From Frigoribacterium sp. CG_9.8 (GTDB lineage Bacteria > Actinomycetota > Actinomycetes > Actinomycetales > Microbacteriaceae), in contig NZ_JADOVH010000004.1 in assembly GCF_015751965.1 (NCBI RefSeq), positions 1 to 64,000 on the forward strand: a DNA stretch of 64,000 bases, given 5' to 3'. This document shows positions 1 through 64,000 of the stretch, piece by piece. The notes beneath the pieces are model-generated. The model saw only the letters and a program-made list of their open reading frames with translations, ran no database searches and was not told the origin of the DNA. The position numbers were made by a program, and so were the translations under genes. The first letter of the stretch is position 1; the number at the start of each line of letters is the position of its first letter.

Positions 1-2
1 AC

Positions 3-140
3 CACTACAGCTCCGACGCCGCCCGAGCTGCGACCTACGACGCGTGGGTGCATAGCTACAATCACCACAGACCCCATACCGGCATCGGCGGCAAAACACC
101 CATCGACCGCGTACACAACGTCAATGGGAAGAACACCTAG
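3..140 (+). CDS. IS481-family transposase, C-terminal fragment cut by the window edge
   Basis: Frame 3 is open from the window edge to a TAG at 138-140 and gives 45 residues ending in the YNHHRPHTGIGGKTPIDR type tail. That tail is typical of the C-terminus of the DDE integrase domain of IS481/IS3-like transposases. Only the end of the gene lies in the window, so it cannot be judged whether the element is complete. It stops 30 bp before the 3' end of the convergent acyl-CoA ligase gene, so the insertion lies in an intergenic spot and does not cut that gene. The right terminal inverted repeat should be in roughly 141-170, but I cannot define it without the left end. Confidence 0.8.
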   Translation, partial: HYSSDAARAATYDAWVHSYNHHRPHTGIGGKTPIDRVHNVNGKNT

Positions 141-170
141 GTTGGCCCGAAGGCTGGCCCCAGGGCTGGC

Positions 171-1967
171 TCACTGCAGGGCGTGACTCGACGCCTGCAG
201 CACGTCTCGAACTTCGCGCCGAATCACCTTGCCGATGAGTGACCGCGGTAGCTCATCCACGGCAAAGACTCGCTTCGGAATCTTGTACCCGGCGAGGTTC
301 GGGCGCAGGAAGTCGCGCAGCAACTGCTCGTGCAACTCGGCACCTGGCGCGAGCACAACGGCGGCCACCACCTCCTCGCCACTGCGGGTGCTCGGCAAAC
401 CGACTACCGCGACATCCGCAACAGACGGATGCGACCGCAGAGCGTCCTCGACCTCGCTCGGCGCCACATTGAACCCCCCGGTGATGATCAGTTCCTTGAT
501 GCGGTCGACGATGCTCACGAAGCCGTCGGCGTCGATAGTGGCGATGTCGCCCGTGCGAAACCACGGGCCGGCGTCGTCGCCGTGCACCGCGGGCACAAAG
601 ACCGCCGCCGTCTCCTCGGCTTTTCGCCAGTAGCCGGAGAAGACCTGCGGTCCGCGCACGATCAGCTCCCCCTCGTCACCGGCAGCCCGGTCGACCGTGG
701 GGTTCTCCGGGTCGACGATTCGCACTTCGGTGTTGGGTAGCGGCAGCCCGACGGTGCCGGCGCGTCGGCTCTGGCCCACCGGGTTAGCTGTGAGCACCGG
801 ACTGGTCTCCGACAGTCCGTAGCCCTCCACGAGGTATCCGCCGGTGCGCTTCTCCCAGGGCTCGACGACGGATGCCGACAGCGGCATGGCTCCGGAGATC
901 GCGATCTCGATACCCTCAAGCGACACTCCCGCTCGAGCGGCCGCAGCGGCGAGACGCTCATAAATCGGGGGAACCGCTGGGAGAAAAGTGGCCGGATGCT
1001 TCTTCACGACCGCGAGGACCAAGTCGGGATCGAACTTGGGGAAGAGCACCAGCCGCGATCCCATACTCATCGCAAAAGTGAGACAGAGCGTGAGTCCGTA
1101 GGCGTGGAACATGGGTAAAACGGCATAGACCACCGAGGTGCCGCGCTGAACTGTGGGCACCCAGGCCCGGGCCTGGGCGGCGTTACTCACCAGATTGAGG
1201 TGGGTGAGGGTGGCTCCCCTCGGCGAGCCCGTCGTGCCACTCGTGTATTGGATCAGCGCGACATCTGCCGTTGTGGGCCGGAAGATATGACCGTCAACGG
1301 TGGGATGATCAAGCAATTTATGCCAGTGCACGACGGTACTGTGCACGACGGTACTGTGCTCGGAGGTACTGTGCTCGGAGGTACTGGGCACAGCGCTATT
1401 AGACAGCGGCGCAGCGCGCACCATGGTGAGGGCGGCGCGGGCCTCCCGTGCCCTCGTGATCGGAAGCCGGAGAAGAGCCCGGGTGGCGAGAGGCATCGCG
1501 CGGGTGATGTCGATGGACACGATCGAGTCGACCGCGACATCCGCTGGAAACTGCTGCACCGTCTCCACGACCTTGTTCCAGAGGATCGCCACCTTTGCTC
1601 CGTGGTCCTCGAACTGATGCCGCAGCTCGCGCGGCGTGTAAAGCGGGTTGTGTTCGACGACAATACCCCCGAGACGAAGCACCGCGTAAAACGCGACGAC
1701 GTGCTGTGGGCAGTTCGGCAGCACCAGAGCGACGGTGTCGCCTTTCTGTACGCCGAGGAGTCGCAGGCCCTCCGCCGCGCGAAGAATCTGCTCGCCGAGC
1801 TCGGCGTAGGTGGTGGTCGCACCGAAGAACTCGAGCGCGATGTTGTCGGCGAACTCGCTTACCGACGCCTCGACGAGGTCAAACAGCGACCCGGCAGGCA
1901 GGTCGATCTGGGGCGGAACACCCTCGGCATAGTTGGAGATCCACGGCCGCGGGGGAGAAAAAGTCAT
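171..1967 (-). CDS. Long-chain fatty-acid--CoA ligase (AMP-binding, FadD-like)
   Basis: This 598-residue protein is an ANL-superfamily acyl-CoA synthetase that activates fatty acids with ATP and CoA. The ATP-binding P-loop YTSGTTGSPRGA is near residue 240. The adenylate motif GYGLSETSP, the hinge region WFRTGDIATID and the catalytic-lysine region DRIKELIITGGFN follow in the usual order, and a late lysine lies in SLIGKVIRREV. The length is a little above the family norm because of an internal low-complexity segment (about residues 195-214) encoded by four 15-bp repeats. ATG at 1967 is used because the next residues run straight into the AMP-binding fold. Its exact chain-length preference cannot be read from sequence. 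Confidence 0.9.
   Translation of the reverse strand: MTFSPPRPWISNYAEGVPPQIDLPAGSLFDLVEASVSEFADNIALEFFGATTTYAELGEQILRAAEGLRLLGVQKGDTVALVLPNCPQHVVAFYAVLRLGGIVVEHNPLYTPRELRHQFEDHGAKVAILWNKVVETVQQFPADVAVDSIVSIDITRAMPLATRALLRLPITRAREARAALTMVRAAPLSNSAVPSTSEHSTSEHSTVVHSTVVHWHKLLDHPTVDGHIFRPTTADVALIQYTSGTTGSPRGATLTHLNLVSNAAQARAWVPTVQRGTSVVYAVLPMFHAYGLTLCLTFAMSMGSRLVLFPKFDPDLVLAVVKKHPATFLPAVPPIYERLAAAAARAGVSLEGIEIAISGAMPLSASVVEPWEKRTGGYLVEGYGLSETSPVLTANPVGQSRRAGTVGLPLPNTEVRIVDPENPTVDRAAGDEGELIVRGPQVFSGYWRKAEETAAVFVPAVHGDDAGPWFRTGDIATIDADGFVSIVDRIKELIITGGFNVAPSEVEDALRSHPSVADVAVVGLPSTRSGEEVVAAVVLAPGAELHEQLLRDFLRPNLAGYKIPKRVFAVDELPRSLIGKVIRREVRDVLQASSHALQ
1326..1385. repeat. Four tandem 15-bp repeats inside the acyl-CoA ligase gene
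   Basis: Units start at 1326, 1341, 1356 and 1371. The first two are identical (GTGCACGACGGTACT) and the last two are identical to each other (GTGCTCGGAGGTACT). Being a multiple of three they keep the frame and encode repeated STVVH and STSEH pentapeptides in a linker of the large domain. Copy number could vary without breaking the enzyme. Confidence 0.9.
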
Positions 1968-1997
1968 GCGTTAAGCCTACGAGAGCAGCGCGCGCCC

Positions 1998-2051
1998 CAG
2001 TGTTCAGCAGCGAACCAGTGTGCCGCAGCAGATCAGTGTGCCTCAGCGGAT
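1998..2051. repeat. Three imperfect 18-bp repeats directly after prs
   Basis: Copies start at 1998, 2016 and 2034, each beginning CAGTGT and containing a CAGC(A/G)G core. The array fills the gap between the prs stop codon and the start of the acyl-CoA ligase gene, both on the minus strand. No terminator hairpin is evident there, so the two genes may be co-transcribed across it. Confidence 0.75.
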
Positions 2052-3028
2052 CAGGCGGCGCCGTCGAACATAGAGGTGACCGAACCGTCGCTGAAGACCT
2101 CCCGAATTGCGCTTGCAAGCAGCGGGGCGATCGGCAGGACGGTCAAAGTCGGGAACCGCTTCTCCGGCGGGATCGGCAGGGTGTCGGTGACGACCACGGA
2201 GTCGATGAAGTCGCTCTGCAGGATCTCACTCGCCGGATGGGAGAAGACAGCGTGGGTCGCAGCGACAACCACGTTGGTCGCTCCGGCCTCCTTGAGCGCC
2301 TCGGCGGCCTTCACGATCGTGCCACCGGTGTCGATCATGTCGTCCACGATCAGGCAGGTGCGGCCGTGCACCTCGCCGACGATTTCATGCACGGTGACCT
2401 TGTTGTGCACCCGCGGATCGCGACGCTTGTGGATGATGGCCAGCGGCGCACCGAGTTTGTCACTCCAGATATCGGCAACCCGCACGCGCCCCATGTCGGG
2501 CGAGACGACGGTGAGCATCGACGGATCGAGACGCTCCTTGAAGTATTTGAGCAGCACCGGCATGGCGAAGAGATGGTCGACCGGGCCATCGAAGAAGCCC
2601 TGGATCTGCGCGGCATGGAGGTCGACGCTCATGATGCGATCGGCTCCGGCGGCCTTGAACAGGTCGGCGACGAGGCGGGCAGAGATTGGCTCACGGCCAC
2701 GCCCCTTCTTGTCCTGGCGCGCATATGGATAGAACGGCGCGACCACGGTGATCCGCTTGGCTGATGCCCGCTTGAGCGCGTCGACCATGATGAGCTGCTC
2801 CATGAGCCACTCGTTGATCGGATAGGTGTGGGACTGGATCACGAAGGCGTCGCATCCGCGCACACTCTCGTCGTAGCGGGCGTAGATCTCGCCATTGGCA
2901 AAGGTGCGGGCATCGGTATGGACGAGTTCGGTTTCGAGCGCCGACGCAACGTCGATGGCGAGCTGCGGATGAGCGCGACCCGTCACAATAACCAGTCGCT
3001 TCTTGCCGCTCGCGGTGATCTCGGCCAC
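2051..3028 (-). CDS. prs: Ribose-phosphate pyrophosphokinase
   Basis: PRPP synthetase makes 5-phosphoribosyl-1-diphosphate from ribose 5-phosphate and ATP for nucleotide, His and Trp synthesis. The 325-residue length is normal. The N-terminal fold (KRLVIVTGRAHPQLAIDVA), the flexible-loop region PFYPYARQDKKGRGREPIS and the PRPP-binding loop CLIVDDMIDTGGTI are all present. The start is a GTG at 3028 preceded by an AGGA box. It lies 40 bp downstream of glmU on the same strand, the usual actinobacterial glmU-prs arrangement, and is probably co-transcribed with it. Confidence 0.97.
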   Translation of the reverse strand: MAEITASGKKRLVIVTGRAHPQLAIDVASALETELVHTDARTFANGEIYARYDESVRGCDAFVIQSHTYPINEWLMEQLIMVDALKRASAKRITVVAPFYPYARQDKKGRGREPISARLVADLFKAAGADRIMSVDLHAAQIQGFFDGPVDHLFAMPVLLKYFKERLDPSMLTVVSPDMGRVRVADIWSDKLGAPLAIIHKRRDPRVHNKVTVHEIVGEVHGRTCLIVDDMIDTGGTIVKAAEALKEAGATNVVVAATHAVFSHPASEILQSDFIDSVVVTDTLPIPPEKRFPTLTVLPIAPLLASAIREVFSDGSVTSMFDGAA

Positions 3029-3068
3029 GTGTCCTGCTCTCTTGTCGGTGCGGTGTCGGTGCTCGAGT

Positions 3069-4505
3069 TCAGTCTGTGGTGTGCGCTGTTGTTGCTGCCA
3101 CTGTTGCCGCTGTTGCCGCGGCGGTCCCGGCCCGGTTCTGCTCGACCCAGCCCTCGACGTTGCGCTGCGGAGCCACGGTCATCACGAGAGCTCCAGCCGG
3201 CACATCCTTGCGCACGATCGTTCCCGCGCCGGTCTTGGCTCCGTCACCGATTCTAACCGGGGCCACGAAGACGGTGTGCGAACCGGAATGCACGTGAGAT
3301 CCGATCTCGGTGTGGTGTTTAGCGATGTCGTCATAGTTTGCGGTGATCGCCCCAGCTCCGAGGTTGGTGCCCTCGCCGATGGTGGCATCACCGATGTAGC
3401 TCAGGTGTGGCACCTTCGATCCGCGAGCGATCGTCGAATTCTTGATCTCGACGAAGGTGCCGATCTTGCCGTTCTCACCGAGATAAGTGCCGGGCCGCAG
3501 GTAGGCAAACGGGCCGACGGTGGCATACGCGCCGATGACGGCGAGCGTGGCATCCGTGCGCTTCACGACCGCATTATGACCGACCTCGCAGTCGACCAGG
3601 GTGGTGTCCGGTCCGATGATCGCCCCTCGTTCGATCGCGGTCGCACCTTTGAGTTGGGTGCCAGGCAGGATCTCGACGTCTTCGCCGATGCTTGTCGCGA
3701 GGTCGATCCAGGTGGTCGCCGGATCCTGGATCGTGACTCCGCTCAGCTGCCAGCCGCGCACGATACGAGCGTTCAACTCCGCGGCCGCGGCTCCGAGCTG
3801 GGCACGGTCGTTGATACCGGCGACGAGCCAGGTGTCCGTGACCGGCACAGCCTCGATGCGTCCCCCGGTGGCGCGGATACCCGAGGCGGCATCCGTCAGG
3901 TATCTCTCGTTTTGCGCGTTATCGGTTCCGACCCGCGCCAGCGCAGCCCGGAGCGCCGAGGCGTCGAAGACATAGACCCCGCTATTCACTTCGGTGATCT
4001 CGCGCTGCTCGTCGGTGGCGTCCTTCTGTTCCACGATGGATTCGAATGCACCACCGAGACCGCGCACGATTCGACCGGCGCCGGTGGGGTCGGCGAAATG
4101 GGCGCTGAGCAGCGTGAGTGCATTGCCGGCCAGCGCATGGGTCTCGATGAGGGCGCGAACGGTGGCTGCGTCGAGCAGCGGTACATCCGCGCTCAACACG
4201 ACAACCGAGCCGGTGAAATCGGAGGGAAGTCCAGCGAGACCGAGCTCCACCGCACGGCCGGTGCCTGGGGCGTCATCCTGATCCACGATGATTGCGTGCG
4301 GAACATGCTCGGCGATCACGGCCGCAACGGCATCCCGTTCGTGACGCACCACGGCCACGATGTGGGCGGCGCCGATTTTCTCGGCCGTCGCGAGTACGTG
4401 CGACACCATGGGAATTCCGGCGAGGGGGTGCAGCACCTTCGGCAGGGCGGACTTCATGCGCGTGCCCTGTCCCGCAGCCAGGATGATGATTGCGATGTCA
4501 GACAT
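3069..4505 (-). CDS. glmU: Bifunctional UDP-GlcNAc pyrophosphorylase / GlcN-1-P acetyltransferase
   Basis: GlmU acetylates glucosamine 1-phosphate and then uridylates it to UDP-GlcNAc, the precursor of peptidoglycan. In the 478 residues the nucleotidyltransferase domain comes first, with the signature LAAGQGTRMKSALPKVLHPL at residues 10-29. The left-handed beta-helix acetyltransferase domain follows (YLRPGTYLGENGKIGTFVEI, NLGAGAITANYD). The C-terminus carries a short Ala/Thr-rich tail (repeated TAAT/AAT) that looks disordered. ATG at 4505 is followed immediately by the Rossmann strand. A tRNA-Gln gene lies just upstream on the same strand. Confidence 0.97.
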   Translation of the reverse strand: MSDIAIIILAAGQGTRMKSALPKVLHPLAGIPMVSHVLATAEKIGAAHIVAVVRHERDAVAAVIAEHVPHAIIVDQDDAPGTGRAVELGLAGLPSDFTGSVVVLSADVPLLDAATVRALIETHALAGNALTLLSAHFADPTGAGRIVRGLGGAFESIVEQKDATDEQREITEVNSGVYVFDASALRAALARVGTDNAQNERYLTDAASGIRATGGRIEAVPVTDTWLVAGINDRAQLGAAAAELNARIVRGWQLSGVTIQDPATTWIDLATSIGEDVEILPGTQLKGATAIERGAIIGPDTTLVDCEVGHNAVVKRTDATLAVIGAYATVGPFAYLRPGTYLGENGKIGTFVEIKNSTIARGSKVPHLSYIGDATIGEGTNLGAGAITANYDDIAKHHTEIGSHVHSGSHTVFVAPVRIGDGAKTGAGTIVRKDVPAGALVMTVAPQRNVEGWVEQNRAGTAAATAATVAATTAHTTD

Positions 4506-4565
4506 GCTGAGGCTCCCTTGCTCGGTATCGCCGGCCGGGTAGCGCGCTCGCGCGTATCGACACCG

Positions 4566-4637
4566 CTCCGCCTCCAGGATTCGAACCTGGACCGAACAGC
4601 TCCAAAGGCTGTCGTGCTGCCGTTACACTAAGGCGGA
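4566..4637 (-). tRNA. tRNA-Gln, anticodon TTG
   Basis: Reading the minus strand from 4637, the acceptor TCCGCCT pairs fully with AGGCGGA at the 3' end. A D-arm (GTGT/GCAC), an anticodon stem ACAGC/GCTGT with loop CTTTGGA, and a T-arm with GGTTCGAATCC follow. The anticodon is TTG, which reads CAA (Gln), and discriminator base 73 is G as in Gln tRNAs. The 3' CCA is not encoded. The length is 72 nt, and position next to glmU is a common actinobacterial arrangement. Confidence 0.95.
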
Positions 4638-4755
4638 ATTCGTCGCCGACCCGCATGAAGGCTCGACCGCAACAATTGTGCCAGATGCTCCGCGGCTTCG
4701 TGTCGCCATGCTGCCCCCGCCCGTTCCTGGCGACACCTGCGACGATAATGGGGGA

Positions 4756-5247
4756 ATGCCCACCCACGACGAAGTCGACCGGATCGTCGGCGCGTGGGTG
4801 CGTGAGCGTCCCGATCTCGACTTCGCTCCCCTGCAGGTGCTCTCCCGGGTCGGCCGCCTCGCGAGACACCTCGACCGGGCGCGCCGCACGGCCTTCACTG
4901 CATCAGGACTGGAGTCCTGGGAATTCGATGTGCTCTCGGCCCTTCGCCGTGCGGGATTCCCGTATCAGTTGAGCCCGAAGGCGCTTCTGCAGCAGACCCT
5001 GGTCTCGAGTGGCACCATGACGAATCGAATCGATCGCCTCGTCACACGCTCTCTCGTGGAGCGACACACCGACCCGAACGATGGTCGCGGTATCCTCGTG
5101 ACGATGTCTGCGGATGGTCGTCAGCGTGTTGACACAGCAATCAGCACGCTGCTGGTGTCAGAGAACGAGCTGCTCGACGGACTCTCCGCGGCCGACCAGG
5201 AGCGACTGGCCGGGCTGCTGCGTAAGCTCAGCTTGGATTTCGACTGA
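4756..5247 (+). CDS. MarR-family transcriptional regulator
   Basis: This 163-residue winged-helix regulator has the MarR core: the recognition region LLQQTLVSSGTMTNRIDRL and the wing VERHTDPNDGRGILVTMSADG. The ATG at 4756 is preferred over upstream in-frame codons because it has a GGGGGA ribosome-binding site and begins the conserved N-terminal helices (DEVDRIVGAW). The gene is alone on the plus strand between the tRNA and the convergent transglycosylase, so its target is not shown by context. The ligand is unknown. Confidence 0.88.
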   Translation: MPTHDEVDRIVGAWVRERPDLDFAPLQVLSRVGRLARHLDRARRTAFTASGLESWEFDVLSALRRAGFPYQLSPKALLQQTLVSSGTMTNRIDRLVTRSLVERHTDPNDGRGILVTMSADGRQRVDTAISTLLVSENELLDGLSAADQERLAGLLRKLSLDFD

Positions 5248-5264
5248 GGCTTCAATTAGGAGCG

Positions 5265-6062
5265 CTACGAGTTGGCCACTTTCGCGACATCGTCCACGTA
5301 GCTGTCGAGGTGGTTGTAGGAGAAGACCGCCCGTCGCCAGCCCTCGACACTCGACAGGTCACCCGCGTGGCAGAGGTAGTTCGCGGCGGCGAGAGCAGCA
5401 TCCTCAATCTGATTGGGGTCCGCTCGGCCGTCACCGCTGCCATCCGCACCCCAGATGCGCCAGGTCTGCGGGATAAACTGCAACGGACCGACCGCGTGAT
5501 CCCAGACCGGGTCGCCATCCCACTGCCCTCGATCAGAATCACGGATGCCCGCGAACGCGCTGCCATCGAGCGCGGGACCGACGATCGGCGCGCTCGGGTA
5601 CCCATCCACGCCGAGGACCGCACCGCCGTAACGCCCATCATCCGACTCGATATAGCCGATGGCCGCGAGCGTGTTCCAGCCGAGGTGACACTGCGGTGAT
5701 TTCTCCGCAAGCACGGATGCCGCACCCGCATAGGCGGCGAGTGCGGTCCGCGGAATGCCGGTGCGAGCCGACATCGCGTCGAGCCAGGCCGGGTCGATTC
5801 GTGCGCTGATCGACTGCACGGGCGCAACGGGAAGTGCGGCCTGGGCGGCCGGCTCGGGGGAAACGCCGGGAGCTTTGGCGGGAGCGTCAGCCGACATCTT
5901 CACAAAGTCTGCGGCCGTACCTTGAGGCGCGGCCGCTCCCCGCGGCGCTGCCGATGCTGCCCAGGCTGACCAGCCCCACAGCATCAGCCCGATGACCACC
6001 ACTGCGCAAAGTACGGGAACGACCGCGTGAGTCCGGCGCACCGGTCTGACCGATCCGTCCAT
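5265..6062 (-). CDS. Secreted or membrane-anchored lytic murein transglycosylase (SLT_2 type)
   Basis: At 265 residues it has one N-terminal membrane segment (about 14-36, AVVPVLCAVVVIGLMLWGW), an Ala/Pro-rich linker and a C-terminal lysozyme-like domain. That domain shows the likely catalytic Glu in AAIGYIESDDGRYGG, followed by DHAVGPLQFIPQTW and DGSGDGRADP. It should cleave peptidoglycan glycan strands outside the membrane. ATG at 6062 directly precedes the membrane helix and lies 5 bp after the pstB stop with an AGGA box, so it is co-transcribed with pstB. As the last gene of the phosphate/surface block it may open the wall for the surface proteins encoded upstream (inference). Confidence 0.87.
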   Translation of the reverse strand: MDGSVRPVRRTHAVVPVLCAVVVIGLMLWGWSAWAASAAPRGAAAPQGTAADFVKMSADAPAKAPGVSPEPAAQAALPVAPVQSISARIDPAWLDAMSARTGIPRTALAAYAGAASVLAEKSPQCHLGWNTLAAIGYIESDDGRYGGAVLGVDGYPSAPIVGPALDGSAFAGIRDSDRGQWDGDPVWDHAVGPLQFIPQTWRIWGADGSGDGRADPNQIEDAALAAANYLCHAGDLSSVEGWRRAVFSYNHLDSYVDDVAKVANS

Positions 6063-6067
6063 TCCTG

Positions 6068-6979
6068 CTAGCCGAACCGACCGTGCACATAGTCGAAGGT
6101 GCGGGCGTCGATCGGCTCCGAGAACATCGCCTCGGTGTCGCCGTGCTCGACGATCGCGCCCGGGGTACCCTGCGCGGCGAGAAAGAATGCGCACCGGGTC
6201 GAGACACGCTGAGCCTGCTGCATATTGTGGGTCACAATCACAATTGTCACGTCATTGACAAGCTCGAGCATCGTCTCTTCGATCACACGTGTCGACGTGG
6301 GATCGAGCGCCGAGCACGGCTCATCCATCAGGAGAATGCGCGGTGTCACCGCAAGTGATCGGGCGATGCACAATCGCTGCTGCTGTCCACCGGAGAGTCC
6401 GCCACCCGGCGCGCGAAGACGATCCCGCACTTCTTTCCAGAGTCCCGCCTTGGTGAGGCAACTCTCCACCAAAAAGTCCCGGCGATCGCGGTCGGCTTTG
6501 AGCCCGGTCAGCTTGAGTCCGGCGAGCACGTTGTCGTAAATGGACATCGCCGGAAACGGGTTCGGCTTCTGGAAGACCATTCCGATGCTCTTGCGCGCGT
6601 CGACCAGCTTGCGGTCGGCATCGTAGATGTCCCGGTCGTCGATCAGTACCTCGCCGGCGAGGCTTGCTGACGGCACGAGCTCATGCATACGGTTGAGAAT
6701 GCGGAGGAAGGTGGACTTTCCGCACCCGGACGGCCCGATGAGCGAGGTGATGACGCCAGCCGGCATGGTGAGTGACACCCTGTCGAGCACCTGGTGGTCG
6801 CCAAACCAGGCCGAGATATTGCGCGCTTCGAGCGCGGCCAGCGGTTCGGCCGGGAGCAGCGGCAACGGGAATTCTGGAGTGGGAGCCGAGACTGTGCGCT
6901 TGTCGAACGGGTTGAATCCGGCGATGCCCCGCTTCAACGCGGGAATCACCTGGGTGAGGTCATTACTTCTGATGGTCAT
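6068..6979 (-). CDS. pstB: Phosphate ABC transporter ATP-binding protein
   Basis: PstB powers phosphate import through PstC/PstA. The 303 residues contain Walker A GPSGCGKSTFLRI, the Q-loop GMVFQKPNPFPAM, the signature LSGGQQQRLCIARSLAV and Walker B RILLMDEPCSALDP, all typical of PstB. About 40 extra residues precede the ABC domain compared with most PstB proteins. It is unusual in being separated from pstA by about 8 kb of surface-protein genes on the same strand. A 15-bp tandem duplication including the Shine-Dalgarno-like GAAGAG lies in its leader. Confidence 0.96.
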   Translation of the reverse strand: MTIRSNDLTQVIPALKRGIAGFNPFDKRTVSAPTPEFPLPLLPAEPLAALEARNISAWFGDHQVLDRVSLTMPAGVITSLIGPSGCGKSTFLRILNRMHELVPSASLAGEVLIDDRDIYDADRKLVDARKSIGMVFQKPNPFPAMSIYDNVLAGLKLTGLKADRDRRDFLVESCLTKAGLWKEVRDRLRAPGGGLSGGQQQRLCIARSLAVTPRILLMDEPCSALDPTSTRVIEETMLELVNDVTIVIVTHNMQQAQRVSTRCAFFLAAQGTPGAIVEHGDTEAMFSEPIDARTFDYVHGRFG

Positions 6980-6980
6980 T

Positions 6981-7010
6981 GTGTCTCTTCGGATAGTGAC
7001 TCTTCGGATA
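6981..7010 (-). repeat. Tandem 15-bp duplication in the pstB leader
   Basis: On the minus strand the unit TATCCGAAGAG(T/A)CAC occurs twice with one mismatch, immediately before the pstB start. Both copies carry the purine-rich GAAGAG that serves as ribosome-binding site for the ATG at 6979. Upstream of it (7023-7043) is a small hairpin, stem GGCAGC/GCTGCC with a 9-nt loop. Confidence 0.7.
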
Positions 7011-7062
7011 CCTGGCGATAGAGGCAGCGCTGCTGGGGCTGCCGGAGGGATAACTGCCGCAG

Positions 7063-8043
7063 CTAGAGCAGGTTGGGCAGCAGGATGGTCACCTGGTTAG
7101 CGGTGAACAGGACGGCGAGAAGGGTAACCGGCACAAAGACCACCCAGGTCTTCTGGGCTCCTATGCGCCGAAATGCCCACACGCTCGCGATTTCAGCGAT
7201 GACGAGGAATTGGAGTGCGAATACGAGAGCCCAGATAGTGGATGTGTCGCTGGCCATCGCGAGATCCTGCGGGGGCAGTCCGATGTAGGTGGTCTGCCGC
7301 GCGCCCGCCGGCTTGGCCTGCTGCACGAGCTGAGCATCGACATACGCAAGTCCGGAGGGGATGAAAGCGGGACCGCGCGCGGTGACGAGGGTCAGCCGGC
7401 TCTGGGTAGGGGTCGGCGACACCAGTGTTGGATCCCCTGCGTAGCGCACTCCGATCACCGTGAAGACTTGCTTGCCCTGACCGGTCCGCACAGAAAACTG
7501 GTCACCTGGTGCAAGCTCCTGAATGCGGGCAAACGGTGCTCCGTATGCGGCAGCTCGCCCCATAATCACGCTGATTCCCGCTTGCCCGGGAAGCACTGTA
7601 TCCCGGCGATGCCCCGGTCCAGACTTGAGCGAGTCAGCAGAGGTACCTTCGACGAAGATCTCCTTGATGCCGAGCGAGGGAATTGAGATCACCCCGAGCG
7701 GAGCTCCATCCGGCAGCAGAACATTATTGAAGTCGCCTTCGCTTACCGGGGCCGTGCCCGCTGCGAGCTGTTCACGGTAGGCGTCCGATAACTGTTGCTG
7801 AACGACCAAATGCTGAATCTGGCTCAGCACGGTCACGTTGAGCACAAATGCCAGCAACAGCGCCGCGAATACGATCAACACACTCCGCGCGACTATCTGG
7901 CCGGTGGTCAGCGCTGCACGCAGTATTGGTGCTCGCGGAGGTCGCCGCGGAGCACGGATGGGCTTAGGAATGCGCACCTTCGTCGTGCGAATTCCCGCCG
8001 GCGTGACACGGGCCGCCGCGGGCGGCATCAACTCCGTGGTCAC
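7063..8043 (-). CDS. Sortase-fold membrane protein lacking catalytic residues (pseudo-sortase)
   Basis: The 326 residues have one N-terminal membrane helix (about 51-73), a class D/E-like sortase domain (about 115-240) and two C-terminal helices (about 268-290, 300-325). Sortase landmarks are clear: LGVISIPSLGIKEIFVEGT, the LPGQAGISVIMG strand, YGAPF, and RLTLVTARGP. The catalytic His is Arg163 (GRAAAYGAPF where active enzymes have GH), the Cys is Ala222 (LTLVTA for LTLVTC), and the Arg after it is absent (SGLAYVDA). It should not catalyse transpeptidation. A GTG start at 8043 with an AGGGGGG box overlaps the preceding stop by 4 bp. A scaffolding or binding role is my inference. Confidence 0.85.
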   Translation of the reverse strand: MTTELMPPAAARVTPAGIRTTKVRIPKPIRAPRRPPRAPILRAALTTGQIVARSVLIVFAALLLAFVLNVTVLSQIQHLVVQQQLSDAYREQLAAGTAPVSEGDFNNVLLPDGAPLGVISIPSLGIKEIFVEGTSADSLKSGPGHRRDTVLPGQAGISVIMGRAAAYGAPFARIQELAPGDQFSVRTGQGKQVFTVIGVRYAGDPTLVSPTPTQSRLTLVTARGPAFIPSGLAYVDAQLVQQAKPAGARQTTYIGLPPQDLAMASDTSTIWALVFALQFLVIAEIASVWAFRRIGAQKTWVVFVPVTLLAVLFTANQVTILLPNLL

Positions 8044-8828
8044 AGGACCCCCCTGGCTCGCGCGGCAAGTCGAAGTGCCACGAGGGATTTCCCGAGGAAG
8101 AACGCTCCGACTCCGAAGACACCGATGCCACCGGCCAGCAGCGGTGGGATGAAGACGTACGAGTCGCGGGTAATCGGGGCGAGAGCCACTCCGTCGACCG
8201 TTGTCGGGGGCTTGATGGTGGCGTGGGCTTGCAGTACGGTCCATTGACCCAAACCGCCCAGTCTCGCCGTGACGACGCGGGTCTCATTCGGGCGCAACCC
8301 GTCGATCCGAAAGTTTGCGATCTCGCTGACGGTGTTTCCGAGGCTGGTGTCGATCCAGAACCGTGCTGTGGAGTCGAAGGTGGATTGTGAGACGTTGCGC
8401 AGGGTGATACGAAGTTCGACCACGCTCTCCGCAGGATTGACTGACCACACGTAGTTTGACCTGAGTCCGCTCAGGTAGAGAATCCCGCCAAGATCGGTCT
8501 CCCCGGGCTTCGGGGTTGCAGTCGGGGCCGGCGAGGCGCTCGCGGAGGGCGTTGCGTTCCTGGGCAGACCCGGGCCGGAGGACAGCGGTGTTCCCGGTGC
8601 GGGATTGGACCCGGTCGCGGGCTCGGATACGCCACCGGGAATCGAGACGCATCCCGAGCCCGGCTCATTCGTCGGAGTGTTCGCGTCGGGTGACCCGACG
8701 GTAATCGTGAGCACCGTTGAACTGCACCCCTCTGCCGAGGCCGGGGATGCACAGGCGACGCCACCGGCAACGCCCAGCGCAGTGAGCAGCATCAGCGAGG
8801 CGGCGACACGCCCTCTATCCCAGTGCAT
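8040..8828 (-). CDS. Secreted beta-rich protein with C-terminal membrane anchor, unknown function
   Basis: At 262 residues it has a signal peptide (cleavage expected near SPASAEG), a Pro/Ser/Thr-rich linker, a beta-rich domain resembling an Ig-like fold (VVELRITLRNVSQSTF to VTARLGGLGQWTV) and a C-terminal membrane helix (LLAGGIGVFGVGAFFLG) followed by basic residues. I do not recognise a named family. The domain and layout resemble the DUF916 protein encoded just before it. ATG at 8828 lies 4 bp after that gene's stop and the 3' end overlaps the pseudo-sortase, so the three are one transcription unit. Confidence 0.75.
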   Translation of the reverse strand: MHWDRGRVAASLMLLTALGVAGGVACASPASAEGCSSTVLTITVGSPDANTPTNEPGSGCVSIPGGVSEPATGSNPAPGTPLSSGPGLPRNATPSASASPAPTATPKPGETDLGGILYLSGLRSNYVWSVNPAESVVELRITLRNVSQSTFDSTARFWIDTSLGNTVSEIANFRIDGLRPNETRVVTARLGGLGQWTVLQAHATIKPPTTVDGVALAPITRDSYVFIPPLLAGGIGVFGVGAFFLGKSLVALRLAARARGVL

Positions 8829-8832
8829 CACG

Positions 8833-9954
8833 CTAGCGCTTCGTGTCCGTAGACGGGGCAGGTGACGCATCGCTTGCGGTCACCGCGCCAGCACCGACGA
8901 GATCCTGCTCCGTGGTGCCGTACTTCAGCTTCGCCTCCGCCTCCATCTGCGCGATCCAGGCTGCGGCATTCGTGTCGTCACGTCGGCGCCTCAACACCAG
9001 GAACAGCCACACGGACGCAGCGATCAGGATGAGACCTATCAGCCACCACGGCGGAACAATCAGGGTGGTGTCACGATCGATCTGTCGAAACTGCCCCGGG
9101 TTGAGAGCATCCTTGTCGACGGTGGGGATGAGGTGGACGTAGGGGTTCAGGTAGCCGAGTTGAGCCACGCCGGAGACGGTCATTGTCACGACGCGAGTAG
9201 CTCCCGGCAGAAGCTCTTCGATCGAGGTGTGTTGGGGTTCGGTCACGCCGATACCCAGGAAGGTGTTCACTCCGACCACTGCGTTTGCGGCGAGGGCGAC
9301 GTTGCCGCTGTTTTTCACCGTGAAGACCAGAGACGTAGTGCCGGCGAACGGATTCAACTGGCTCTGGTAGCTCGCCGCGATGTTTCCAATGGTGAGCGCG
9401 GCCTGTATCGCTCCGGAGACCCGAACGTACACCCGGGTTGCGACGCGCCGATCGACGATCACCTGGCCACTTGGCGACTTGACCGAGATGACGATGCCAG
9501 CGGCATGGTCCCCGGGAGATGCATCCGCCGGAACATTCACCGTGAAGCGGATGATCTGAGTCGCTCCGGCCGCAAGCGGCAGTGAGAGTTGCTTTGCACC
9601 GGCGGCAAATGACACCCACGAGCCTCCCCCGGTCGGGGCGACACCGGTGTCGAGAAGGCCGTAACCCCCGTCGGGCGTGTTGAAAGCATCGGTGGCGAAA
9701 ACAGTCATAACCTGGGCGCTCGTGCCGGTATTGCGCACCTCGTATTCGTCGACCACCTGTTGGCCTGGCGCCACCTGGTAGCTGAATCGAGACCGCCCAT
9801 CGGCGCCGGTCTCACTCGCGGGCCCCCCAGAAATCCCGTCGGTATCAGCGGCGTGGGCAGCGGAGACTGCCGCTCCGGTGGCAAGGAACACAGTGGCGAG
9901 TGCCAGTGCGAGCGCGCGAGAGAAGGGGCGGGAGACTTTCAGATGTTCGAACAC
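8833..9954 (-). CDS. DUF916 (WxL-interacting protein-like) membrane-anchored surface protein
   Basis: The N-terminal half has the DUF916 hallmarks: FSYQVAPGQQVVDEYEVRNT at about 57-76, an aromatic/glycine-rich loop and RFTVNVPADASPGDHAAGIV at about 136-154. A second beta domain follows (NPFAGTTSLVFTVKNSGN), then one C-terminal helix (about 303-320) and a charged cytoplasmic tail. In Firmicutes, DUF916 proteins bind peptidoglycan and partner WxL proteins. The start is uncertain. The GTG at 9954 is used because it opens a good signal peptide (ALALALATVFLATGAAVSAAHA), but no clear ribosome-binding site is seen. A strong terminator separates it from the WxL gene. Confidence 0.83.
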   Translation of the reverse strand: MFEHLKVSRPFSRALALALATVFLATGAAVSAAHAADTDGISGGPASETGADGRSRFSYQVAPGQQVVDEYEVRNTGTSAQVMTVFATDAFNTPDGGYGLLDTGVAPTGGGSWVSFAAGAKQLSLPLAAGATQIIRFTVNVPADASPGDHAAGIVISVKSPSGQVIVDRRVATRVYVRVSGAIQAALTIGNIAASYQSQLNPFAGTTSLVFTVKNSGNVALAANAVVGVNTFLGIGVTEPQHTSIEELLPGATRVVTMTVSGVAQLGYLNPYVHLIPTVDKDALNPGQFRQIDRDTTLIVPPWWLIGLILIAASVWLFLVLRRRRDDTNAAAWIAQMEAEAKLKYGTTEQDLVGAGAVTASDASPAPSTDTKR

Positions 9955-9992
9955 ACTGTAGTTAGCCAAACCGAGTTTGCGCAGAGGCTGCG

Positions 9993-10014
9993 TGTAGTTG
10001 AACGCCAACTTAAC
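9993..10014 (-). promoter_or_regulatory. Weak candidate PHO-box-like direct repeat before the DUF916 gene
   Basis: On the minus strand two adjacent 11-bp units, GTTAAGTTGGC and GTTCAACTACA, share the GTT(C/A)A beginning of actinobacterial PhoP half-sites. The rest of each unit matches poorly. The 155-bp gap 9955-10110 must hold the promoter of the DUF916-pseudo-sortase-pstB unit if the upstream terminator works. Confidence 0.25.
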
Positions 10015-10110
10015 GGAATGCAGGCAATTGGATTTGACACGGCCACCCGATGGGACCCTACGATCTGACCACTGCGCCGCGACCGGTGTCGAACGAGAGG
10101 GTATTAACCT

Positions 10111-10153
10111 CAAAAAGAGGGAGGGATCGCACCTGAGTGCGATCCCTCCCTCT
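10111..10153 (-). terminator. Strong intrinsic terminator after the WxL gene
   Basis: A perfect 17-bp stem (10116-10132 with 10137-10153) closes on a CTGA tetraloop. On the minus strand it is followed by TTTTTG, the layout of a rho-independent terminator for the WxL gene transcript. It splits the phosphate/surface block into at least two transcription units. Confidence 0.92.
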
Positions 10154-10180
10154 GTGCTTTTTACTGTTGTAGCTGCAGTG

Positions 10181-11248
10181 TTACTTCGACGCCAGGGTGA
10201 TCGTGAGCGTCGAGGTGTAGGTGCCAACCGCGGCAGACGCCGGAGCGACGAATGTCAGGTCGGCGCCAAGCACGGTTGTTCCGACGGTCGCGTAGTTGAC
10301 AGCGGATGCGAACGTCGATGGGTAGGTTGCCGAACCAGCGACCTGGGTTGTTCCCACGACCGCGCCAGCCCCGTTACCCGTAACGACCTTCGGGACCATT
10401 CCCAACTGAGCCTTGCTGATGGTGTTGCTACCGCTGACGAAGTCGGCAACGGTGCTGGTGAGGGTCCAGCCCGGGTGGGACACAATGCGGTCATCCTGCA
10501 CCGAGAAGTTACCGAGCGTCGCAGTTGAAGTCGACAGCTTGGTCACGGAGTTGAGCACAGCGGTACCGAAGGTGGTGGTTGCGCTCGATGGCGAGACCAG
10601 GTTGAGCGCACCATCAACGGCCTGAGCCGTCGTCACCGACATGCCCTGGTTGAACGAGCCACTCGGGGGAGCAGGAGCGACATAGGGCGTCGGAGTAACG
10701 AAGGTCCAGTCTCCCGTTGAGGCGGTGACGCGGATCTGCGTGAAGCTCGTGTAGCCCGCGATGATGGTCACACCCGCGTTCTTCGTGAATGCGATGCCCA
10801 AGCTGTAGTCGCCGCCAGCGTTCTTCACGCCGGTGATGTTCCCGCTGATTTGGGCGTTCAAGGACATTGACGGGAGCCAGGTGTTCTTGGTTCCAGAAAC
10901 AAAGCCGGTCTGGTTGTAGGCCGACCAGCTGCTCTTCGTGTTTTCCGATCCGAGCGGCGCTACGAACGTGAATACGCCCGTCGCGTCGGAGGGTCCGATG
11001 AAGAGCTCGTTTGTCCCGGTGACCGAACCGGATGAGCCCGCTGGGTTGGGTGATGCGACTACGGAGGTTGCGAAGTTCAGGGTGGACCCCGCAGTTTTGA
11101 CACTGTTGTCATCGGGGTTCACGAGGTAAACAGGCTGGTTGCCACCGTTGGTCTCGGTTGCCGAGGCACCCGTCAGAGTTGCTCCGACGATCGTTGCGGC
11201 GAGGGCGCCGACGAGGCCGACGTACACCAACTTATTGATTTTCATCAT
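10181..11248 (-). CDS. WxL-domain-like secreted surface protein
   Basis: The 355 residues start with a signal peptide (GLVGALAATIVGATLTGASA). The C-terminal half (about 215-355) reads as a WxL domain: GNFSVQDDRIVSHPGWTLTS with W261-T-L, then the beta-rich stretch to VGTYTSTLTITLAS. The second Trp-x-Leu expected near the end is replaced by Ile-Thr-Leu. WxL proteins of Firmicutes attach non-covalently to peptidoglycan. The N-terminal half is unassigned. An AAAGG box precedes ATG 11248. The gene lies 40 bp after a PstS-like gene and before a strong terminator, so the two form a pair. Confidence 0.75.
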   Translation of the reverse strand: MMKINKLVYVGLVGALAATIVGATLTGASATETNGGNQPVYLVNPDDNSVKTAGSTLNFATSVVASPNPAGSSGSVTGTNELFIGPSDATGVFTFVAPLGSENTKSSWSAYNQTGFVSGTKNTWLPSMSLNAQISGNITGVKNAGGDYSLGIAFTKNAGVTIIAGYTSFTQIRVTASTGDWTFVTPTPYVAPAPPSGSFNQGMSVTTAQAVDGALNLVSPSSATTTFGTAVLNSVTKLSTSTATLGNFSVQDDRIVSHPGWTLTSTVADFVSGSNTISKAQLGMVPKVVTGNGAGAVVGTTQVAGSATYPSTFASAVNYATVGTTVLGADLTFVAPASAAVGTYTSTLTITLASK

Positions 11249-11288
11249 TACTTGAGCCTTTCAGTCGTTACAGAAAGCTAGGGGTGAT

Positions 11289-12386
11289 TTAGAGGGTCGC
11301 GTACGCGCGCTGCGCGACGTTCGTGGAGGGGGCGAGGAAGCCGAACTTCTTCTTCACCGCTCCCGACGTGGCCGCCCCAGAGCCGAAGCTGGTCAAGCTG
11401 GTCGCCCCGGAGCCGGTCGGATTGACCAACGCGGCCAAGACCGCGTCATAGGCTGGGTTGGTGGAGTCGACGCGGTTGTATTCGACGACGAGGTAGGTGT
11501 CCCGACCGAACGTGGTGTCAGAGTAGAAAGCAGAGTTCGGAACGAGTGACGGTGCAGTGCCCGTGAACGGGACCGTACCGGTGATGGGAGTTCCGAGCGC
11601 GGCAGTTGCACTGGTGGTGGTGTTCACCGCGGTCACGCCATTCGCCTGAGCAACCCAATTCGCAGCGGAGAACGGGATGATATCGCCAGCTACAAGCTGC
11701 GTTGCATCGTTCTCGGGGGTGACATTTCCCACGTCAGAAACGGCCGGAGCGGAAGTGCCACCACCCACGCCAATCGCAGTCAGGAAGAATTTGCGGGTTC
11801 CCGAAGCGGTCTGGGGCAGGCGCGGGCGGACCGCGACTCCGTCGATCGTCGTGAGCGTTCCGTTGTAGATCTGCGTGAGCTGGGCAGCGGTGATGTTCGC
11901 CCAAGCTGCGGTTCCGCCCTTGTAGGCGTAGGAAACAGCATCGCGAGCGTAAGGAACGTACACGAGCTTGCCAGCGGCGTCGGCGCTGGTGCCCGGTCCG
12001 CTGGACGAGCGGGCGATATCCACCTGGTCGCTGATGTTCACGCCACTAAGGAGGTTGCCGGTGATCGAGGCGCGAAGCGCGGTGACCCCCGCGCCAGAAC
12101 CGGACGGACGGGTGAAGAATGGTCCACCCGTCTTCGTCTGAATCACTGCCGAGCCAAAAGCATCGAACGAACCGATGGTCGCGGCGCCACTGGTGACAAC
12201 CCGCACGGTCGATGCCGTGACGCCTGTGCCGTTGAGAAGAGCGTTGGAAGAGTCCTGCAGTGTGTCGGAACCAACCAACACATAGCTGTTTGAAACGGGC
12301 TCGGCGGACGCCGGGCTTATGAATGCGATGCCAGCGATGGCAACGCCGATGACCGTGCTCAGAGCGACGACCTTCTTCATCTTCAT
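11289..12386 (-). CDS. PstS-like secreted substrate-binding protein
   Basis: This 365-residue protein has a signal peptide (VVALSTVIGVAIAGIAFISPASA) and no lipobox or membrane anchor. PstS-like features are YVLVGSDTLQD at the mature N-terminus, the oxyanion loop PSGSGAGVTAL, DIARSSSGP, YVPYARDAVSYAY and ITAAQLTQIYNGT. These correspond to the ligand-binding loops of phosphate-binding proteins, but the loops differ enough from the PstS encoded upstream that the ligand could differ. Start ATG 12386 has an AAAGGA box. The 114-bp gap before it (12387-12500) is the likely promoter of this gene and the WxL gene; I see no clear boxes there. Confidence 0.82.
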   Translation of the reverse strand: MKMKKVVALSTVIGVAIAGIAFISPASAEPVSNSYVLVGSDTLQDSSNALLNGTGVTASTVRVVTSGAATIGSFDAFGSAVIQTKTGGPFFTRPSGSGAGVTALRASITGNLLSGVNISDQVDIARSSSGPGTSADAAGKLVYVPYARDAVSYAYKGGTAAWANITAAQLTQIYNGTLTTIDGVAVRPRLPQTASGTRKFFLTAIGVGGGTSAPAVSDVGNVTPENDATQLVAGDIIPFSAANWVAQANGVTAVNTTTSATAALGTPITGTVPFTGTAPSLVPNSAFYSDTTFGRDTYLVVEYNRVDSTNPAYDAVLAALVNPTGSGATSLTSFGSGAATSGAVKKKFGFLAPSTNVAQRAYATL

Positions 12387-12500
12387 TGTGATTCATTCCT
12401 TTTTTGGTGGGGGTTATCGGGTGGTTGCAGATGCGACCGCTCGGCTTGGCGCCAGCGCGTCAGAGACAAAACGCGCGGGCATGATCCAAGAATGTGGGCG

Positions 12501-15050
12501 TCACAGGCGTCGCCTGATCCGCGAGATTATCGGGACGAGAAGGGCACTCAGAATGCCAGCGAACAGGCTGAGCGGGATCGTCGAGCCGAGGCTGCCGATC
12601 CGAGGATCAGCAGGGGTAGCGTTGCCGGCGAGCGCCGCAACCGGATTCCCGGCGGCCTTCGGATCTACCGCAGCGCCGGGAGGGGTCACAGTAGAGCCGC
12701 TTCCGGCTGACGAGGTAACCCCAGCTGAGGTCGCGGCGGAACCAGCCAGTGGCTCGGGCGATTTCACGCCATCGGAAATTACGGGCACTCCCGCCTGGAT
12801 CTTCTCCGCGGCCGCAAGCGCCTGCTCGCGCCATCCGGTCGGCAGCGGAGCGTAGCCGTCCGGGAGCTGCCCGATTTCGGCGCCTGGTACCTGACCGACC
12901 GACGCCGCGTATCGGATGAAGTCGGCGTAGCTCGTTCTGAGTGTCGCATCACCCATCGCGGGACTCACCGCCGCATAAATCGGCATGGTGAGGGGATACG
13001 CCGTTGGCGCGCCCTTCGCCGCCGAAGACGTCGGGTCGAACCCATAAACGCTGCTCGCAGTTTTCGACACCGTCATCGCTGCAGCCCCGGCACTGAGGGT
13101 CGCGGTGGACGGCGCAATGTATGCGCCCGTGGGGTTGAGTAACGATGCGGTGACGACCTGGTATCGGGCGGCGGACGCGGTGTCGGTCAGCCCGAGCACC
13201 CGCTGCAGCCCGGGAAGACTCCGAGTGGTCTTGGTGTACTTCGCCGGCACTGCGAGCGAATCCCACCCGCCGAGCACCTGCCCGTCGCCACGCAATGTTC
13301 GGTAGGCACTCGAATCGAGGTCATTGACGAACGGACGCCAGGTCACTGAGCTAATCGGGGCCACCGATCCGTCGGCGGGCTGCTCCACCGGATCCGCCTT
13401 CGGGAAGTCCGATCGCGGCACCTCTAGTGCAACTCCGGCCGGGTTAACCGTGGCGTTCGTCGAACTCCACGGGTTGACGATCATGCCCCACTTATCCGGG
13501 GTACCCGCGAGCCAGGCTGCCGCGGCAGCGTCGGTCGCGATGTAATTCCATAGTGTTGTTGCCGCGTCTGACCTCCCCTGTGGCACGAGGAGATCGGAGA
13601 GCGACGGGCTGACCAACGCCTGGTTAGCCCAGTCGGGGTTGATGGCGAGAAAGTCCGGGTCCAGTGTGATGTTCCGGGGGTTGCGTCCCGGATCCTTCGC
13701 GCTGATGTAATTGAGCTTCGACCGGTCGGCTCCGTAGGGAAGCGAATCGATATAGGAGCTGGTCAGCAGTTTTGCGACCAGCCTCGGCGTGAGCTTCATC
13801 TCGGTGAATGACGTACGAGCCCGTGCGAGGTCGTCTGCCGAGGCCCCTCCCGCAGCACTGGGCTCCCGGTCAACAGCGAAGCCGATCGCAAGTCCGCTGA
13901 CTGCAATCGGGGCATAGGCCAGCGAATCGGTGACCCCAGCCGAGACGATCAGAGGCAGCGATGTCAGCGCCATCGGCGCCGCGACAGCCCTGTTCGCATT
14001 CATCGCAGCATCCGACTCGCTTCCAGTAAGGATCGAGTAGATCGACCCGCCCTGCGCATTGCAGAGAGTCGGCTGCCAGGAGCCGACGGCGCCCGCTACC
14101 AATTCGCTCCCCGCGATCTGGCGCTCGGCGGCTCCGACAGCGCAGCGCAGGCCAATGGGCCGAAAGTCGAGCTTGACTGCGAGGCGATGCTTCCAGGAGT
14201 CGAAGAAGAGGCCGGACTGGGTGATCTTCGCGTCACCGCCATCCGCGGTGCCGCGAGGGATGATGACGAGCCAGCATGGAGCACCGGTGACTGTGCCATC
14301 CGACGCCGTTACCGGAGCCCCGCAGCCCAGGCCAGGCGATTGCACTGCGGTCTGCATCTCGAACTTCGTCGATCCCGAGCCGGTGGCGCTCGAGCCGGCC
14401 CAGCTCACCTCGTTCGACGTGTTTTGGGTGAAAAACTGGTTGGTGTTGACGTTGACGCTCTCCACCTGTTTGTTGTTCACGACGGATGCGACGACCTCGC
14501 GCTTTCCGTCATCGCCGACGGTCGCCGAGGTGAATGGAATGGAGGTGTACGGTCCGTTGAACGGGCCGGTCGCAGGGGCGGTGTATTGGGCGTCTTCCGG
14601 TGCGACCACCTCGGCAGATGCGCGAGAGCTGTCGCGCTTCGCGCCGGGAGTGAGGAAGGCGCCGTACTGGCAGGTCGTCCGGTCGGGCTGACCGGGGTTT
14701 TCTGGGTCGTCCCCGCCACACTGGGCGATCTGCAGAAAGTTCTCGCCACCGGTCTGGCCCGAGGGGGTCGTGGACTTCTTGCCACCGGTCCAACTGACCA
14801 CGATGCCCTGAGAGATGAGGTTCCTCGTCTGTGAGACCGTCACCGACAGACCGGGAAGAGGGGCGCTGGCGGAATATGCGTCGTGTGCCGCGGTGGTCAC
14901 GGTCACCGCTGATGACATGTCGGCGCTCGCCGGAGCGGCGAACGCACCACCGACGATGCTCGCGGTTCCCATCAAAACCGCGACGAGGCATCCGGTCACG
15001 ACGGAGGTCGCCCAGGTGTTTCGCGTTCGAATTCGCGGGGTGGAATGCAC
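12501..15050 (-). CDS. Very large secreted, C-terminally anchored protein with PstS-like portion
   Basis: The 849 residues have a long signal peptide (TSVVTGCLVAVLMGTASIVGGAFA), several Cys pairs in the first third (IAQCGGDD, RTTCQYG, LGCGAP, APCWLV), a middle resembling a substrate-binding fold (APIAVSGLAIGF, LVAKLLTSSYIDSL), a Ser/Gly/Ala-rich linker and a C-terminal helix (LSLFAGILSALLVPII) with a RIRRRL tail. No LPXTG motif precedes the helix. GTG 15050 is preferred because TTGGAG lies 6 bp upstream; a TTG at 15062 is possible. It follows pstS in the block, so a role in phosphate capture at the surface is inferred. I cannot name a family. Confidence 0.78.
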   Translation of the reverse strand: MHSTPRIRTRNTWATSVVTGCLVAVLMGTASIVGGAFAAPASADMSSAVTVTTAAHDAYSASAPLPGLSVTVSQTRNLISQGIVVSWTGGKKSTTPSGQTGGENFLQIAQCGGDDPENPGQPDRTTCQYGAFLTPGAKRDSSRASAEVVAPEDAQYTAPATGPFNGPYTSIPFTSATVGDDGKREVVASVVNNKQVESVNVNTNQFFTQNTSNEVSWAGSSATGSGSTKFEMQTAVQSPGLGCGAPVTASDGTVTGAPCWLVIIPRGTADGGDAKITQSGLFFDSWKHRLAVKLDFRPIGLRCAVGAAERQIAGSELVAGAVGSWQPTLCNAQGGSIYSILTGSESDAAMNANRAVAAPMALTSLPLIVSAGVTDSLAYAPIAVSGLAIGFAVDREPSAAGGASADDLARARTSFTEMKLTPRLVAKLLTSSYIDSLPYGADRSKLNYISAKDPGRNPRNITLDPDFLAINPDWANQALVSPSLSDLLVPQGRSDAATTLWNYIATDAAAAAWLAGTPDKWGMIVNPWSSTNATVNPAGVALEVPRSDFPKADPVEQPADGSVAPISSVTWRPFVNDLDSSAYRTLRGDGQVLGGWDSLAVPAKYTKTTRSLPGLQRVLGLTDTASAARYQVVTASLLNPTGAYIAPSTATLSAGAAAMTVSKTASSVYGFDPTSSAAKGAPTAYPLTMPIYAAVSPAMGDATLRTSYADFIRYAASVGQVPGAEIGQLPDGYAPLPTGWREQALAAAEKIQAGVPVISDGVKSPEPLAGSAATSAGVTSSAGSGSTVTPPGAAVDPKAAGNPVAALAGNATPADPRIGSLGSTIPLSLFAGILSALLVPIISRIRRRL

Positions 15051-15170
15051 TGCAGGCTCCAAGCTGATATCCGGAGATGCCCGGAGGGGATGATCAGAAA
15101 TTATTGGCCGTTGGTAGCCGGATGGTGAACGGATCGAGTACTACCGTTCCCGCATAAACGTCGCACTGGG

Positions 15171-15245
15171 GTGAGCGATCGGGGGTGAGCGATCGGGGCT
15201 GAGCGATCGGGGCTCAGCGATCGGGGCTCAGCGATCGGGGCTCAG
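15171..15245. repeat. Five 14-bp tandem repeats with GCGATCG cores after pstS
   Basis: GATC cores lie at 15177, 15191, 15205, 15219 and 15233, an exact 14-bp period, within units of the form GAGCGATCGGGG(G/C)T. The array sits in the 223-bp gap (15051-15273) between pstS and the next gene. The partly palindromic CGATCG core could serve as repeated protein-binding sites or form structure in RNA. No conventional terminator was found in the gap. Confidence 0.88.
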
Positions 15246-15273
15246 AACGACCGCGCGATGGATTGCCGAACTC

Positions 15274-16860
15274 TCAGCGCTTGAGGCGCCGGGACAGCAG
15301 CGGCGGCAACAGGATCACAAGCACCAGAAGCAGCCCGGCGGCCAGCATGATCGCCTGTGACCCACCGAACTCGGAACTCGCAAGAGTGAACGGCGTCGAG
15401 ACAGCGTTTGCCCGCGAGGTCGACCCGCCACTCACCAGCGCTCCATTTGCGTCGTAAACCGGGGTGTCACCGGTGGTCGCGGCAGTACCGACTGTCCCCG
15501 CCCCCGCGGCATCTGCTCCGGGAGTTTGGGCCGCTCCGGATGCGCTCCCTCCCGTTCCGGACCCGGTGACCGCCGTGCTGACCCCGGCAGCGCCGGCGGT
15601 GCCGGTGGTGCACTGGTTCGGGCCCTTCTGGTCACATGCTGCCGGTTGCGGAGCAGAGGATGCGAGCTTGTTGCTCCCCGGGTTTGCCGGATCGAAAGTC
15701 GGGTTATTGCACTTGGACAGGTCACCGCTCGTGGCTACGGATCCCGGTATGCGCGCAATCTGCTGGAAACCCGCGGTCACGAGGTTGAGCGGAAGGGGCG
15801 AATACCCCAGAGCAGCGGCCTGTTGCTGACCTTCGCACAGCATGTAGCTTGCGAAGGTACTGAGAGTGACGCCCTTCTTCGCCGTAAAGATACCGGCGAC
15901 AGCGGTCGGCACGATCATGTAGGAGTAGCTCGAGAGTGGATACGTGCGCTTGTCGGGGTTGCTGTAGACACCGTCCAGAATCTGGGTGAGGTCGGTCGGG
16001 TTGATCGCCGCCTGCAGCAGCGCCACCGCAACGGACGGAGCCGTCGGTTCGATGTAGTAGCCAGCGGCGTTGAGCACTTTGGCCACCGGAAAGCCCGACT
16101 TGAGCGCATAGGAGTACTCGACGTAGGTGATGGCTCCCTCGCCGTAGTTCTGACTCACGTAACCGGCGACCCCGAGGGATCCGCTCTGCGCCTTCGCCGA
16201 TCCTTTCACCGGGTACTGCGAGGTGAGCCCGGACCGGCCAGAAAAGGCACTCCACAATGCCGGGTACTGCTTTGACATCCACAGGGTGAACTGCGCGGTC
16301 GAGCCGGATCCATCGGAGCGCACCACCGGCACGATCGGCTTATTGGGCATCGCGAGGCCCGGGTTGTCGGCCTGAATCAACGGGTCGTTCCAGTTCGTGA
16401 TCGTGTTGGTGAAGATCTTCGTGATCGTCTCGCCTCCGAGCCGGAGGTTCGACACTTGCTTTCCCCCGATTTTGAGGTTGTACATGAACGAGGTGCCACC
16501 GGCCACGATCGGCATATAGGCGTACCCGTTTGCCGGCTTTTCCGGAGCGGATCCGTCCTCTGGGGCGCTCTGAAACGGGATCTCGCTCACGGCAAAGTCG
16601 ACGGTGCCGCCGATGAAGTCCTTCCGCCCGGCCGACGAACCGGTACCCGAGTAGTTGACCGTCATGCCGTAGTTCGAGGCGACGTTGCGTCGCCACTGGT
16701 CGAGCGCGTTCTGCGACCAGGTCGATCCCGTTCCGCTGATCGGGGTGTAGGTCGTGGCGGCCTCGGCCGCCTGGCCGGTACCGGTCGTGGCGGCCCCGGC
16801 GAAGATCGTGACCGCGAACAGGATGCTGATGAGACGGATGAGTCGGGTGCGCGGCGTCAC
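15274..16860 (-). CDS. pstS: Phosphate ABC transporter substrate-binding protein, membrane-anchored
   Basis: PstS binds phosphate outside the membrane for PstCA. The 528 residues begin with a signal peptide (ending near GQAAEA). The phosphate-binding loops ISGTGSTWSQNALDQW, NYSGTGSSAGRKDFIGG, VAGGTSFMYNL and RSDGSGSTAQFTLW are all intact. A beta-barrel-free Gly/Ala/Thr-rich linker of about 90 residues and a C-terminal helix (IMLAAGLLLVLVILLPPLL) with SRRLKR replace the usual lipoprotein anchor. The GTG start overlaps the pstA stop (GTGA), so translation is coupled. Confidence 0.95.
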   Translation of the reverse strand: MTPRTRLIRLISILFAVTIFAGAATTGTGQAAEAATTYTPISGTGSTWSQNALDQWRRNVASNYGMTVNYSGTGSSAGRKDFIGGTVDFAVSEIPFQSAPEDGSAPEKPANGYAYMPIVAGGTSFMYNLKIGGKQVSNLRLGGETITKIFTNTITNWNDPLIQADNPGLAMPNKPIVPVVRSDGSGSTAQFTLWMSKQYPALWSAFSGRSGLTSQYPVKGSAKAQSGSLGVAGYVSQNYGEGAITYVEYSYALKSGFPVAKVLNAAGYYIEPTAPSVAVALLQAAINPTDLTQILDGVYSNPDKRTYPLSSYSYMIVPTAVAGIFTAKKGVTLSTFASYMLCEGQQQAAALGYSPLPLNLVTAGFQQIARIPGSVATSGDLSKCNNPTFDPANPGSNKLASSAPQPAACDQKGPNQCTTGTAGAAGVSTAVTGSGTGGSASGAAQTPGADAAGAGTVGTAATTGDTPVYDANGALVSGGSTSRANAVSTPFTLASSEFGGSQAIMLAAGLLLVLVILLPPLLSRRLKR

Positions 16861-18239
16861 GGTGACGTCTCCTCGGGGTGTGGCGGATCAATGGCGGGGA
16901 AAAGTTGGGTACCTTCGGGCGGTTCAGAACTCTCACGGTGCTCCGCAGCGTTTTCCGGGGCGGGCGGAGTGGCGATGACAGTGGCGGCAACAGGAGTCGT
17001 GACGTTCGTCAATCGCGCCATCCGCTTCAGATCGTCTGCGGACTGGCCAGCAACGCGACGGCGCTGGCGGTCGGTGAGTTGCCCGGGGCCACGCCCGCCG
17101 AACACCCGGGCGATCGTGAACAGGGTGAGCACGAGAAGCAGTAGCACCGCCGCCGTGCCGAAGCCACGGGCGATCATGTTCGGTTCTGGCGACTTGACGA
17201 AGTCGAACACCTGGAGTGGTAGCGAGATCATCGGGCCAGAGAAGGGGTTGACATTGAGCACCGAGGTGATCCCCGAGGTGAGGAGAACCGGGGAGGTCTC
17301 TCCGATCCCCCGCGCGGTGCCGAGAATGACGGCCGTCACGAGTCCGGACCGAGCAGTGGGAAGCACCACATGCCACACCGTGCTCCAGCGAGTTGAACCG
17401 AGCGCGTACGACGCCTCCCGCAGGTTTCCGGGCACGAGCCTCAGCACGACATCCGATGCCCGGATCACGATCGGAAGCATCATCACCGTGATCGCCATTG
17501 CCGCAGCGAAGCCCGACCGCTGATGGGTGATCAGCTGGATGATGGCCGCGTAGACGAACAGTCCGGCGACAATCGACGGGAGAGCCGTCATTGCGTCCGC
17601 GATCGTGCGAACGAACCGGGCGAACCGGCCGCCGATCTCGTTGAGGAAGACCGCTGTCGTGATTCCGAGTGGAATCGTGATGGCCAAAGCGATGCTGATC
17701 TGAATCAGTGAGCCGACAATCGCATGAAAGATTCCGCCAACCGACAGCGGGTCGAGCGGGCCGGCGAGCTGCATCGTCTCGGTGAAGAAATTGAGATTCG
17801 GCAGCGCATCTTTACCCCGGATGAGCGCAAACGCGACCACGAACACCAGCGCGCTGAACAGGATGATGCCCGCGCTCACCAGCAGGGCGGTCATGATCCG
17901 ATCCTTCACCTCCTGTGCATCGGAGCGAAGAGAGACGAGCAGGATGTAGAACCCGATAAACGACAGGAAGGCGACGACGACCCATCCGACAATCCCGGTC
18001 AGCGGGGTGAACCAGCCGAACAGCAAAGCGGTGAGGGCGATGGATGCGACCGCGGCACCGAACAGATTGAACTTCTCGTCGAGAGTGGCCTTACGCAGGT
18101 TGCGTCGGGGGCCGGTCTCGACTCCCTCGACCGAGGGAATGCTCGTCGCGAGACCGCTCAAGTCGTCAGGTTCATCCGGAGCGTCGACCTCGCCCCCCAC
18201 GCGCGGGTGGAGTGTCGTCTCGTCAGAAATGATCGACAT
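16857..18239 (-). CDS. pstA: Phosphate ABC transporter permease PstA
   Basis: This is the second inner-membrane subunit of the phosphate importer. The 460 residues are longer than usual. A charged N-terminal stretch of about 70 residues precedes extra membrane helices, the core permease includes the EAA-like loop (YALGSTRWSTVWHVVLPTARSG), and a cytoplasmic C-terminal tail of about 70 residues is rich in Pro/Ala/Glu. It starts with ATG 18239, 3 bp after pstC, and its stop overlaps the pstS start. Confidence 0.95.
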   Translation of the reverse strand: MSIISDETTLHPRVGGEVDAPDEPDDLSGLATSIPSVEGVETGPRRNLRKATLDEKFNLFGAAVASIALTALLFGWFTPLTGIVGWVVVAFLSFIGFYILLVSLRSDAQEVKDRIMTALLVSAGIILFSALVFVVAFALIRGKDALPNLNFFTETMQLAGPLDPLSVGGIFHAIVGSLIQISIALAITIPLGITTAVFLNEIGGRFARFVRTIADAMTALPSIVAGLFVYAAIIQLITHQRSGFAAAMAITVMMLPIVIRASDVVLRLVPGNLREASYALGSTRWSTVWHVVLPTARSGLVTAVILGTARGIGETSPVLLTSGITSVLNVNPFSGPMISLPLQVFDFVKSPEPNMIARGFGTAAVLLLLVLTLFTIARVFGGRGPGQLTDRQRRRVAGQSADDLKRMARLTNVTTPVAATVIATPPAPENAAEHRESSEPPEGTQLFPAIDPPHPEETSP

Positions 18240-18242
18240 GCG

Positions 18243-19232
18243 CTACCCGGTCTCGGCGCCGGAGCGCGATCGTGCGACGATTGACGACGCGGTGAAGTTC
18301 ACGGCCAGGGTGATCAGAAACAGTACGAGGCCCGCCGCCATGAGCGCTGACAGGCCGAAATCGCTCGCTTCTCCATAGCGAAGAGCGATCAGGGCAGAGA
18401 CCGAATTGGTTCCCGTCTTCAACACCTGCCAGTTGATCGTAAAGATCGGCGAAATGATCATGTACACCGCGATCGTCTCTCCGAGCGCACGACCAAGGCC
18501 GAGCATGGTGCCACCGATGATCCCGCCCTTCCCGAACGGGATGACCACTGTGCGGATCATTCCCCACCGGGTAGAGCCGAGCGCAAGAGCACCTTCGCGC
18601 TCTCCAATCGGTGCCTGTGAAAACGCTTCTTGCATCACGGAGGTCTGGGTCGGCACAACCATCAGCCCGACGACGATGCCGGCGATGAACGCGGATGAGG
18701 TGAATGCACTCGCTTCCGAGAGGGGAAGCCCCGCTGCATCCGATACCCGAAGGAACGGGATCCACCCGAAGTAGGTCGAGATCCATTGAGCGACCGGGAT
18801 GACATTGGCCTGGAGGAAAAACAATCCCCAGAGTCCGTACACCACACTCGGCACCGCAGCCATCAGGTCGACAAGCGAGACCAGCGCCGACCGGAGGCGG
18901 CCGGTGACGACCTCGGAGATCAGCAGTGCGGTTCCGAGTGCGAGTGGCACAGCCACGCCCATCGCAACGATCGCAACGTTGAAGGTGCCGAAGAGAATGG
19001 CAGCTATCCCGAACACGTGGGTTTCCGGTGACCACTGCTGTTCAACCAGGAAGGAGAATTCAGAGACCTTCAGGGCATCACTTGCCCGAATGGACAGGAA
19101 TAGACCGACGGCGAGCATGATGCCGACCGTCGTGGCACCTGCGGTGAGGGTCACCGCCGTGAATGCAGAATCGGACCGCGATGGAGCAGACACGAGCGAG
19201 CGTCTGACCGGCGGTGCGTCAGTACGGGTCAC
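18243..19232 (-). CDS. pstC: Phosphate ABC transporter permease PstC
   Basis: PstC is the first inner-membrane subunit of the phosphate importer. At 329 residues it has about six helices and the permease coupling loop ALALGSTRWGMIRTVVIPFG. GTG 19232 is chosen because a strong GAGGAGGA box lies 5 bp upstream. The codons further upstream do not look coding. It is the first gene of the pst block, and the candidate PHO box is about 63 bp upstream of the start. Confidence 0.95.
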   Translation of the reverse strand: MTRTDAPPVRRSLVSAPSRSDSAFTAVTLTAGATTVGIMLAVGLFLSIRASDALKVSEFSFLVEQQWSPETHVFGIAAILFGTFNVAIVAMGVAVPLALGTALLISEVVTGRLRSALVSLVDLMAAVPSVVYGLWGLFFLQANVIPVAQWISTYFGWIPFLRVSDAAGLPLSEASAFTSSAFIAGIVVGLMVVPTQTSVMQEAFSQAPIGEREGALALGSTRWGMIRTVVIPFGKGGIIGGTMLGLGRALGETIAVYMIISPIFTINWQVLKTGTNSVSALIALRYGEASDFGLSALMAAGLVLFLITLAVNFTASSIVARSRSGAETG

Positions 19233-19294
19233 GTTCGTCCTCCTCTCAGCCCGACACAGCGATTCGCAGCTGCTGTTGCGCTGATCATCAGTCC

Positions 19295-19327
19295 CCCACA
19301 TGAACGGAACAAATCTGCCGTGTGAAG
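19295..19327 (-). promoter_or_regulatory. Candidate PHO box upstream of pstC
   Basis: On the minus strand CTTCACACGGC and GTTCATGTGGG lie exactly 22 bp apart with a degenerate 11-bp unit between them. Actinobacterial PhoP sites are 11-bp direct repeats beginning GTTCA. The phase and position, about 63 bp before the pstC start, fit a PhoP-controlled promoter. Confidence 0.5.
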
Positions 19328-19371
19328 TGGATCTGGACGGCGAGTGAGCCGCAACTCTCTAAATTTTTCGG

Positions 19372-21366
19372 TCATGGGCTGACCGGCCTCGACGTCGGCC
19401 CCGTACTGGGTGCCGGACTCGGTGCCGGACCCGGGCTCGGGCTCGCACTCGGGCTCGGCGTGAAAGCACGAGGGGTTGGCGGGAGGATTGAGACGGTGAT
19501 GATGATGCCGGCCCCAATCGGCAGCGCGGTCGCCTCCGCCGGATCGCTGCCCAGTACCGTGCCGCTCGCGTGATCCGGATCCGGATCCTCCTGATCGTGC
19601 CGCACCGCAGAGAAGCCCGCGCTGCGCACCGCGTCGAGGGCGGCTGATGCGCTCAAGCCGACAACGCGAGGCACGATATTCACCCCGGAGGCCACGACCA
19701 GGTCGATACGAGCACCAAGAGCCACACCGGCACCCTCTCCATCGGGTACTGAGAGCACCGTCTGTGCTGCCGCGGGCGAATTTATCGAAGAGACCGTGCC
19801 GAGAGCCAGCCCCACTCTGCTGAGGGCCGTGCGCGCCTCATCGAGGCTGAGCGCCACGAGCCTCGGCACGGTGATGTTCGGAGCCGCCGCCGGTCGCACA
19901 GAACTTATTGCTGTGCTGGAGGGTTGCGGAGACGCGGCGGGGGTCATCGAGGGTGACCCGGCAGTAGATGAACCCGAAGCCCCGCTCGAGGCGAGCAGCA
20001 CAGCGATGGCGAGCACCGATCCGATCGCCCCGGTGGCGATCAACACCGCTAACCCCCCACGTCGAACTGGCGTGAGGCTGTGCACCACCAACTCACGTTC
20101 CGAACGTTGGTTTTCACCGGCACGCTGCGCCCATCGGCGATCTGCGGCTGTCGCGACCCTCCCCGCGTGGTCGGCTCCTGGAACGTCGGCTGTGAGTCGG
20201 TCGGCTGTGCTGCGGTGGGCTTCGCGCACGTCGGCCTGCTGGCCGGGGAGCAACCGGGTGTGATCGGTGGCCGCACCCCGGGCGTTGGCACCACGAACGA
20301 CCCGACGCATCTGCGTGGCAGAACCGTATCGATCGGCCTCAACGGAGCTCATTGCGGTGACGACGATGCGGTCGACCGCGGTCGGTATTCCCTGCGCCAC
20401 AACGGAGGGCACCGGCGGCGGCGCCTCCAGATGGGCGCGCATCACGGCTTCCGGAGTGCTGCGCTGGTACGGCGCTTGCCCCGTCAGGGCGAAATACAGC
20501 GTCGCTCCCGTCTGATAGATGTCTCCCCGAACACCGACCGGCTGTCCCGAAGCCTGCTCAGGTGACATGTAGTTGACGCTGCCGAGCACACCCTTCGCCG
20601 CGCTTTCCGTTGTCGTGCTTCGAACGACATCTGACCCTGTGGTGGCCCGGCCGATCAGGTCGGCCAGACCGAAGTCCACCAGACAGACGTCAATCGCGCG
20701 TAACGAGCCAGGCCCGGCGGCGTAGTCGACCATGACGTTCGCTGGACTCACATCACGGTGAACCATGCCCTGCGCGTGCGCAGCTTCCAAAGCGGCTAAC
20801 AGACCATCCGCAACGGTCAGCGCATCCTGCGGTCTCAGCGCACCGTTGAGTCGCACGTGTTCGGCGAGGCTGATGCCCGCTGCGCGTTCGAGTGCGATCC
20901 AGGCGACGCTGTCGTCGTCAGTTCCATGTATTCCGTAGCCGAGGACGAGGGCGATGTTGGGGTGTCGCACACTTTCAGCAGCGGATGCCTCCAGAAGAAA
21001 CCCCTTCTTCATCTCCGCCGACGTGGAGAGGTGCGGGTGCAGGATCTTGAGCGCGATCATCCGCTCGGTCGTGAAGTCGCGCGCCTCGAAGACGGATACG
21101 GAACCTCCCGAACCGAGCAGCCTCACGATCTGGAAGCGGCCCGAGATGAGCCGGGGGTCGGCGCTGGGGACAGGCCCGACGTCGGTTATCGGATCGATGA
21201 CCGCGCCGAGCTGCTGTTTTCCGGCTGCACGATTCTCGTGCCCGGGCGAAGGACCGCGACCGACAGGGATAGCTCCGCGTGCTCGATCGACGATCGGCGA
21301 TCTCGTTCGGTGACATACCAGCGTGCGCAGGTGAGGGCAACAATCCCTTCGATAGAAGCGTACCAC
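19372..21366 (-). CDS. Membrane Ser/Thr protein kinase with PASTA-like extracellular domains
   Basis: The kinase domain shows the glycine loop LLGSGGSVSVFEA, the ATP lysine in IALKILHPH, the catalytic loop HRDVSPANV, DFG in LVDFGLADLI and the activation segment LGSVNYMSPEQASG. A long linker, one membrane helix (GGLAVLIATGAIGSVLAIAV) and two PASTA-like repeats (starting ITVPRLVALSLDEAR and IVPRVVGLSASAAL) follow, then a Pro/Ser tail. PknB-type kinases sense cell-wall fragments. The start is unclear: the only good in-frame upstream start is GTG 21366, which overlaps the preceding gene by 181 bp, while the fold begins near 21150. The catalytic loop has Ser where most PknB proteins have Lys. Confidence 0.85.
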   Translation of the reverse strand: MVRFYRRDCCPHLRTLVCHRTRSPIVDRARGAIPVGRGPSPGHENRAAGKQQLGAVIDPITDVGPVPSADPRLISGRFQIVRLLGSGGSVSVFEARDFTTERMIALKILHPHLSTSAEMKKGFLLEASAAESVRHPNIALVLGYGIHGTDDDSVAWIALERAAGISLAEHVRLNGALRPQDALTVADGLLAALEAAHAQGMVHRDVSPANVMVDYAAGPGSLRAIDVCLVDFGLADLIGRATTGSDVVRSTTTESAAKGVLGSVNYMSPEQASGQPVGVRGDIYQTGATLYFALTGQAPYQRSTPEAVMRAHLEAPPPVPSVVAQGIPTAVDRIVVTAMSSVEADRYGSATQMRRVVRGANARGAATDHTRLLPGQQADVREAHRSTADRLTADVPGADHAGRVATAADRRWAQRAGENQRSERELVVHSLTPVRRGGLAVLIATGAIGSVLAIAVLLASSGASGSSTAGSPSMTPAASPQPSSTAISSVRPAAAPNITVPRLVALSLDEARTALSRVGLALGTVSSINSPAAAQTVLSVPDGEGAGVALGARIDLVVASGVNIVPRVVGLSASAALDAVRSAGFSAVRHDQEDPDPDHASGTVLGSDPAEATALPIGAGIIITVSILPPTPRAFTPSPSASPSPGPAPSPAPSTGPTSRPVSP

Positions 21367-21674
21367 CCGTACAGTCCCCGATACTGATCGAAAACGAGCC
21401 TGAACTGCATCTCCCGAGCCACGGACTGGAGCCGCGAGGCGTCATCGATTGCACCGGTGAGAGCGCTATGGACGCGTGATCCCCGTGCCAACATTCGGTT
21501 GTTGGCGGAGATGAGATGCCACACATATGCACCGTCGTCTGGCGCGCCAACGACCGGGGCGACGAGGGCACCATCATTGCCGGCGACTCGCTCGAAATGA
21601 TCAATCCACAGCTGCAGTTTCGGGCTCCGCGCCGTTGCAAAACGCATAAAAACTATGCGAGAACCGACCGTCAT
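21186..21674 (-). CDS. YegP/DUF1508-like small protein
   Basis: This 162-residue protein contains one stretch resembling the YegP (DUF1508) repeat, GAYVWHLISANNRMLARGSRV, followed by a helix and a second similar unit (WYASIEGIVALTCARWYVTE). The function of that family is not established. ATG 21674 has AAGGA about 9 bp upstream. The last 180 bp overlap the 5' part of the kinase reading frame, so either the kinase starts later or the genes are truly overlapped. The 247 bp upstream (21675-21921) hold no convincing gene. Confidence 0.6.
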   Translation of the reverse strand: MTVGSRIVFMRFATARSPKLQLWIDHFERVAGNDGALVAPVVGAPDDGAYVWHLISANNRMLARGSRVHSALTGAIDDASRLQSVAREMQFRLVFDQYRGLYGWYASIEGIVALTCARWYVTERDRRSSIEHAELSLSVAVLRPGTRIVQPENSSSARSSIR

Positions 21675-21921
21675 GGTTCGGCATCCTTCGTGCTCGGGTA
21701 AGCGCCCGAGATGGACACGATCGGAGTCAACTTTTCGTGGTTGAACGCCTGCCTTCAGGAAAGTTACCAAGAACCTTCACGCAGATGAACAACAGAAGCT
21801 AAGTCTTTAACACCGTGTACTTCTTCACGCACAAGCCTCGACCGGTCCAGTCTTTCTGCGCGCAGGCACCGTATAGCGGCATCGCCGGGCCCTGCCCGAC
21901 CCACCACCGATGCCAGAAGCC

Positions 21922-23778
21922 TCAGGCCTCGAGCACCTCGCTGAGCTCGAGCCAGCGCAACTCGAGATCTACCCTCATTTCGTCCTGCGCTCCCAATTCC
22001 TTCTGCAGTGCTGCAAGCCCGGTAAAATCACCCTGATCGTGGCTGGCAAAACGACCATGAATTGAGGCGATCTGGGTGGTGACTTTCTCGAGCTTGCGCG
22101 TGACCGATCCGAGTTCTTTCTGAGCGTTCCGCAGCTCAGCGCCGGTCAGCTTCGTGCGGCCCTTCGAGTTGGTTATCGACTTCTTCTCGGGGGTAGCCGA
22201 GTCGGCCCTGTGGGTCTCGGTAACGGTGAGTCCCTTGGTGGTCTGCTGCGCCCGCAACTGCAGATACTGGTCTACCCCACCGGGCAGGTGCCGCATGCGC
22301 TTGTCGAGGATCGCGTACTGGTTGTCGGTGACGCGTTCGAGCAGGTACCGGTCGTGGCTCACCACGAGCAGCGTGCCAGGCCAGGAGTCGAGCAGATCTT
22401 CGATGGCGGCGAGAATATCGGTGTCGAGATCGTTGGTCGGCTCGTCGAGGATCAGCACATTGGGCTCCCCGAGCAGGATGAGCAGCAACTGCAGGCGTCG
22501 ACGCTGGCCTCCGGAGAGGTCCTTGACCTTGGTGCTCAGCTGGGCTGACATGAATCCCATGCGCTCAAGCAGCTGGCCGGGGGTCAGTTCCTTGCCGCCG
22601 GTGACGTAGGAGCTCTTCTGGCGGGCGATGACATCCATCACTCGGTCCTCGAGAATGTCCGCGAGTTCCCCGAGTTGCTGGCTCAGGATGGCGACGCGGA
22701 TGGTCTTGCCGCGCTTCACCCGGCCACTGGTCGGAAGCAGCGTGCCGGCGATGAGACCGAGCAGTGTGGACTTTCCCGCCCCATTCACCCCGAGGATGCC
22801 GGTGCGCTCGCCCGGTGCGACACGCCACTCGATGTCCTTGAGGATTTCGGCGCCGCCGGTGACGTTGCCGTCGGCATCCGCTGTGCCACCGTAGGTGACA
22901 CCCACGTCGAGCAGGTCGACGACGTCCTTACCGAGACGGGCGGTGGCGAGTTGGCTGAGGGCCACGGTGTCGCGCGGCGGCGGTTCATTCGCAATGAGGT
23001 CGTAGGCGGCATCCATCCGGAACTTCGGCTTGGTACTGCGGGCCGGCGCACCGCGGCGCAGCCAGGCGAGCTCCTTGCGGGCCAGGTTCTGGCGCTTCGA
23101 CTCCATGGTCGCCGCCATCTCGTCGCGCTCGACCCGCTGCAGGATGTAGGCGGCGTACCCGCCCTCGAATGGCTCGATGATCTGGTCGTGCACCTCCCAG
23201 GTATCGGTGGATACCTCGTCGAGGAACCACCGATCGTGGGTCACGACGATGAGCCCGCCCTGGGTCGGCGACCAGCGCTTGTTGAGATGGCCGGCAAGCC
23301 AGGCAATTCCTTCGACGTCGAGGTGGTTGGTCGGCTCATCGAGGAAGATGACATCCCAGTCGCCGACCAGGAGCTTGGCGAGGGCAACGCGACGGCGCTG
23401 GCCGCCCGAAAGCTCTCCGATCGTGGCTTCCCACGGCACATCCAGCAGCAGTCCGTCGATCACATCGCGGATGCGGGCGTCCCCGGCCCATTCGTACTCG
23501 TCTTTGTCGCCGACGATGGCGTCCTTGACAACAAGGTCTTCCGGCAGCAGGTCGGCCTGGTCAAGCATCCCGAGCGTGACGCCGTTGCGGCGGGTGACGC
23601 GGCCGGCGTCCGGCTCGATGCGCCCGCTCAGCAGGCGGAGGAGGGTCGACTTGCCGTCGCCGTTACGTCCGACTACGCCGATGCGATGGCCCTCGTCGAG
23701 GCCGATCGTGAGCCGGTCGAAGATGACACGGGTGGGATATTCGAGGTGAAGGGACTCGGCGCCCAGGAGATGTGCCAC
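21922..23778 (-). CDS. ABC-F family ATPase (Uup/EttA-like)
   Basis: The 618 residues carry two ABC domains in tandem and no membrane segment: Walker A GRNGDGKSTLLRLLSG and GVNGAGKSTLLGLIAG, signatures LSGGQRRRVALAKLLVG and LSGGQRRRLQLLLILLG, and Walker B sites FLDEPTNHLD and LDEPTNDLD. A linker joins the domains, and a C-terminal coiled-coil extension (about 525-618, RNAQKELGSVTRKLEKVTTQI) points to the Uup branch. ABC-F proteins act on the ribosome or in DNA transactions rather than in transport. The start is GTG 23778. Confidence 0.93.
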   Translation of the reverse strand: MAHLLGAESLHLEYPTRVIFDRLTIGLDEGHRIGVVGRNGDGKSTLLRLLSGRIEPDAGRVTRRNGVTLGMLDQADLLPEDLVVKDAIVGDKDEYEWAGDARIRDVIDGLLLDVPWEATIGELSGGQRRRVALAKLLVGDWDVIFLDEPTNHLDVEGIAWLAGHLNKRWSPTQGGLIVVTHDRWFLDEVSTDTWEVHDQIIEPFEGGYAAYILQRVERDEMAATMESKRQNLARKELAWLRRGAPARSTKPKFRMDAAYDLIANEPPPRDTVALSQLATARLGKDVVDLLDVGVTYGGTADADGNVTGGAEILKDIEWRVAPGERTGILGVNGAGKSTLLGLIAGTLLPTSGRVKRGKTIRVAILSQQLGELADILEDRVMDVIARQKSSYVTGGKELTPGQLLERMGFMSAQLSTKVKDLSGGQRRRLQLLLILLGEPNVLILDEPTNDLDTDILAAIEDLLDSWPGTLLVVSHDRYLLERVTDNQYAILDKRMRHLPGGVDQYLQLRAQQTTKGLTVTETHRADSATPEKKSITNSKGRTKLTGAELRNAQKELGSVTRKLEKVTTQIASIHGRFASHDQGDFTGLAALQKELGAQDEMRVDLELRWLELSEVLEA

Positions 23779-23825
23779 TGCTTTACTTTACCGGCTGTCA
23801 GTGTGTGCACCCTGCGGTGCCTCAG

Positions 23826-23892
23826 CCAATCGACTTGGTAGACGTTGCGGGTTCCGCGGCTGCCAGGTCGCAACGTCTACCGAGACGATTGG
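23826..23892. repeat. Palindromic repeat element, downstream copy, flanking the DUF559 gene
   Basis: Arms 23826-23849 and 23869-23892 are inverted copies with 2 mismatches in 24, separated by 19 bp. The arm core is AATCGACTTGGTAGACGTTG. The same arm recurs at 24910 (1 mismatch in 24) and inverted at 24955-24977. This copy ends 24 bp from the DUF559 stop codon. Confidence 0.9.
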
Positions 23893-23915
23893 TGTGCGGC
23901 GGATGTCAGGCGGTG

Positions 23916-24836
23916 TTACGGAAGGGGCGGGAGATTTGCGCGATCCCGCAGAGCTTCGCGGATACGCTCCGCCGTCCAGTGCGGATTTGAAAAGATGTGC
24001 TTCGCAATGACGAGGATGACGACCCAACCGGCCCGCTCAAACAGGATTCGGCGCTCGATGTCATCCGCAAAGACAGCGGGATTCGTCCAGTGGTCGCTTC
24101 CCTGATACTCGATAGCGATCCGCTCCCGCACGTAAGCGAGGTCCGGCGTGCCGATGAAATCGCCGTTCTCGTCTCGCACCGTATGACCGATGACCGGCTC
24201 CGGTAGTTGTGCGCGCACGATCATCAGCCGGGTTCGCGTCTCCATCGGCGAATCCGTCCCCTGGCGTACCTCCGGCAGCGCGAGCCGTGCGGAGCGTGCT
24301 CCGCGTGCCGGCCCCATCGAGTTCACCGCCGCTGCCAATTCCTCCAGCGTGCACAGCGGAGCTTTTCGCTTCACCAGGAAGTCACCCGCAATAACGAGAT
24401 CGTCATGGCTGAGCACTGCGGCAAGCTGCGTGAAGGTTCGTGCCGGCGAAACCATCCGAAATCCGTTGCGCGTTCGGGGGGCGATTGGTACAGACAGACG
24501 GTGGCCGGCGATACCGCGCACTCGTGGCGGGAAGGCCGGTTCGTGCACGCTGACATGGACAATCGGCATATTTTCGAGATGGCGCGGCAGCGGAATACCG
24601 TAGAGCTTCGCGGCGGTGACGTGGCTGAAGTATTCATCCTCAGCCATGTGAGCGGCATATCTGCCGATCTGCAGCTCGAACGAGTTTTCTGCGGTGCGAG
24701 GCTCGCGCACCCCACGGATCGGCACCCGGAGATCGGATGCGCGCAGCCGTGACGCGGAGATTCCGCAGTCTCGCGCGTCAGCTGCAGCAAATGGGATGCC
24801 GACAAATTGCGTCGGCAGGGGTTCGCGCTTCGGCAT
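23916..24836 (-). CDS. DUF559-domain protein (Vsr-like nuclease fold) with AbiEi-like N-terminus
   Basis: At 306 residues the C-terminal domain shows a PD-(D/E)xK-type core, GTPDLAYVRERIAIEYQG (Asp and Glu-x-Gln), followed by DDIERRILFERAGW, as in DUF559/Vsr-like endonuclease folds. The N-terminal half (HVTAAKLYGIPLPRHLE) resembles the transcription-regulator part seen in actinobacterial DUF559 proteins. ATG 24836 is chosen because upstream codons translate the flanking palindrome and the purine tract. Two copies of one palindromic repeat bracket the gene, which suggests a self-contained cassette. The biological role of this family is not known to me. Confidence 0.82.
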   Translation of the reverse strand: MPKREPLPTQFVGIPFAAADARDCGISASRLRASDLRVPIRGVREPRTAENSFELQIGRYAAHMAEDEYFSHVTAAKLYGIPLPRHLENMPIVHVSVHEPAFPPRVRGIAGHRLSVPIAPRTRNGFRMVSPARTFTQLAAVLSHDDLVIAGDFLVKRKAPLCTLEELAAAVNSMGPARGARSARLALPEVRQGTDSPMETRTRLMIVRAQLPEPVIGHTVRDENGDFIGTPDLAYVRERIAIEYQGSDHWTNPAVFADDIERRILFERAGWVVILVIAKHIFSNPHWTAERIREALRDRANLPPLP

Positions 24837-24909
24837 CCTGAATAGTCTCCCATTATGCGAGAGTCGCGCTCGAACAATCCACATGCCAAGCCACCTGCCA
24901 ACCCGCATA

Positions 24910-24977
24910 CCAATCGACTTGATAGACGTTGCGACTTGACTACCCCTATAAGTACCAACGTCTACCAAGTCGATTCG
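24910..24977. repeat. Palindromic repeat element, upstream copy, flanking the DUF559 gene
   Basis: The left arm (24910-24933) reads CCAATCGACTTGATAGACG and onward to TTGCG. The right arm (24955-24977) is its near inverted copy with core ACTTGGTAGACGTTG, separated by 21 bp. It lies 74 bp upstream of the DUF559 start, so it may also carry that gene's promoter. Confidence 0.9.
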
Positions 24978-25140
24978 AGAGAGGTGAGGGGAACAGAGAG
25001 CGGAACGGGAGAGGAGAAAGAAGAGAAACTGGAGAGAGAAAGAGAAGAGCTGAGATGAGGAGCAAAAAGTAAGGGGCGAGAAAAGGCCCAGGGCCCAGGG
25101 GGCAGGGGGCAGGGGGCAGGGGGCAGGGGAGAATAGAGGA
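24976..25140 (+). other. 165-bp polypurine tract ending in a potential G-quadruplex
   Basis: From 24976 to 25140 the plus strand is almost entirely A and G (stretches like GAGAGAAAGAGAAGAG). It ends in GGGCCCA followed by four copies of GGGGGCA and GGGG (about 25091-25131), a classic run of G-tracts with 2-nt loops. It leads directly into the MTA phosphorylase gene. In this GC-rich genome such strand bias is exceptional. It includes the region where the gene's ribosome-binding site must lie (GGGAGAATAGAGGA). Confidence 0.9.
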
Positions 25141-26085
25141 ATGGATGCTGCAATCACCATCGCCGTCATCGGGGGTTCCGGCCTCTACTCGCTCTTCGAC
25201 CCGGCCGAGAGCGAGACTCACCGCATCGAAACCCCCTACGGACCGACGGAGGTCACCGTCGGCCAACTCGGTGGGCGCCGCGCGGCCTTCCTCACCCGAC
25301 ATGGCGTCAGCCATTCGGTCGCCCCGCACCTCATCAACTATCGGGCGAATATCTGGGCGCTCGCGAGCCTCGGGGTGCGCGTCATCCTCTCCTCCTCTGC
25401 GGTGGGAGGCGTGACTGCCGAGTATGCGCCAGGCACTTTCGTGCTCACCGACCAGTTCATCGATCGAACGAGCGGTCGCCCAGACACCTTCTTCGACGAG
25501 GGTTCGGTGCAGCACCTGGCAGCCGCCGATCCCTTCGCGCCAGAGCTCCACCACATTGCCGCCCGCGCGCTCGCCGACGAGCCGATGTTGGCTGGCGAGA
25601 CTGTCAAGACCTCGGGAACGGTTGTCGTGATCCAGGGTCCGCGGTTCTCCACCCGCGCAGAGTCGCTGTGGTTTGCCGCCGCGGGGGCACATACCGTGAA
25701 CATGACGATGTATCCGGAGGTGCCACTCGCCGCCGAGCTCAACATCGACACGGTCAACCTGTCCTACGTCACCGACAGCGACGCGGGACTGGCCCCCCAC
25801 GCAAGCGACGCGCACCCCAGCGACGAGAGCGCACGCAACGCGAGCCCCACCACACCGCACCCCAGCGACCCGGACCCGGATGCCGTGAGCCACCAGCTCG
25901 TGCTGCGACGCCTCGCAGCGGCCCAGCCCCGCATCGTCGCGGCGATCGCGGCCATCATTCGCGCACTGCCCGATGGATACAGCGCCAGTCAGAGCATCGA
26001 TCCGGCCGAGGTCGAGGCAGTGCTGGCCAGACCGGTACGCGCTGCATTAACAGATCTGACAGGCGTGAAAGGGGTGACGCGATGA
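25141..26085 (+). CDS. S-methyl-5'-thioadenosine phosphorylase / purine phosphorylase family
   Basis: The 314 residues belong to the MTAP/PNP class 2 family, which splits methylthioadenosine (or a purine nucleoside) with phosphate. Landmarks are the phosphate loop VIGGSGLYSLF, RHGVSHSVAPHLINYRANIW, SSSAVGGVTAEYAPG, GPRFSTRAES and NMTMYPEVPLAAELN. An insertion of about 35 residues (HASDAHPSDESARNA and onward) rich in His/Pro/Ser/Asp with HPSD repeats follows YVTDSDAGL, where family members have a short loop. ATG 25141 has an AGAGGA box. The stop overlaps the epimerase start. Confidence 0.88.
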   Translation: MDAAITIAVIGGSGLYSLFDPAESETHRIETPYGPTEVTVGQLGGRRAAFLTRHGVSHSVAPHLINYRANIWALASLGVRVILSSSAVGGVTAEYAPGTFVLTDQFIDRTSGRPDTFFDEGSVQHLAAADPFAPELHHIAARALADEPMLAGETVKTSGTVVVIQGPRFSTRAESLWFAAAGAHTVNMTMYPEVPLAAELNIDTVNLSYVTDSDAGLAPHASDAHPSDESARNASPTTPHPSDPDPDAVSHQLVLRRLAAAQPRIVAAIAAIIRALPDGYSASQSIDPAEVEAVLARPVRAALTDLTGVKGVTR

Positions 26086-27137
26086 CCACGGTATTGATTA
26101 CTGGTGGTGCTGGCTTCATCGGCTCCGCGATCGTCGACGCGGCCCTCGAAAAGGGCTGGCGCGTGCGCGTGATCGACTCCCTTCGCCCGGACGTGCACGG
26201 CGGCGATTACCGTGCCGACCCGCGCGTCGAGTTCATCACGGCCGACGTGCGAGATCCGGATGCCCTCGCCGTCGCTCTTTTCGGGGTAGATGTCGTCTGC
26301 CACCAAGCCGCCAAGGTAGGCCTCGGGGTGTCATTCGAGGATGCTCCGGACTATGTCGCAAGCAATGACCTCGGCACGGCCGTGTTGCTTGCCGCCATGG
26401 CGCGGTCCGATGTCGAACGACTCGTCGCGGCATCCTCGATGGTGGTCTACGGCGAAGGTAACTACCGTGACAGCTCGGGACGCTCGAGGCGGCCAGCGGC
26501 CCGACGGGTCGAAGATCTCGACGCCGGACACTTCGATCCGTTGGATTCCGATGGCCGCCCCCTGCAGCCGGAACTCATCACTGAAGACGCCCCGCTCGAT
26601 CCGCGCAACGTGTACGCCGCCTCGAAGCTCGCGCAGGAGTACCTCGCCGCCGCCTGGGCACGATCCACCGGTGGGCGGGCTATTGCCCTGAGGTACCACA
26701 ATGTCTACGGACCGGGGATGCCTCAGAACACGCCCTATGCCGGAGTTGCCTCCCTGTTCCGCTCGGCGCTCGAACGCGGGGAGGCACCCCGAGTATTCGA
26801 GGACGGTGCGCAGCGGCGGGACTTCGTCCATGTTCGGGACGTTGCATCCGCGAATCTCAGCGCGATCGAGTCGCTAGCGGGGCCGGGCGAAGCGTTTCGT
26901 GCCTTCAACGTCGGCAGTGGAATCGTGCACACCATCGGGGATCTCGCGCATGCCCTCAGCCGCAATACCGGCGGGCCCGGGCCGGTGATCACTGGTGAAT
27001 ACCGTCTGGGTGACGTGCGGCACATCACCGCGTCATCCGAACGCCTGAAGTCAGAGCTCGGCTGGAGTCCGCTGGTGAGCTTCGACGCGGGGATGGCCGA
27101 GTTCGCGAGCGCCCCGCTGCGGGCGGCGGTCACCTGA
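26082..27137 (+). CDS. NAD-dependent epimerase/dehydratase (extended SDR)
   Basis: This 351-residue extended short-chain dehydrogenase probably acts on a nucleotide sugar. The NAD-binding motif GGAGFIG is at residues 8-14, the catalytic YxxxK is in NVYAASKLAQEYL, and GPGMP and RRDFVHVRDVA match nucleotide-sugar epimerases. The active-site region has SSMVVYGEG. The ATG overlaps the MTA phosphorylase stop (ATGA), so the two are translated together. Substrate is not evident. The surrounding glycosyltransferases make an activated sugar likely. Confidence 0.9.
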   Translation: MTTVLITGGAGFIGSAIVDAALEKGWRVRVIDSLRPDVHGGDYRADPRVEFITADVRDPDALAVALFGVDVVCHQAAKVGLGVSFEDAPDYVASNDLGTAVLLAAMARSDVERLVAASSMVVYGEGNYRDSSGRSRRPAARRVEDLDAGHFDPLDSDGRPLQPELITEDAPLDPRNVYAASKLAQEYLAAAWARSTGGRAIALRYHNVYGPGMPQNTPYAGVASLFRSALERGEAPRVFEDGAQRRDFVHVRDVASANLSAIESLAGPGEAFRAFNVGSGIVHTIGDLAHALSRNTGGPGPVITGEYRLGDVRHITASSERLKSELGWSPLVSFDAGMAEFASAPLRAAVT

Positions 27138-27153
27138 GGCGCGGCCAGCGCCG

Positions 27154-28755
27154 TCAGCTGACGGAGACCGTGATCGAGTGCCAGCCCTCTGAGCCATTGG
27201 GGGCCGGCGCCCGGTAGGTCTGGCGCTGGGTTGTGCCCTCGGCATCCGTCGCCCGAACCTGGATCTTATGCGAACCCGGGCTGGCCGGCCAGCGGTAGAC
27301 CCACTGACGCCAGGTGTCTGCGGAGATCGAGTCGGCGAGCACGGCTTCCACCCACGGACCGTCATCCACCTGCACCTCCACAGCCGTGACTCCCACGTGT
27401 TGATCCCAAGCCACGCCGGCGATCGCGATCGTTCCTGCAGCAATGGCATCCCCTGGGCGCGGTGTATCGATGCGGGAGGCAAGCTTGATCGGACCCTTGG
27501 CGTCCCAGCCGCGCGGGGTCCAGTAGCCCTGATCTTCCGAGAACTTCGTCACCTTGAGCTCGACCACCCACTTGGTCGCCGAGACGTAGCCGTACAGTCC
27601 GGGCACGACCATCCGCACCGGAAAGCCGTGTTCAAGCGGCAGCGCCTCACCATTCATACCGACCGCGAGCATGGCGTTCGTCCCCGCATCCTGCAGAACG
27701 GACAGCGGCGTACCCGCGGTGAAGCCGTCGATGCTGGTGGAGAGCACCATGTCCGCTCCCGCCTTCGGTACCGCCTGCGCGAGCAACTCGCGAAGCGGAT
27801 AGCCCAGCCAGAGCGCATTCCCGATCAGATCGCCACCCACGTCGTTCGACACGCAGGTGAGGGTGGCGAGATGCTCCTCCAGCGGCTTCGCCAGCAGTTC
27901 AGCGAAGCTCAGGGAGATCTCGTTCTCCACCATTCCGGTGACCTTCAGCCTCCACTTATCGGGGTCGATCGATGGCACCTGCAGCGCCGTGTCGATTCGG
28001 TAGAAGTCCGCGGTCGGTGTGATGAACGGGGTGATCCCTGGCACGTCGAGCATGACGCCCGCGGGCACTGGCTCCGCGGCGACGGCGGCCTTCGGCAGCG
28101 CAATCTTCGTGCGGATGGCGGCCACCCGGTTCGACGTCGCGTTCATCAGCCGCGCCCCGGTGCCGACGACGACGGATGCCGCACCCGCGACGACCGCGAA
28201 GGTCAGGAAGCCGCGCCGCTCGAGCTGTGGCCCGGCAACGGATGCCACCTGATCCGGAGCATCCCCGATACGCAGAGCCCGACGTTCAGCTGCACGCACC
28301 CACAGGCCGAGGCGTTCGATCGCGAGCCGCAGCACCACGACTCCCGCGACGGCTCCGACGACGGTGGCGATCCCGCTGAACCCGGTCGCACCGGCGCGGG
28401 TGACCACCGCGATGAGTGCGACGACACCGCCGATGCCGATCACGATCATCCCGAACGGGGGACGCCGCAATTCGAGCACGCCGGCTCCTGCCGAGATCAC
28501 GACAATGAGCACACCCATCAGCGTGAGAAGCGCCGCCTTATCCCCGGTGCCGAAGAGCGCGATCACGAACTCCTTGACACCGGCCGGCGCCAGGTCGATC
28601 ACGAGAGATCCGACCGCGAACAGCGGGCTGCCCGCGGCACCGACGAACAGTGATCCGAATTCGGCGACCCCGAGCACGACCGCGGCGGCCATCACCCCGG
28701 TGAACGCCGCCCACGCGGCAGCTGTTCGGGGCGCTAGCCCGGTGTCGACGCTCAT
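27154..28755 (-). CDS. Membrane-anchored molybdopterin-dependent oxidoreductase (SUOX-like)
   Basis: At 533 residues an N-terminal membrane region of about five helices (to about residue 210) precedes an extracytoplasmic sulfite-oxidase-fold domain. The Mo-ligating Cys is in LATLTCVSNDVGGDLIGN, PLEHGFPVRMVVPGLYGYVS is typical of the cofactor pocket, and a C-terminal Mo-co dimerisation Ig domain begins about GDAIAAGTIAIAGVAW. Substrate is unknown. It shares a 4-bp ATGA overlap with the histidine kinase gene, so it is in one operon with the two-component system. Confidence 0.9.
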   Translation of the reverse strand: MSVDTGLAPRTAAAWAAFTGVMAAAVVLGVAEFGSLFVGAAGSPLFAVGSLVIDLAPAGVKEFVIALFGTGDKAALLTLMGVLIVVISAGAGVLELRRPPFGMIVIGIGGVVALIAVVTRAGATGFSGIATVVGAVAGVVVLRLAIERLGLWVRAAERRALRIGDAPDQVASVAGPQLERRGFLTFAVVAGAASVVVGTGARLMNATSNRVAAIRTKIALPKAAVAAEPVPAGVMLDVPGITPFITPTADFYRIDTALQVPSIDPDKWRLKVTGMVENEISLSFAELLAKPLEEHLATLTCVSNDVGGDLIGNALWLGYPLRELLAQAVPKAGADMVLSTSIDGFTAGTPLSVLQDAGTNAMLAVGMNGEALPLEHGFPVRMVVPGLYGYVSATKWVVELKVTKFSEDQGYWTPRGWDAKGPIKLASRIDTPRPGDAIAAGTIAIAGVAWDQHVGVTAVEVQVDDGPWVEAVLADSISADTWRQWVYRWPASPGSHKIQVRATDAEGTTQRQTYRAPAPNGSEGWHSITVSVS

Positions 28756-29927
28756 GCGGTCACCGGCTGAGGCGTTGACAACCCATCCCCCGATCCAATC
28801 GGCGGAAGGAACACGTCAAAGCGACATCCGCCCGGCACGTTCTGTACGACGACGCGGCCGCGATGGGCCTGCACGATCCCCTGCACGATCGCAAGCCCGA
28901 GACCCGCACCACCGGAGCGGGAGGTCGCCGCCTCGGGGGTGCGCGAGTTGCTCGCGCGCCAGCCGGCCTCGAAGACGCGTCCGAGATCCTTCTCTGGGAT
29001 CCCGCCCGCAGCATCGATCACTGAGATTACGGCGAGTCCGTCATCACTCTGCCTGGCACTCACCGTAATCGGACTGCCAGCAGGCGAGTGCTGGATCGAG
29101 TTCATCACCAGGTTGCCGACGACACGGGAGAGCTCCCTCGGATCGGCGAGGATCATGAGCTCCCGCGCACCGTCCCCAACGAGCGAAATAGATCGGGACT
29201 CGGCGAACGGACCGAGCTCGGCCACCACGTCGCTGATGAGGTCGTAGAGCGACACTTTCTGCATCGACAGGCGCAGAGACCCCGAGTGGATGCGGGACAG
29301 CTCGTTCAAGTCGTCGACCATTCCACTCATGCGGTCGACCTGGTTACGCATCTTCACGTAGTACCGATTCGGCTCATCGACCATGCCGTCTTCGAGTGCT
29401 TCGGCCATGGCACGGATGCCGGCAAGCGGACTGCGCAGGTCGTGCGATATCCATGCCACGAGTTCGCGCCGCGAGTTCTCTGCGAGCGCCTCGCGCGCAC
29501 GGGACTCGGCGAGCCGAGTGTTGGTCGCGATCAACTCGAGGGCGAGTGCGGCAAACTCGTTGCTCGAGTGCCGCACCTGCTCGACCATCCCCTCGTCGGT
29601 GCCGATGAGCCGAGTCGCAGCGATCAGCTGGCGGCTGTTTCGCACGAGCGAACGGCCGAGCACCACGGCGAGCGCGAGCGAGACAATTCCGGCGATCGCC
29701 GCAACAGACACCTGCACAAACAGGTCTTCGGCTGTGACGAGCATCGCCGAGGCCGCGAGCCACACACCCCCGGTGATCGAGAGCACCGCGGCGAGCACCA
29801 CGACGCACAGCTGCAGCACGAGCGAAGTGCGGGTCATGAACCGAAGCACCACGAGCGTGACCGCTCCGACCGCGCCCGCGCAGGCGAGGGCGAGGAGCGA
29901 CACCGTCAGCAGGTCAGTCGCACTCAT
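28752..29927 (-). CDS. Sensor histidine kinase
   Basis: The 391-residue sensor has N-terminal helices (about 5-30, 37-62, 70-95), a short HAMP-like linker and a kinase core. The H-box is WISHDLRSPLAGIRAM, the N-box is VMNSIQHSP, and the nucleotide-binding boxes are VIDAAGGIP and GGAGLGLAIVQGIV. No large extracellular sensor domain is present, so it may sense within the membrane. It overlaps the response regulator upstream and the molybdopterin enzyme downstream by 4 bp each. This links the signal to expression or activity of the molybdopterin enzymes (inference). Confidence 0.92.
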   Translation of the reverse strand: MSATDLLTVSLLALACAGAVGAVTLVVLRFMTRTSLVLQLCVVVLAAVLSITGGVWLAASAMLVTAEDLFVQVSVAAIAGIVSLALAVVLGRSLVRNSRQLIAATRLIGTDEGMVEQVRHSSNEFAALALELIATNTRLAESRAREALAENSRRELVAWISHDLRSPLAGIRAMAEALEDGMVDEPNRYYVKMRNQVDRMSGMVDDLNELSRIHSGSLRLSMQKVSLYDLISDVVAELGPFAESRSISLVGDGARELMILADPRELSRVVGNLVMNSIQHSPAGSPITVSARQSDDGLAVISVIDAAGGIPEKDLGRVFEAGWRASNSRTPEAATSRSGGAGLGLAIVQGIVQAHRGRVVVQNVPGGCRFDVFLPPIGSGDGLSTPQPVTA

Positions 29928-30781
29928 CTGCTCACCGCCGGGGCGCTATCAAAGCGATACCCAACGCCCCAGACGGTGCAGATCACGGTCGGATGCGCGG
30001 CATCCACCTCGATCTTCTCCCGCAGCCGACGCACGTGAACGGTCACGGTGGAAAGGTCACCGAACTCCCATCCCCAGACAGCACGGAGCAGTTCTTCGCG
30101 ACCGAATACCTGGTGCGGATGCTTCAGCAGGAAGGCGATCAGGTCGAACTCGCGAATGGTGAGGGCGATCGGCTGCCCCCGGAGTGCCAACTGGCGGGAG
30201 GACACGTCCAGGCGGAAGTCACCCACATCGAGGATCGACTCCGGCGAGAACTCTGGCAGGCTGCGGCGCAACACGGACTGCACTCTCAGCACCAGTTCCC
30301 GCGGCGAAAAAGGCTTGGCAAGATAGTCGTCAGCGCCAGCCTCAAGGCCGTCGATTCGATCCTCCTCCTCGCGCAACGCCGTCAGCATAATCACCGGCAC
30401 CGCGCGTTCGGCCCGAATGCGGCGACACACCTCGACCCCGTCGATGCCCGGCAACATCCGATCAAGCACCACCAGATCCGGGCGGATGCGGGCGGCCGTC
30501 TCGACGGCGCTGAGGCCGTCGGCCACGCTCTCCACGATGAAGCCGGCCGAGCGCAGATAGCTGCAGACGACCTCGGAGACAGTGACGTCGTCATCCACCA
30601 CCAGAATGCGGCGATCTCGAAGTTGGTCGGGCACAGGGGTGGTAGCGGGCACAGGGGTGGTAGCGGGCACAGGGGTGGTAGCGGGCACAGGGGTGGTAGC
30701 GGGCACAGGGGTGGTAGCGGGCACAGGGGTGGCAGCAGGCACAGGGGCCCTTGTCGGCGCTGCGGTGGATAGCGAGCTCAC
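29924..30781 (-). CDS. OmpR/PhoB-family response regulator with proline-rich repeat leader
   Basis: The receiver domain (ILVVDDDVTVSEVV; phosphoacceptor Asp in DLVVLDRMLPG; AKPFSPRELVLRV) and a winged-helix domain (LTIREFDLIAFLLKHP, VTVHVRRLREKIE) are complete. About 55 residues precede them, dominated by PVPATT repeats encoded by 18-bp tandem repeats, which is unusual for this family. The start is uncertain: GTG 30781 begins just before the repeat leader, while an upstream start at 30871 is open in frame. The partner kinase is encoded immediately downstream. The divergent glycosyltransferase gene begins at 30904, so the shared gap probably holds both promoters. Confidence 0.88.
   Translation of the reverse strand: MSSLSTAAPTRAPVPAATPVPATTPVPATTPVPATTPVPATTPVPATTPVPDQLRDRRILVVDDDVTVSEVVCSYLRSAGFIVESVADGLSAVETAARIRPDLVVLDRMLPGIDGVEVCRRIRAERAVPVIMLTALREEEDRIDGLEAGADDYLAKPFSPRELVLRVQSVLRRSLPEFSPESILDVGDFRLDVSSRQLALRGQPIALTIREFDLIAFLLKHPHQVFGREELLRAVWGWEFGDLSTVTVHVRRLREKIEVDAAHPTVICTVWGVGYRFDSAPAVSR
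30629..30749. repeat. 18-bp tandem repeats (about 6.5 copies) in the response-regulator gene
   Basis: Units of the form CACAGGGGTGGTAGCGGG start at 30633, 30651, 30669, 30687, 30705 and 30723, with a partial one at 30741. Five are identical. The unit keeps the reading frame and encodes PVPATT repeats ahead of the receiver domain. Copy number is likely to vary between strains. Confidence 0.93.
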
Positions 30782-30903
30782 TTGCTCAGGATAGGCGGGT
30801 AACCCGCCGAATCCAGCGCCGGACAGCCTGCACCAGCGATCGGTCAGCATTTCGTAAGAGTTGGAGGTCACTCCAGTGCTCGGCGCCTCATACGCTTAGT
30901 CGC

Positions 30904-31572
30904 GTGACCATCGCGCTCGTCGATATTGTGCTGCCGTGCCTGAACGAGGAGGGCGCACTGCCCTGGGTGCTCGCGCGACTGCCGGACGGGTATCGCGCAA
31001 TCGTCGTCGATAACGGATCGACAGACCGTTCGGCCCAAATCGCCGAAGCTGCCGGAGCCCTGGTCGTGCGTGAACCGCGACGGGGGTTCGGTGCGGCCGC
31101 CCACGCCGGATTACTCGCGGCAACGGCTCCGATCGTCACGTTCTGCGATGCTGATGCCTCGATGGATCCCCAGGATCTGGTGCCGCTCGTCGCACTCGTG
31201 GAAAGCGGCACAGCGGACCTCGCCCTCGGCCGCCGTCGGCCCACCACCGGTAAGGCGTGGCCGGTCCACGCCCGATTCGCGAACTTCGCCCTGGCGTGGC
31301 TCATGCGCCGGGCGACCGGGGTGCCGCTGCACGACCTCGGACCGATGCGGGCGGCTCACCGGGACGCACTTCTCGCCCTCAACCTCACCGATCGTCGCAG
31401 CGGCTATCCGCTCGAAATGGTGCTGAAGGCCTCGCGGGCGGGCTGGACGATCGTCGAGAAAACCACCCCGTACTCTCCCCGCATCGGTCGCTCCAAGGTG
31501 ACCGGCACCATCCGCGGCACCATCGTGGCCATCACCGACATGTCCCGACTGCTGAGGGCAAAGTCCCAGTGA
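30904..31572 (+). CDS. Family-2 glycosyltransferase (dolichol-phosphate-mannose synthase-like)
   Basis: The 222-residue GT-A transferase begins with VDIVLPCLNEEGALPWVL, then VVDNGSTDRSAQIA and the metal-binding DADASMDPQD. These are the hallmarks of GT2 enzymes that move a sugar from a nucleotide to a polyprenyl phosphate. No membrane helix is seen, so it may act on the inner face. GTG 30904 begins the conserved fold. It overlaps the next gene by a GTGA. The following DUF2064 gene is a common neighbour of this GT2 type. Confidence 0.87.
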   Translation: MTIALVDIVLPCLNEEGALPWVLARLPDGYRAIVVDNGSTDRSAQIAEAAGALVVREPRRGFGAAAHAGLLAATAPIVTFCDADASMDPQDLVPLVALVESGTADLALGRRRPTTGKAWPVHARFANFALAWLMRRATGVPLHDLGPMRAAHRDALLALNLTDRRSGYPLEMVLKASRAGWTIVEKTTPYSPRIGRSKVTGTIRGTIVAITDMSRLLRAKSQ

Positions 31573-32243
31573 CCACGCTCATCATCATCGCCAAGGAGTG
31601 CATTCCCGGGCGGGTGAAAACACGATTGCACCCCCCGCTCACTCTCCAACAGGCGGCCACTCTCGCGTCTGCGAGCCTGTCCGATACCTTCCGCGCGGTG
31701 AGCGAGCTTGAGGCTTCCCAACGAATTCTGCTGTTCGATGGCAACCTTTTGCCCCTCGGCTCCGAACGCTATGACGTGATACATCAAGTGAGCGGGGATC
31801 TGGATATGCGTCTCGGAGCGATTTTCGACGAGTGTGAGGGGCCGACAGTGCTGATCGGCATGGATACGCCTCAGCTGGATGCCGCGATTCTTGCACCGCT
31901 TTTCGTTGAGTGGCCCACCGATATCGACGCGTTTCTCGGCCTCGCAAGCGATGGCGGCTACTGGACGATCGCGATGGCCGAGCCCGACGGTTCGCTCATT
32001 CGCGGTGTTCCGATGTCTCGCGATGACACCGGTCAGTTGCAGCTCGCGCGCCTGACCGAGGCGGGACTGCGCGTGCGGATGCTTCCCGAACTGCTCGACG
32101 TCGACACCATCGACGATGCTGACCGGGTAGCCGCCCTCGCCCCGCACACCGAGTTCGCCCACACCCTCGCGTCGTTCAGAGCAGACTCTGCCATTGTGGA
32201 AATCGCCCCGACAACTGCGGCAGATCCGGAATCGAATCGATGA
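31569..32243 (+). CDS. DUF2064 / TIGR04282 transferase
   Basis: This 224-residue protein matches the family called rSAM/selenodomain-associated transferase 1, a nucleotidyl- or glycosyltransferase-like Rossmann fold. It shows IIIAKECIPGRVKTRL at the N-terminus (family form AKxPxPGRVKTRL), GMDTPQL, and LASDGGYWTIAMAEPD. Its reaction is not known. It is translationally coupled on both sides (GTGA upstream, ATGA downstream), placing it between the GT2 transferase and the methyltransferase in one operon. Confidence 0.87.
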   Translation: MTTLIIIAKECIPGRVKTRLHPPLTLQQAATLASASLSDTFRAVSELEASQRILLFDGNLLPLGSERYDVIHQVSGDLDMRLGAIFDECEGPTVLIGMDTPQLDAAILAPLFVEWPTDIDAFLGLASDGGYWTIAMAEPDGSLIRGVPMSRDDTGQLQLARLTEAGLRVRMLPELLDVDTIDDADRVAALAPHTEFAHTLASFRADSAIVEIAPTTAADPESNR

Positions 32244-32929
32244 GCGACGCGATGACCGACCCGGCCTTCGCGACCTTCGGATCCGGCGGCGCTGAACCCT
32301 ACGCCCGCGCCCTGCGTCGTGACGACCAGATGCTCTACCTGCGCGATGTCGATTCCGATTCGCTCACCCCGTCGCGGGCCATGGATGTCTCGCGCTGGAA
32401 TGACGAGGCGGATGCGGCGGATCTGGGCCTCCTCGAGGGCATCCACGGTGCCGTGCTGGACATCGGCTGCGGACCGGGGCGAATGGTGCGCGCGGCGATG
32501 CACCGCGGACTCACCGCGCTCGGCATCGATGTATCGGAGACGGCAGTGGAGATCGCCCGCGAATCCGGCCTGATGGTGCTCAATCGCTCGGTCTTCGAAC
32601 GGCTCCCCCGCGAGGGCCTCTGGGGTGCTGCGCTACTGGTCGACGGCAATATCGGCATCGGCGGAGATCCGTCTGTCCTGCTCGAACGCTGCGGCGAACT
32701 GATCGCTGTCGATGGCGTGATTGTCGTTGAGGTGCACGCGGAGCCGCTGCGCGACCACATGTATGACGGCACTGTTGTCAACATCAGCGGGCACCAGAGC
32801 GACGCCTTTCCGTGGGCGGAAATCGGTGAGACCGCCCTGATTCATCGCGCAATGCGGATCGGGCTGCGGCTCGTTCAGTCCTGGGAAATCGACGGCCGGT
32901 TCTTCTGCCGTCTCGCAAGAGCGACATAG
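32240..32929 (+). CDS. SAM-dependent methyltransferase
   Basis: The 229-residue class I methyltransferase has the SAM-binding motif AVLDIGCGPGRMVRAA, the acidic loop ALGIDVSETAVEIA and a later motif VIVVEVHAEPLRDHM. The N-terminal DDQMLYLRDVDS and SRWNDEADAADL suggest recognition of a specific small substrate, but I cannot name it. ATG overlaps the DUF2064 stop. Its last 55 bp overlap the convergent membrane-protein gene, an unusually long tail-to-tail overlap. Confidence 0.86.
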   Translation: MSDAMTDPAFATFGSGGAEPYARALRRDDQMLYLRDVDSDSLTPSRAMDVSRWNDEADAADLGLLEGIHGAVLDIGCGPGRMVRAAMHRGLTALGIDVSETAVEIARESGLMVLNRSVFERLPREGLWGAALLVDGNIGIGGDPSVLLERCGELIAVDGVIVVEVHAEPLRDHMYDGTVVNISGHQSDAFPWAEIGETALIHRAMRIGLRLVQSWEIDGRFFCRLARAT

Positions 32930-33339
32930 CCAACCACGGCGAGAGCCGTGATCACCACGATGACCACCCAGGCCAGCACGAGCGCCGGGCCATAATCGAG
33001 CGGCAACACCGTGGGGTTTTTCGTGCCGATCGACTTCTTGTAGACCGCCGGCAGCACGATGATCGCGAGGATCGACATCACTACGAGACCAGCTTGCACA
33101 ATCGCGAGCACCACGATCGGCACCGTGCGCCCGGCCTTGCGAAGCAAGAACGCCACGCCGAAAGTCACCAGCGCGATGATGCCGTCATGCACAATCAGCG
33201 CGAGCACGAACCACAGCGCGATGCCGGCGATCTTGATCGGCTTGACGGTGTCAACCAGAACATAGGCGCCGAGCAGCAGCAGCAGCACGCCAATCACCAC
33301 CAGAGCGGTACGCCACGCCTTTACTGCGTCGATACGCAT
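32875..33339 (-). CDS. Small membrane protein, unknown
   Basis: This 154-residue protein has four predicted helices (about 10-30, 38-60, 70-95, 120-145) and a basic C-terminal tail. ATG 33339 is preferred, overlapping the stop of the upstream molybdopterin gene by 1 bp (TGATG), so the two are probably expressed together. It may be a membrane partner of that enzyme. I do not recognise a named family. The 3' end overlaps the methyltransferase gene on the other strand by 55 bp. Confidence 0.75.
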   Translation of the reverse strand: MRIDAVKAWRTALVVIGVLLLLLGAYVLVDTVKPIKIAGIALWFVLALIVHDGIIALVTFGVAFLLRKAGRTVPIVVLAIVQAGLVVMSILAIIVLPAVYKKSIGTKNPTVLPLDYGPALVLAWVVIVVITALAVVGYVALARRQKNRPSISQD

Positions 33340-34643
33340 CAGATCACCTCGAGTTTCGAGAGCCACTTGGTCTGCAGCACCCCTGGCCGTCCCGGCGCGA
33401 TCATTCGTGCCGGGAAGCCGTGGTCGATGTCGAGTGGCTTACCGTTGACCTCGAGGGCCACCAGCGTCAGGTCATCCTGCGCATACTCGTGTCCCATTTC
33501 GGTGACCCGGTAGCCGCCCGCTGACTCCAGGCTGGTGAGACGAAGGTCTTCGTCCGGATGCGCCCCCACGGCGTCCAGCAGGTCTCGCAGGCGCACGCCG
33601 CGCCATGTCGCCATCTGGCTCCAGCCCTCGACGCAAGCGATCGGCAGGTCGACGGTGTGCAGGGTCATCGCCTCGAGGTCGGCGCGAGAGTAGGTCGTGA
33701 CGACCGCGCCGCGGCTCACGGCGAGCTGCCAATCGGCGTCGGTGAGGGCATCCGTGACTTGCGCCGCCCGAGCGGTGCGGTTGACCGGCAGATCGTTCGG
33801 ACCGACAAAGTTCTTCCGCGGGCCGAAGACGTTGATCCCGTCGAGCACCCGGAACGACTGGCCCGCCGTGAGCGCGACGACTGCCGCCGCCGACACTCCG
33901 ATGGTCGCCACGAAGCCACGGCGAGAGACCCGTGCCTGCTTCGGGCTGTCAGTTCGGGGACGTGCGCTGTCGATCCAGTCGAAAAGGCGGCCGGTGAGAC
34001 CGTCGACGCGGCGAGAGATCGGGCCGACGGGCTCGCGGGTCGTCTCGGCGAGTTCGACAGCGACATCCGCTCTGGTGAGAGGCAGATCTTCGTCATCGAG
34101 CAGCAGATTTCCCTCGGCGTCGAAACTGCGGGAGCGTGTCCAATAGCGCGAGATCACCGGCAGTTTGACAGCGATGTGGATGGCGAGCGAGCCGATGATG
34201 ACGAAGGAGAGCGCCCAGTGCGTCTGCTTGAACGGGAAGGGGAACGGATACCACTGGTAAGTGTTGAGCAGCCCTGTCACGATCTGCACCAGCGATGCCG
34301 CCACGAAGATCGCAATCGACGCACGTTCGAGGAACCCGACGAAATTCTTGATCGGTGGCGTCTGGAACAGCCCGGGGTAAACCACGTACAGCTTGCCGAG
34401 GATGAGCGGGAAGCAGACGATACCGGTGGTGATGTGGAGGCCCTGGCTCACCTGATAGAGCGTCTGGGGCCGGGTGGGGAAGACCATCCAGGGCAGTGGC
34501 TCCTGCAAAAAGTGGCTGTATAGCCCGGTGCCGAAGCAGACCAGGAAGGCGATGCCGAGCAGGCGTCCGAGCACGACGGCCATGCGCGGATGCCGCGACG
34601 GAGTCGAAAGCACCCGTCGCGTTTCAAGCAGCAGGCGACGCAT
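33339..34643 (-). CDS. Molybdopterin-dependent oxidoreductase with cytochrome-b-like membrane region
   Basis: At 434 residues the N-terminal part has about four helices with spaced His residues (GTGLYSHFL, GLHITTGIV, KQTHWALSF, SLAIHIAVK), a layout suited to haem b ligation. A twin-Arg-like SRRGFVATIGVSAAAVVAL segment precedes the sulfite-oxidase-fold domain with the Mo-ligating Cys in DLPIACVEGWSQMATW and DIDHGFPARMIAPGRPG. Unlike the other molybdopterin protein nearby, it ends without the Ig dimerisation domain. It probably transfers electrons through its own membrane haem part (inference). Substrate is unknown. Confidence 0.88.
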   Translation of the reverse strand: MRRLLLETRRVLSTPSRHPRMAVVLGRLLGIAFLVCFGTGLYSHFLQEPLPWMVFPTRPQTLYQVSQGLHITTGIVCFPLILGKLYVVYPGLFQTPPIKNFVGFLERASIAIFVAASLVQIVTGLLNTYQWYPFPFPFKQTHWALSFVIIGSLAIHIAVKLPVISRYWTRSRSFDAEGNLLLDDEDLPLTRADVAVELAETTREPVGPISRRVDGLTGRLFDWIDSARPRTDSPKQARVSRRGFVATIGVSAAAVVALTAGQSFRVLDGINVFGPRKNFVGPNDLPVNRTARAAQVTDALTDADWQLAVSRGAVVTTYSRADLEAMTLHTVDLPIACVEGWSQMATWRGVRLRDLLDAVGAHPDEDLRLTSLESAGGYRVTEMGHEYAQDDLTLVALEVNGKPLDIDHGFPARMIAPGRPGVLQTKWLSKLEVI

Positions 34644-34791
34644 GACTCAATCAGAGCACCCGGATGCCCTCCGCCGTGCCGCCGAAATCTTACGATTCAG
34701 AAACGCCAGTGGCTGCGCCGATCGCTGCGCCGAGTGCGTCGGGACACCAGACGCGCACTGTTCCGGCGGTATTCCGGCAGTATGAGGACCG

Positions 34792-36243
34792 ATGACACTC
34801 CCAGCGCCCCACCGTTCTCCCCTCGACTCGACCGTCGTGCCGACCGTCGTGCCAACCGTCGCGGCCGCGGTGCTTGCCGCAGCCATGGCGGGGCTCACCG
34901 CATATTCGGTGATCGCGCTCGGCTATTTCGACCGGGCGCATCCCACCGCCTTCATCGCCTGCACGGTGGGGCTGTGGGCTTTATTCATCCTGGCGATCCT
35001 CGCCCTTCGTCGCATGAAGACGCGGCCGGCGATCGCGCTCGTACTCATCGGCTCTGCGCTGATCGGTGGTGCGGCCATGGCTGGTCCACCGAACACGAGC
35101 ACCGATTCGGCGAGATATGCCTGGGACGGCATCGTTCAAAACGCCGGCATCTCACCCTATAAATACCTGCCGGTGGCCGATGCGCTCGCACCTTTGCGCC
35201 CCGACTGGCTATTCGCCGCTCCACTTGCGAATGCGGACGGAAGCTACCGGTGCGCCGATCCACGTGCCGACCCGACCTTCTCCCTACCGAGCCACGAGCC
35301 GCTGTGTAGCGCTCTTAACCGCCCGAAGGTCCCCACGATCTATCCGGCAGCTGCAGAGATATTCTTCGCCGGAGTTCGCCTGATCACTGGCCCCTCGGCC
35401 GAGTATTGGCCGCTGCAGCTCACCGGCCTACTGATGAGCCTCGCCATCACCGCGATGCTCATTGTGGCGCTGAGGCGTCGCAACCTCGATCCGCGCTGGG
35501 CCGCACTCTGGGGGTGGAGCCCGATCGTCGCGACGGAGGCGATCACCAACTCGCACATCGACATCCTCGGCACGCTGCTCGCCCTCGTTGCGACGCTGCT
35601 GGTCTCCCGCGGCCTGCGCTTTCGCGGGGGTATTGCGCTTGGTGCAGCGATCGCCGTCAAGCTGGTGCCGGTGATCGCGGCTCCCGCACTCCTGCGTCGA
35701 CAGCCGTGGAAGGTGATCGTGGCCTCGATCGTCGCCTTCGCGGTGCTCTACGTCCCCTATGTCATCACCACCGGCATCGCCGTGCTCGGCTACCTGCCGG
35801 GGTACCTCTCCGAGGAGGGCTACAACGACGGCAGCCGTTTCGCCCTGCTCGCGCTGTTCGTTCCGGCATCGGCCTCACTCGTGGTGGCCGCCGTGTTGCT
35901 GCTGATCACGGCGATTCTGGTGTGGTGGAAAACGAATCCGGATGCGCCGTGGCTCGGGCAGCTCGTCATGATCGGCACCACGCTGCTCATCGTGTCGCCG
36001 CGCTACCCCTGGTACGCACTGCTGCTCGTGCCGTTCATCGCGCTCAGTGGCCGATGGGAGTGGTTCGCCGTGCCACTCGCCCTCACTGTTCGCCTGTTCA
36101 CTTCGAACCAGGGCGTGTACCAGGCGGCCATCGCGGCGGCCATCGTTGTGATCATTGCCATGGCGCTGTGGCGTACCGGCCCGGATGGACGCGCGCGACT
36201 GCGGCATCCGCTGGCCATGCTGCGCGGGGTGTCGCGCACCTAG
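34792..36243 (+). CDS. Polytopic mannosyltransferase-like membrane glycosyltransferase (GT87/MptB-like)
   Basis: The 483-residue protein has about 12 helices and the luminal pattern of GT-C enzymes using polyprenol-phosphate sugars: an acidic loop ARYAWDGIVQNAGISPYKYL after the first helices, PTIYPAAAEIFFAG, and WGWSPIVATEAITNSHIDIL. It resembles actinobacterial DUF2029/GT87 or MptB-like mannosyltransferases. The start ATG 34792 is followed by a short PTVV repeat encoded by 15-bp units. The GT2 enzyme of the same cluster could supply its polyprenol-phosphate-sugar donor. Confidence 0.83.
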   Translation: MTLPAPHRSPLDSTVVPTVVPTVAAAVLAAAMAGLTAYSVIALGYFDRAHPTAFIACTVGLWALFILAILALRRMKTRPAIALVLIGSALIGGAAMAGPPNTSTDSARYAWDGIVQNAGISPYKYLPVADALAPLRPDWLFAAPLANADGSYRCADPRADPTFSLPSHEPLCSALNRPKVPTIYPAAAEIFFAGVRLITGPSAEYWPLQLTGLLMSLAITAMLIVALRRRNLDPRWAALWGWSPIVATEAITNSHIDILGTLLALVATLLVSRGLRFRGGIALGAAIAVKLVPVIAAPALLRRQPWKVIVASIVAFAVLYVPYVITTGIAVLGYLPGYLSEEGYNDGSRFALLALFVPASASLVVAAVLLLITAILVWWKTNPDAPWLGQLVMIGTTLLIVSPRYPWYALLLVPFIALSGRWEWFAVPLALTVRLFTSNQGVYQAAIAAAIVVIIAMALWRTGPDGRARLRHPLAMLRGVSRT

Positions 36244-36575
36244 TCCCCGCCTGCGGCCCACAGCGGAGTTTCCGGATTCGTTCGGCGTGTCGCCCGCAAC
36301 ACGCCGCTGGCGAGCCGCGGCATCCGCCCTCGGCCCCACAGAGTGACCGGATGCCGCTACCGCGCTGGCCGGCGCGCCACGGCCCGGGCACCTCATCCCT
36401 GCGCCACGGTCGGTAAAAAGCCCCGTAATTCCGGCGATTTTTGCTGGATGTTTGCTGGGAAACATAACGGAACGGTAACAGCTCGGGCTAAACCCAAACC
36501 GTTTGGCGAGGGAGGCCGAACCAATATCCAGAACCGCTTGTCACCACGGACTGGCGAAAACCTAAGGATCACATC
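36244..36575 (+). promoter_or_regulatory. 332-bp intergenic region with a candidate promoter for the lipoprotein gene
   Basis: No gene is seen in this gap. The first half is GC-rich and featureless. The second half is AT-richer and holds TTGCTG at 36441 and CATAAC at 36463 with 16 bp between, a plausible sigma70-type promoter, plus a direct repeat of TTTGCTGG at about 36440 and 36451. AAGGA before ATG 36576 is the ribosome-binding site. Confidence 0.4.
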
Positions 36576-37250
36576 ATGCGCAAATTCCACAAGGCAACAG
36601 TCGGCATCATCACCGCTGGACTTCTCGTTGCAGGCCTCGCCGCCTGCTCAAGCCCCGCAAGCACCGGCGCCTCCTCCGACACGAAGGCCTCGTCGGCTCC
36701 CGCGATGCAGAAGCCGCTTGCCTCCATCCCGGCTCTCACCGGTGTCGACACCGCGGTGCTGCTCGACGCGGGCTTCGCTGCCGCGCTCACCTCCCTCGGC
36801 CTCACCCCCGGCACCGTCGGCACCGCAACTCTCACCGACGGCAGCCTGCACTTCCCCATCACCGGTGGAAACGTCGACTACTACGACCCGGCCATGAAGC
36901 TCCGCCCGTATGTGCAGGGCACAATCAAGCACGAGGGATCCGGCTTCTCGCTGACCGCCAGTGGAACCAAGGTTGAACTGACCAACTTCACCATCGACCC
37001 GGGCAAGTCCATCCTGTACGGTGACGTCTCGGTCAATGGCACCTCCGCCGCCACCCAGGTCGACCTGTTCAACCTGTACGGTGGAACCCTCAAGCCGCTC
37101 CAGATGGACGGCAACAACGCCATCCTCGAGGGCACCACCGTGCACATCTCGGCTGATGCTGCCGGCCTCCTCAACAAGACGTTCAAGACCGAAGCCGTCA
37201 AGTCGCAGCTGCTCGTCGGTATCGCCAAGATCACGGTCATCGCCAAGTAG
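36576..37250 (+). CDS. Secreted lipoprotein, unknown function
   Basis: The 224 residues begin with a lipoprotein signal (GLLVAGLAACSS; lipobox LAAC), a Ser/Ala-rich linker and one beta-rich domain (about 50-224). Regular strands such as GTATLTDGSLHFPITGGNV, GSGFSLTASGTKVELTNF and KSILYGDVSVNG form that domain. I do not recognise a named family. It lies alone between a glycosyltransferase gene and a strong hairpin, with its own likely promoter. Confidence 0.82.
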   Translation: MRKFHKATVGIITAGLLVAGLAACSSPASTGASSDTKASSAPAMQKPLASIPALTGVDTAVLLDAGFAAALTSLGLTPGTVGTATLTDGSLHFPITGGNVDYYDPAMKLRPYVQGTIKHEGSGFSLTASGTKVELTNFTIDPGKSILYGDVSVNGTSAATQVDLFNLYGGTLKPLQMDGNNAILEGTTVHISADAAGLLNKTFKTEAVKSQLLVGIAKITVIAK

Positions 37251-37264
37251 TAGCGCTGATTCAT

Positions 37265-37301
37265 CGAAGGGCCCGCTGCGCACTGCGCAGCGGGCCCTTC
37301 G
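37265..37301. terminator. Perfect 17-bp hairpin between convergent genes
   Basis: Stem 37265-37281 pairs perfectly with 37285-37301 around an ACT loop (core GAAGGGCCCGCTGCGC). It sits between the ends of the lipoprotein gene and ispE and probably terminates both. No long T-run follows. Confidence 0.8.
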
Positions 37302-37344
37302 CCGTGCGGTGTGCACACTGTGCGCAGGGCGGAACCCCGGCAGC

Positions 37345-38280
37345 TCAGGAGCCGATGAGCCTCGCGCCGTGCACCGGACCGGTCGCCCGCACTACCGTGA
37401 GCCGGGCTGCGCTGAGGGCGATCTGCAACTCGAGGGCGGCATCGGGGTCCGCCGCGAGGAAGGCGACAGTCGGCCCGGAGCCCGAGATGATGCCCGCGAG
37501 CGCACCGTTCTCCTCCCCGAGCTCGATCACTGCTCCGAGCCGCGATTCGAGATGCAGAGCGGGAGCCTGCAGGTCGTTGTGCAGCACTTCGGCGAGCATG
37601 TGCGGATCCCCCGCGCGCAGGGCCTGAAGCACGCTGGCATCCACCTGCGGCTGCATCGAGGCGGGGAAGATGTCCTGTGCATGCCGGTCACGGTGGCGAT
37701 CGAGTTCGGTGTAGACACGGGGTGTGCTCATGCCGAAGTCAGCGAGCGCAAGCACCCACTGGAAGCTGCCAGCGGCGAGTGCGGGGCTCAACTGGTCGCC
37801 GCGACCCGTGCCGATCGCCGTGCCGCCGGTTAAGGCGAAGGGCACATCGGAGCCGAGCTGGGTCGCGAGATCGAGCAGGTCTTCGCGGCTGAGATCGGTA
37901 CCCCAGAGGCTGTCGCAGGCGAGAAGAGTGGCCGCGGCATCCGCAGATCCGCCGCCCATGCCTCCCGCTATCGGTACGTGCTTCTCGATCTCCAGATGCA
38001 CGCCCCGGCGATAGCCCGCGCGGTGCGCCAGCATCGTCGCCGCCTTGATCGCGAGATTCGACCCGTCGGTCGCGAGCGCAGAGGTGTCGATCGATCCGGT
38101 GAAGGTCACCGAGAAATCGTGCGCGGCTCTCGCCCAGACGTCTTCGTAGAGCGATACCGCCTGATACGCGGTGGCGACGTCGTGGTAGCCATCTTCGAGC
38201 AGTGCGCCGACTTTGAGAAACACGTTGATCTTGCCCGGTGCCCGTGCGTGCACCATCTTCGGGGCGGCCGCGGAGGTCAT
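37345..38280 (-). CDS. ispE: 4-diphosphocytidyl-2-C-methyl-D-erythritol kinase
   Basis: IspE phosphorylates CDP-methylerythritol in the non-mevalonate isoprenoid pathway. The 311 residues show the GHMP kinase motifs: [21 protein letters not shown] at the start, the ATP loop [18 protein letters not shown], and the C-terminal [11 protein letters not shown]. Length and motifs are normal. It follows ksgA on the same strand after 33 bp, the usual actinobacterial order. Confidence 0.95.
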
Positions 38281-38313
38281 TAGACCAACCTAGCCGAACC
38301 CTCGAAGCCTGTT

Positions 38314-39156
38314 TTACGCCCCGGAGGGGGCACCGGCACGAGCCACGGCGAGGAAGTCCGCGACCGTCAGTTCTTCCCCACGCGCCGTCGGTGCCACTCC
38401 GGCCGCTTCGAGGCGAGCGGATGCCGCGGAGCTGTCCCCGAGCAGCACCGAGAGCGACTGCCGCAGCATTTTGCGTCGCTGCTGGAACGCGGCATCCACG
38501 AGCGCGAAGGTCGAGAGCCGCTCGGTCTCGGTGCCCGGCAGTTCTCCCCGATCGAACCGCACGAGAATCGAGTCGACGTTCGGCACCGGCCAGAACACCT
38601 GGCGGCTGACCTGCCCGGCGGTGCGCCACTTTCCGTACCAGGCCGCCTTGATGCTCGGGCTGCCATAGATCTTGGAGCCCGGATCCGCCGCGATGCGCTG
38701 ACCGACCTCGGCCTGCACCATCACCAGAGCAGTCTGCAGGCTCGCAAAGTGTTCGAGAAAGTGCAGAAGTACCGGCACCGAGATGTTGTACGGCAGGTTG
38801 GCGACGAGGCTCGTCGGGTCGCCGGGAAGCTCGGTGATTGTCATTGCGTCCTGCGTGATCACCGTGAGCGGTGCGCCAGCCTGGAACAGCTCGACAGTGA
38901 TGGGAAGCTGCGCCGCGAGGCGGGTATCGATCTCGACCGCGACAACGGATGCCCCGGTCTCGAGCAACCCGAGGGTGAGGGAGCCGAGTCCGGGGCCGAC
39001 CTCCACCACACTCTGGCCGGAGACGATTCCCGCCGCTTTGACGATGCGGCGCACGGTATTTGCGTCGATGACGAAGTTCTGCCCGAGCTTTTTGGTCGGC
39101 TGGATACCGAGCAGGTCGGCGAGGTCGCGGATCTCCGCTGGCCCGAGCAGGCTCAT
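38314..39156 (-). CDS. ksgA: 16S rRNA dimethyladenosine transferase
   Basis: KsgA (RsmA) dimethylates two adenosines near the 3' end of 16S rRNA during small-subunit maturation. The 280 residues have the entry motif LGQNFVIDANTVRRIV, the SAM motif VVEVGPGLGSLTLGLLE and the catalytic NLPYNISVPVLLHF. The ATG overlaps the tatD stop by 4 bp. Confidence 0.96.
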   Translation of the reverse strand: MSLLGPAEIRDLADLLGIQPTKKLGQNFVIDANTVRRIVKAAGIVSGQSVVEVGPGLGSLTLGLLETGASVVAVEIDTRLAAQLPITVELFQAGAPLTVITQDAMTITELPGDPTSLVANLPYNISVPVLLHFLEHFASLQTALVMVQAEVGQRIAADPGSKIYGSPSIKAAWYGKWRTAGQVSRQVFWPVPNVDSILVRFDRGELPGTETERLSTFALVDAAFQQRRKMLRQSLSVLLGDSSAASARLEAAGVAPTARGEELTVADFLAVARAGAPSGA

Positions 39157-40121
39157 GCGAGGTCGGACGAGTCGATGGCCTCGTCGTAGGGTGAACCGAG
39201 TTCCGGGGTCACCGGCTCGGCATCCCAGCTCCCGTAGACCAGCTCTGTATTCGAGGTGATCTGGGCGGCCAGCAGCGCGACATCGGTGCCAAGGTGGTCG
39301 GCCATGAATCGCAGGGTGGTGGGGATCAGATACGGTGCGTTCGGGCGACCCCGATACGGCACGGGGGTGAGGAACGGAGCATCCGTCTCAATGAGGATCT
39401 GGCTGCGCGGCACAGCGCTCAGCGCCTCGCGCAGTGCACCGGCGTTCGTGAATGTCACGGTGCCGGCGAAGGAGAGATACCACCCGTTATCGGCGCAGAG
39501 CCTGGCCATGTCGACGTCGCCAGAGAAGCAGTGGAACACCGTCTTCTCGGGCGCTCCGTTGCGTCGCAGGGTCGAGATCACCTCGGCGTGGGCATCCCGG
39601 TCGTGAATCTGCATCGCGAGTTGGTGCTTCTTGGCAATGGCGATATGCGCCTCGAAGGAGCGGTATTGGGCGCCCCACCCGCTCTCATCGGTGCGGAAGA
39701 AGTCGAGTCCGGTCTCCCCGACTGCCCGCACTCGCGGGCGTGACGCGAGTTGGTCGATCTCGGCGAGAGCGGCATCGAGCTCTCCGGCTGCCTCGTAGCG
39801 CGGAGCCTCGTTCGGATGGATGGCGACGGCCGCGAGCATCCGCGGTTCGCGTGCCGCCATCTCGGCTGACCAGCGGGAGGTCTCGAGGTCGCCACCCACC
39901 TGCACAACGCCGCGCACGCCGACGCTCGATGCCCGGTCGAGCTGCTCGCGATAGTCCAGAAAATCATCGCCGTCGCCGATTTCGAGGTGGGTGTGGTTGT
40001 CGTAAACCCCCACCGTCAGCGGTGACGGGAGCGGCGGATAGCTCAGGTCGCGGATCTTCCCCTGCTGAGACGAGCTGTCGCGGCGCCGGATCGGACCTTG
40101 AGATTTCTCCGGTACGGGCAT
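39153..40121 (-). CDS. tatD: TatD-family metal-dependent DNase / hydrolase
   Basis: The 322-residue TIM-barrel hydrolase has the metal-binding DNHTHLEIGD near its start, AVGETGLDFFRT, QIHDRDAHAEVI, FHCFSGDV and IETDAPFLTP, a complete TatD metal site. ATG 40121 is preferred to a TTG two codons upstream. About 35 extra N-terminal residues precede the barrel. It lies upstream of ksgA with translational coupling and downstream of an oxidoreductase in the metG-tatD-ksgA-ispE run. Confidence 0.93.
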   Translation of the reverse strand: MPVPEKSQGPIRRRDSSSQQGKIRDLSYPPLPSPLTVGVYDNHTHLEIGDGDDFLDYREQLDRASSVGVRGVVQVGGDLETSRWSAEMAAREPRMLAAVAIHPNEAPRYEAAGELDAALAEIDQLASRPRVRAVGETGLDFFRTDESGWGAQYRSFEAHIAIAKKHQLAMQIHDRDAHAEVISTLRRNGAPEKTVFHCFSGDVDMARLCADNGWYLSFAGTVTFTNAGALREALSAVPRSQILIETDAPFLTPVPYRGRPNAPYLIPTTLRFMADHLGTDVALLAAQITSNTELVYGSWDAEPVTPELGSPYDEAIDSSDLA

Positions 40122-40130
40122 GCCCAAATT

Positions 40131-41063
40131 CTATCCGGCAGGCCGAACCTCAAGAACGATCTTGCCGAGCCCGTGCCTCAATCCGAGACGTTCGTAGGCG
40201 GCCCGCACCCGATCAAGGGGATAGGTCGCGTAGATCGGGATCTCAAGATCGCCGTTTGCGACCAGCCGGGCGAGCTCGGTGAGCACCTCGCGCGGCTCGA
40301 CCGTCGACATCCCAGCGCCCTTCACCCGAAATTTATTCTTCGCGGCGTAGTCGGTGATGGTGTTGATCCGGTCTTTCGGCACACCGAGCTCGACCGCGAC
40401 CTTTACGTTGTCGGCGCCGTGCGTGTCGATGAAGGCATCCACGCCATCCGGGACGATTTTTCGGATGCGCTCGGCCAGGCCCGGGCCATAGGCCACCGGA
40501 ATGGCACCGAGGCTGCGAAGGTAGGCGTGGTTCTCTTCGCTCGCGGTTGCGACGACGGCGGCTCCCGCGAGCACGGCGAGCTGGGTTGCAATGATACCGA
40601 CCCCTCCCGCTGCGCCGGCGACCACCACGGTGTCCCCGGGCCGCACGTCGACCGCGATGATGCAGGCGCGTGCGGTGGTTCCCGCAACGAATAGGCAGGC
40701 GGCCACGTTCCAGTCGACCGCGTGAGGCTTGGGGATCACCCGGCTTGCGTCGATCGTCACGAATTCCGCCTGCGCGTCTCGACTGTCCGAGAAGCCGATG
40801 ACCTCATCACCGACGCGGGGAAAGTCGACGCCCTCACCGACCTTGGTGACCACGCCGGCAAAATCACTGCCCTGCCCCTCCGGGAAATGGGCGGGGAACG
40901 CGTCGTGAAACTGCCCCTGGCGCACCTGAATCTCCCCCGGGTTGATTGCAACGCTCACCACGGAGACCTGCACTTCACGCCGGCCGGGCTCCCGGGCATC
41001 CACCTCGACCACGTCGAGCACCTCACTGCCGCCGTACCTGCTGAATCGAACGGCTTTCGGCAT
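40131..41063 (-). CDS. NADP-dependent zinc-free oxidoreductase (quinone-oxidoreductase-like MDR)
   Basis: The 310-residue medium-chain dehydrogenase fold has the GroES-like domain first (KAVRFSRYGGSEVLDVVE) and the cofactor motif VVAGAAGGVGIIATQLA. Both catalytic and structural zinc ligands are lacking, as in NADPH:quinone reductase-like enzymes. It sits between metG and tatD, two genes normally adjacent in actinobacteria, so it may be a later insertion into the run. Substrate is unknown. Confidence 0.88.
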   Translation of the reverse strand: MPKAVRFSRYGGSEVLDVVEVDAREPGRREVQVSVVSVAINPGEIQVRQGQFHDAFPAHFPEGQGSDFAGVVTKVGEGVDFPRVGDEVIGFSDSRDAQAEFVTIDASRVIPKPHAVDWNVAACLFVAGTTARACIIAVDVRPGDTVVVAGAAGGVGIIATQLAVLAGAAVVATASEENHAYLRSLGAIPVAYGPGLAERIRKIVPDGVDAFIDTHGADNVKVAVELGVPKDRINTITDYAAKNKFRVKGAGMSTVEPREVLTELARLVANGDLEIPIYATYPLDRVRAAYERLGLRHGLGKIVLEVRPAG

Positions 41064-41095
41064 AGTGGATTCCTCCCTGTGCTAGCGGGCTGCGG

Positions 41096-42691
41096 TTAGG
41101 TGGAGGCGACAGCGATGTCCGGCTGTTCGATGCGGGGGAAGAGCGAATTGGCGAGCGGCTCGACCGCCGGCCCACCCGTCCACTCGGGGGCGGCACGCAC
41201 GTCTTGGTCGGTAACCGCTCCGGTGCCGCCGAGGGCCGTCCATAGCGTGGCCGTCGCATCCGGAATCACCGGAGAGAGCAGCACCGCGAGGGTTCCGAGA
41301 CCGCGCACAATCGTGAACAGCACGGCATCGAGGCGCCCGGCGTTGGCTGGGTCCTTGGCCAGCGTCCACGGCTCCTGGATGGTGATGTAGCCGTTCAGCT
41401 CGTCGACGAGAGTCCAGATCGCGGCGAGGGCCTCATGGATGGCCAGACGCTCGATCGCGGCATCCGCCAGCGCCGTGACGCGCAGTCCGGTCGCGAAGAT
41501 GGCCTGATCGGGACCGGTGAGTTCGACGTCGGTCGGGATGACGCCCCCGCGGTAGCGCGTGACCATCGCGATCACTCGCGAGGCCAGGTTGCCAAAGCCG
41601 TTGGCGAGCTCAGCCTGGTAGCGCGCGGAGAGATCCTCCCAGCTGAAGGAGCCGTCCTGCCCGAAGCTGATGGCGCGCATGAAGTAATAGCGGAAGGCAT
41701 CCACACCGAAGGTATCCGTGATCTCAGACGGCGCGATGCCGGTGAGCTTTGACTTCGACATCTTCTCGCCGCCGACGAGAAGCCAGCCGTGGCCGAAGAC
41801 TCGACGCGGCACCGGCAGCCCGGCAGCCATCAGCATCGCCGGCCAGATCACCGCGTGGAAGCGGGCGATGTCTTTACCGACCAGCTGCACGGCCGGCCAG
41901 CGCCGTTCGAAGTTCTCGGTGTCGGTGCCATAGCCGATCGCGGAGATGTAGTTGAGCAGCGCGTCGAACCAGACGTAGACCACATGGCTGTGGTCCCACG
42001 GGATCTGGATGCCCCAGTCGAAGCTCGAGCGGGAGATGGACAGGTCGTCGAGCCCCTGTTTCACGAACGAGATGATCTCGTTGCGCACGCTGTCCGGCTG
42101 GATGAAGTCGGGCTGCGATTCATACAGGTCGAGCAGTTTCTGCTGAAAATCGCTCATGCGGAAGAAGTAGTTCTTCTCCTTGAGGATCTCGACCGGACGC
42201 CCGTGGATCTTGCACACCAGCTGTTCGGCGAACTCGCCATCCGCACTCTGGATGAGGTCATCGAGCTGCTTGTACTCCTCGCAGCCCACGCAGTAGTACC
42301 CCTCGTACTCGCCAGAGTAGATGTAACCATCGTCGTAGAGCTTCTGCAGGAAGATCGTGACGGCCTTCTCGTGCCGCTCGTCGGTGGTGCGGATGAAGTC
42401 GTCATTGGCGATGTTGATCGTCTTCAGAAGTGGCAGCCAGGCGTCGGTGACCAACCTGTCGGCCCACTCCTGCGGTGTGGTGTCATTGGCGACCGCCGTG
42501 CGCAGGATCTTCTGGCCGTGCTCATCGGTGCCGGTGAGTAGCCAGCTGTCGTCGCCGGCCTGACGGTGCCAGCGGGCCAGCACGTCGGCAGCGACCTCGG
42601 TGTACGCGTGGCCGATGTGCGGCACATCGTTCACGTAGAAGATGGGGGTCGCGATGTAGAAAGAGTCGGCAGAGGGCTTAGCGGCGGGCAT
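41096..42691 (-). CDS. metG: Methionyl-tRNA synthetase
   Basis: The class I synthetase charges tRNA-Met. The 531 residues have the HIGH motif in VNDVPHIGHAYTE, the Cys-rich zinc-knuckle region (YYCVGCEEY, QLVCKIHG), and the KMSKS loop in VGGEKMSKSKLTG. It lacks the C-terminal tRNA-binding domain of some long forms, as is common in actinobacteria. Confidence 0.96.
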   Translation of the reverse strand: MPAAKPSADSFYIATPIFYVNDVPHIGHAYTEVAADVLARWHRQAGDDSWLLTGTDEHGQKILRTAVANDTTPQEWADRLVTDAWLPLLKTINIANDDFIRTTDERHEKAVTIFLQKLYDDGYIYSGEYEGYYCVGCEEYKQLDDLIQSADGEFAEQLVCKIHGRPVEILKEKNYFFRMSDFQQKLLDLYESQPDFIQPDSVRNEIISFVKQGLDDLSISRSSFDWGIQIPWDHSHVVYVWFDALLNYISAIGYGTDTENFERRWPAVQLVGKDIARFHAVIWPAMLMAAGLPVPRRVFGHGWLLVGGEKMSKSKLTGIAPSEITDTFGVDAFRYYFMRAISFGQDGSFSWEDLSARYQAELANGFGNLASRVIAMVTRYRGGVIPTDVELTGPDQAIFATGLRVTALADAAIERLAIHEALAAIWTLVDELNGYITIQEPWTLAKDPANAGRLDAVLFTIVRGLGTLAVLLSPVIPDATATLWTALGGTGAVTDQDVRAAPEWTGGPAVEPLANSLFPRIEQPDIAVAST

Positions 42692-42748
42692 TGGATAATC
42701 CTAATTGGCAGCGGATGCCGGGCGGGTCAGAGTTAAGCGACGTCGTGA

Positions 42749-42840
42749 CTGTTCCTCTGCGGCTAGTGACGCCCCAGGGCTGCGGCCCCCGGCATGACGC
42801 GCGGGGGCCGGAGTCCTGTTCCTCTGCGGCTAGTGACGCC
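42749..42840. repeat. 25-bp direct duplication around the 3' end of the sedolisin gene
   Basis: The 25 bp at 42749-42773 recur exactly at 42816-42840 (core TTCCTCTGCGGCTAGTGACG). The second copy contains the stop codon of the protease gene. Between them (42783-42810) is a hairpin, stem CGGCCCCC/GGGGGCCG with a 12-nt loop, which may end the protease transcript. Confidence 0.9.
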
Positions 42841-44845
42841 CTGCCGCCAGCAGTGACACCGACCCGAAGGTCACGCCTCCCATGCCGGTCACGGTGTCGT
42901 ACCCCTTCGTGGTCGTGAGCGACGTGTCCTGGTCGAGGCTGATCAGGTAGCTGTTTCCACTCGTCGCACTCGTGTAGACCAGTGCCCCGGTGGGATGCTG
43001 CGGAAGCACATCCCGGAACGCTGATGGCAGGATCCGGTCGATCCCATACAGCGTCGGGTTGGCAAACCCGATCGAGGTATTGGTCGCCTGCTGCACGATC
43101 GCGATCTGCGCCGCGGTGAGCGGCGAGGCGAGCGAGGTGCCACCGTAGGTTTCACGCTGGAATGACCCCACCGCGAGTGTTGTGTCATCAATAATCGGGC
43201 GGATGCCGACCGAGAATCCGGTGTATGGATCCGCGAGCGCCGCAATATCCGGTGAGACACGGAAGCCGTGGGAGAGCGAGGGCGAAACGACGCCGCGCTG
43301 GTATTCCGGAGCGGGGAAGACGGCACTGGTGCCACCACCTGCACCCCCGAAGAATGCTCCGGGCAGCGGCGAGAGATACGCGGTTCCGGTCGGATTAATC
43401 TTGTCACCCGCGGTTCCCCATCCGGTCTCGTAGGCAATGTGCCCGGCCTGGGTGATGCCGAGGCTCGTGCCACCCACTGACGTGACATACGGGGAGGATG
43501 CCGGGAAGTCGGGCGACGCATAGCCGAGGTTTGCGACCTCGTCACCACTGTCTCCACTGGAAAAATACAGTCCGATACCCTCGCCGGCGGCTTGGATGTG
43601 CAGGTTTTGTGCCCCCTTCAGCGAATCAGTGGGGATGGCTTCTCCGAGGTTGCCGTAGCTATTAGTGACGATGTTCGCGAGTTTGTTGTCGAGGATCGTG
43701 GAGAGCGCGACATCCAGCCCACCACCGCAGTTGAACCCGCCAACATAGAGGATCTTCGCCCCGGTCGCGATCCCGTGCACTGCTTCGACGTCGAGAGTCT
43801 GCTCTCCCTGCCATCCGCTCGGAAAGCCGCACGCCGCCTGGTCGACAAACTTGTCGGGGGCCGGCACGATCTGCGAGTAGTTTGCGGACGTGAGCTTCGG
43901 CTCACCGAGTGCCGCCGAATAGGTATTCACGTCGTCCAGAATGGACGGCGAGGCGTAAGCGTCGATGATCGCGACAGTTTGACCCGCACCATTCACACCC
44001 GACTTGGCAAGTGCGTCGACCCCGTAGGCAGAGCGCAGCTGTGAGGGGACATAGCCGCAGTTATACGTACCGAAGGTGGTCTGACCGTAGGCAACCGGGA
44101 CGGTCACGGTGTTCTCTCCGGTATAGGTAGAGCACTTTGCAGCGATAGCCGAGGGTGTCGGAGCCTGGCGGCCGAGCACTTCGGCACCACCCAACTTCCC
44201 ACCCTGCTTGATGGAGTCGATGTGGGTCAGAAGCTTCGACTGGTCGATGTTGACTCCCGAGACCTTCCCCGCGAGAGGCGCGGGCACAGAGGGAGCGCTT
44301 GACGGAGCTGCGAGTACGTGCCCCGAGTAGTTGTAGTCGTGCAGGGTAGTGGCGAAGAGTGATCCAAGCTGGGCGGCCGTACCTCGAAACACCACATATT
44401 GGTGACTGTCCGGTACCGCACTGATGGTGAGGCCCTGCGCGGTGAGTGAAGCAACCACAGCGTCGCTGTCCGCTTTCGTCGGTGAAAATCGCTGGATCCA
44501 TGCCTTCGGCGGGAGAAACTGGCGATATCCGCTGGCACCCGGAGTGGATGCTGCGGTTGCGAACGCCTCAGCTCCTGCTTGGTCCCGAAGCGGGAGATAG
44601 ATTTCCCCTTCGACTGTCGTATCGGTGGCGGTGGCGCCGACGTCGTTGGAGGCCGTTGCCCAGCGGGGTACCGAGTCGGGAAAGGACTCACGGCCGGCAG
44701 CCGACGCAGCCGACGCGCCGGAGAGAGACAGTGCGATTACGGTAGTGGCTGTTGCCACGAACCCCAGTGTCCTGCTAGTAACCAGACTTTTGCGCGAACC
44801 GAATATTCCGCGAGAACCTTGCCGTTTGCCCGTGCAATTGTTCAC
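42830..44845 (-). CDS. Secreted sedolisin-type serine-carboxyl protease (S53)
   Basis: The 671 residues comprise a signal peptide (LGFVATATTVIALSLSGASA), an activation prodomain (YLPLRDQAGAEAFATAAST and onward to about residue 200) and a catalytic domain. The S53 triad positions are visible: Glu and Asp in GEQTLDVEAVHG, the oxyanion Asp in YFSSGDSGDE and the nucleophile in YGGTSLASPLTAAQ. Such proteases act at acid pH outside the cell. GTG 44845 has GAAGG about 9 bp upstream. The upstream region 44846-45036 should hold its promoter. Confidence 0.9.
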   Translation of the reverse strand: MNNCTGKRQGSRGIFGSRKSLVTSRTLGFVATATTVIALSLSGASAASAAGRESFPDSVPRWATASNDVGATATDTTVEGEIYLPLRDQAGAEAFATAASTPGASGYRQFLPPKAWIQRFSPTKADSDAVVASLTAQGLTISAVPDSHQYVVFRGTAAQLGSLFATTLHDYNYSGHVLAAPSSAPSVPAPLAGKVSGVNIDQSKLLTHIDSIKQGGKLGGAEVLGRQAPTPSAIAAKCSTYTGENTVTVPVAYGQTTFGTYNCGYVPSQLRSAYGVDALAKSGVNGAGQTVAIIDAYASPSILDDVNTYSAALGEPKLTSANYSQIVPAPDKFVDQAACGFPSGWQGEQTLDVEAVHGIATGAKILYVGGFNCGGGLDVALSTILDNKLANIVTNSYGNLGEAIPTDSLKGAQNLHIQAAGEGIGLYFSSGDSGDEVANLGYASPDFPASSPYVTSVGGTSLGITQAGHIAYETGWGTAGDKINPTGTAYLSPLPGAFFGGAGGGTSAVFPAPEYQRGVVSPSLSHGFRVSPDIAALADPYTGFSVGIRPIIDDTTLAVGSFQRETYGGTSLASPLTAAQIAIVQQATNTSIGFANPTLYGIDRILPSAFRDVLPQHPTGALVYTSATSGNSYLISLDQDTSLTTTKGYDTVTGMGGVTFGSVSLLAAGRH

Positions 44846-44960
44846 GTTGTGAAACCTTCCCCGATGAAGAATGACCGCGCCAGAAACAGGCACAAATGCG
44901 ACAGTAACCCCGCTCGGCTACCCGCACTAAAGGGATTTACGTGGAATTTACACACAACGC

Positions 44961-44999
44961 AAAAATCCTGCGTCTGCAATCATTTTCGAGCGCAGGATC
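44961..44999 (-). terminator. Candidate terminator downstream of the mscR-MBL pair
   Basis: On the minus strand the stem ATCCTGCG/CGCAGGAT (44965-44972 with 44991-44998) encloses an 18-nt loop and is followed by TTTTT. A third copy of CGCAGGATC lies at about 45021-45029. It lies within the upstream region of the sedolisin gene. Confidence 0.45.
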
Positions 45000-45130
45000 T
45001 GGCCGAATCGCACAAAATACCGCAGGATCAACCGCGCTAAATTAGAGCTGTCGCCCACATTCTCGGCGGCAGCAGATCCTCTCGCTGCGCGAACTGCTGT
45101 GTGACCCCGGTGCGCTCACTAATTGACGCT

Positions 45131-45245
45131 GATCGGCCACCACTGAGTAGCCACCACTGATCGGCCACCACTGAGTAGCCACCACTGATCGGCCACCGCT
45201 GAGTAGCCCCACTCAGTAGCCACCACTGAGTAGCCCCACTCAGTA
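45131..45245. repeat. Tandem repeats of about 14/28 bp after the MBL gene
   Basis: GATCGGCCACC recurs at 45131, 45159 and 45187, an exact 28-bp period, made of 14-bp subunits CTGAGTAGCCACCA. The pattern continues less regularly to 45245, running into the stop codon of the MBL gene. Reading frames across it encode only repeat peptide (LLSGATQ and WWLLSGG) and are not taken as a gene. Confidence 0.88.
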
Positions 45246-45902
45246 GCCGCGCGTAACCCATTCCGCGAGATGGGGTGCCTCGGCGCCGATCGTGGTCGAG
45301 TCACCGTGTCCGGTCAGTACCCGCACCTCTGCCGGTAGCGGCAACAGCCGCTCGGTGATGGAGGCGATGATCGTGGGGAAGTCACTAAACGTGCGACCGG
45401 TGGCTCCCGGGCCCCCGTTGAACAGGGTGTCACCCGAAAACAGGGTGAGTTCACTCTCGAGGTAGAGGCAGGTGGAGCCCGGAGTGTGACCCGGGGTGTG
45501 GATTGCTCGCAGTGATACTCCCGCGACCTCGAACCGGTCGCCATCGTTCAGTTCAGCATCCGGAGCGTCGTTCGGGAACACAGCGTCCCATAGCATCCGG
45601 TCGAGAAGGTTCAAAAAGATGCGCGGGGAACCAACCAGAGACGCGAATTCTCGGGATGCGCTGATGTGATCGTTGTGACCGTGAGTGAGCAGCACTGCAA
45701 CGACTGCGCGGCCCGCTACCGCCTCGGCGACCTGCACAGCGTTGTGGGCGGGGTCGATCACGATCACCTCGCGGTCGTCGCCCAGAATCCAGACGTTGTT
45801 CTCGAGCTCCCAGGTGCCGCCGTCGAGCGAGAAGGTGCCCGCTGTAATCAGGTTTTCGATGCGGAAGTGGCCGGTGCCAGAGCCGCTCGCGGTGTCGCCC
45901 AT
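45240..45902 (-). CDS. MBL-fold hydrolase paired with mscR
   Basis: The 220-residue metallo-beta-lactamase-fold hydrolase has the metal motif LLTHGHNDH, the ligand in HTPGHTPGSTCLY, LFSGDTLF, and VLTGHGDSTTI. In mycobacteria an MBL gene follows the mycothiol-dependent formaldehyde dehydrogenase; here the ATG likewise overlaps the mscR stop by 1 bp. Its likely job is hydrolysis of the thioester product of that pathway, S-formylmycothiol (family knowledge plus context). Confidence 0.88.
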   Translation of the reverse strand: MGDTASGSGTGHFRIENLITAGTFSLDGGTWELENNVWILGDDREVIVIDPAHNAVQVAEAVAGRAVVAVLLTHGHNDHISASREFASLVGSPRIFLNLLDRMLWDAVFPNDAPDAELNDGDRFEVAGVSLRAIHTPGHTPGSTCLYLESELTLFSGDTLFNGGPGATGRTFSDFPTIIASITERLLPLPAEVRVLTGHGDSTTIGAEAPHLAEWVTRGY

Positions 45903-46987
45903 CAGAGCACCACCACCGAGCGCAACACCGTGCCGCTGTGCATTTTCTCGAACGCCTGCTCCACATCGCCGAGGCCGATGCGCTCGGTCACGAACGCGTC
46001 GAGATCGAGGTTGCCCTGCTTGTAGTGACTCACCAGCATCGGGAAGTCGCGGGATGGAAGACAGTCGCCATACCAGGATGATTTGAGGGCTCCACCGCGG
46101 CCGAAGACATCGAGCAGCGGCAGCGTGATCACCATGTCGGGGGTTGGAACGCCGACAAGCACTACCGTTCCGGCCAGGTCGCGGGCGTAAAAGGCCTGAG
46201 TAAATGTCTCGGGGCGTCCAACGGCGTCGATCACGACATCCGCTCCATTACCACCTGTGAGGGCACGGATAGCCTCGATCGGATCGTCCTCGCGAGAGTT
46301 CACCCCGTGAGTTGCGCCAAGGGTGCGGGCCAGTTCCACTTTACGGGGATCGATGTCAACGGCAATGATCGTGGTCGCACCAGCAAGTTTTGCCCCCTGA
46401 ATCGCCGCGATACCCACCCCGCCGCAGCCGATCACGGCCACCGAGTCTCCGCGGCCGATGTTTCCGGTGTTGATGGCGGCGCCGATACCGGCCATGATTC
46501 CACAGCCGAGCAAGCCGACCGCAGCCGGATCGACATCCTCATCAACCTTCGTGCACTGCCCCGCCGCGACGAGGGTCTTCTCGGCGAAGGCGCCAATGCC
46601 GAGCGCGGGCGAGAGCTCCGTGCCGTCTTCGAGCGTCATTTTCTGGGTGGCGTTGAAGGTGTTGAAACAGCACTGCGCCTGACCTCGACGGCAAGCCCGG
46701 CAGTCGCCGCAGACGGCCCGCCAGTTGAGGATGACCCGATTCCCCACCACCACGTTGGTGACGTCGGGGCCGATCGCGGCAACGATTCCGGTGGCTTCAT
46801 GGCCGAGCAGGAATGGATAGCTGTCGCTGATGCCGCCCTGCTGGTAGTGCAGATCGGTGTGGCAGACGCCACAGGTGAGGATGTCGACGAGGGCTTCCCC
46901 CGGTCCCGGATCGGGCACGAGAATCGTCTCGAGGGTGAGGGGCGCATTCTGTGCGCGGACAACGACGCCCTTGACACTGTGGATCAT
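45902..46987 (-). CDS. mscR: S-(hydroxymethyl)mycothiol dehydrogenase
   Basis: The 361-residue zinc alcohol dehydrogenase has catalytic zinc ligands in [13 protein letters not shown] and LLGHEATG, the structural zinc cluster [15 protein letters not shown], and the cofactor loop [15 protein letters not shown]. The sequence and the adjoining MBL gene match MscR, which oxidises the formaldehyde-mycothiol adduct to detoxify formaldehyde. ATG 46987 is preferred to an upstream in-frame start. Confidence 0.88.
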
Positions 46988-47066
46988 GGATCGCCACACT
47001 TTCTGAATCGAGTGGTTACGAGTCAAGCAGATTTCTCAGACCGAAACGGCAATCCTCACACCGACG

Positions 47067-48467
47067 CTATCCCGCTGGCGCCGACAGCTCCCACCGCGGA
47101 TATAGTTCGGCGAGTCCAACCGGCACCCCGTAGACGATCGCGTCGGAGCGATGCCCGACACCCGGTCCGATGAATCGACGGGTGGTCATCCCCGCAGCTG
47201 TCGCGGCAGCCTGTGCCCGGTCGGCCTCTGCGCCGTAATAGTGATCGTTCGCTCCGCTGGTGAAGATCGCCAGCATGTCGGAGTATCGGGTGCGCGCCAT
47301 GATGTTGAGCGGCTGTTCTGCGTCGAAACGGCTCTGATCACCTCCGAAACCGGATTTCAGGGTGTTCTCCGGTGAACCGAGAGACGGACCGATCTCTCCC
47401 GAGACATCGAGAATCGAGCCGAAGGTACCTGGATATTGAGCCCCGAACGACAGCGCACACTCCCCACCGTTTGAGTACCCGCCAATCGCCCAGTTCGTGC
47501 GTCCCACAGCCACATGGAGGGAATTGCGCACGTAGTTGAGCACGTCGTTCATTATGTAGGTGTGCACGTTGCCCTGTGCCGAGTCGATGCACAGCGGGTT
47601 TTGCGTTGGGCTTCCGATCTGGTCGATTGTGAGCACGATCGCGCCAAGTCCCCGGTTGACCGCAGCCATGGAATTGAGGGTTGGCAAAAACTTGCTGCTG
47701 TAGTCCGGGCCACCCGGCTGCCCCATCATCATGATCAGGATGGGCAGAGCGGGAGGATTCGTGACCAGGGCGGCCGGTGGCAAATATAAATAGGCGGGTC
47801 TGGCCACGAAGCCCGACGCGGTGTTCGGAATCACAACCGTTCCGAACTTGCCGGTGGCCGGCATGCCAGCCGGGGCAACCCAGCTCTGCCAGAGGGGCTT
47901 GGGCGGCGCGGGCGGAGTAGTGCTGGTCGCTATCGGATCCGGAGTTGGAAGCGGAGTTCGGCTCGGTAAAGCGAGCGGATGCCCGGTCTCGATGTTGAGC
48001 AGGGACGCCACGGTGGTGTTGAGACCGTAACTCGCGTTGATGCCGAGGGAAGCGGTAACGAGAAAGAGCACTACTGCGACGCTGGCGATGACCTTGCGCC
48101 ACCATCGTGATTTCCAGATGTTGAAAACCGCGATGCCAGCGGCCGCAAACGCCGCGGTGACCCAGACGTGCGTGTCGAGCTCAATCGGCGTCCCAAACAG
48201 GTTGAGCACCACTTCACAGATGACGATTGTCACGATCGCTGCTATCGCGCCACCCAGCGCCGACAGGCCGAGGCCGCCGATCCACCGACGCAACAACGGT
48301 TGGTTGCGTGGCACGTCGCCGTCTGGAAGCCGAGGCGGCATTCGACGTGACACCAGGTAGACCAGCATGGCGAGGCTGGCAACGACGAGAACCGTGACGA
48401 CGGTCCCGTCAACGATGTTTAGCAGAAGTATCGTATTGATGGTGCGGTGGCTTTCCCTCGGCCCCAC
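47067..48467 (-). CDS. Membrane-anchored esterase-like alpha/beta hydrolase
   Basis: At 466 residues four N-terminal helices (within residues 20-150) are joined by a Pro/Thr-rich linker to an extracytoplasmic alpha/beta-hydrolase domain of the esterase D/antigen-85-like type. The nucleophile is in IGGYSNGGECAL, and IMMMGQPGGPDYS, SGANDHYYGAEAD and GPGVGHRSDA supply the oxyanion, acid and His regions. In mycolate-free Micrococcales such proteins have no established substrate. The GTG start 48467 is a best guess. Confidence 0.8.
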   Translation of the reverse strand: MGPRESHRTINTILLLNIVDGTVVTVLVVASLAMLVYLVSRRMPPRLPDGDVPRNQPLLRRWIGGLGLSALGGAIAAIVTIVICEVVLNLFGTPIELDTHVWVTAAFAAAGIAVFNIWKSRWWRKVIASVAVVLFLVTASLGINASYGLNTTVASLLNIETGHPLALPSRTPLPTPDPIATSTTPPAPPKPLWQSWVAPAGMPATGKFGTVVIPNTASGFVARPAYLYLPPAALVTNPPALPILIMMMGQPGGPDYSSKFLPTLNSMAAVNRGLGAIVLTIDQIGSPTQNPLCIDSAQGNVHTYIMNDVLNYVRNSLHVAVGRTNWAIGGYSNGGECALSFGAQYPGTFGSILDVSGEIGPSLGSPENTLKSGFGGDQSRFDAEQPLNIMARTRYSDMLAIFTSGANDHYYGAEADRAQAAATAAGMTTRRFIGPGVGHRSDAIVYGVPVGLAELYPRWELSAPAG

Positions 48468-48499
48468 AATTCGGGCAATCGCAAGATAGCGTATGAAAC

Positions 48500-49309
48500 T
48501 CAGCGTGCCTTGAGCGCGCCCTCGTAGAGATCCCGTTTGCCGAGGCCCGTGGCATCCGCCACCTCGGATGAGGCGTCCTTGAGCTTCGCCCCGCCCGCCA
48601 CCAGTGCCTGCACTTGGGCGATCCCGGAGTCGAGGTCGATCTCCTGTACGGCACCACCCTCGATAACGATGCAGATCTCACCCTTCACCCCCGTTGCCGC
48701 CCATTCGGCCAGCTCGGCTGCGGTGCCCCGGCGCACCTCCTCATAGAGCTTGGTCAGTTCGCGGCAGACGGCAACGCGGCGATCGGGCCCGAAAGCCGTC
48801 ACGATATCGCCGAGAGCATCCGCCAGGCGATTCGGCGACTCGAAGAACACCATGGTTCGCGGTTCCCGTGCCAGTTGGCGCAGCGAAGTGAGTCGACCCT
48901 TGCGCGGCAAAAAGCCCTCAAAGCTGAAGCGGTCGGTGGGCAATCCGGAGAGCGCGAGGGCGGTGATCACCGCCGACGGACCGGGAAGCGCCGTCACGGT
49001 AACGCCGGCGGCCGCAGCGGCGGTCACGATGGCGAATCCCGGGTCGCTGATCGCCGGCATTCCGGCATCGGTAAGCACGAGTACATCCGTGTCGCGAGCG
49101 AGTTCGGCGATCTCCGCCGCCTTCTCCACCTCGTTGTGTTCGTGCAGGGCAATCAGCCGCGGACGGTTCTCGATGCCGAGGGCTCGCATGAGGTGAATGG
49201 TGACGCGGGTGTCCTCGGAGGCGATCACTTCGGCATTACCGAGCGCCTCCACGAGTCGTCTGGATGCGTCGCCGAGGTTTCCGATCGGTGTCGCGGCGAG
49301 GATAATCAC
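48500..49309 (-). CDS. rsmI: 16S rRNA (cytidine(1402)-2'-O)-methyltransferase
   Basis: RsmI 2'-O-methylates C1402 of 16S rRNA. The 269 residues show the tetrapyrrole-methylase fold motifs LAATPIGNLGDASRR, EDTRVTIHLM, TDAGMPAISDPG, LPGPSAVITALALSG and GFLPRKGR. GTG 49309 directly precedes this fold, although an ATG 11 codons earlier is possible. It is divergent from the protein mannosyltransferase gene with only 40 bp between, the conserved actinobacterial arrangement. Confidence 0.94.
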   Translation of the reverse strand: MIILAATPIGNLGDASRRLVEALGNAEVIASEDTRVTIHLMRALGIENRPRLIALHEHNEVEKAAEIAELARDTDVLVLTDAGMPAISDPGFAIVTAAAAAGVTVTALPGPSAVITALALSGLPTDRFSFEGFLPRKGRLTSLRQLAREPRTMVFFESPNRLADALGDIVTAFGPDRRVAVCRELTKLYEEVRRGTAAELAEWAATGVKGEICIVIEGGAVQEIDLDSGIAQVQALVAGGAKLKDASSEVADATGLGKRDLYEGALKAR

Positions 49310-49349
49310 CCGCCAATCATTGCAGCGAACTCTCGTTACCATTGCACCT

Positions 49350-51014
49350 GTGACCAGACTCGATGCAGACGGTAACGCCGAGGTCGGCACCGCTGTTGGC
49401 GTTGCAACCGGCACCCCGACAGCCACGGCGCCATCAGCGAACCGCGTCGAACCGAGCGGCACCCGGCTCGACGCCTGGTGGGGCCGACTCCTCACCATTC
49501 CCGGCGCGCAGCGATTTTGGTACTGGGGCGGGCCGATCGCTGTCACTCTGCTGGCCGCGGTGCTCCGACTCGTGCGCCTGGGGGACCCGCGTTCGCTGGT
49601 GTTCGATGAAACTTTCTACGTCAAGGATGCCTGGACACTTCTCAACCTCGGCTACGAGGGGTCCTGGCCCGATAACGCCGACCGGGCTTTCAACGCCGGC
49701 GACGTCAGCGCCTTCACCACGAGCGGATCGTATGTCGCGCATCCGCCTCTCGGCAAGTGGATGATCGCCCTTGGTCTGCGCGTGTTCGGTGCCCAAGACA
49801 CGGTCGGCTGGCGGATCAGCACGGCGATCGTCGGCATCCTGGCCGTATTCCTGCTGGTGATTATCGCGCGTGCGCTGTTCCACTCGACACTGCTCGCCAC
49901 CATCGCCGGCGGGCTATTCGCGATCGATGGACACGCAATCGTTATGTCACGAACTGCGCTGCTCGACAATTTCGTGATGATCTTCACCCTCCTTGGTTTC
50001 GGGGCGATTCTGCTCGACCGTTCACAGAGCGCAACACGCCTGTCGCTCTGGCTCGCACGCCGAGCGGACGCCGGCCGCGGCATCGACTGGGGCCCGGCAA
50101 TCTGGTGGCGGCCCTGGCTGCTCAGCGCGGGCATCCTGTTCGGAGCGGCCAGCGCCGTCAAGTGGAGCGGGCTCTACTTTCTCGCAGCCTTTGCCGTCTA
50201 CTCGCTGGTCGTGGATGCTTTGGCCAGGCGCGCAGCGGGCATCCCATTCTTCATCACCGGCACGATCGTTAAACAGGGGCCGATCACCTTCCTGCTCACC
50301 ATCCCCCTCGCGCTTGCCACTTATCTCGCCAGCTGGACCGGGTGGTTTGTCACGAAAGGCGGCTATTTCCGCAACTTTGCAGATACACCGGGCAACGCTG
50401 CGACCGGGGTTTTCTCCTGGGTGCCGCACTCGGTGCAGAGCTTTTTCCACTACCAGTCCAGCGTGTACGACTTCAACGTCAACGAAAATAGCGCGCATCC
50501 GTACTCGGCCAACCCGTTCGGCTGGCTCTTCCTGCTGCGCCCCACGGCCTTCTACTACGTCGGCCAACCCGAGGGACAGGGTGGATGCAGCTACGCGAGT
50601 TGCGCGCAATACGTCACGTCCATCGCCAACCCGATTCTGTGGTGGGCGGCGACCGCAGCCCTGTTCTACCTCGTTTACCGGCTCGTACGCTATCGGGAGT
50701 GGCGGGTCGGGCTCATTCTCATGGGGATGGTCGCTGGCTACCTCCCGTGGCTCCTCTACTCCAACCGCACCATTTTCCAGTTTTATGCGATCATTTTCGA
50801 GCCGTATCTGATCCTCGGGCTCGTCTTCGTGATCGGGTTGATCCTCGGCAGACCGGATGACTCCACCTACCGCCGAACCCGCGGGATGGCTCTGGTGGCG
50901 GTGTTCCTGTTCTTCGTCGTGCTACTCAGCGCCTTCTTCTATCCGGTCTGGACCGGCATGCAAGTGCCGGAGCTCTTCGCTCGACTGCACTACTGGCTGC
51001 CCGGCTGGCGGTGA
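49350..51014 (+). CDS. Protein O-mannosyltransferase (PMT family)
   Basis: PMT transfers mannose from polyprenol-phosphate-mannose to Ser/Thr of exported proteins. The 554 residues have about 11 helices, the catalytic acidic loop FDETFYVKDAWTL, HPPLGKWMIALG, RTALLDNFVM and AASAVKWSGLYFLA. GTG 49350 precedes a low-complexity cytoplasmic leader of about 40 residues. The many Ser/Thr/Pro-rich linkers in the surface proteins of this window are possible substrates (inference). Confidence 0.93.
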   Translation: MTRLDADGNAEVGTAVGVATGTPTATAPSANRVEPSGTRLDAWWGRLLTIPGAQRFWYWGGPIAVTLLAAVLRLVRLGDPRSLVFDETFYVKDAWTLLNLGYEGSWPDNADRAFNAGDVSAFTTSGSYVAHPPLGKWMIALGLRVFGAQDTVGWRISTAIVGILAVFLLVIIARALFHSTLLATIAGGLFAIDGHAIVMSRTALLDNFVMIFTLLGFGAILLDRSQSATRLSLWLARRADAGRGIDWGPAIWWRPWLLSAGILFGAASAVKWSGLYFLAAFAVYSLVVDALARRAAGIPFFITGTIVKQGPITFLLTIPLALATYLASWTGWFVTKGGYFRNFADTPGNAATGVFSWVPHSVQSFFHYQSSVYDFNVNENSAHPYSANPFGWLFLLRPTAFYYVGQPEGQGGCSYASCAQYVTSIANPILWWAATAALFYLVYRLVRYREWRVGLILMGMVAGYLPWLLYSNRTIFQFYAIIFEPYLILGLVFVIGLILGRPDDSTYRRTRGMALVAVFLFFVVLLSAFFYPVWTGMQVPELFARLHYWLPGWR

Positions 51015-51579
51015 CCCCGCTGCGCTGACGGCGTCGGCGAGAGCGAGCAGTTTTTCGAGGGTTCCGGATCGACGATCGCGCAGGGTAGAAATGCTCGTGA
51101 TCAGGAACATGATGATGAACGGGAACAGGGCGAGCATTGCCGGCCCGACCCAGTTGAAGACCGGGGTGTTCGAAAACAGCCGAGCCATCAGACCGATGAG
51201 AAGACTTGGTACCACGAGCAGGAGCACGAAGAAGGCTGCCTCTGCGCTAGTGGTGCCAGTCTTTTCCAGGAGTCCGTCCGGTGTTTCGTCGGCGAGGATC
51301 ACCCCGCGCCGCATGAGTATGAACCGGTCGCAGCGGGTCGCTTCGTCCGTGATGTGGCTGGAGATCAGAAGGGTAGTTCCTCACAGTGATCGTGCCAGAG
51401 GCGACCTTCTGCACACCGACTATCGCCCGCATGAGGGTGCTCTTGCCGCATCCACTTGGTCCGAGTATTCCGATCAGGGCACCGGCGGGAACCGAGAGTG
51501 TGACCGAGTTGACCACTTCGCGCGACCCGCGGGTGACATGCAGATCCACGATCCGGATCGCCGCGCCGGGATAAGACAT
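51015..51579 (-). pseudogene. Decayed ABC-2 transporter: ATPase and permease remnants fused by deletions
   Basis: From ATG 51579 an ABC ATPase begins normally (Walker A GILGPSGCGKSTLM) but breaks near 51380. In another frame the sequence resumes with LLISSHITDEATRCDRFILM, the end of such an ATPase, so the Q-loop, signature and Walker B are deleted. At about 51235 this passes into an ABC-2 permease piece (VVPSLLIGLMARLF, TSISTLRDRRSGTLEKLLAL) that is cut off at the mannosyltransferase gene. At least two deletions and a frameshift make function impossible. Confidence 0.85.
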
Positions 51580-51652
51580 TCCTAGACCGCGGAAATCACC
51601 ATCTGGGTATGCACTCCATCATGTGATGAACTATCAACCGGCGATTGCCCGC

Positions 51653-51684
51653 CTGTCAATAGCCCCGACTGTCAAGAGCCCCGA
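51653..51684. repeat. Two 16-bp direct repeats upstream of lacI
   Basis: CTGTCAA(T/G)AGCCCCGA occurs twice in tandem with one difference. It lies in the 246-bp gap between the decayed ABC genes and the LacI-type regulator; the rest of that gap shows no gene. Confidence 0.8.
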
Positions 51685-51825
51685 ACCAGTGAGATACCGC
51701 TGGATAATCGGTCTGATACCTAGGACGGTCTCTTCGATGGGTCCGGGGAATATATAGCCGCCCGCACTATAAGCGGCCTGGTTGGCGGAGCCCCCGACGC
51801 GCGCAATGTCCAGTAGCGTAAGTCC

Positions 51826-52842
51826 ATGGTCGGCATTAATGAGGTCGCGCGCCGGGCGGGAGTTTCCGCGGCAACAGTCTCCCGCGCGCTCAGCGGCAAC
51901 GGAGCGGTTTCGGCTGGCGCGCGCGCGCGGGTCGAGTCTGCAGCCAACGATCTGCGCTATGTCGTGTCGTCCAATGCGTCAAGCCTCGCCTCCGGTCGAA
52001 CACGCAATGTCGGTGTGGTGGTGCCCCACCTTAACCGGTGGTTCTTCTCCTCAGTCGTCGAGGGGGCCGAGCGCGCGCTTCTGCGCAATGGCTACGACCT
52101 CACTCTGTATAACCTCAGTGGAGGTGGTGATGAGCGCCGCAGTGTGTTCGAACACTTCCTTCGTCGTCGGCGAGTGGATGCCGTGATCGCAGTCGCCCTG
52201 GAACTCACCGAAGTCGAAATCTCCGGTCTTCTCGCTCTCAACAAGCCGCTGGTGGGTGTTGGAGGGCCGCTGGCCGGGGTGCCATCTCTTGAAATCGACG
52301 AGGTGGCAATCGCTCGACTCGCGACTGAACACTTGATCATGCTCGGTCACACCACAATCCTTCACATCGGCGGCTCATCCCAGGAAGACACCAACTTCCA
52401 TATCGGAAGTCACCGCCGTACTGGCTTCGCGCAGGCGATGACCACCGCGGGGCTCCCCGTGCCCGCACGATCGATGATCTCCTCGAACTTCACCGTCGCC
52501 GGTGGCTACGCTCATGCTAAACAGGCGCTGGGTCATCCGCACCATCGTCCCACCGCCATTTTCGCCGCATCCGACGAGATGGCAATCGGAGCCCATCTTG
52601 CCGCGCGTGACCTCGGGCTCACCGTGCCGCAGGACCTCTCGATCATTGGGATCGACGATCACGAACTCGCGGAGTTCTTCCAGCTCACCACTGTCGCCCA
52701 GTTCCCAAAGGGCCAGGGCGAACTGGCTGCCGAGATTCTCATCGCCCAGCTCGAGCCGTCACGACGTGAGGAACCGGCGTTGCGTGTGACGTTGCCGTTC
52801 GAGCTCATCGTGCGGTCGAGTACTGCGCGACCGCGCGACTGA
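51826..52842 (+). CDS. LacI-family transcriptional regulator (probable maltodextrin regulator)
   Basis: The 338-residue regulator has the LacI helix-turn-helix INEVARRAGVSAATVSRALSG and hinge ASSLASGRT, then a periplasmic-binding-protein-like sensor domain (NVGVVVPHLNRWFFSSVVEG to PQDLSIIGIDDHELAE). It is convergent with the malG-like gene and probably controls the adjacent sugar importer, whose leader carries two LacI-type operators. The exact sugar is not shown by sequence. Confidence 0.9.
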   Translation: MVGINEVARRAGVSAATVSRALSGNGAVSAGARARVESAANDLRYVVSSNASSLASGRTRNVGVVVPHLNRWFFSSVVEGAERALLRNGYDLTLYNLSGGGDERRSVFEHFLRRRRVDAVIAVALELTEVEISGLLALNKPLVGVGGPLAGVPSLEIDEVAIARLATEHLIMLGHTTILHIGGSSQEDTNFHIGSHRRTGFAQAMTTAGLPVPARSMISSNFTVAGGYAHAKQALGHPHHRPTAIFAASDEMAIGAHLAARDLGLTVPQDLSIIGIDDHELAEFFQLTTVAQFPKGQGELAAEILIAQLEPSRREEPALRVTLPFELIVRSSTARPRD

Positions 52843-52862
52843 CTCGCCAGTTACGCGTATTC

Positions 52863-53786
52863 CTACTTTACCGAGCCGGAAATCAGCCCGCCGACGATGT
52901 ATTTCTGTAACAGGAGGAACACGATCATCACGGGAACCGCGGCGAGCACCGCGCCGGCAGCGAAGATGCTCCAGTTGTTGGAGAGGGCCTGCGAGACAAA
53001 ACTGTAAAGGCCAACCGCGAGCGTCTGCGTGGTCGGGTCGGTGAGCATGATGCTGGCGAGTACGTATTCCCCCGTCGTAGCGATGAATGACAGCAGCCCG
53101 ACGACCGCGAGTATCGGGGCGACGAGACGCAGGATGATCGTGAAGAAGATTTGCGCGTGACTTGCGCCGTCGATCTTCGCTGCCTCGTCGATCGAGATCG
53201 GGACGGTGCTGAAGAACCCGTACATCAGGTACGTGTTCACCCCGAGGGCGCCACCGAGATAGACGAAGATCAGCCCGAGCTGAGTGCCGAGGCCGAGCGC
53301 TGGAATCACAGTTCCGATCGACGACAGGAGCAGGAACAGGGCGACCACCGCGAGGAACTGCGGGAACATCTGGATGAGAATGAGCGAGAGCAGTCCGACA
53401 CGACGCCCGCGGAACCGCATCCGCGAGAAGGCATAGGCAGCCATCGCGCCGAGGAACACCGTCATGCCCGACGTGATGAAGGAGATTGCCAGGCTGTTGA
53501 GGAACCAGTATGCATATGGCTGGTCGGGATTGGTGAACAGAGTGATGTAGTTGGAGAAGTCGATGGTGCCGAACAGCTGGTTCGAGCCGGCGAGAGTTCC
53601 GGCTGGGTTGAGGGATGCCGAGAGCACATAGAGCAGCGGGAACACGGCGAACACAACGGCGAAAAGCGCGATGAGATGCCGCCAACCGGTGTCACGGGCC
53701 CAGCGAGAAAAGGTGAACGGCCGCTTCGTGTGCACGTACACCCGCTCGGGTTTTGCGGCAACGGGCTGCTCTGTTTTGATCGTCAT
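52863..53786 (-). CDS. Maltodextrin-type ABC transporter permease (MalG-like)
   Basis: The 307-residue inner-membrane permease has six helices after an N-terminal cytoplasmic stretch. The conserved coupling loop is EAAKIDGASHAQIFFTIILR. It pairs with the MalF-like permease, whose stop lies one base upstream. No matching ATPase gene is in the window, so a shared MsiK-type ATPase elsewhere is likely. Confidence 0.9.
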   Translation of the reverse strand: MTIKTEQPVAAKPERVYVHTKRPFTFSRWARDTGWRHLIALFAVVFAVFPLLYVLSASLNPAGTLAGSNQLFGTIDFSNYITLFTNPDQPYAYWFLNSLAISFITSGMTVFLGAMAAYAFSRMRFRGRRVGLLSLILIQMFPQFLAVVALFLLLSSIGTVIPALGLGTQLGLIFVYLGGALGVNTYLMYGFFSTVPISIDEAAKIDGASHAQIFFTIILRLVAPILAVVGLLSFIATTGEYVLASIMLTDPTTQTLAVGLYSFVSQALSNNWSIFAAGAVLAAVPVMIVFLLLQKYIVGGLISGSVK

Positions 53787-53787
53787 G

Positions 53788-55434
53788 TCAGTTGATGTCC
53801 TCCAGTGCCTTGGTGCGGCGGAATGCGATGATGGAGATGGCCCCGACGAGCAGGAAGATCAGGATGGATAGCGCGCTCGCAAGGCCGTAGTCCCGCGCAC
53901 CACCCTGACCGAATGCCACTTTGTAGACCATCGTGATGAGCAGGTCAGTCGAACCGATGTCGAACGTGGTGTCGGAAAATCGCGGCCACCCCCGCGTGAG
54001 CATGTAAATCACGTTGAAGTTGTTGAAGTTAAACGCGAACGAAGCGATAAGCAATGGCGCGATCGAGACCAGGAGCAGCGGAAGCTTGATCGAGCGGAAG
54101 GCCCGCCAGGGCCCCGCTCCGTCCACCCGCGCCGCCTCGTTAAGTTCTTCCGGCAGCGACTGGAGTGCGCCGGTGCAGACCAGGAACATGTAGGGGTAGC
54201 CAAGCCAGACGTTCACGAGAATCACGCTGAACTGCGCGAGCAGCGGAGCCGTGAGCCACGGGATCTGCGCCCCACCGAACAGCACTTGGTTCACGAAGCC
54301 GAACTCGGGGTTCAGCAGGCCGGCCCAGACCAGTCCGGAAAGATAAACCGGGAAGGCATAGGGAAGGATCACCAGCACGCGATACAACTTCTTGCCGCGC
54401 AGCGTCGGATGGTTCAACACCATGGCGAGGAACAGCCCGAGCGCGAAGGTGAGCAGCACCGACATGATAGAAAACACGGAGGTCCAGATGGTCACCCGCA
54501 GCAGTGGGCCGCTCAGCTGAGTGTTGGTGAAGGCCTCGGTGAAGTTCTTAAACCCGACCTCGATCTTCCACCCCGGGGTGAGCTGCTGCCCGCCGGATGT
54601 CACGAACTCGCCCTTCCCGTCATCGAGGTATACCGCTCCCGAGCCGTCGGTGAAGGTGTCCGTCTTCTGGTCGTAAGCGAGGTCCGACTTGTACAGGTAG
54701 GCGCTGCTCGCGTCATCCGTGCGAAGTGAACCGCCGCCCGGGTCGGACGAGACAGGCACGGATATTGCGGTGATCTTCTCCTGGTCGGAAAGAACCTGGG
54801 AAAGGGTGAGCGTCTCGTAGCCGGCCAGCCCGGTGCCGGCTCCTGTGTCGTCACGGGTTGGATTCCTCGCCTCCGTCAGAGGCTGGGTGTCCGATCCGAT
54901 CGAAACGACACCCTTTGGATCGGTGGCGATGAAGTAAAACTGGCCGTCTTTGCGCAGGATGTTGACCGCGTAGGTGGGCGAATCGGGTACGCGCTTCTGT
55001 GCGGCGCCCTGGATGGCGGAAATGGCATCCGCCTTAGTGCTGTTGTGGCCGTCGCTGTAGTTAGTGAAGGCGATGTAGCCGCTGAAGAAGATGACGAAGA
55101 TCTGGAAGATCACGAGGAAGACCACGCCGGGCGTGAGGTACTTACCCGGCAGTCGTTTGCCCTTGCCGAGATAGATCCAGTTGATCAGCCCGGCGATGAC
55201 CACCGTGACGGCGAGCGGAATCCACATCTGCAGCGCTGACATGGCGAAGACAAGCCAGACTGCGAAGGCGTCGAACAATCCGAGGAGAATAATCTTGATC
55301 ACGAGGCCGAGGGTCCCCCGGTTGCCCCCGACGAATCCGGCGGCAGTGCGGCGGGATGCGGCGGTGGATGCTCGACCGCTTTGCCGTGGTTTGTCGGGGG
55401 TGGGAGGCTTCGGCACTGAAGCTGTTTTCGCCAT
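53788..55434 (-). CDS. Maltodextrin-type ABC transporter permease (MalF-like)
   Basis: At 548 residues this permease has two N-terminal helices, a large extracytoplasmic loop of about 200 residues (between about residues 120 and 310) as in MalF, then the core helices with the coupling loop ELNEAARVDGAGPWRAFRSI. The N-terminus is Ser/Thr/Pro-rich. The big loop marks a maltose/maltodextrin-type system. Positioned between the binding-protein and MalG-like genes. Confidence 0.9.
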   Translation of the reverse strand: MAKTASVPKPPTPDKPRQSGRASTAASRRTAAGFVGGNRGTLGLVIKIILLGLFDAFAVWLVFAMSALQMWIPLAVTVVIAGLINWIYLGKGKRLPGKYLTPGVVFLVIFQIFVIFFSGYIAFTNYSDGHNSTKADAISAIQGAAQKRVPDSPTYAVNILRKDGQFYFIATDPKGVVSIGSDTQPLTEARNPTRDDTGAGTGLAGYETLTLSQVLSDQEKITAISVPVSSDPGGGSLRTDDASSAYLYKSDLAYDQKTDTFTDGSGAVYLDDGKGEFVTSGGQQLTPGWKIEVGFKNFTEAFTNTQLSGPLLRVTIWTSVFSIMSVLLTFALGLFLAMVLNHPTLRGKKLYRVLVILPYAFPVYLSGLVWAGLLNPEFGFVNQVLFGGAQIPWLTAPLLAQFSVILVNVWLGYPYMFLVCTGALQSLPEELNEAARVDGAGPWRAFRSIKLPLLLVSIAPLLIASFAFNFNNFNVIYMLTRGWPRFSDTTFDIGSTDLLITMVYKVAFGQGGARDYGLASALSILIFLLVGAISIIAFRRTKALEDIN

Positions 55435-55496
55435 GGTTTTCGGATACCTCGGTTGTGGGACGGTGCAGTTCAGACGGGGATGAAAAGCTGTGCCGG

Positions 55497-55528
55497 AGGC
55501 CGGAACGCTCGCAAGAGCATCCCGGCCT
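55497..55528 (-). terminator. Hairpin between malE-like and malF-like genes
   Basis: A stem AGGCCGG/CCGGCCT, a 3-by-3 internal loop and an inner GCTC/GAGC stem close on a GCAA tetraloop. There is no T-run. In sugar-importer operons such intergenic hairpins stabilise the upstream binding-protein message and lower permease expression, which fits here (inference). Confidence 0.65.
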
Positions 55529-55542
55529 GCCGTGGAGTGTGC

Positions 55543-56799
55543 CTAACCGGCGATCTTCGCCTTCACGTTGGCCACTGCGGTCTTCCACACTGTGGCGGGA
55601 TCACCCTGGCCCTTGATAAGCGCGAGCTCGGCAGATCCCCAGTCCGCCCAAACGGACCCCATCTGCGGGATCGATGGCATCGGAACGCCGTTGAGGCCGA
55701 CCTTGCCGAACGCCTGGACGTCCGGGTTGGATGCCGAGATCTTCCTGAACGCGCTGGTCAGCGCCGGAGCGCGGTCGCCCACCTCGTAGAGCTTTTCCTG
55801 CACTGCATCGGTGCCGAGGTAGTTCACCAGGAACTTGGTCGCGGCAACCTTGTTCTTGCTCTTGGCACTGACGAAGAACGCGTTGATGCCGAGGAACGGT
55901 TGTGCAGGCTCTCCTCCGGCGCTAGGCAACGGGTCGATAGCGTACTTGATGCCGGCCTTCTTGATCGCTCCGATATTCCATGGGCCGGTCAGGAGGTAGG
56001 GAGCTTCGCCGTTCTCGAACGACGTCGCGGCGATTTCAGCGGTGATATTCGGGTTGAGGATTCCTTCCGCGCCCCAGGTCTTTAGCGCCGCGGCAAACTT
56101 CACTCCAGCGGGGTCACCAAGAGTCAGATTTGATGCGTCGTAAGAGCCATCGGAGTTCTGCGCGAACACCGACGAACCGAAGGAGGTCTGCAGCGGGTAT
56201 AGGTGATAGGGGTCGCCCTGCTTCGGATCAAGACCAAGCAGGAACGGGTACTTCGCGCTCCCCGCGGCAACAGACGCCTTGCCGGTGCTGATCAGGTCGT
56301 CAAAGGTCTTTGCCGCGGTCGGTGCCAGCGCGGTGTTACGTACCATCGCAATATTTTCGATCGAGTACGGGAGGCCGTAGACGTTCCCGTCATAGGTGAC
56401 AGCCTGGATGGCGACCTTCGCGTATTTGCTCGCAGAATCTCCGAGCTGGATTGGTGCGACGACGCCGTTCTGCACGTATGCGCCGAGCTTGTCATGTGGG
56501 CTCACGATGATGTCAGGGCCTTTGCCGGTGGGCACCTGGCTGATGAAGTCCTGGTCGACAGTCGCAAAGTCCTTAATGACAAACTTCACTGTCACGCCGG
56601 TGTCCTTTTTGAACTGTGTGGCAACCGCTTTGAGGGCCGGTGCGCGAAGAGCATCAGTCCACAGCGTGAGCGTCGAGGATCCCGTCGAGGTGCCGCTCGT
56701 CGTGCTTGACGAGGCCGAGCATCCGGTGAGTGCGGCAGAGCTGAGCGCGGTAATAAGGAGCGCCGCTGCGGCTATTCGGGCCTTGGGGGTCACCTTCAT
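55543..56799 (-). CDS. Maltodextrin-type substrate-binding lipoprotein (MalE-like)
   Basis: The 418-residue sugar-binding lipoprotein has a signal peptide and lipobox (SSAALTGCSAS), then LTLWTDALRAPALKAVATQF, the family signature region DIIVSPHDKLGAYV and GEAPYLLTGPWNIGAIKKAGI. It feeds the MalF/MalG-like permeases. ATG 56799 has a GGAAGG box, and upstream in-frame codons run into the operator region. Two LacI-type operators lie upstream. Confidence 0.92.
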   Translation of the reverse strand: MKVTPKARIAAAALLITALSSAALTGCSASSSTTSGTSTGSSTLTLWTDALRAPALKAVATQFKKDTGVTVKFVIKDFATVDQDFISQVPTGKGPDIIVSPHDKLGAYVQNGVVAPIQLGDSASKYAKVAIQAVTYDGNVYGLPYSIENIAMVRNTALAPTAAKTFDDLISTGKASVAAGSAKYPFLLGLDPKQGDPYHLYPLQTSFGSSVFAQNSDGSYDASNLTLGDPAGVKFAAALKTWGAEGILNPNITAEIAATSFENGEAPYLLTGPWNIGAIKKAGIKYAIDPLPSAGGEPAQPFLGINAFFVSAKSKNKVAATKFLVNYLGTDAVQEKLYEVGDRAPALTSAFRKISASNPDVQAFGKVGLNGVPMPSIPQMGSVWADWGSAELALIKGQGDPATVWKTAVANVKAKIAG

Positions 56800-56881
56800 T
56801 GGTGGGCCTTCCTGTTCGATGTGATGGGAATTGCGCCCACCCCAAAGCAGAGGCGAGGGAAGGGGACAATCTCCCGAATTA

Positions 56882-56897
56882 TTGCAAGCGCTTCCAG
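56882..56897. promoter_or_regulatory. LacI-family operator upstream of malE-like gene
   Basis: TTGCAAGCGCTTCCAG is a 16-bp imperfect palindrome with a central CG, matching the TTGnAAnCGnTTnCAA pattern of LacI/MalR operators. It lies 83 bp upstream of the malE-like start. Confidence 0.72.
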
Positions 56898-57015
56898 TTA
56901 TAGCAAGGTGGTGAGGGAAAGGCAAGAACCCTGTTATGTCCGCTACCTTCAGGAGCCTGAACCAGCAAAAAGAACGATGGCGACCCCCAAAAGTTATCAT
57001 CGGTCTACCCCCGGC

Positions 57016-57031
57016 TTGAAAACGCTTGCAT
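57016..57031. promoter_or_regulatory. Second LacI-family operator
   Basis: TTGAAAACGCTTGCAT has the same central-CG palindromic pattern. It lies 134 bp from the first site, a spacing compatible with DNA looping between two repressor dimers. It may also influence the divergent membrane-protein gene at 57131. Confidence 0.68.
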
Positions 57032-57082
57032 AAAGTTCAGGCATGCTGCGACGTGCCTTTCTCCACGGCCGACAGGCGCAGC

Positions 57083-57101
57083 GCTCTCGCAAAGCGAGAG
57101 C
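57083..57101. promoter_or_regulatory. Short perfect hairpin upstream of the membrane-protein gene
   Basis: GCTCTCGC and GCGAGAGC pair perfectly around an AAA loop, 30 bp before the start at 57131. It could be the end of an RNA structure or a protein-binding palindrome. No T-run is seen. Confidence 0.5.
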
Positions 57102-57130
57102 CGTACAGCCCGCTCACGTAGCATGACGAC

Positions 57131-57820
57131 ATGTCAGCGCGCCCCGCTCTCGCCTATCTGGCCATTGCCCTCCCCCCGCTGATTCTTGCCGCGGTCGGCG
57201 TCACACACCCGACGCAGCTCTCCGCGTCGTCAGCTCAATACTGGCGAGACCTGCACATCGCGATCCTGCCGGGTTTCCCCCTGCTGGCCCTCGCGCCGTG
57301 GCTGGTGGCGCGCGGTGCGGGCGCCGTGTTCGCCTGGGTCGTCGGCGTTCTCGCCTTTTTCTACGCCGCGTTCTACACCGCGCTCGATGTGCTGGCAGGA
57401 ATCGGGGCGGGCGCGCTGAGAGTCGACGGCATGGGGATGGCCACCGGCACGGTCTTCTCCCTCGGCGGCCGCATCGGCGAGGTGGGGAGTATTGCCTTCA
57501 TCGCGGCATCCGCCATCGCGTGCGCCACGGCGATCGTGCGATCGCGCGCTGCTGCTATTGCACCGTCGCTGCTCCTGCTTGTGGGGGCGGTGCTCTTTCT
57601 TCGGGCCCACATCTTTTTTCCAGTCGGGGTAATCGGCCAACTCTGTCTCGCACTCGGCGGGGTGTGGCTGTACTTCGTTGTCGAACAATCGGGATCGGCC
57701 CGCGCCATCCTCGTTGCGCCGGTCAACGGCGCCGCGGTTCAGACCGACCAACCGATGACCTCAGCCAGAGCGCGTGGCTCGTCGATGGGCAGTCGGCAGA
57801 CGAAATCCCGGCAGAAGTAG
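57131..57820 (+). CDS. Polytopic membrane protein, unknown
   Basis: This 229-residue protein has about six helices and a basic C-terminal tail. Motif-like features include [22 protein letters not shown] and [28 protein letters not shown] do not recognise a named family. It begins at ATG 57131. Its last 82 bp overlap the convergent DUF255 gene, so either the C-terminal tail is genuine or the gene ends at an earlier functional boundary. Confidence 0.68.
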
Positions 57821-59703
57821 GCTGCTTCGCGATCTCGGCCAACAAACAGCTCGAACCCTCCCTCGGCGAAAGCCGCGGCCTGGGCGCGGGTCACAACGGC
57901 GACGACCAGTCCGCTGCGGTACGAGGTCCTGGCAATGGTGGCCAGCTGGGAATGGGGGTCGTCACTCACCACAACCAGTTGCTCGACCGGCCGGGAGGCA
58001 GCGGATGCCACCGCGAGTGTCGCCCCGAATGATATCGGTCGCGGCGCGGCGAGAGGCAACAGTCGCCGGATCACCCCGTCTGCAGCCTCCCTGTAGCGCA
58101 CATCCCCCGTGAGCAGATGGAGCGAAACGCAGGCCCGCGCCATGGCACTCAACCCCGAGGGGTACGCCCCCTCAGATGGGTCGTGCTCGATGGCGCTCCC
58201 GTGGGCGACGAGCACCGGATCCGCCCCTCCCGGTACACCGAAAATACCGGCTCCGGCCGCATCACGGGTCTGATCCACCAGCGATCGGGCGACCGCGGCA
58301 TACTGGGCGTCACCGCTGGCTGCCGCGAGCTCCAGCAGGCCGGTCGCGAGCATGCCGTAGTCCTCGAGGGTGGCACACGCCGTCGACATCCGGCCGCCGA
58401 TGGATGCCCGCACGAGCGTTCCGTCGCTGCGCAGATGGCTGCCGATCACCGCGTCAGCCGCGCGCCGGGCGGCCGTGATCCACGGTGCGCGGTCGAGGGC
58501 GAATCCCGCGGTCGCGAGAGCCCCGATGGCAAGGCCGTTCCACCCGGTGAGGATTTTGGCATCGATCGCAGGAGGCGTCTGCGGCTGGCGCTCGGCGGCA
58601 CTGAGTGCAAAGTACGCGCCCTCCAACCGCACCCCATCGACGGTGCTTTCGCTGTCTTGTGCGGAGGCGAAACCGCCATCCGGCTGCTGCATCACCTCGA
58701 TGAGGAACCCGGCAATGCCCTCCGCGATTTCGATGGCACTATTCCGCGCCTCGGCATCGAGCTGGGCGAGCCGGGTGAACGCGGTGAGCAGCTGGGCATT
58801 GTCGTACAGCATTCGCTCGAAGTGCGGATCATGCCAGTCCCGTTTCGTCGCATAGCGAAAGAACCCGCCCTCCACGCGGTCTCGCAGCGCAGCGATGGGC
58901 TGGCTCTCTGTCACACCCTGGCCCTCTGCGACGCCCTGCCCCGAGACCGCCGCAAGGCAGCGTGAGGCAAGCCCCAAGGCAGACGAGCGCAGGTCCGACG
59001 AGTCTCTCGACGACACATCACTCGCGGCCGCGTATTCGAGCAGAAAGAGCAGCACCGGAGCGACCGGGAATTTCGGGGCACCGCCGAATCCGCCGAATCC
59101 GGCATCCTCGTAAGCGAGTAGTTCTTCGACCGCGGCGGCGAGTAGGTCCCCGACAGGCCTCTCCCCCGTGGCTTTCTCGGCTGGAGCTACGGCCAGTCGA
59201 TCGGCCGACTGTCGCAGCGCGTCGGCGACCGCGGCCGCACTCGTCTCGACCTGCGGGCGGCGAGTGGTCCAGGCATCCGCAACCGCGTCGAGCACCTGCG
59301 CGAACGACGGCAGCTCCCCCACTGCGACCGGCGGCCAGTAGGTGCCTGCGTAAAATGCCTTCCCCTCCGGAGTGACGAAGACATTCAGCGGCCACCCCAG
59401 GTTGCCGGTGAAGGCTCCCGCGGCGGCGAGATAGCTGGCGTCAACATCGGGATGCTCCTCCCGGTCTACTTTGATCGCCACGAAATCCGCACCGAGGCGA
59501 GCGGCGATCACGGGATCGCTGAAGCTTTCCCGAGACATCACATGACACCAGTGACAGGTCGAATAGCCGATCGAGACCAGAACCGGCACATCGCGTCGAC
59601 GCGCCTCGGCGAAGGCCTCATCACCCCATTCGAACCAGTCAACGGGATTCGACGCGTGCGAGCGCAAGTAGGGGCTCACAGCATCCGTTAGTCGATCAGC
59701 CAT
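57739..59703 (-). CDS. Thioredoxin-domain / DUF255 protein (YyaL-like)
   Basis: At 654 residues the N-terminal thioredoxin-like domain contains [17 protein letters not shown], a CxxC motif typical of the spermatogenesis-associated SSP411/YyaL family. An alpha/alpha-barrel C-terminal part follows ([40 protein letters not shown]). ATG 59703 begins the conserved [19 protein letters not shown]. The function of the family is unproven; proposals include sugar epimerase-like or redox roles. Confidence 0.9.
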
Positions 59704-59725
59704 GCCTCCAGCGTAGGCTCGCTGT

Positions 59726-60481
59726 GTGTCAACGACAGCCATCACTTTTATCGGCGGCCCCACCGCCCTGCTCGAATACGCGGGTCTGCGGATCGTCACC
59801 GATCCCACCTTCGACGGCCCCCAGGTCTACGAAAGTGCTGCCGAAACCACTCTGGTGAAGACCGCCGGACCGGCCATCGCCCGGCAGGATCTCGGGCCGG
59901 TCGACCTGGTACTGCTGTCGCACCACGGCCACAAGGACAACGTCGACTGGGAGGGTCTCGAACTCATCGCGCAGGGTGTGCCGACGCTGAGCACCCGGCA
60001 GGCCGCCAATGACCTCTTCGGAGGAAGCGTCATCGGACTCGACAACTGGGAGAGCTACGACTTGGGAGCGGTCACCATCACCGCGATGCCCGCGCTGCAC
60101 GGTCCACCCGGCTCGGAACCCCACGTCGGTCCCGTCATCGGGTTCATGCTCGAAGCCGCCGATGAACCGACGATCTACGTGAGTGGCGACAATGCGTCTC
60201 TTCCTCTGGTGCGGCAGATCGCCGGCCGCTTCGCCCCCGTCGACATCGCCCTTCTCTTCGCCGGGGCGGCCCGGATCGAGGCAATCGATGCCGACCTCAC
60301 CCTGAATTCGACCGATGCTGCGACCGCGGCCGTGGCACTCGGCGCGCGGCTCGTGGTCGGCCTCCACACCGAGGACTGGGCGCACTTCAGCCACACACGC
60401 GCGCAACTGGAGGCGGCCTTCGATAGCACCGGCGTCCTCGTCAGCACTCCTCGTGGCGTTCGCGTCGACCTGGGCAGCTAG
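59726..60481 (+). CDS. MBL-fold hydrolase (UlaG-like)
   Basis: The 251-residue metallo-beta-lactamase fold has [21 protein letters not shown] at the start, the metal motif [13 protein letters not shown], and [20 protein letters not shown], a layout seen in UlaG-like lactonase relatives. The HxHxDN form keeps most metal ligands. The GTG start is divergent from the DUF255 gene with 22 bp between. Its stop codon and that of recN share the palindrome CTAG. Substrate is unknown. Confidence 0.85.
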
Positions 60482-62184
60482 CGCGATTCGCTGTCGAGTG
60501 CCCGCGCGGTTTCGATGAGTTCACGGGCGTGTTGCAGCCCGCTCTCCGACCCGCTCAGGCCCGAGAGCAGCCGGGCCATCTCCTCGATCCGTTCTTCGCC
60601 CTGCAGCTGTTGCACGCTCGAGGCGGTCACCGCGCCGGCGCTGTCTTTCACCACGCGAAGGTGATTGGTGGAAAACGCTGCCACCTGGGCGAGATGGGTC
60701 ACCACGATCACCTGTGCGGTGCGCGCGAGCCGGGCGAGCCGACGGCCAATCTCGATCGCCGATGCCCCGCCAACACCGGCATCCACCTCGTCGAAAATGA
60801 AAGTGGGCACCGGGTCATTCCCGGCGATAACTACCTCGATCGCCAGCATCACCCGTGAAAGTTCGCCGCCGGATGCCCCGCGACCGAGCGGGCGGGGCTC
60901 TGCGCCGGGATGCGGGGCGAGCTGGATCGCCACGGCATCCCGTCCGCTCAGGCCGTAGTCCTGCCGATCGGTGACCTCGACCGTCAACCGTGCGTTCGGC
61001 ATCGCGAGGGCCACAAGCTCCTCGCTCACCCTCTCGCCGAGTTGAGCAGCGAAGTCGCGGCGCACCCGGCCGAGCTCGTCGGCGAGCTCGATAACCCTCG
61101 CACGATCGGTATCGACTTCGGCGCGCAGGCTGTCGATCCGATCGGAGTCTTGGTCGAGCTCGAGCAGCCTCGTGCTTCCACTGTCGAGGTAGCGAATCGC
61201 CTCGTCGAGGGTCGGCCCAAACTTGCGACTGATCTCCCCGAGCTCCGACCGCCGATCCTGCACGGCCTCCAGCTCCCGCGCGCTGTCGGAATCAAGACCA
61301 CCGAGGTAGCTCGAGAGCTGCGCCGACACATCGGCGACGAGATAACTCGCACTGGCCAGAGCCTCGACAATCGGGGCGAGAGTCGAATCGTGGCTCGCGA
61401 CGCGTTCGAGTTGGCGGCGGGCGGAATCCAATAGCCCGAGAGCATCCCGCGGCTCTATCAGATCATCGGATGACACCAGCTCATGAGCCTCGGAGGCCGC
61501 GAGCCGCAAATCCTCGAGATTGGTCAACCGGTCTGCTCGCTCGGCCAGCTCCGCATCCTCGCCGGTCTGCGGCGACACGGATTCGATCTCCGCCATCGCC
61601 TGGCGCAACTCGACAGCTTCGCTCTGCCGAGCCTCTTGCTCGGCCACGATCACGTCGAGCTCACCCTGGTTTGCCTGCCAACGTCGGTAGGTTGTCTGAT
61701 AGTCATCGAGCACGCTCGATAGGGCTGCCCCGGCGAAGCGGTCGAGCGCCTCACGCTGGGCTGTCGCCGATCGCAGGCGAACCTGGTCGGACTGTCCGTG
61801 CACGACCACCAGTTGCTCCCCGAGCTCCGCGAGCACGCTGACCGGCGCCGTGCGTCCTCCGACAGTCGCACGACTGCGTCCCTCTTGCGACACTGACCGC
61901 GCGAGAATGAGCTCGCCATCGTCCAGGTCGCCGCCGGCATCCCGCACACGCTCCGCAACCGCGCCATCCGAGGCGACGAGCCAACGTCCCTCCACCACGG
62001 CAGCTCCACTCCCCCGGCGAAGCACGGAACTGTCCGACCGCTCCCCGAGAAGCAGGCCGAGCGCGGTGACCACCATGGTCTTGCCAGCTCCGGTTTCCCC
62101 GGTGATGGCCGTGAATCCCGGCCCGAGCGGAAGTCTCGCTTCACCGATGACGCCGAGATCGCGAATGAAGATCTCTTCGATCAC
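60478..62184 (-). CDS. recN: DNA repair protein RecN
   Basis: RecN is an SMC-like ATPase of double-strand-break repair. The 568 residues have Walker A ITGETGAGKTMVVTA near the start, long coiled-coil regions in the middle, the signature GRGASGGELSRVMLAIE and Walker B FIFDEVDAGVGG. GTG 62184 overlaps the nadK stop by 4 bp, giving a coupled nadK-recN pair. Confidence 0.95.
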   Translation of the reverse strand: MIEEIFIRDLGVIGEARLPLGPGFTAITGETGAGKTMVVTALGLLLGERSDSSVLRRGSGAAVVEGRWLVASDGAVAERVRDAGGDLDDGELILARSVSQEGRSRATVGGRTAPVSVLAELGEQLVVVHGQSDQVRLRSATAQREALDRFAGAALSSVLDDYQTTYRRWQANQGELDVIVAEQEARQSEAVELRQAMAEIESVSPQTGEDAELAERADRLTNLEDLRLAASEAHELVSSDDLIEPRDALGLLDSARRQLERVASHDSTLAPIVEALASASYLVADVSAQLSSYLGGLDSDSARELEAVQDRRSELGEISRKFGPTLDEAIRYLDSGSTRLLELDQDSDRIDSLRAEVDTDRARVIELADELGRVRRDFAAQLGERVSEELVALAMPNARLTVEVTDRQDYGLSGRDAVAIQLAPHPGAEPRPLGRGASGGELSRVMLAIEVVIAGNDPVPTFIFDEVDAGVGGASAIEIGRRLARLARTAQVIVVTHLAQVAAFSTNHLRVVKDSAGAVTASSVQQLQGEERIEEMARLLSGLSGSESGLQHARELIETARALDSESR

Positions 62185-63104
62185 GCGCTGCCGCCTTCGC
62201 CGTCGGCTGGACCCCGCCATCCGCTCGTCGGCAGGTTGAATTTGTTGACCAACCGGTCAGTAAACGGGCCGCGGTGCAAACGCGCAAGGCGTACAGGCAC
62301 CGGTGAACGGCGCACGATTACCCGCGCCCCCGGTGGGAGGGCGTGGGTGCGGCGGCCGTCACACCAGAGCACTCCGGTGCCCTGTGTGCGCGCAAGCACC
62401 TCGACGGCAAACACGGAGTCCCGACCAACGACGAGCGGGCGGGCGAAGAGCGCGTGCGGGCTCAGGGGCACAAGCAGCATTGCTTCAAGCTCCGGCCAGA
62501 CGACCGGTCCGCCGGCTGAGAACGAATACGCTGTCGACCCGGTGGGTGTCGACATCACCACTCCATCGCAGCCGAAGGACGAGAGTGGGCGTCCATCCAC
62601 CTCGATCACCACTTCGAGCATCCTCTCTCGGCTGGCTTTTTCGACGGTCGCCTCGTTGAGCGCCCAGGTCTCGTAGATCACCTCGGCATCGACCTTCACT
62701 CGCACGGCAAGAGTCATTCTCTCCTCGACCTCGTAGTCGCGGGCAAGAGCGCGACGTACGGTATCGGTGAGATTGTCACGCTCGCTCTCGGCGAGAAAGC
62801 CGACGTGTCCAAGGTTCACGCCAAGCAGAGGGGCAGTACAGCCGCGGGTGATTTCCGCCGAACGCAGGATGGTGCCATCCCCGCCCAGAACAATGGCCAG
62901 TTCGACATCCGCAACCGTCACACCGTCGCCGAGCACCGCGATCGCACTGAGCTCTGGCGCATGGACAAGCACGTCGTCGTGCTCATCCGCTTTCATCACG
63001 GGCGTCACCCCGGCGGCGAGAAGCTGCCGGCAGACCGTCACAGCCGCGTCGAGGGAGTCTTGTCGCCCGGTGTGGGCGACCACGAGCATCAGGCGTTTGG
63101 ACAC
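62181..63104 (-). CDS. nadK: NAD kinase
   Basis: NadK phosphorylates NAD to NADP. The 307 residues have the GGDG motif in IVLGGDGTILRSAE, the conserved NLGHVGFLAES and the NE/D region STPTGSTAYSFSAGGP. The start is GTG 63104 with a GAAAGGAGA box. It sits between tlyA and recN, the conserved actinobacterial order. Confidence 0.95.
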   Translation of the reverse strand: MSKRLMLVVAHTGRQDSLDAAVTVCRQLLAAGVTPVMKADEHDDVLVHAPELSAIAVLGDGVTVADVELAIVLGGDGTILRSAEITRGCTAPLLGVNLGHVGFLAESERDNLTDTVRRALARDYEVEERMTLAVRVKVDAEVIYETWALNEATVEKASRERMLEVVIEVDGRPLSSFGCDGVVMSTPTGSTAYSFSAGGPVVWPELEAMLLVPLSPHALFARPLVVGRDSVFAVEVLARTQGTGVLWCDGRRTHALPPGARVIVRRSPVPVRLARLHRGPFTDRLVNKFNLPTSGWRGPADGEGGSA

Positions 63105-63115
63105 CGATTCTCCTT

Positions 63116-63925
63116 TCAGGTTGCCGAGAGTCGGGAGAGAGTGTTAACCCGCTCTCTCCATTCTGTCGGATTGCTGCCCGAGAGCGTGCTGAACCAGACC
63201 AGATACTCGTGGTTCCCGGCGGCACCGAGGATTGGTGAGGAAATGAGGCCCGCCGTCGGTAGACCGAGATCCCAGGCAGCCCAGAGAACATCGCTGATCG
63301 CATCGGCCCGCAGGCCTGGGTCATGCACGATGCCCTCCTTCACGCCGGTACGTCCGACCTCGAATTGGGGCTTGATCAGCAGGATGAAGTCCACCGCGAT
63401 CCCGACGGTGGCCACGAGGGCGGGCAGAACAGTGGTCAGGGATATAAAGGAGAGATCGGCGACGACGACGCTTACCCGCACCGCGTGCCCGGCAGCGGCA
63501 TCCAACGCCGGCACGGTGAGTGCACGGGCGTTAAATCCCTCGATCACGGTGACGAGAGGATTGTTACCGATGAACGGATCGAGTTGGCCGTGTCCGACGT
63601 CGAGGGCGACGACCGAGGCCGCACCGCGTTCGAGCAGCACCTGGGTGAATCCACCGGTGGACGCGCCGATATCCAGGGCGCTGCGGCCGGTCACCGGAAC
63701 CTGGAAAGCATCGAGGGCGGCGAGAAGTTTGTGAGCGGCACGACTCACATAGTGGTCGATCGCGGTGAGCGCGAGCACCTGGTCAGGTCCGACTCGCATG
63801 GACGGTTTGATCACGCTGCGGCCATCGACGGTGACCGATCCATCCGTGATCAATCGCGCGGCGTGGGTGCGGGAACGCGCGATGCCGCGCTCCGCAAGGG
63901 CGGCGTCCAGACGCGCGTCAGTCAT
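63116..63925 (-). CDS. tlyA: TlyA-family rRNA (cytidine-2'-O)-methyltransferase
   Basis: TlyA 2'-O-methylates a cytidine in 16S and 23S rRNA. The 269 residues have an N-terminal S4 RNA-binding domain (RLDAALAERGIARSRTHAARL) and an FtsJ-like methyltransferase domain with ALDIGASTGGFTQVLLE, IKPQFEVGR and KEGIVHDP. ATG 63925 begins the S4 domain. A GTG at 63949, with a GGGAGGGG box about 10 bp before it, is an alternative start. It heads the tlyA-nadK-recN run. Confidence 0.94.
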   Translation of the reverse strand: MTDARLDAALAERGIARSRTHAARLITDGSVTVDGRSVIKPSMRVGPDQVLALTAIDHYVSRAAHKLLAALDAFQVPVTGRSALDIGASTGGFTQVLLERGAASVVALDVGHGQLDPFIGNNPLVTVIEGFNARALTVPALDAAAGHAVRVSVVVADLSFISLTTVLPALVATVGIAVDFILLIKPQFEVGRTGVKEGIVHDPGLRADAISDVLWAAWDLGLPTAGLISSPILGAAGNHEYLVWFSTLSGSNPTEWRERVNTLSRLSAT

Positions 63926-64000
63926 GCGTGCGCGACGGTTCGCCGCCACCGTTTCGATTCCCCTCCCGAACCGATCCATCGAGGGTTGCCTGCAACCGAT

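Follow-up and report, generated by a model that had tools for sequence, protein, structure and literature searches.

Known Systems and Layout of the Locus

The usual picture of phosphate uptake by Pst systems has a single binding protein and a single pump. Four described systems come closest to parts of the locus studied here. The first is the canonical PstSCAB system of Streptomyces and related Actinobacteria (the parts of PMC7866108 cited here), with which the locus has in common PstC, PstA, PstB, the PstS loops and control of the PHO type. The second is the group of WxL/WxLIP clusters (Csc) of Firmicutes, where, in the parts of PMC10599100 and PMC9772566 cited here, a WxL-like secreted protein likewise stands beside a DUF916/WxLIP-like protein with a membrane segment. 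The third comprises the class E sortases, such as S. coelicolor SrtE1 (cited part of PMC5148588), and the fourth is M. tuberculosis PstS1.

The window, i.e., the whole 64,000-nucleotide stretch of Frigoribacterium sp. CG_9.8 DNA that was analyzed, contains a block read from 19232 down to 5265 on the minus strand, in the order pstC-pstA-pstS-G-P-W-D-d-T-pstB, followed by a transglycosylase gene. The genes are:

19372..21366 (start uncertain), minus strand: Ser/Thr kinase (Pkinase E 1.5e-30) carrying two PASTA domains (PASTA E 3.7e-13); optional partner upstream of pstC
18243..19232, minus strand: pstC; GTG start with GGAGG; TIGR02138, 236.8 bits (cut-off 196.45)
16857..18239, minus strand: pstA; TIGR00974, 218.2 bits (cut-off 193.45)
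15274..16860, minus strand: pstS; TIGR00975, 212.8 bits (cut-off 205)
12501..15062 (start uncertain), minus strand: giant (G), 853 aa; signal segment, N-terminal part without an assigned fold, PstS-like part (degenerate) and C-terminal membrane segment
11289..12386, minus strand: P, a secreted protein resembling PstS; its GSDT and SGT loops are invariant
10181..11248, minus strand: W, secreted WxL-like protein
8833..9954 (start uncertain), minus strand: D, DUF916/WxLIP-like, with a C-terminal membrane segment
8040..8870, minus strand: d, second membrane-anchored protein; resembles D in locus L022
7063..8043, minus strand: T, pseudo-sortase with three membrane segments, one N-terminal and two C-terminal; ends in LPNLL
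6068..6979, minus strand: pstB; TIGR00972
5265..6062, minus strand: lytic transglycosylase-like protein (SLT_2 E 2e-8); optional neighbour

A preliminary description had proposed that pstC, pstA and pstS head a same-strand block with pstB about 8 kb later, and these genes were confirmed at their places on the minus strand. Compared to canonical PstSCAB, the genes of the locus run C-A-S, with 8.3 kb of surface genes separating S from B; since the pstB start lies that far beyond the pstS end, pstS-pstC-pstA-pstB are not contiguous in the window. The locus PstS also differs from the canonical one, as it lacks a lipobox and has a C-terminal membrane segment, and the locus adds a giant protein, a second PstS-like protein and a pseudo-sortase while coexisting with an ordinary copy. 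The word 'sortase' has 0 occurrences in the main text of the PstSCAB review PMC7866108, and the matches listed in open-licence literature included no actinobacterial system of such form, in agreement with the preliminary description. PstB scored 328.2 bits against TIGR00972, for which the cut-off is 343.2, and this family was the top one among 192 NCBIfam families. The PASTA kinase gene sits just outside the segment 5265-19232 to which that description was confined. The sole match in an Rfam scan of 4400-21500 was a tRNA at 4566-4637.

PstS, the Giant Protein and the Second PstS-Like Protein

The locus PstS keeps the loops of its family, RSDGSG being found in 65–70 of the 70 scorable rows and the other loops likewise. 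There is no Cys in its first 40 residues, and a long linker leads to a membrane segment predicted by hydropathy at residues 497-526. In the tail preceding this segment, a Pro is kept in 13 aligned rows, and the pattern A-V-S-x-P-x-T-L in the nearer ones.

The giant gave no Pfam match. Its C-terminal part resembles PstS: the NCBIfam match was weak, the best solved structure found with a family profile was M. tuberculosis PstS1 (PDB 7dm1 and 1pc3; E 1e-10), and the giant profile aligned to the PstS of the same locus over 318 columns (E 1.6e-6, probability 90). As judged from these matches, the giant is a derivative of PstS. Relative to PstS1, the giant carries inserts, a long additional N-terminal part and, by hydropathy, a membrane segment at its C-terminus, and it is without the standard phosphate loops. 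In a loop alignment made on sequence only, G-S-E and S-D stand in place of the PstS loops, and the position of RSDGSG carries R in 34 of the 72 rows. The giant was thus rejected as a phosphate binder of the PstS type because the loops are not kept.

Concerning P, the PBP_like_2 domain was matched in 6 of the 13 rows of its alignment, the window's copy not among them; row L024 was badly cut in an Ig-like part and was omitted from the P profile used for locus counts. The loops GSDT and SGT were present in 67 of 67 rows and belong to a set of P's own (GSDT, RPxGS, ARSSS, SGT) that is unlike that of PstS. The best match of P in a PDB search had E 0.045. The ligand of P could be something other than phosphate, and the same loop set would suit the idea that the whole system imports another oxyanion or an organophosphate. 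We regard this idea as very improbable, given that the PstS of the locus has retained its family loops and scores above the PstS equivalog cut-off, and that the control boxes described below are of the phosphate type.

The WxL-Like and DUF916-Like Proteins

The Pfam WxL domain was matched in 3 of the 14 rows of W, the window's copy not among them; rows L023, L025, L027 and L034 may begin too late. One W-x-L motif is kept, while the other motif is without Trp. The WxLIP_PGBD (DUF916) domain was matched in 12 of 12 rows of D (best E 2.3e-8), the window's copy falling below the Pfam cut-off, and a PDB search for D gave no match up to E 1. Compared to the Csc clusters, marked by a small and a large WxL protein with a dual W-x-L motif, the locus usually has a single WxL-like protein, in which one of the two motifs lacks Trp (second W matches were found in L074, L084, L085 and L087), it is tied to pst genes, and it occurs in Actinomycetota. 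An LPxTG motif was found in none of the nine window locus proteins checked.

The Pseudo-Sortase

T was matched by the Pfam sortase family PF04203 (E 8e-15), its profile also matched sortases in the PDB, and the best NCBIfam family was that of class E sortases, below its cut-off. Like SrtE1, as presented in the cited part of PMC5148588, T has a sortase domain (by profile) and a membrane segment; it differs in having the active-site His and Cys replaced and two extra C-terminal membrane segments. The column of the catalytic His contains R in 64 and K in 1 of the 65 scorable rows (two gap rows were set aside), and that of the catalytic Cys contains A in 57, S in 3, G in 3 and T in 2. Where a catalytic Arg would be expected, at position 12 after the Cys column, the residue is R in 33 rows, Y in 26 and H in 6. 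Since both catalytic residues are replaced in 65 of 65 scorable rows, T was rejected as a working sortase and is considered a pseudo-sortase.

Conservation of the Gene Set

The comparison covered 72 loci read around G, and thus selected by it. Matches were accepted from 40 bits upwards, or from 300 bits in the case of pstB. The profiles derive from a subset of these loci (L019 was omitted from all of them), and related loci were counted singly, two pairs of giants (L032/L033 and L071/L072) being more than 90% identical. G and pstB were both present in 64 of the 72 loci, the remaining 8 ending at contig ends. Among these 64 complete loci, which by their selection cannot reveal T without G, T was present in all 64 and immediately before pstB in 62; P was present in 62, and C-A-S were in order in 62. 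W or D was found in 44, and neither in 20.

The core of the locus therefore consists of G, P and T, since T and P are constant or nearly so but W or D is not, and the WxL/DUF916 pair is an option; its candidacy as part of the core was rejected. The preliminary description had listed between pstS and pstB a giant, a second PstS-like, a WxL-like, a DUF916, an anchored and a sortase-fold protein: all are present in the window, but the WxL and DUF916 members are optional across loci. The check that it had called for, conservation of the order in relatives, showed the order kept in different genera and, beyond the family, in some further genomes. In L120 and L121, two genomes that share a genus and lie outside the class (best 2 candidates per genome scored), the order was C-A-S-G-T-B, with P-W-D after pstB.

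Two other accounts of the gene set were rejected. Chance neighbourhood does not agree with the constancy of T and its place directly before pstB. Cargo of plasmids was also discarded, a comparison of T with 72,556 plasmid records having given only two weak, partial matches.

A Second Pst Copy beside the Ordinary One

The genome from which the window comes also carries an ordinary pstSCAB, the PstS of which has a lipobox. Scoring the best few candidates per genome (3 or 9), G was found at E < 1e-50 in at least 55 of 249 Microbacteriaceae, contig-edge pieces in G146 and G189 being counted as G. By the same scoring, the number of pstC genes equalled one plus the number of G loci in 50 of the 55 G-bearing genomes, and the 194 genomes without G had one pstC in 177 cases, two in 11 and none in 6. 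In a PstC tree with 30 accessory and 21 ordinary rows, the accessory copies formed a separate clade on one branch with a support of 100/100. Moreover, PstC, PstA, PstB and PstS of the window each scored higher with all the accessory copies than with the ordinary copy of their own genome.

Phosphate-Type Boxes and Transcription Units

The PHO box of S. coelicolor consists of two 11-base repeats (cited part of PMC4415409). The following elements were found in the window:

19299..19327, minus strand: PHO-type repeat before pstC; its TTCAC and TTCAT units lie at a distance of 22 bp, and the window's own copy is weak
15130-15124, minus strand: GTTCACC before the giant, with AATAAT at 15105-15100
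10116..10153, minus strand: 17-bp hairpin after W, with 17 perfect pairs, followed by TTTTGAGG in the minus direction; terminator- or processing-like
9997..10014, minus strand: PHO-type box GTTAAGTTGGCGTTCAAC before D; strict 11-bp repeat in part of the W-D gaps across loci

The repeat before pstC in the window agrees with a GTTCACC tandem at only 10 of 14 positions; the same spacing is found in L020. Across loci, GTTCACC occurs in 29 of 68 regions upstream of pstC, against 6.9 expected. When the 7-mers present in at least 12 loci were ranked by enrichment in these regions, none being chosen beforehand, TGTTCAC, TTCACCT and GTTCACC headed the list, and tandem periods of 11, 22 and 33 stood out on the coding strand. 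The strict 11-bp repeat was found before pstC in 7 of 68 loci, in the S-G gap in 5 of 66 (the window's own gap is without it) and in the W-D gap in 12 of 38. It was absent from the control gaps G-P (0/60), P-W (0/39), T-B (0/59) and P-T (0/13), and from the reverse strand of the W-D gaps (0). A relaxed 11-bp tandem was present in 22 of 66 S-G gaps, the other periods tried giving 1–3. The G-P control gap is not fully clean, as a single GTTCACC occurs in 6 of 60 (1.4 expected), with relaxed tandems at periods 11 (four) and 22 (six) and one strict repeat at 22. In a pooled test, any box was found in 24 of 68 loci, i.e., a minority. In part of the loci, boxes of the phosphate type thus stand not just before pstC but also before surface genes. 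A stem score of at least 20 was reached after W in 34 of 44 loci, compared with 0 to 5 of 41–46 for the other genes. Promoter and terminator scans of the locus gave overall counts at the shuffled level; of their sites, those at 15129-15100 and at 10116-10153, the latter listed on the plus strand, were the only ones considered further.

The boxes before pstC, the giant and D, together with the strong hairpin after W, suggest that the locus may consist of three phosphate-controlled units. A single long operon was rejected, by reasoning from sequence, on account of that hairpin and of the internal PHO-type boxes. The same arrangement bears on the possibility of a co-regulated cluster that forms no joint machine, in which the surface proteins would be adhesins or wall proteins of the Pho regulon sharing a starvation switch with a second Pst importer. 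Separate boxes and a hairpin need no single complex, and W and D are optional; against this, T occurs in every complete locus, nearly always directly before pstB, and G is itself built from PstS. Mere co-regulation is, in our judgement, unlikely.

Proposed Function

It seems somewhat favoured that the locus encodes a phosphate-starvation-controlled accessory phosphate importer with a dedicated surface assembly of its own. This reading is based on PstC, PstA, PstB and the PstS loops, the ordinary pstSCAB beside them, the near-constant G-P-T core and the PHO-type boxes in part of the loci. Upon phosphate shortage, the cell would build this device on top of its ordinary Pst system. The preliminary description had inferred a surface assembly that scavenges phosphate and passes it to PstCAB; this is borne out in part, the passing-on being a putative step. 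PstS, tethered by its linker and C-terminal membrane segment in place of a lipid, would bind phosphate outside the membrane, and secreted P may do the same. The giant, without the standard loops, could be a scaffold or a docking partner. T would sit in the membrane with its dead sortase domain facing outwards, keeping partners at PstCAB, while W and D, where present, would fasten the assembly to peptidoglycan.

A more specific proposal, which we hold as tentative and rather doubtful, is that T could be a mechanical part of an ABC importer. Having kept the sortase fold but not its chemistry, it would grip the C-terminal tails of membrane-anchored partners, such as the PstS tail with its kept Pro, and so capture binding proteins at PstCAB against diffusion, with G and P widening the capture zone through the wall and W and D fixing it to peptidoglycan. 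If T were such a gripper, single-membrane bacteria would have a new architecture for taking up nutrients, and a family of pseudo-sortases would have a function. The second Pst system described here carries G, P and T as near-constant extras, of which T has the fold of an enzyme but not the active site; optional proteins, up to three or more, come on top of these. With the ordinary pstSCAB in the same cell for comparison, this defined gene set lends itself to asking how binding proteins operate within a thick wall, and what part a pseudo-sortase plays.

Optional Neighbours

Pst complexes participate in phosphate signalling. The second complex, with G and T, might be a sensor and not a pump, signalling outside phosphate to the PASTA kinase or the Pho system, a reading that would fit the kinase gene adjoining many loci. 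This gene was found directly before pstC in 27 of the 49 loci with W or D and after pstB in 4, so that 31 of 49 are flanked by it. The 23 loci without W and D have no kinase of that similarity alongside, three of them having a weaker match downstream, and PstB, PstC and PstA are full-length and conserved; both points speak against this reading. We consider the sensor quite unlikely.

The flanking kinase would also agree with a device for gaining phosphate from wall polymers, in which the assembly binds phosphate-bearing wall material, the transglycosylase and the kinase tying it to wall turnover, and the WxL and DUF916 domains have been proposed to bind peptidoglycan (cited part of PMC10599100). 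An SLT_2 protein does follow pstB in the window. This alternative appears distinctly improbable, since the scanned window locus proteins are without phosphatase, phosphodiesterase or polymer hydrolase domains, SLT_2 excepted, W and D are both missing from the 20 complete loci mentioned above, and few loci have a transglycosylase match. The transglycosylase had been described as the end of the block, which holds for the window; across the 72 loci, it was matched in only 16, on either side of the block. The accessory importer remains the preferred reading, with kinase and transglycosylase as optional neighbours.

Gene content and conserved core of the locus

The block under study lies on the minus strand and runs, from 19232 downward, through pstC, pstA, pstS, G, P, W, D, d, T, pstB and a transglycosylase-like gene; in the gene strings below, C, A, S and B stand for the pst genes. 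W is WxL-like, D is DUF916/WxLIP-like and d encodes a further anchored protein. The remaining features are as follows:

Minus strand, G: giant protein of 853 aa, C-terminal part related to PstS
Minus strand, P: second PstS-like secreted protein, 365 aa
10116-10153: hairpin of 17 bp after W
10014-9997: strict GTTNA-N6-GTTNA box in the W-D gap, the window's own copy
Start about 8043, minus strand, T: sortase-fold protein
19372-21366, minus strand: additional PASTA Ser/Thr kinase, associated with the locus form that carries W/D

A tRNA gene (Rfam) lies just downstream, at 4566-4637 on the minus strand.

Of 60 close relatives searched, G turned up in 11, including one from outside the family; the carriers named in one scan (6 loci) were Lacisediminihabitans, Microbacterium and a Micrococcales assembly. 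It was also found in at least 55 of 249 Microbacteriaceae (E < 1e-50) and, among 396 genomes of the phylum, in at least five outside the family (E 2.9e-75 or better), both counts being lower bounds because only the best two or three candidates per genome were scored. When the phylum sample was scanned with the profile of G, nearly all weak matches fell on the PstS-like part; genome G280 had one on positions 283-416 as well.

A profile per gene was used to read 72 loci around G, a set picked by G and hence blind to any T without it. The commonest string was C-A-S-G-P-W-D-d-T-B (25/72 loci), followed by C-A-S-G-P-T-B (13), C-A-S-G-P-W-D-T-B (9), P-G-C-A-S-T-B (5) and C-A-S-G-P-W (3), with 14 further strings in one or two loci each. 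One of these rarer strings, C-A-S-G-T-B-P-W-D, occurred in two genomes of a single genus outside the class. The rearranged P-G-C-A-S-T-B loci (L114-L118) show a transglycosylase match after pstB.

All eight loci without pstB end at contig ends. In the 64 loci holding both G and pstB, T was always present (64/64), directly before pstB in 62; P was found in 62, and C-A-S stood in order in 62, the other two (L031 and L083) beginning at a contig end. W or D occurred in only 44. The core therefore consists of the four Pst proteins plus G, P and T, and the WxL/DUF916 genes are an addition, so that the tie between surface genes and pst proposed in the preliminary description holds for G, P and T and not generally for W and D. 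The PASTA kinase follows the added genes: of 49 loci with W or D, 27 have it immediately upstream of pstC and 4 downstream of pstB, and a kinase of that similarity was found in none of the 23 loci lacking both. A weaker kinase match lies downstream in three P-G-C-A-S-T-B loci, and the window's genome has further PASTA genes elsewhere. Elsewhere in the window, the product of 42830-44893 (minus strand) combines a pro-kumamolisin activation domain with a subtilase domain.

PstS-like proteins and the pseudo-sortase

The C-terminal part of G gave a weak TIGR00975 match and matched M. tuberculosis PstS1 (E 1e-10), and profile comparison of G with the locus's own PstS extended over 318 columns (E 1.6e-6); by these comparisons it is a PstS relative. 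The PstS of the locus retains the PstS loops, and P has a loop set of its own, strictly kept (G-S-D-T and S-G-T, each 67/67). PstS loops were not seen in the aligned G rows, where other residues are kept, for instance R and K of the segment R-L-x-A-K-L-L-T (71/71 letters).

T matches sortases by both family and profile comparison, and has lost two sortase residues: of 65 scorable rows, 64 have R and one has K in place of His, and Cys gives way to A in 57, S in 3, G in 3 and T in 2. The Arg is mixed, position 12 after the Cys column being R 33, Y 26 and H 6. H145, R147, R163, R200, D204 and D236 (window numbering) are common to 12 aligned members, and their columns are kept in 62-65 of the 65 rows. 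The C-terminus is L-P-N-L-L or near it in 14 rows, and hydropathy predicts three membrane segments, a single one at the N-terminal end and two at the C-terminal end.

In the proposed working, P would bind phosphate, G and T would be structural parts, W and D would fix the assembly to the wall, and phosphate would pass to PstCAB. WxLIP is proposed in PMC10599100 as a binder of WxL and peptidoglycan, and PMC9772566 gives over 91% of known WxL sequences as Firmicutes. The pump is of a known kind, the apparent novelty lying in the surface assembly with its pseudo-sortase. The preliminary description knew of no actinobacterial system of this form. No description of one turned up among the open-licence papers listed by the searches; it may be in print elsewhere.

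Phosphate-type boxes and putative transcription units

Upstream of pstC, 7-mers were counted in 68 loci with no motif preselected, and those in at least 12 loci were listed. The list was headed by TGTTCAC (22 loci vs 3.4 expected), TTCACCT (14 vs 3.1) and GTTCACC (29 vs 6.9). The coelicolor PHO box is given in PMC4415409 as two 11-base repeats. Tandems of at least 12/14 matches were counted here by period: 8 of 68 loci have one at period 11, 10 at 22 and 6 at 33, and each of eight further periods gave 0 to 2. The reverse strand had none at 11, 22 and 33, and a single locus at 23 and another count of one at 24. TTCAY-type repeats spaced by 22 or 11 bases occurred in 12/68 loci (shuffles: mean 0.135, maximum 3). 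Two results count against phosphate control: by a pooled test only 24/68 loci have any box, and the box ahead of pstC in the window itself reaches 10/14.

The strict pattern GTTNA-N6-GTTNA occurred upstream of C (7/68) and in the S-G (5/66) and W-D (12/38) gaps, and in none of G-P (0/60), P-W (0/39), T-B (0/59) and P-T (0/13), nor on the reverse strand. Other periods gave 0, except upstream of C (one at 13, two at 14) and G-P (one at 22). With a relaxed score (11/14), period 11 gave 17/38 in W-D and 22/66 in S-G, period 22 gave 7 and 3, and other periods 0 to 4. The G-P gap, meant as a control, was unclean (GTTCACC in 6/60 vs 1.4 expected; four relaxed tandems at period 11 and six at 22), which also speaks against the phosphate reading. 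In W-D gaps such as those of L021, L067 and L071, a stretch resembling AATGTACTGTG is conserved a short way ahead of D and may be a -10 element that follows the PHO-type box.

In 34/44 loci the 110 bases that follow W contain a strong hairpin, compared with 0 to 5 of 41-46 for the other genes; these hairpins differ in sequence and share the place. The boxes before C, G and D, together with the hairpin after W, suggest that the locus comprises three units under phosphate control (C-A-S, G-P-W and D-d-T-B) instead of the single operon read earlier.

A two-component pair at 28752-30871 (minus strand; histidine kinase and OmpR-type response regulator) adjoins a molybdopterin oxidoreductase gene; its best NCBIfam matches, PhoR and MtrA, are both below cut-offs.

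A second, ordinary Pst system

The pst genes of the locus are an extra copy: an ordinary pstSCAB, its PstS bearing a lipobox, sits at C4:227.8-231.5 kb of the window's genome. In 50 of the 55 G-bearing family genomes the number of pstC genes was one plus the number of G loci (the exceptions being G230, G205 and G135, plus G146 and G189, in which only contig-edge pieces of G are present); the 194 family genomes without G had one pstC in 177 cases, two in 11 and none in 6. A PstC tree of 30 accessory sequences (out of 68 available) and 21 ordinary ones split the two kinds with support 100/100. The window's PstC, PstA, PstB and PstS each score higher with every accessory copy compared, other classes included, than with their own ordinary copy. 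Accessory and ordinary PstC distances correlate (r 0.40, 21 genomes, reached by 1/2000 permutations), which fits partly vertical descent plus losses or transfers.

Ahead of the ordinary pstS (L124, G000:C4:224000-236000) stands GTTAACC-N4-GTTAACC, and the ORFs before this pstSCAB resemble, as judged by eye, ppk and a Nudix gene.
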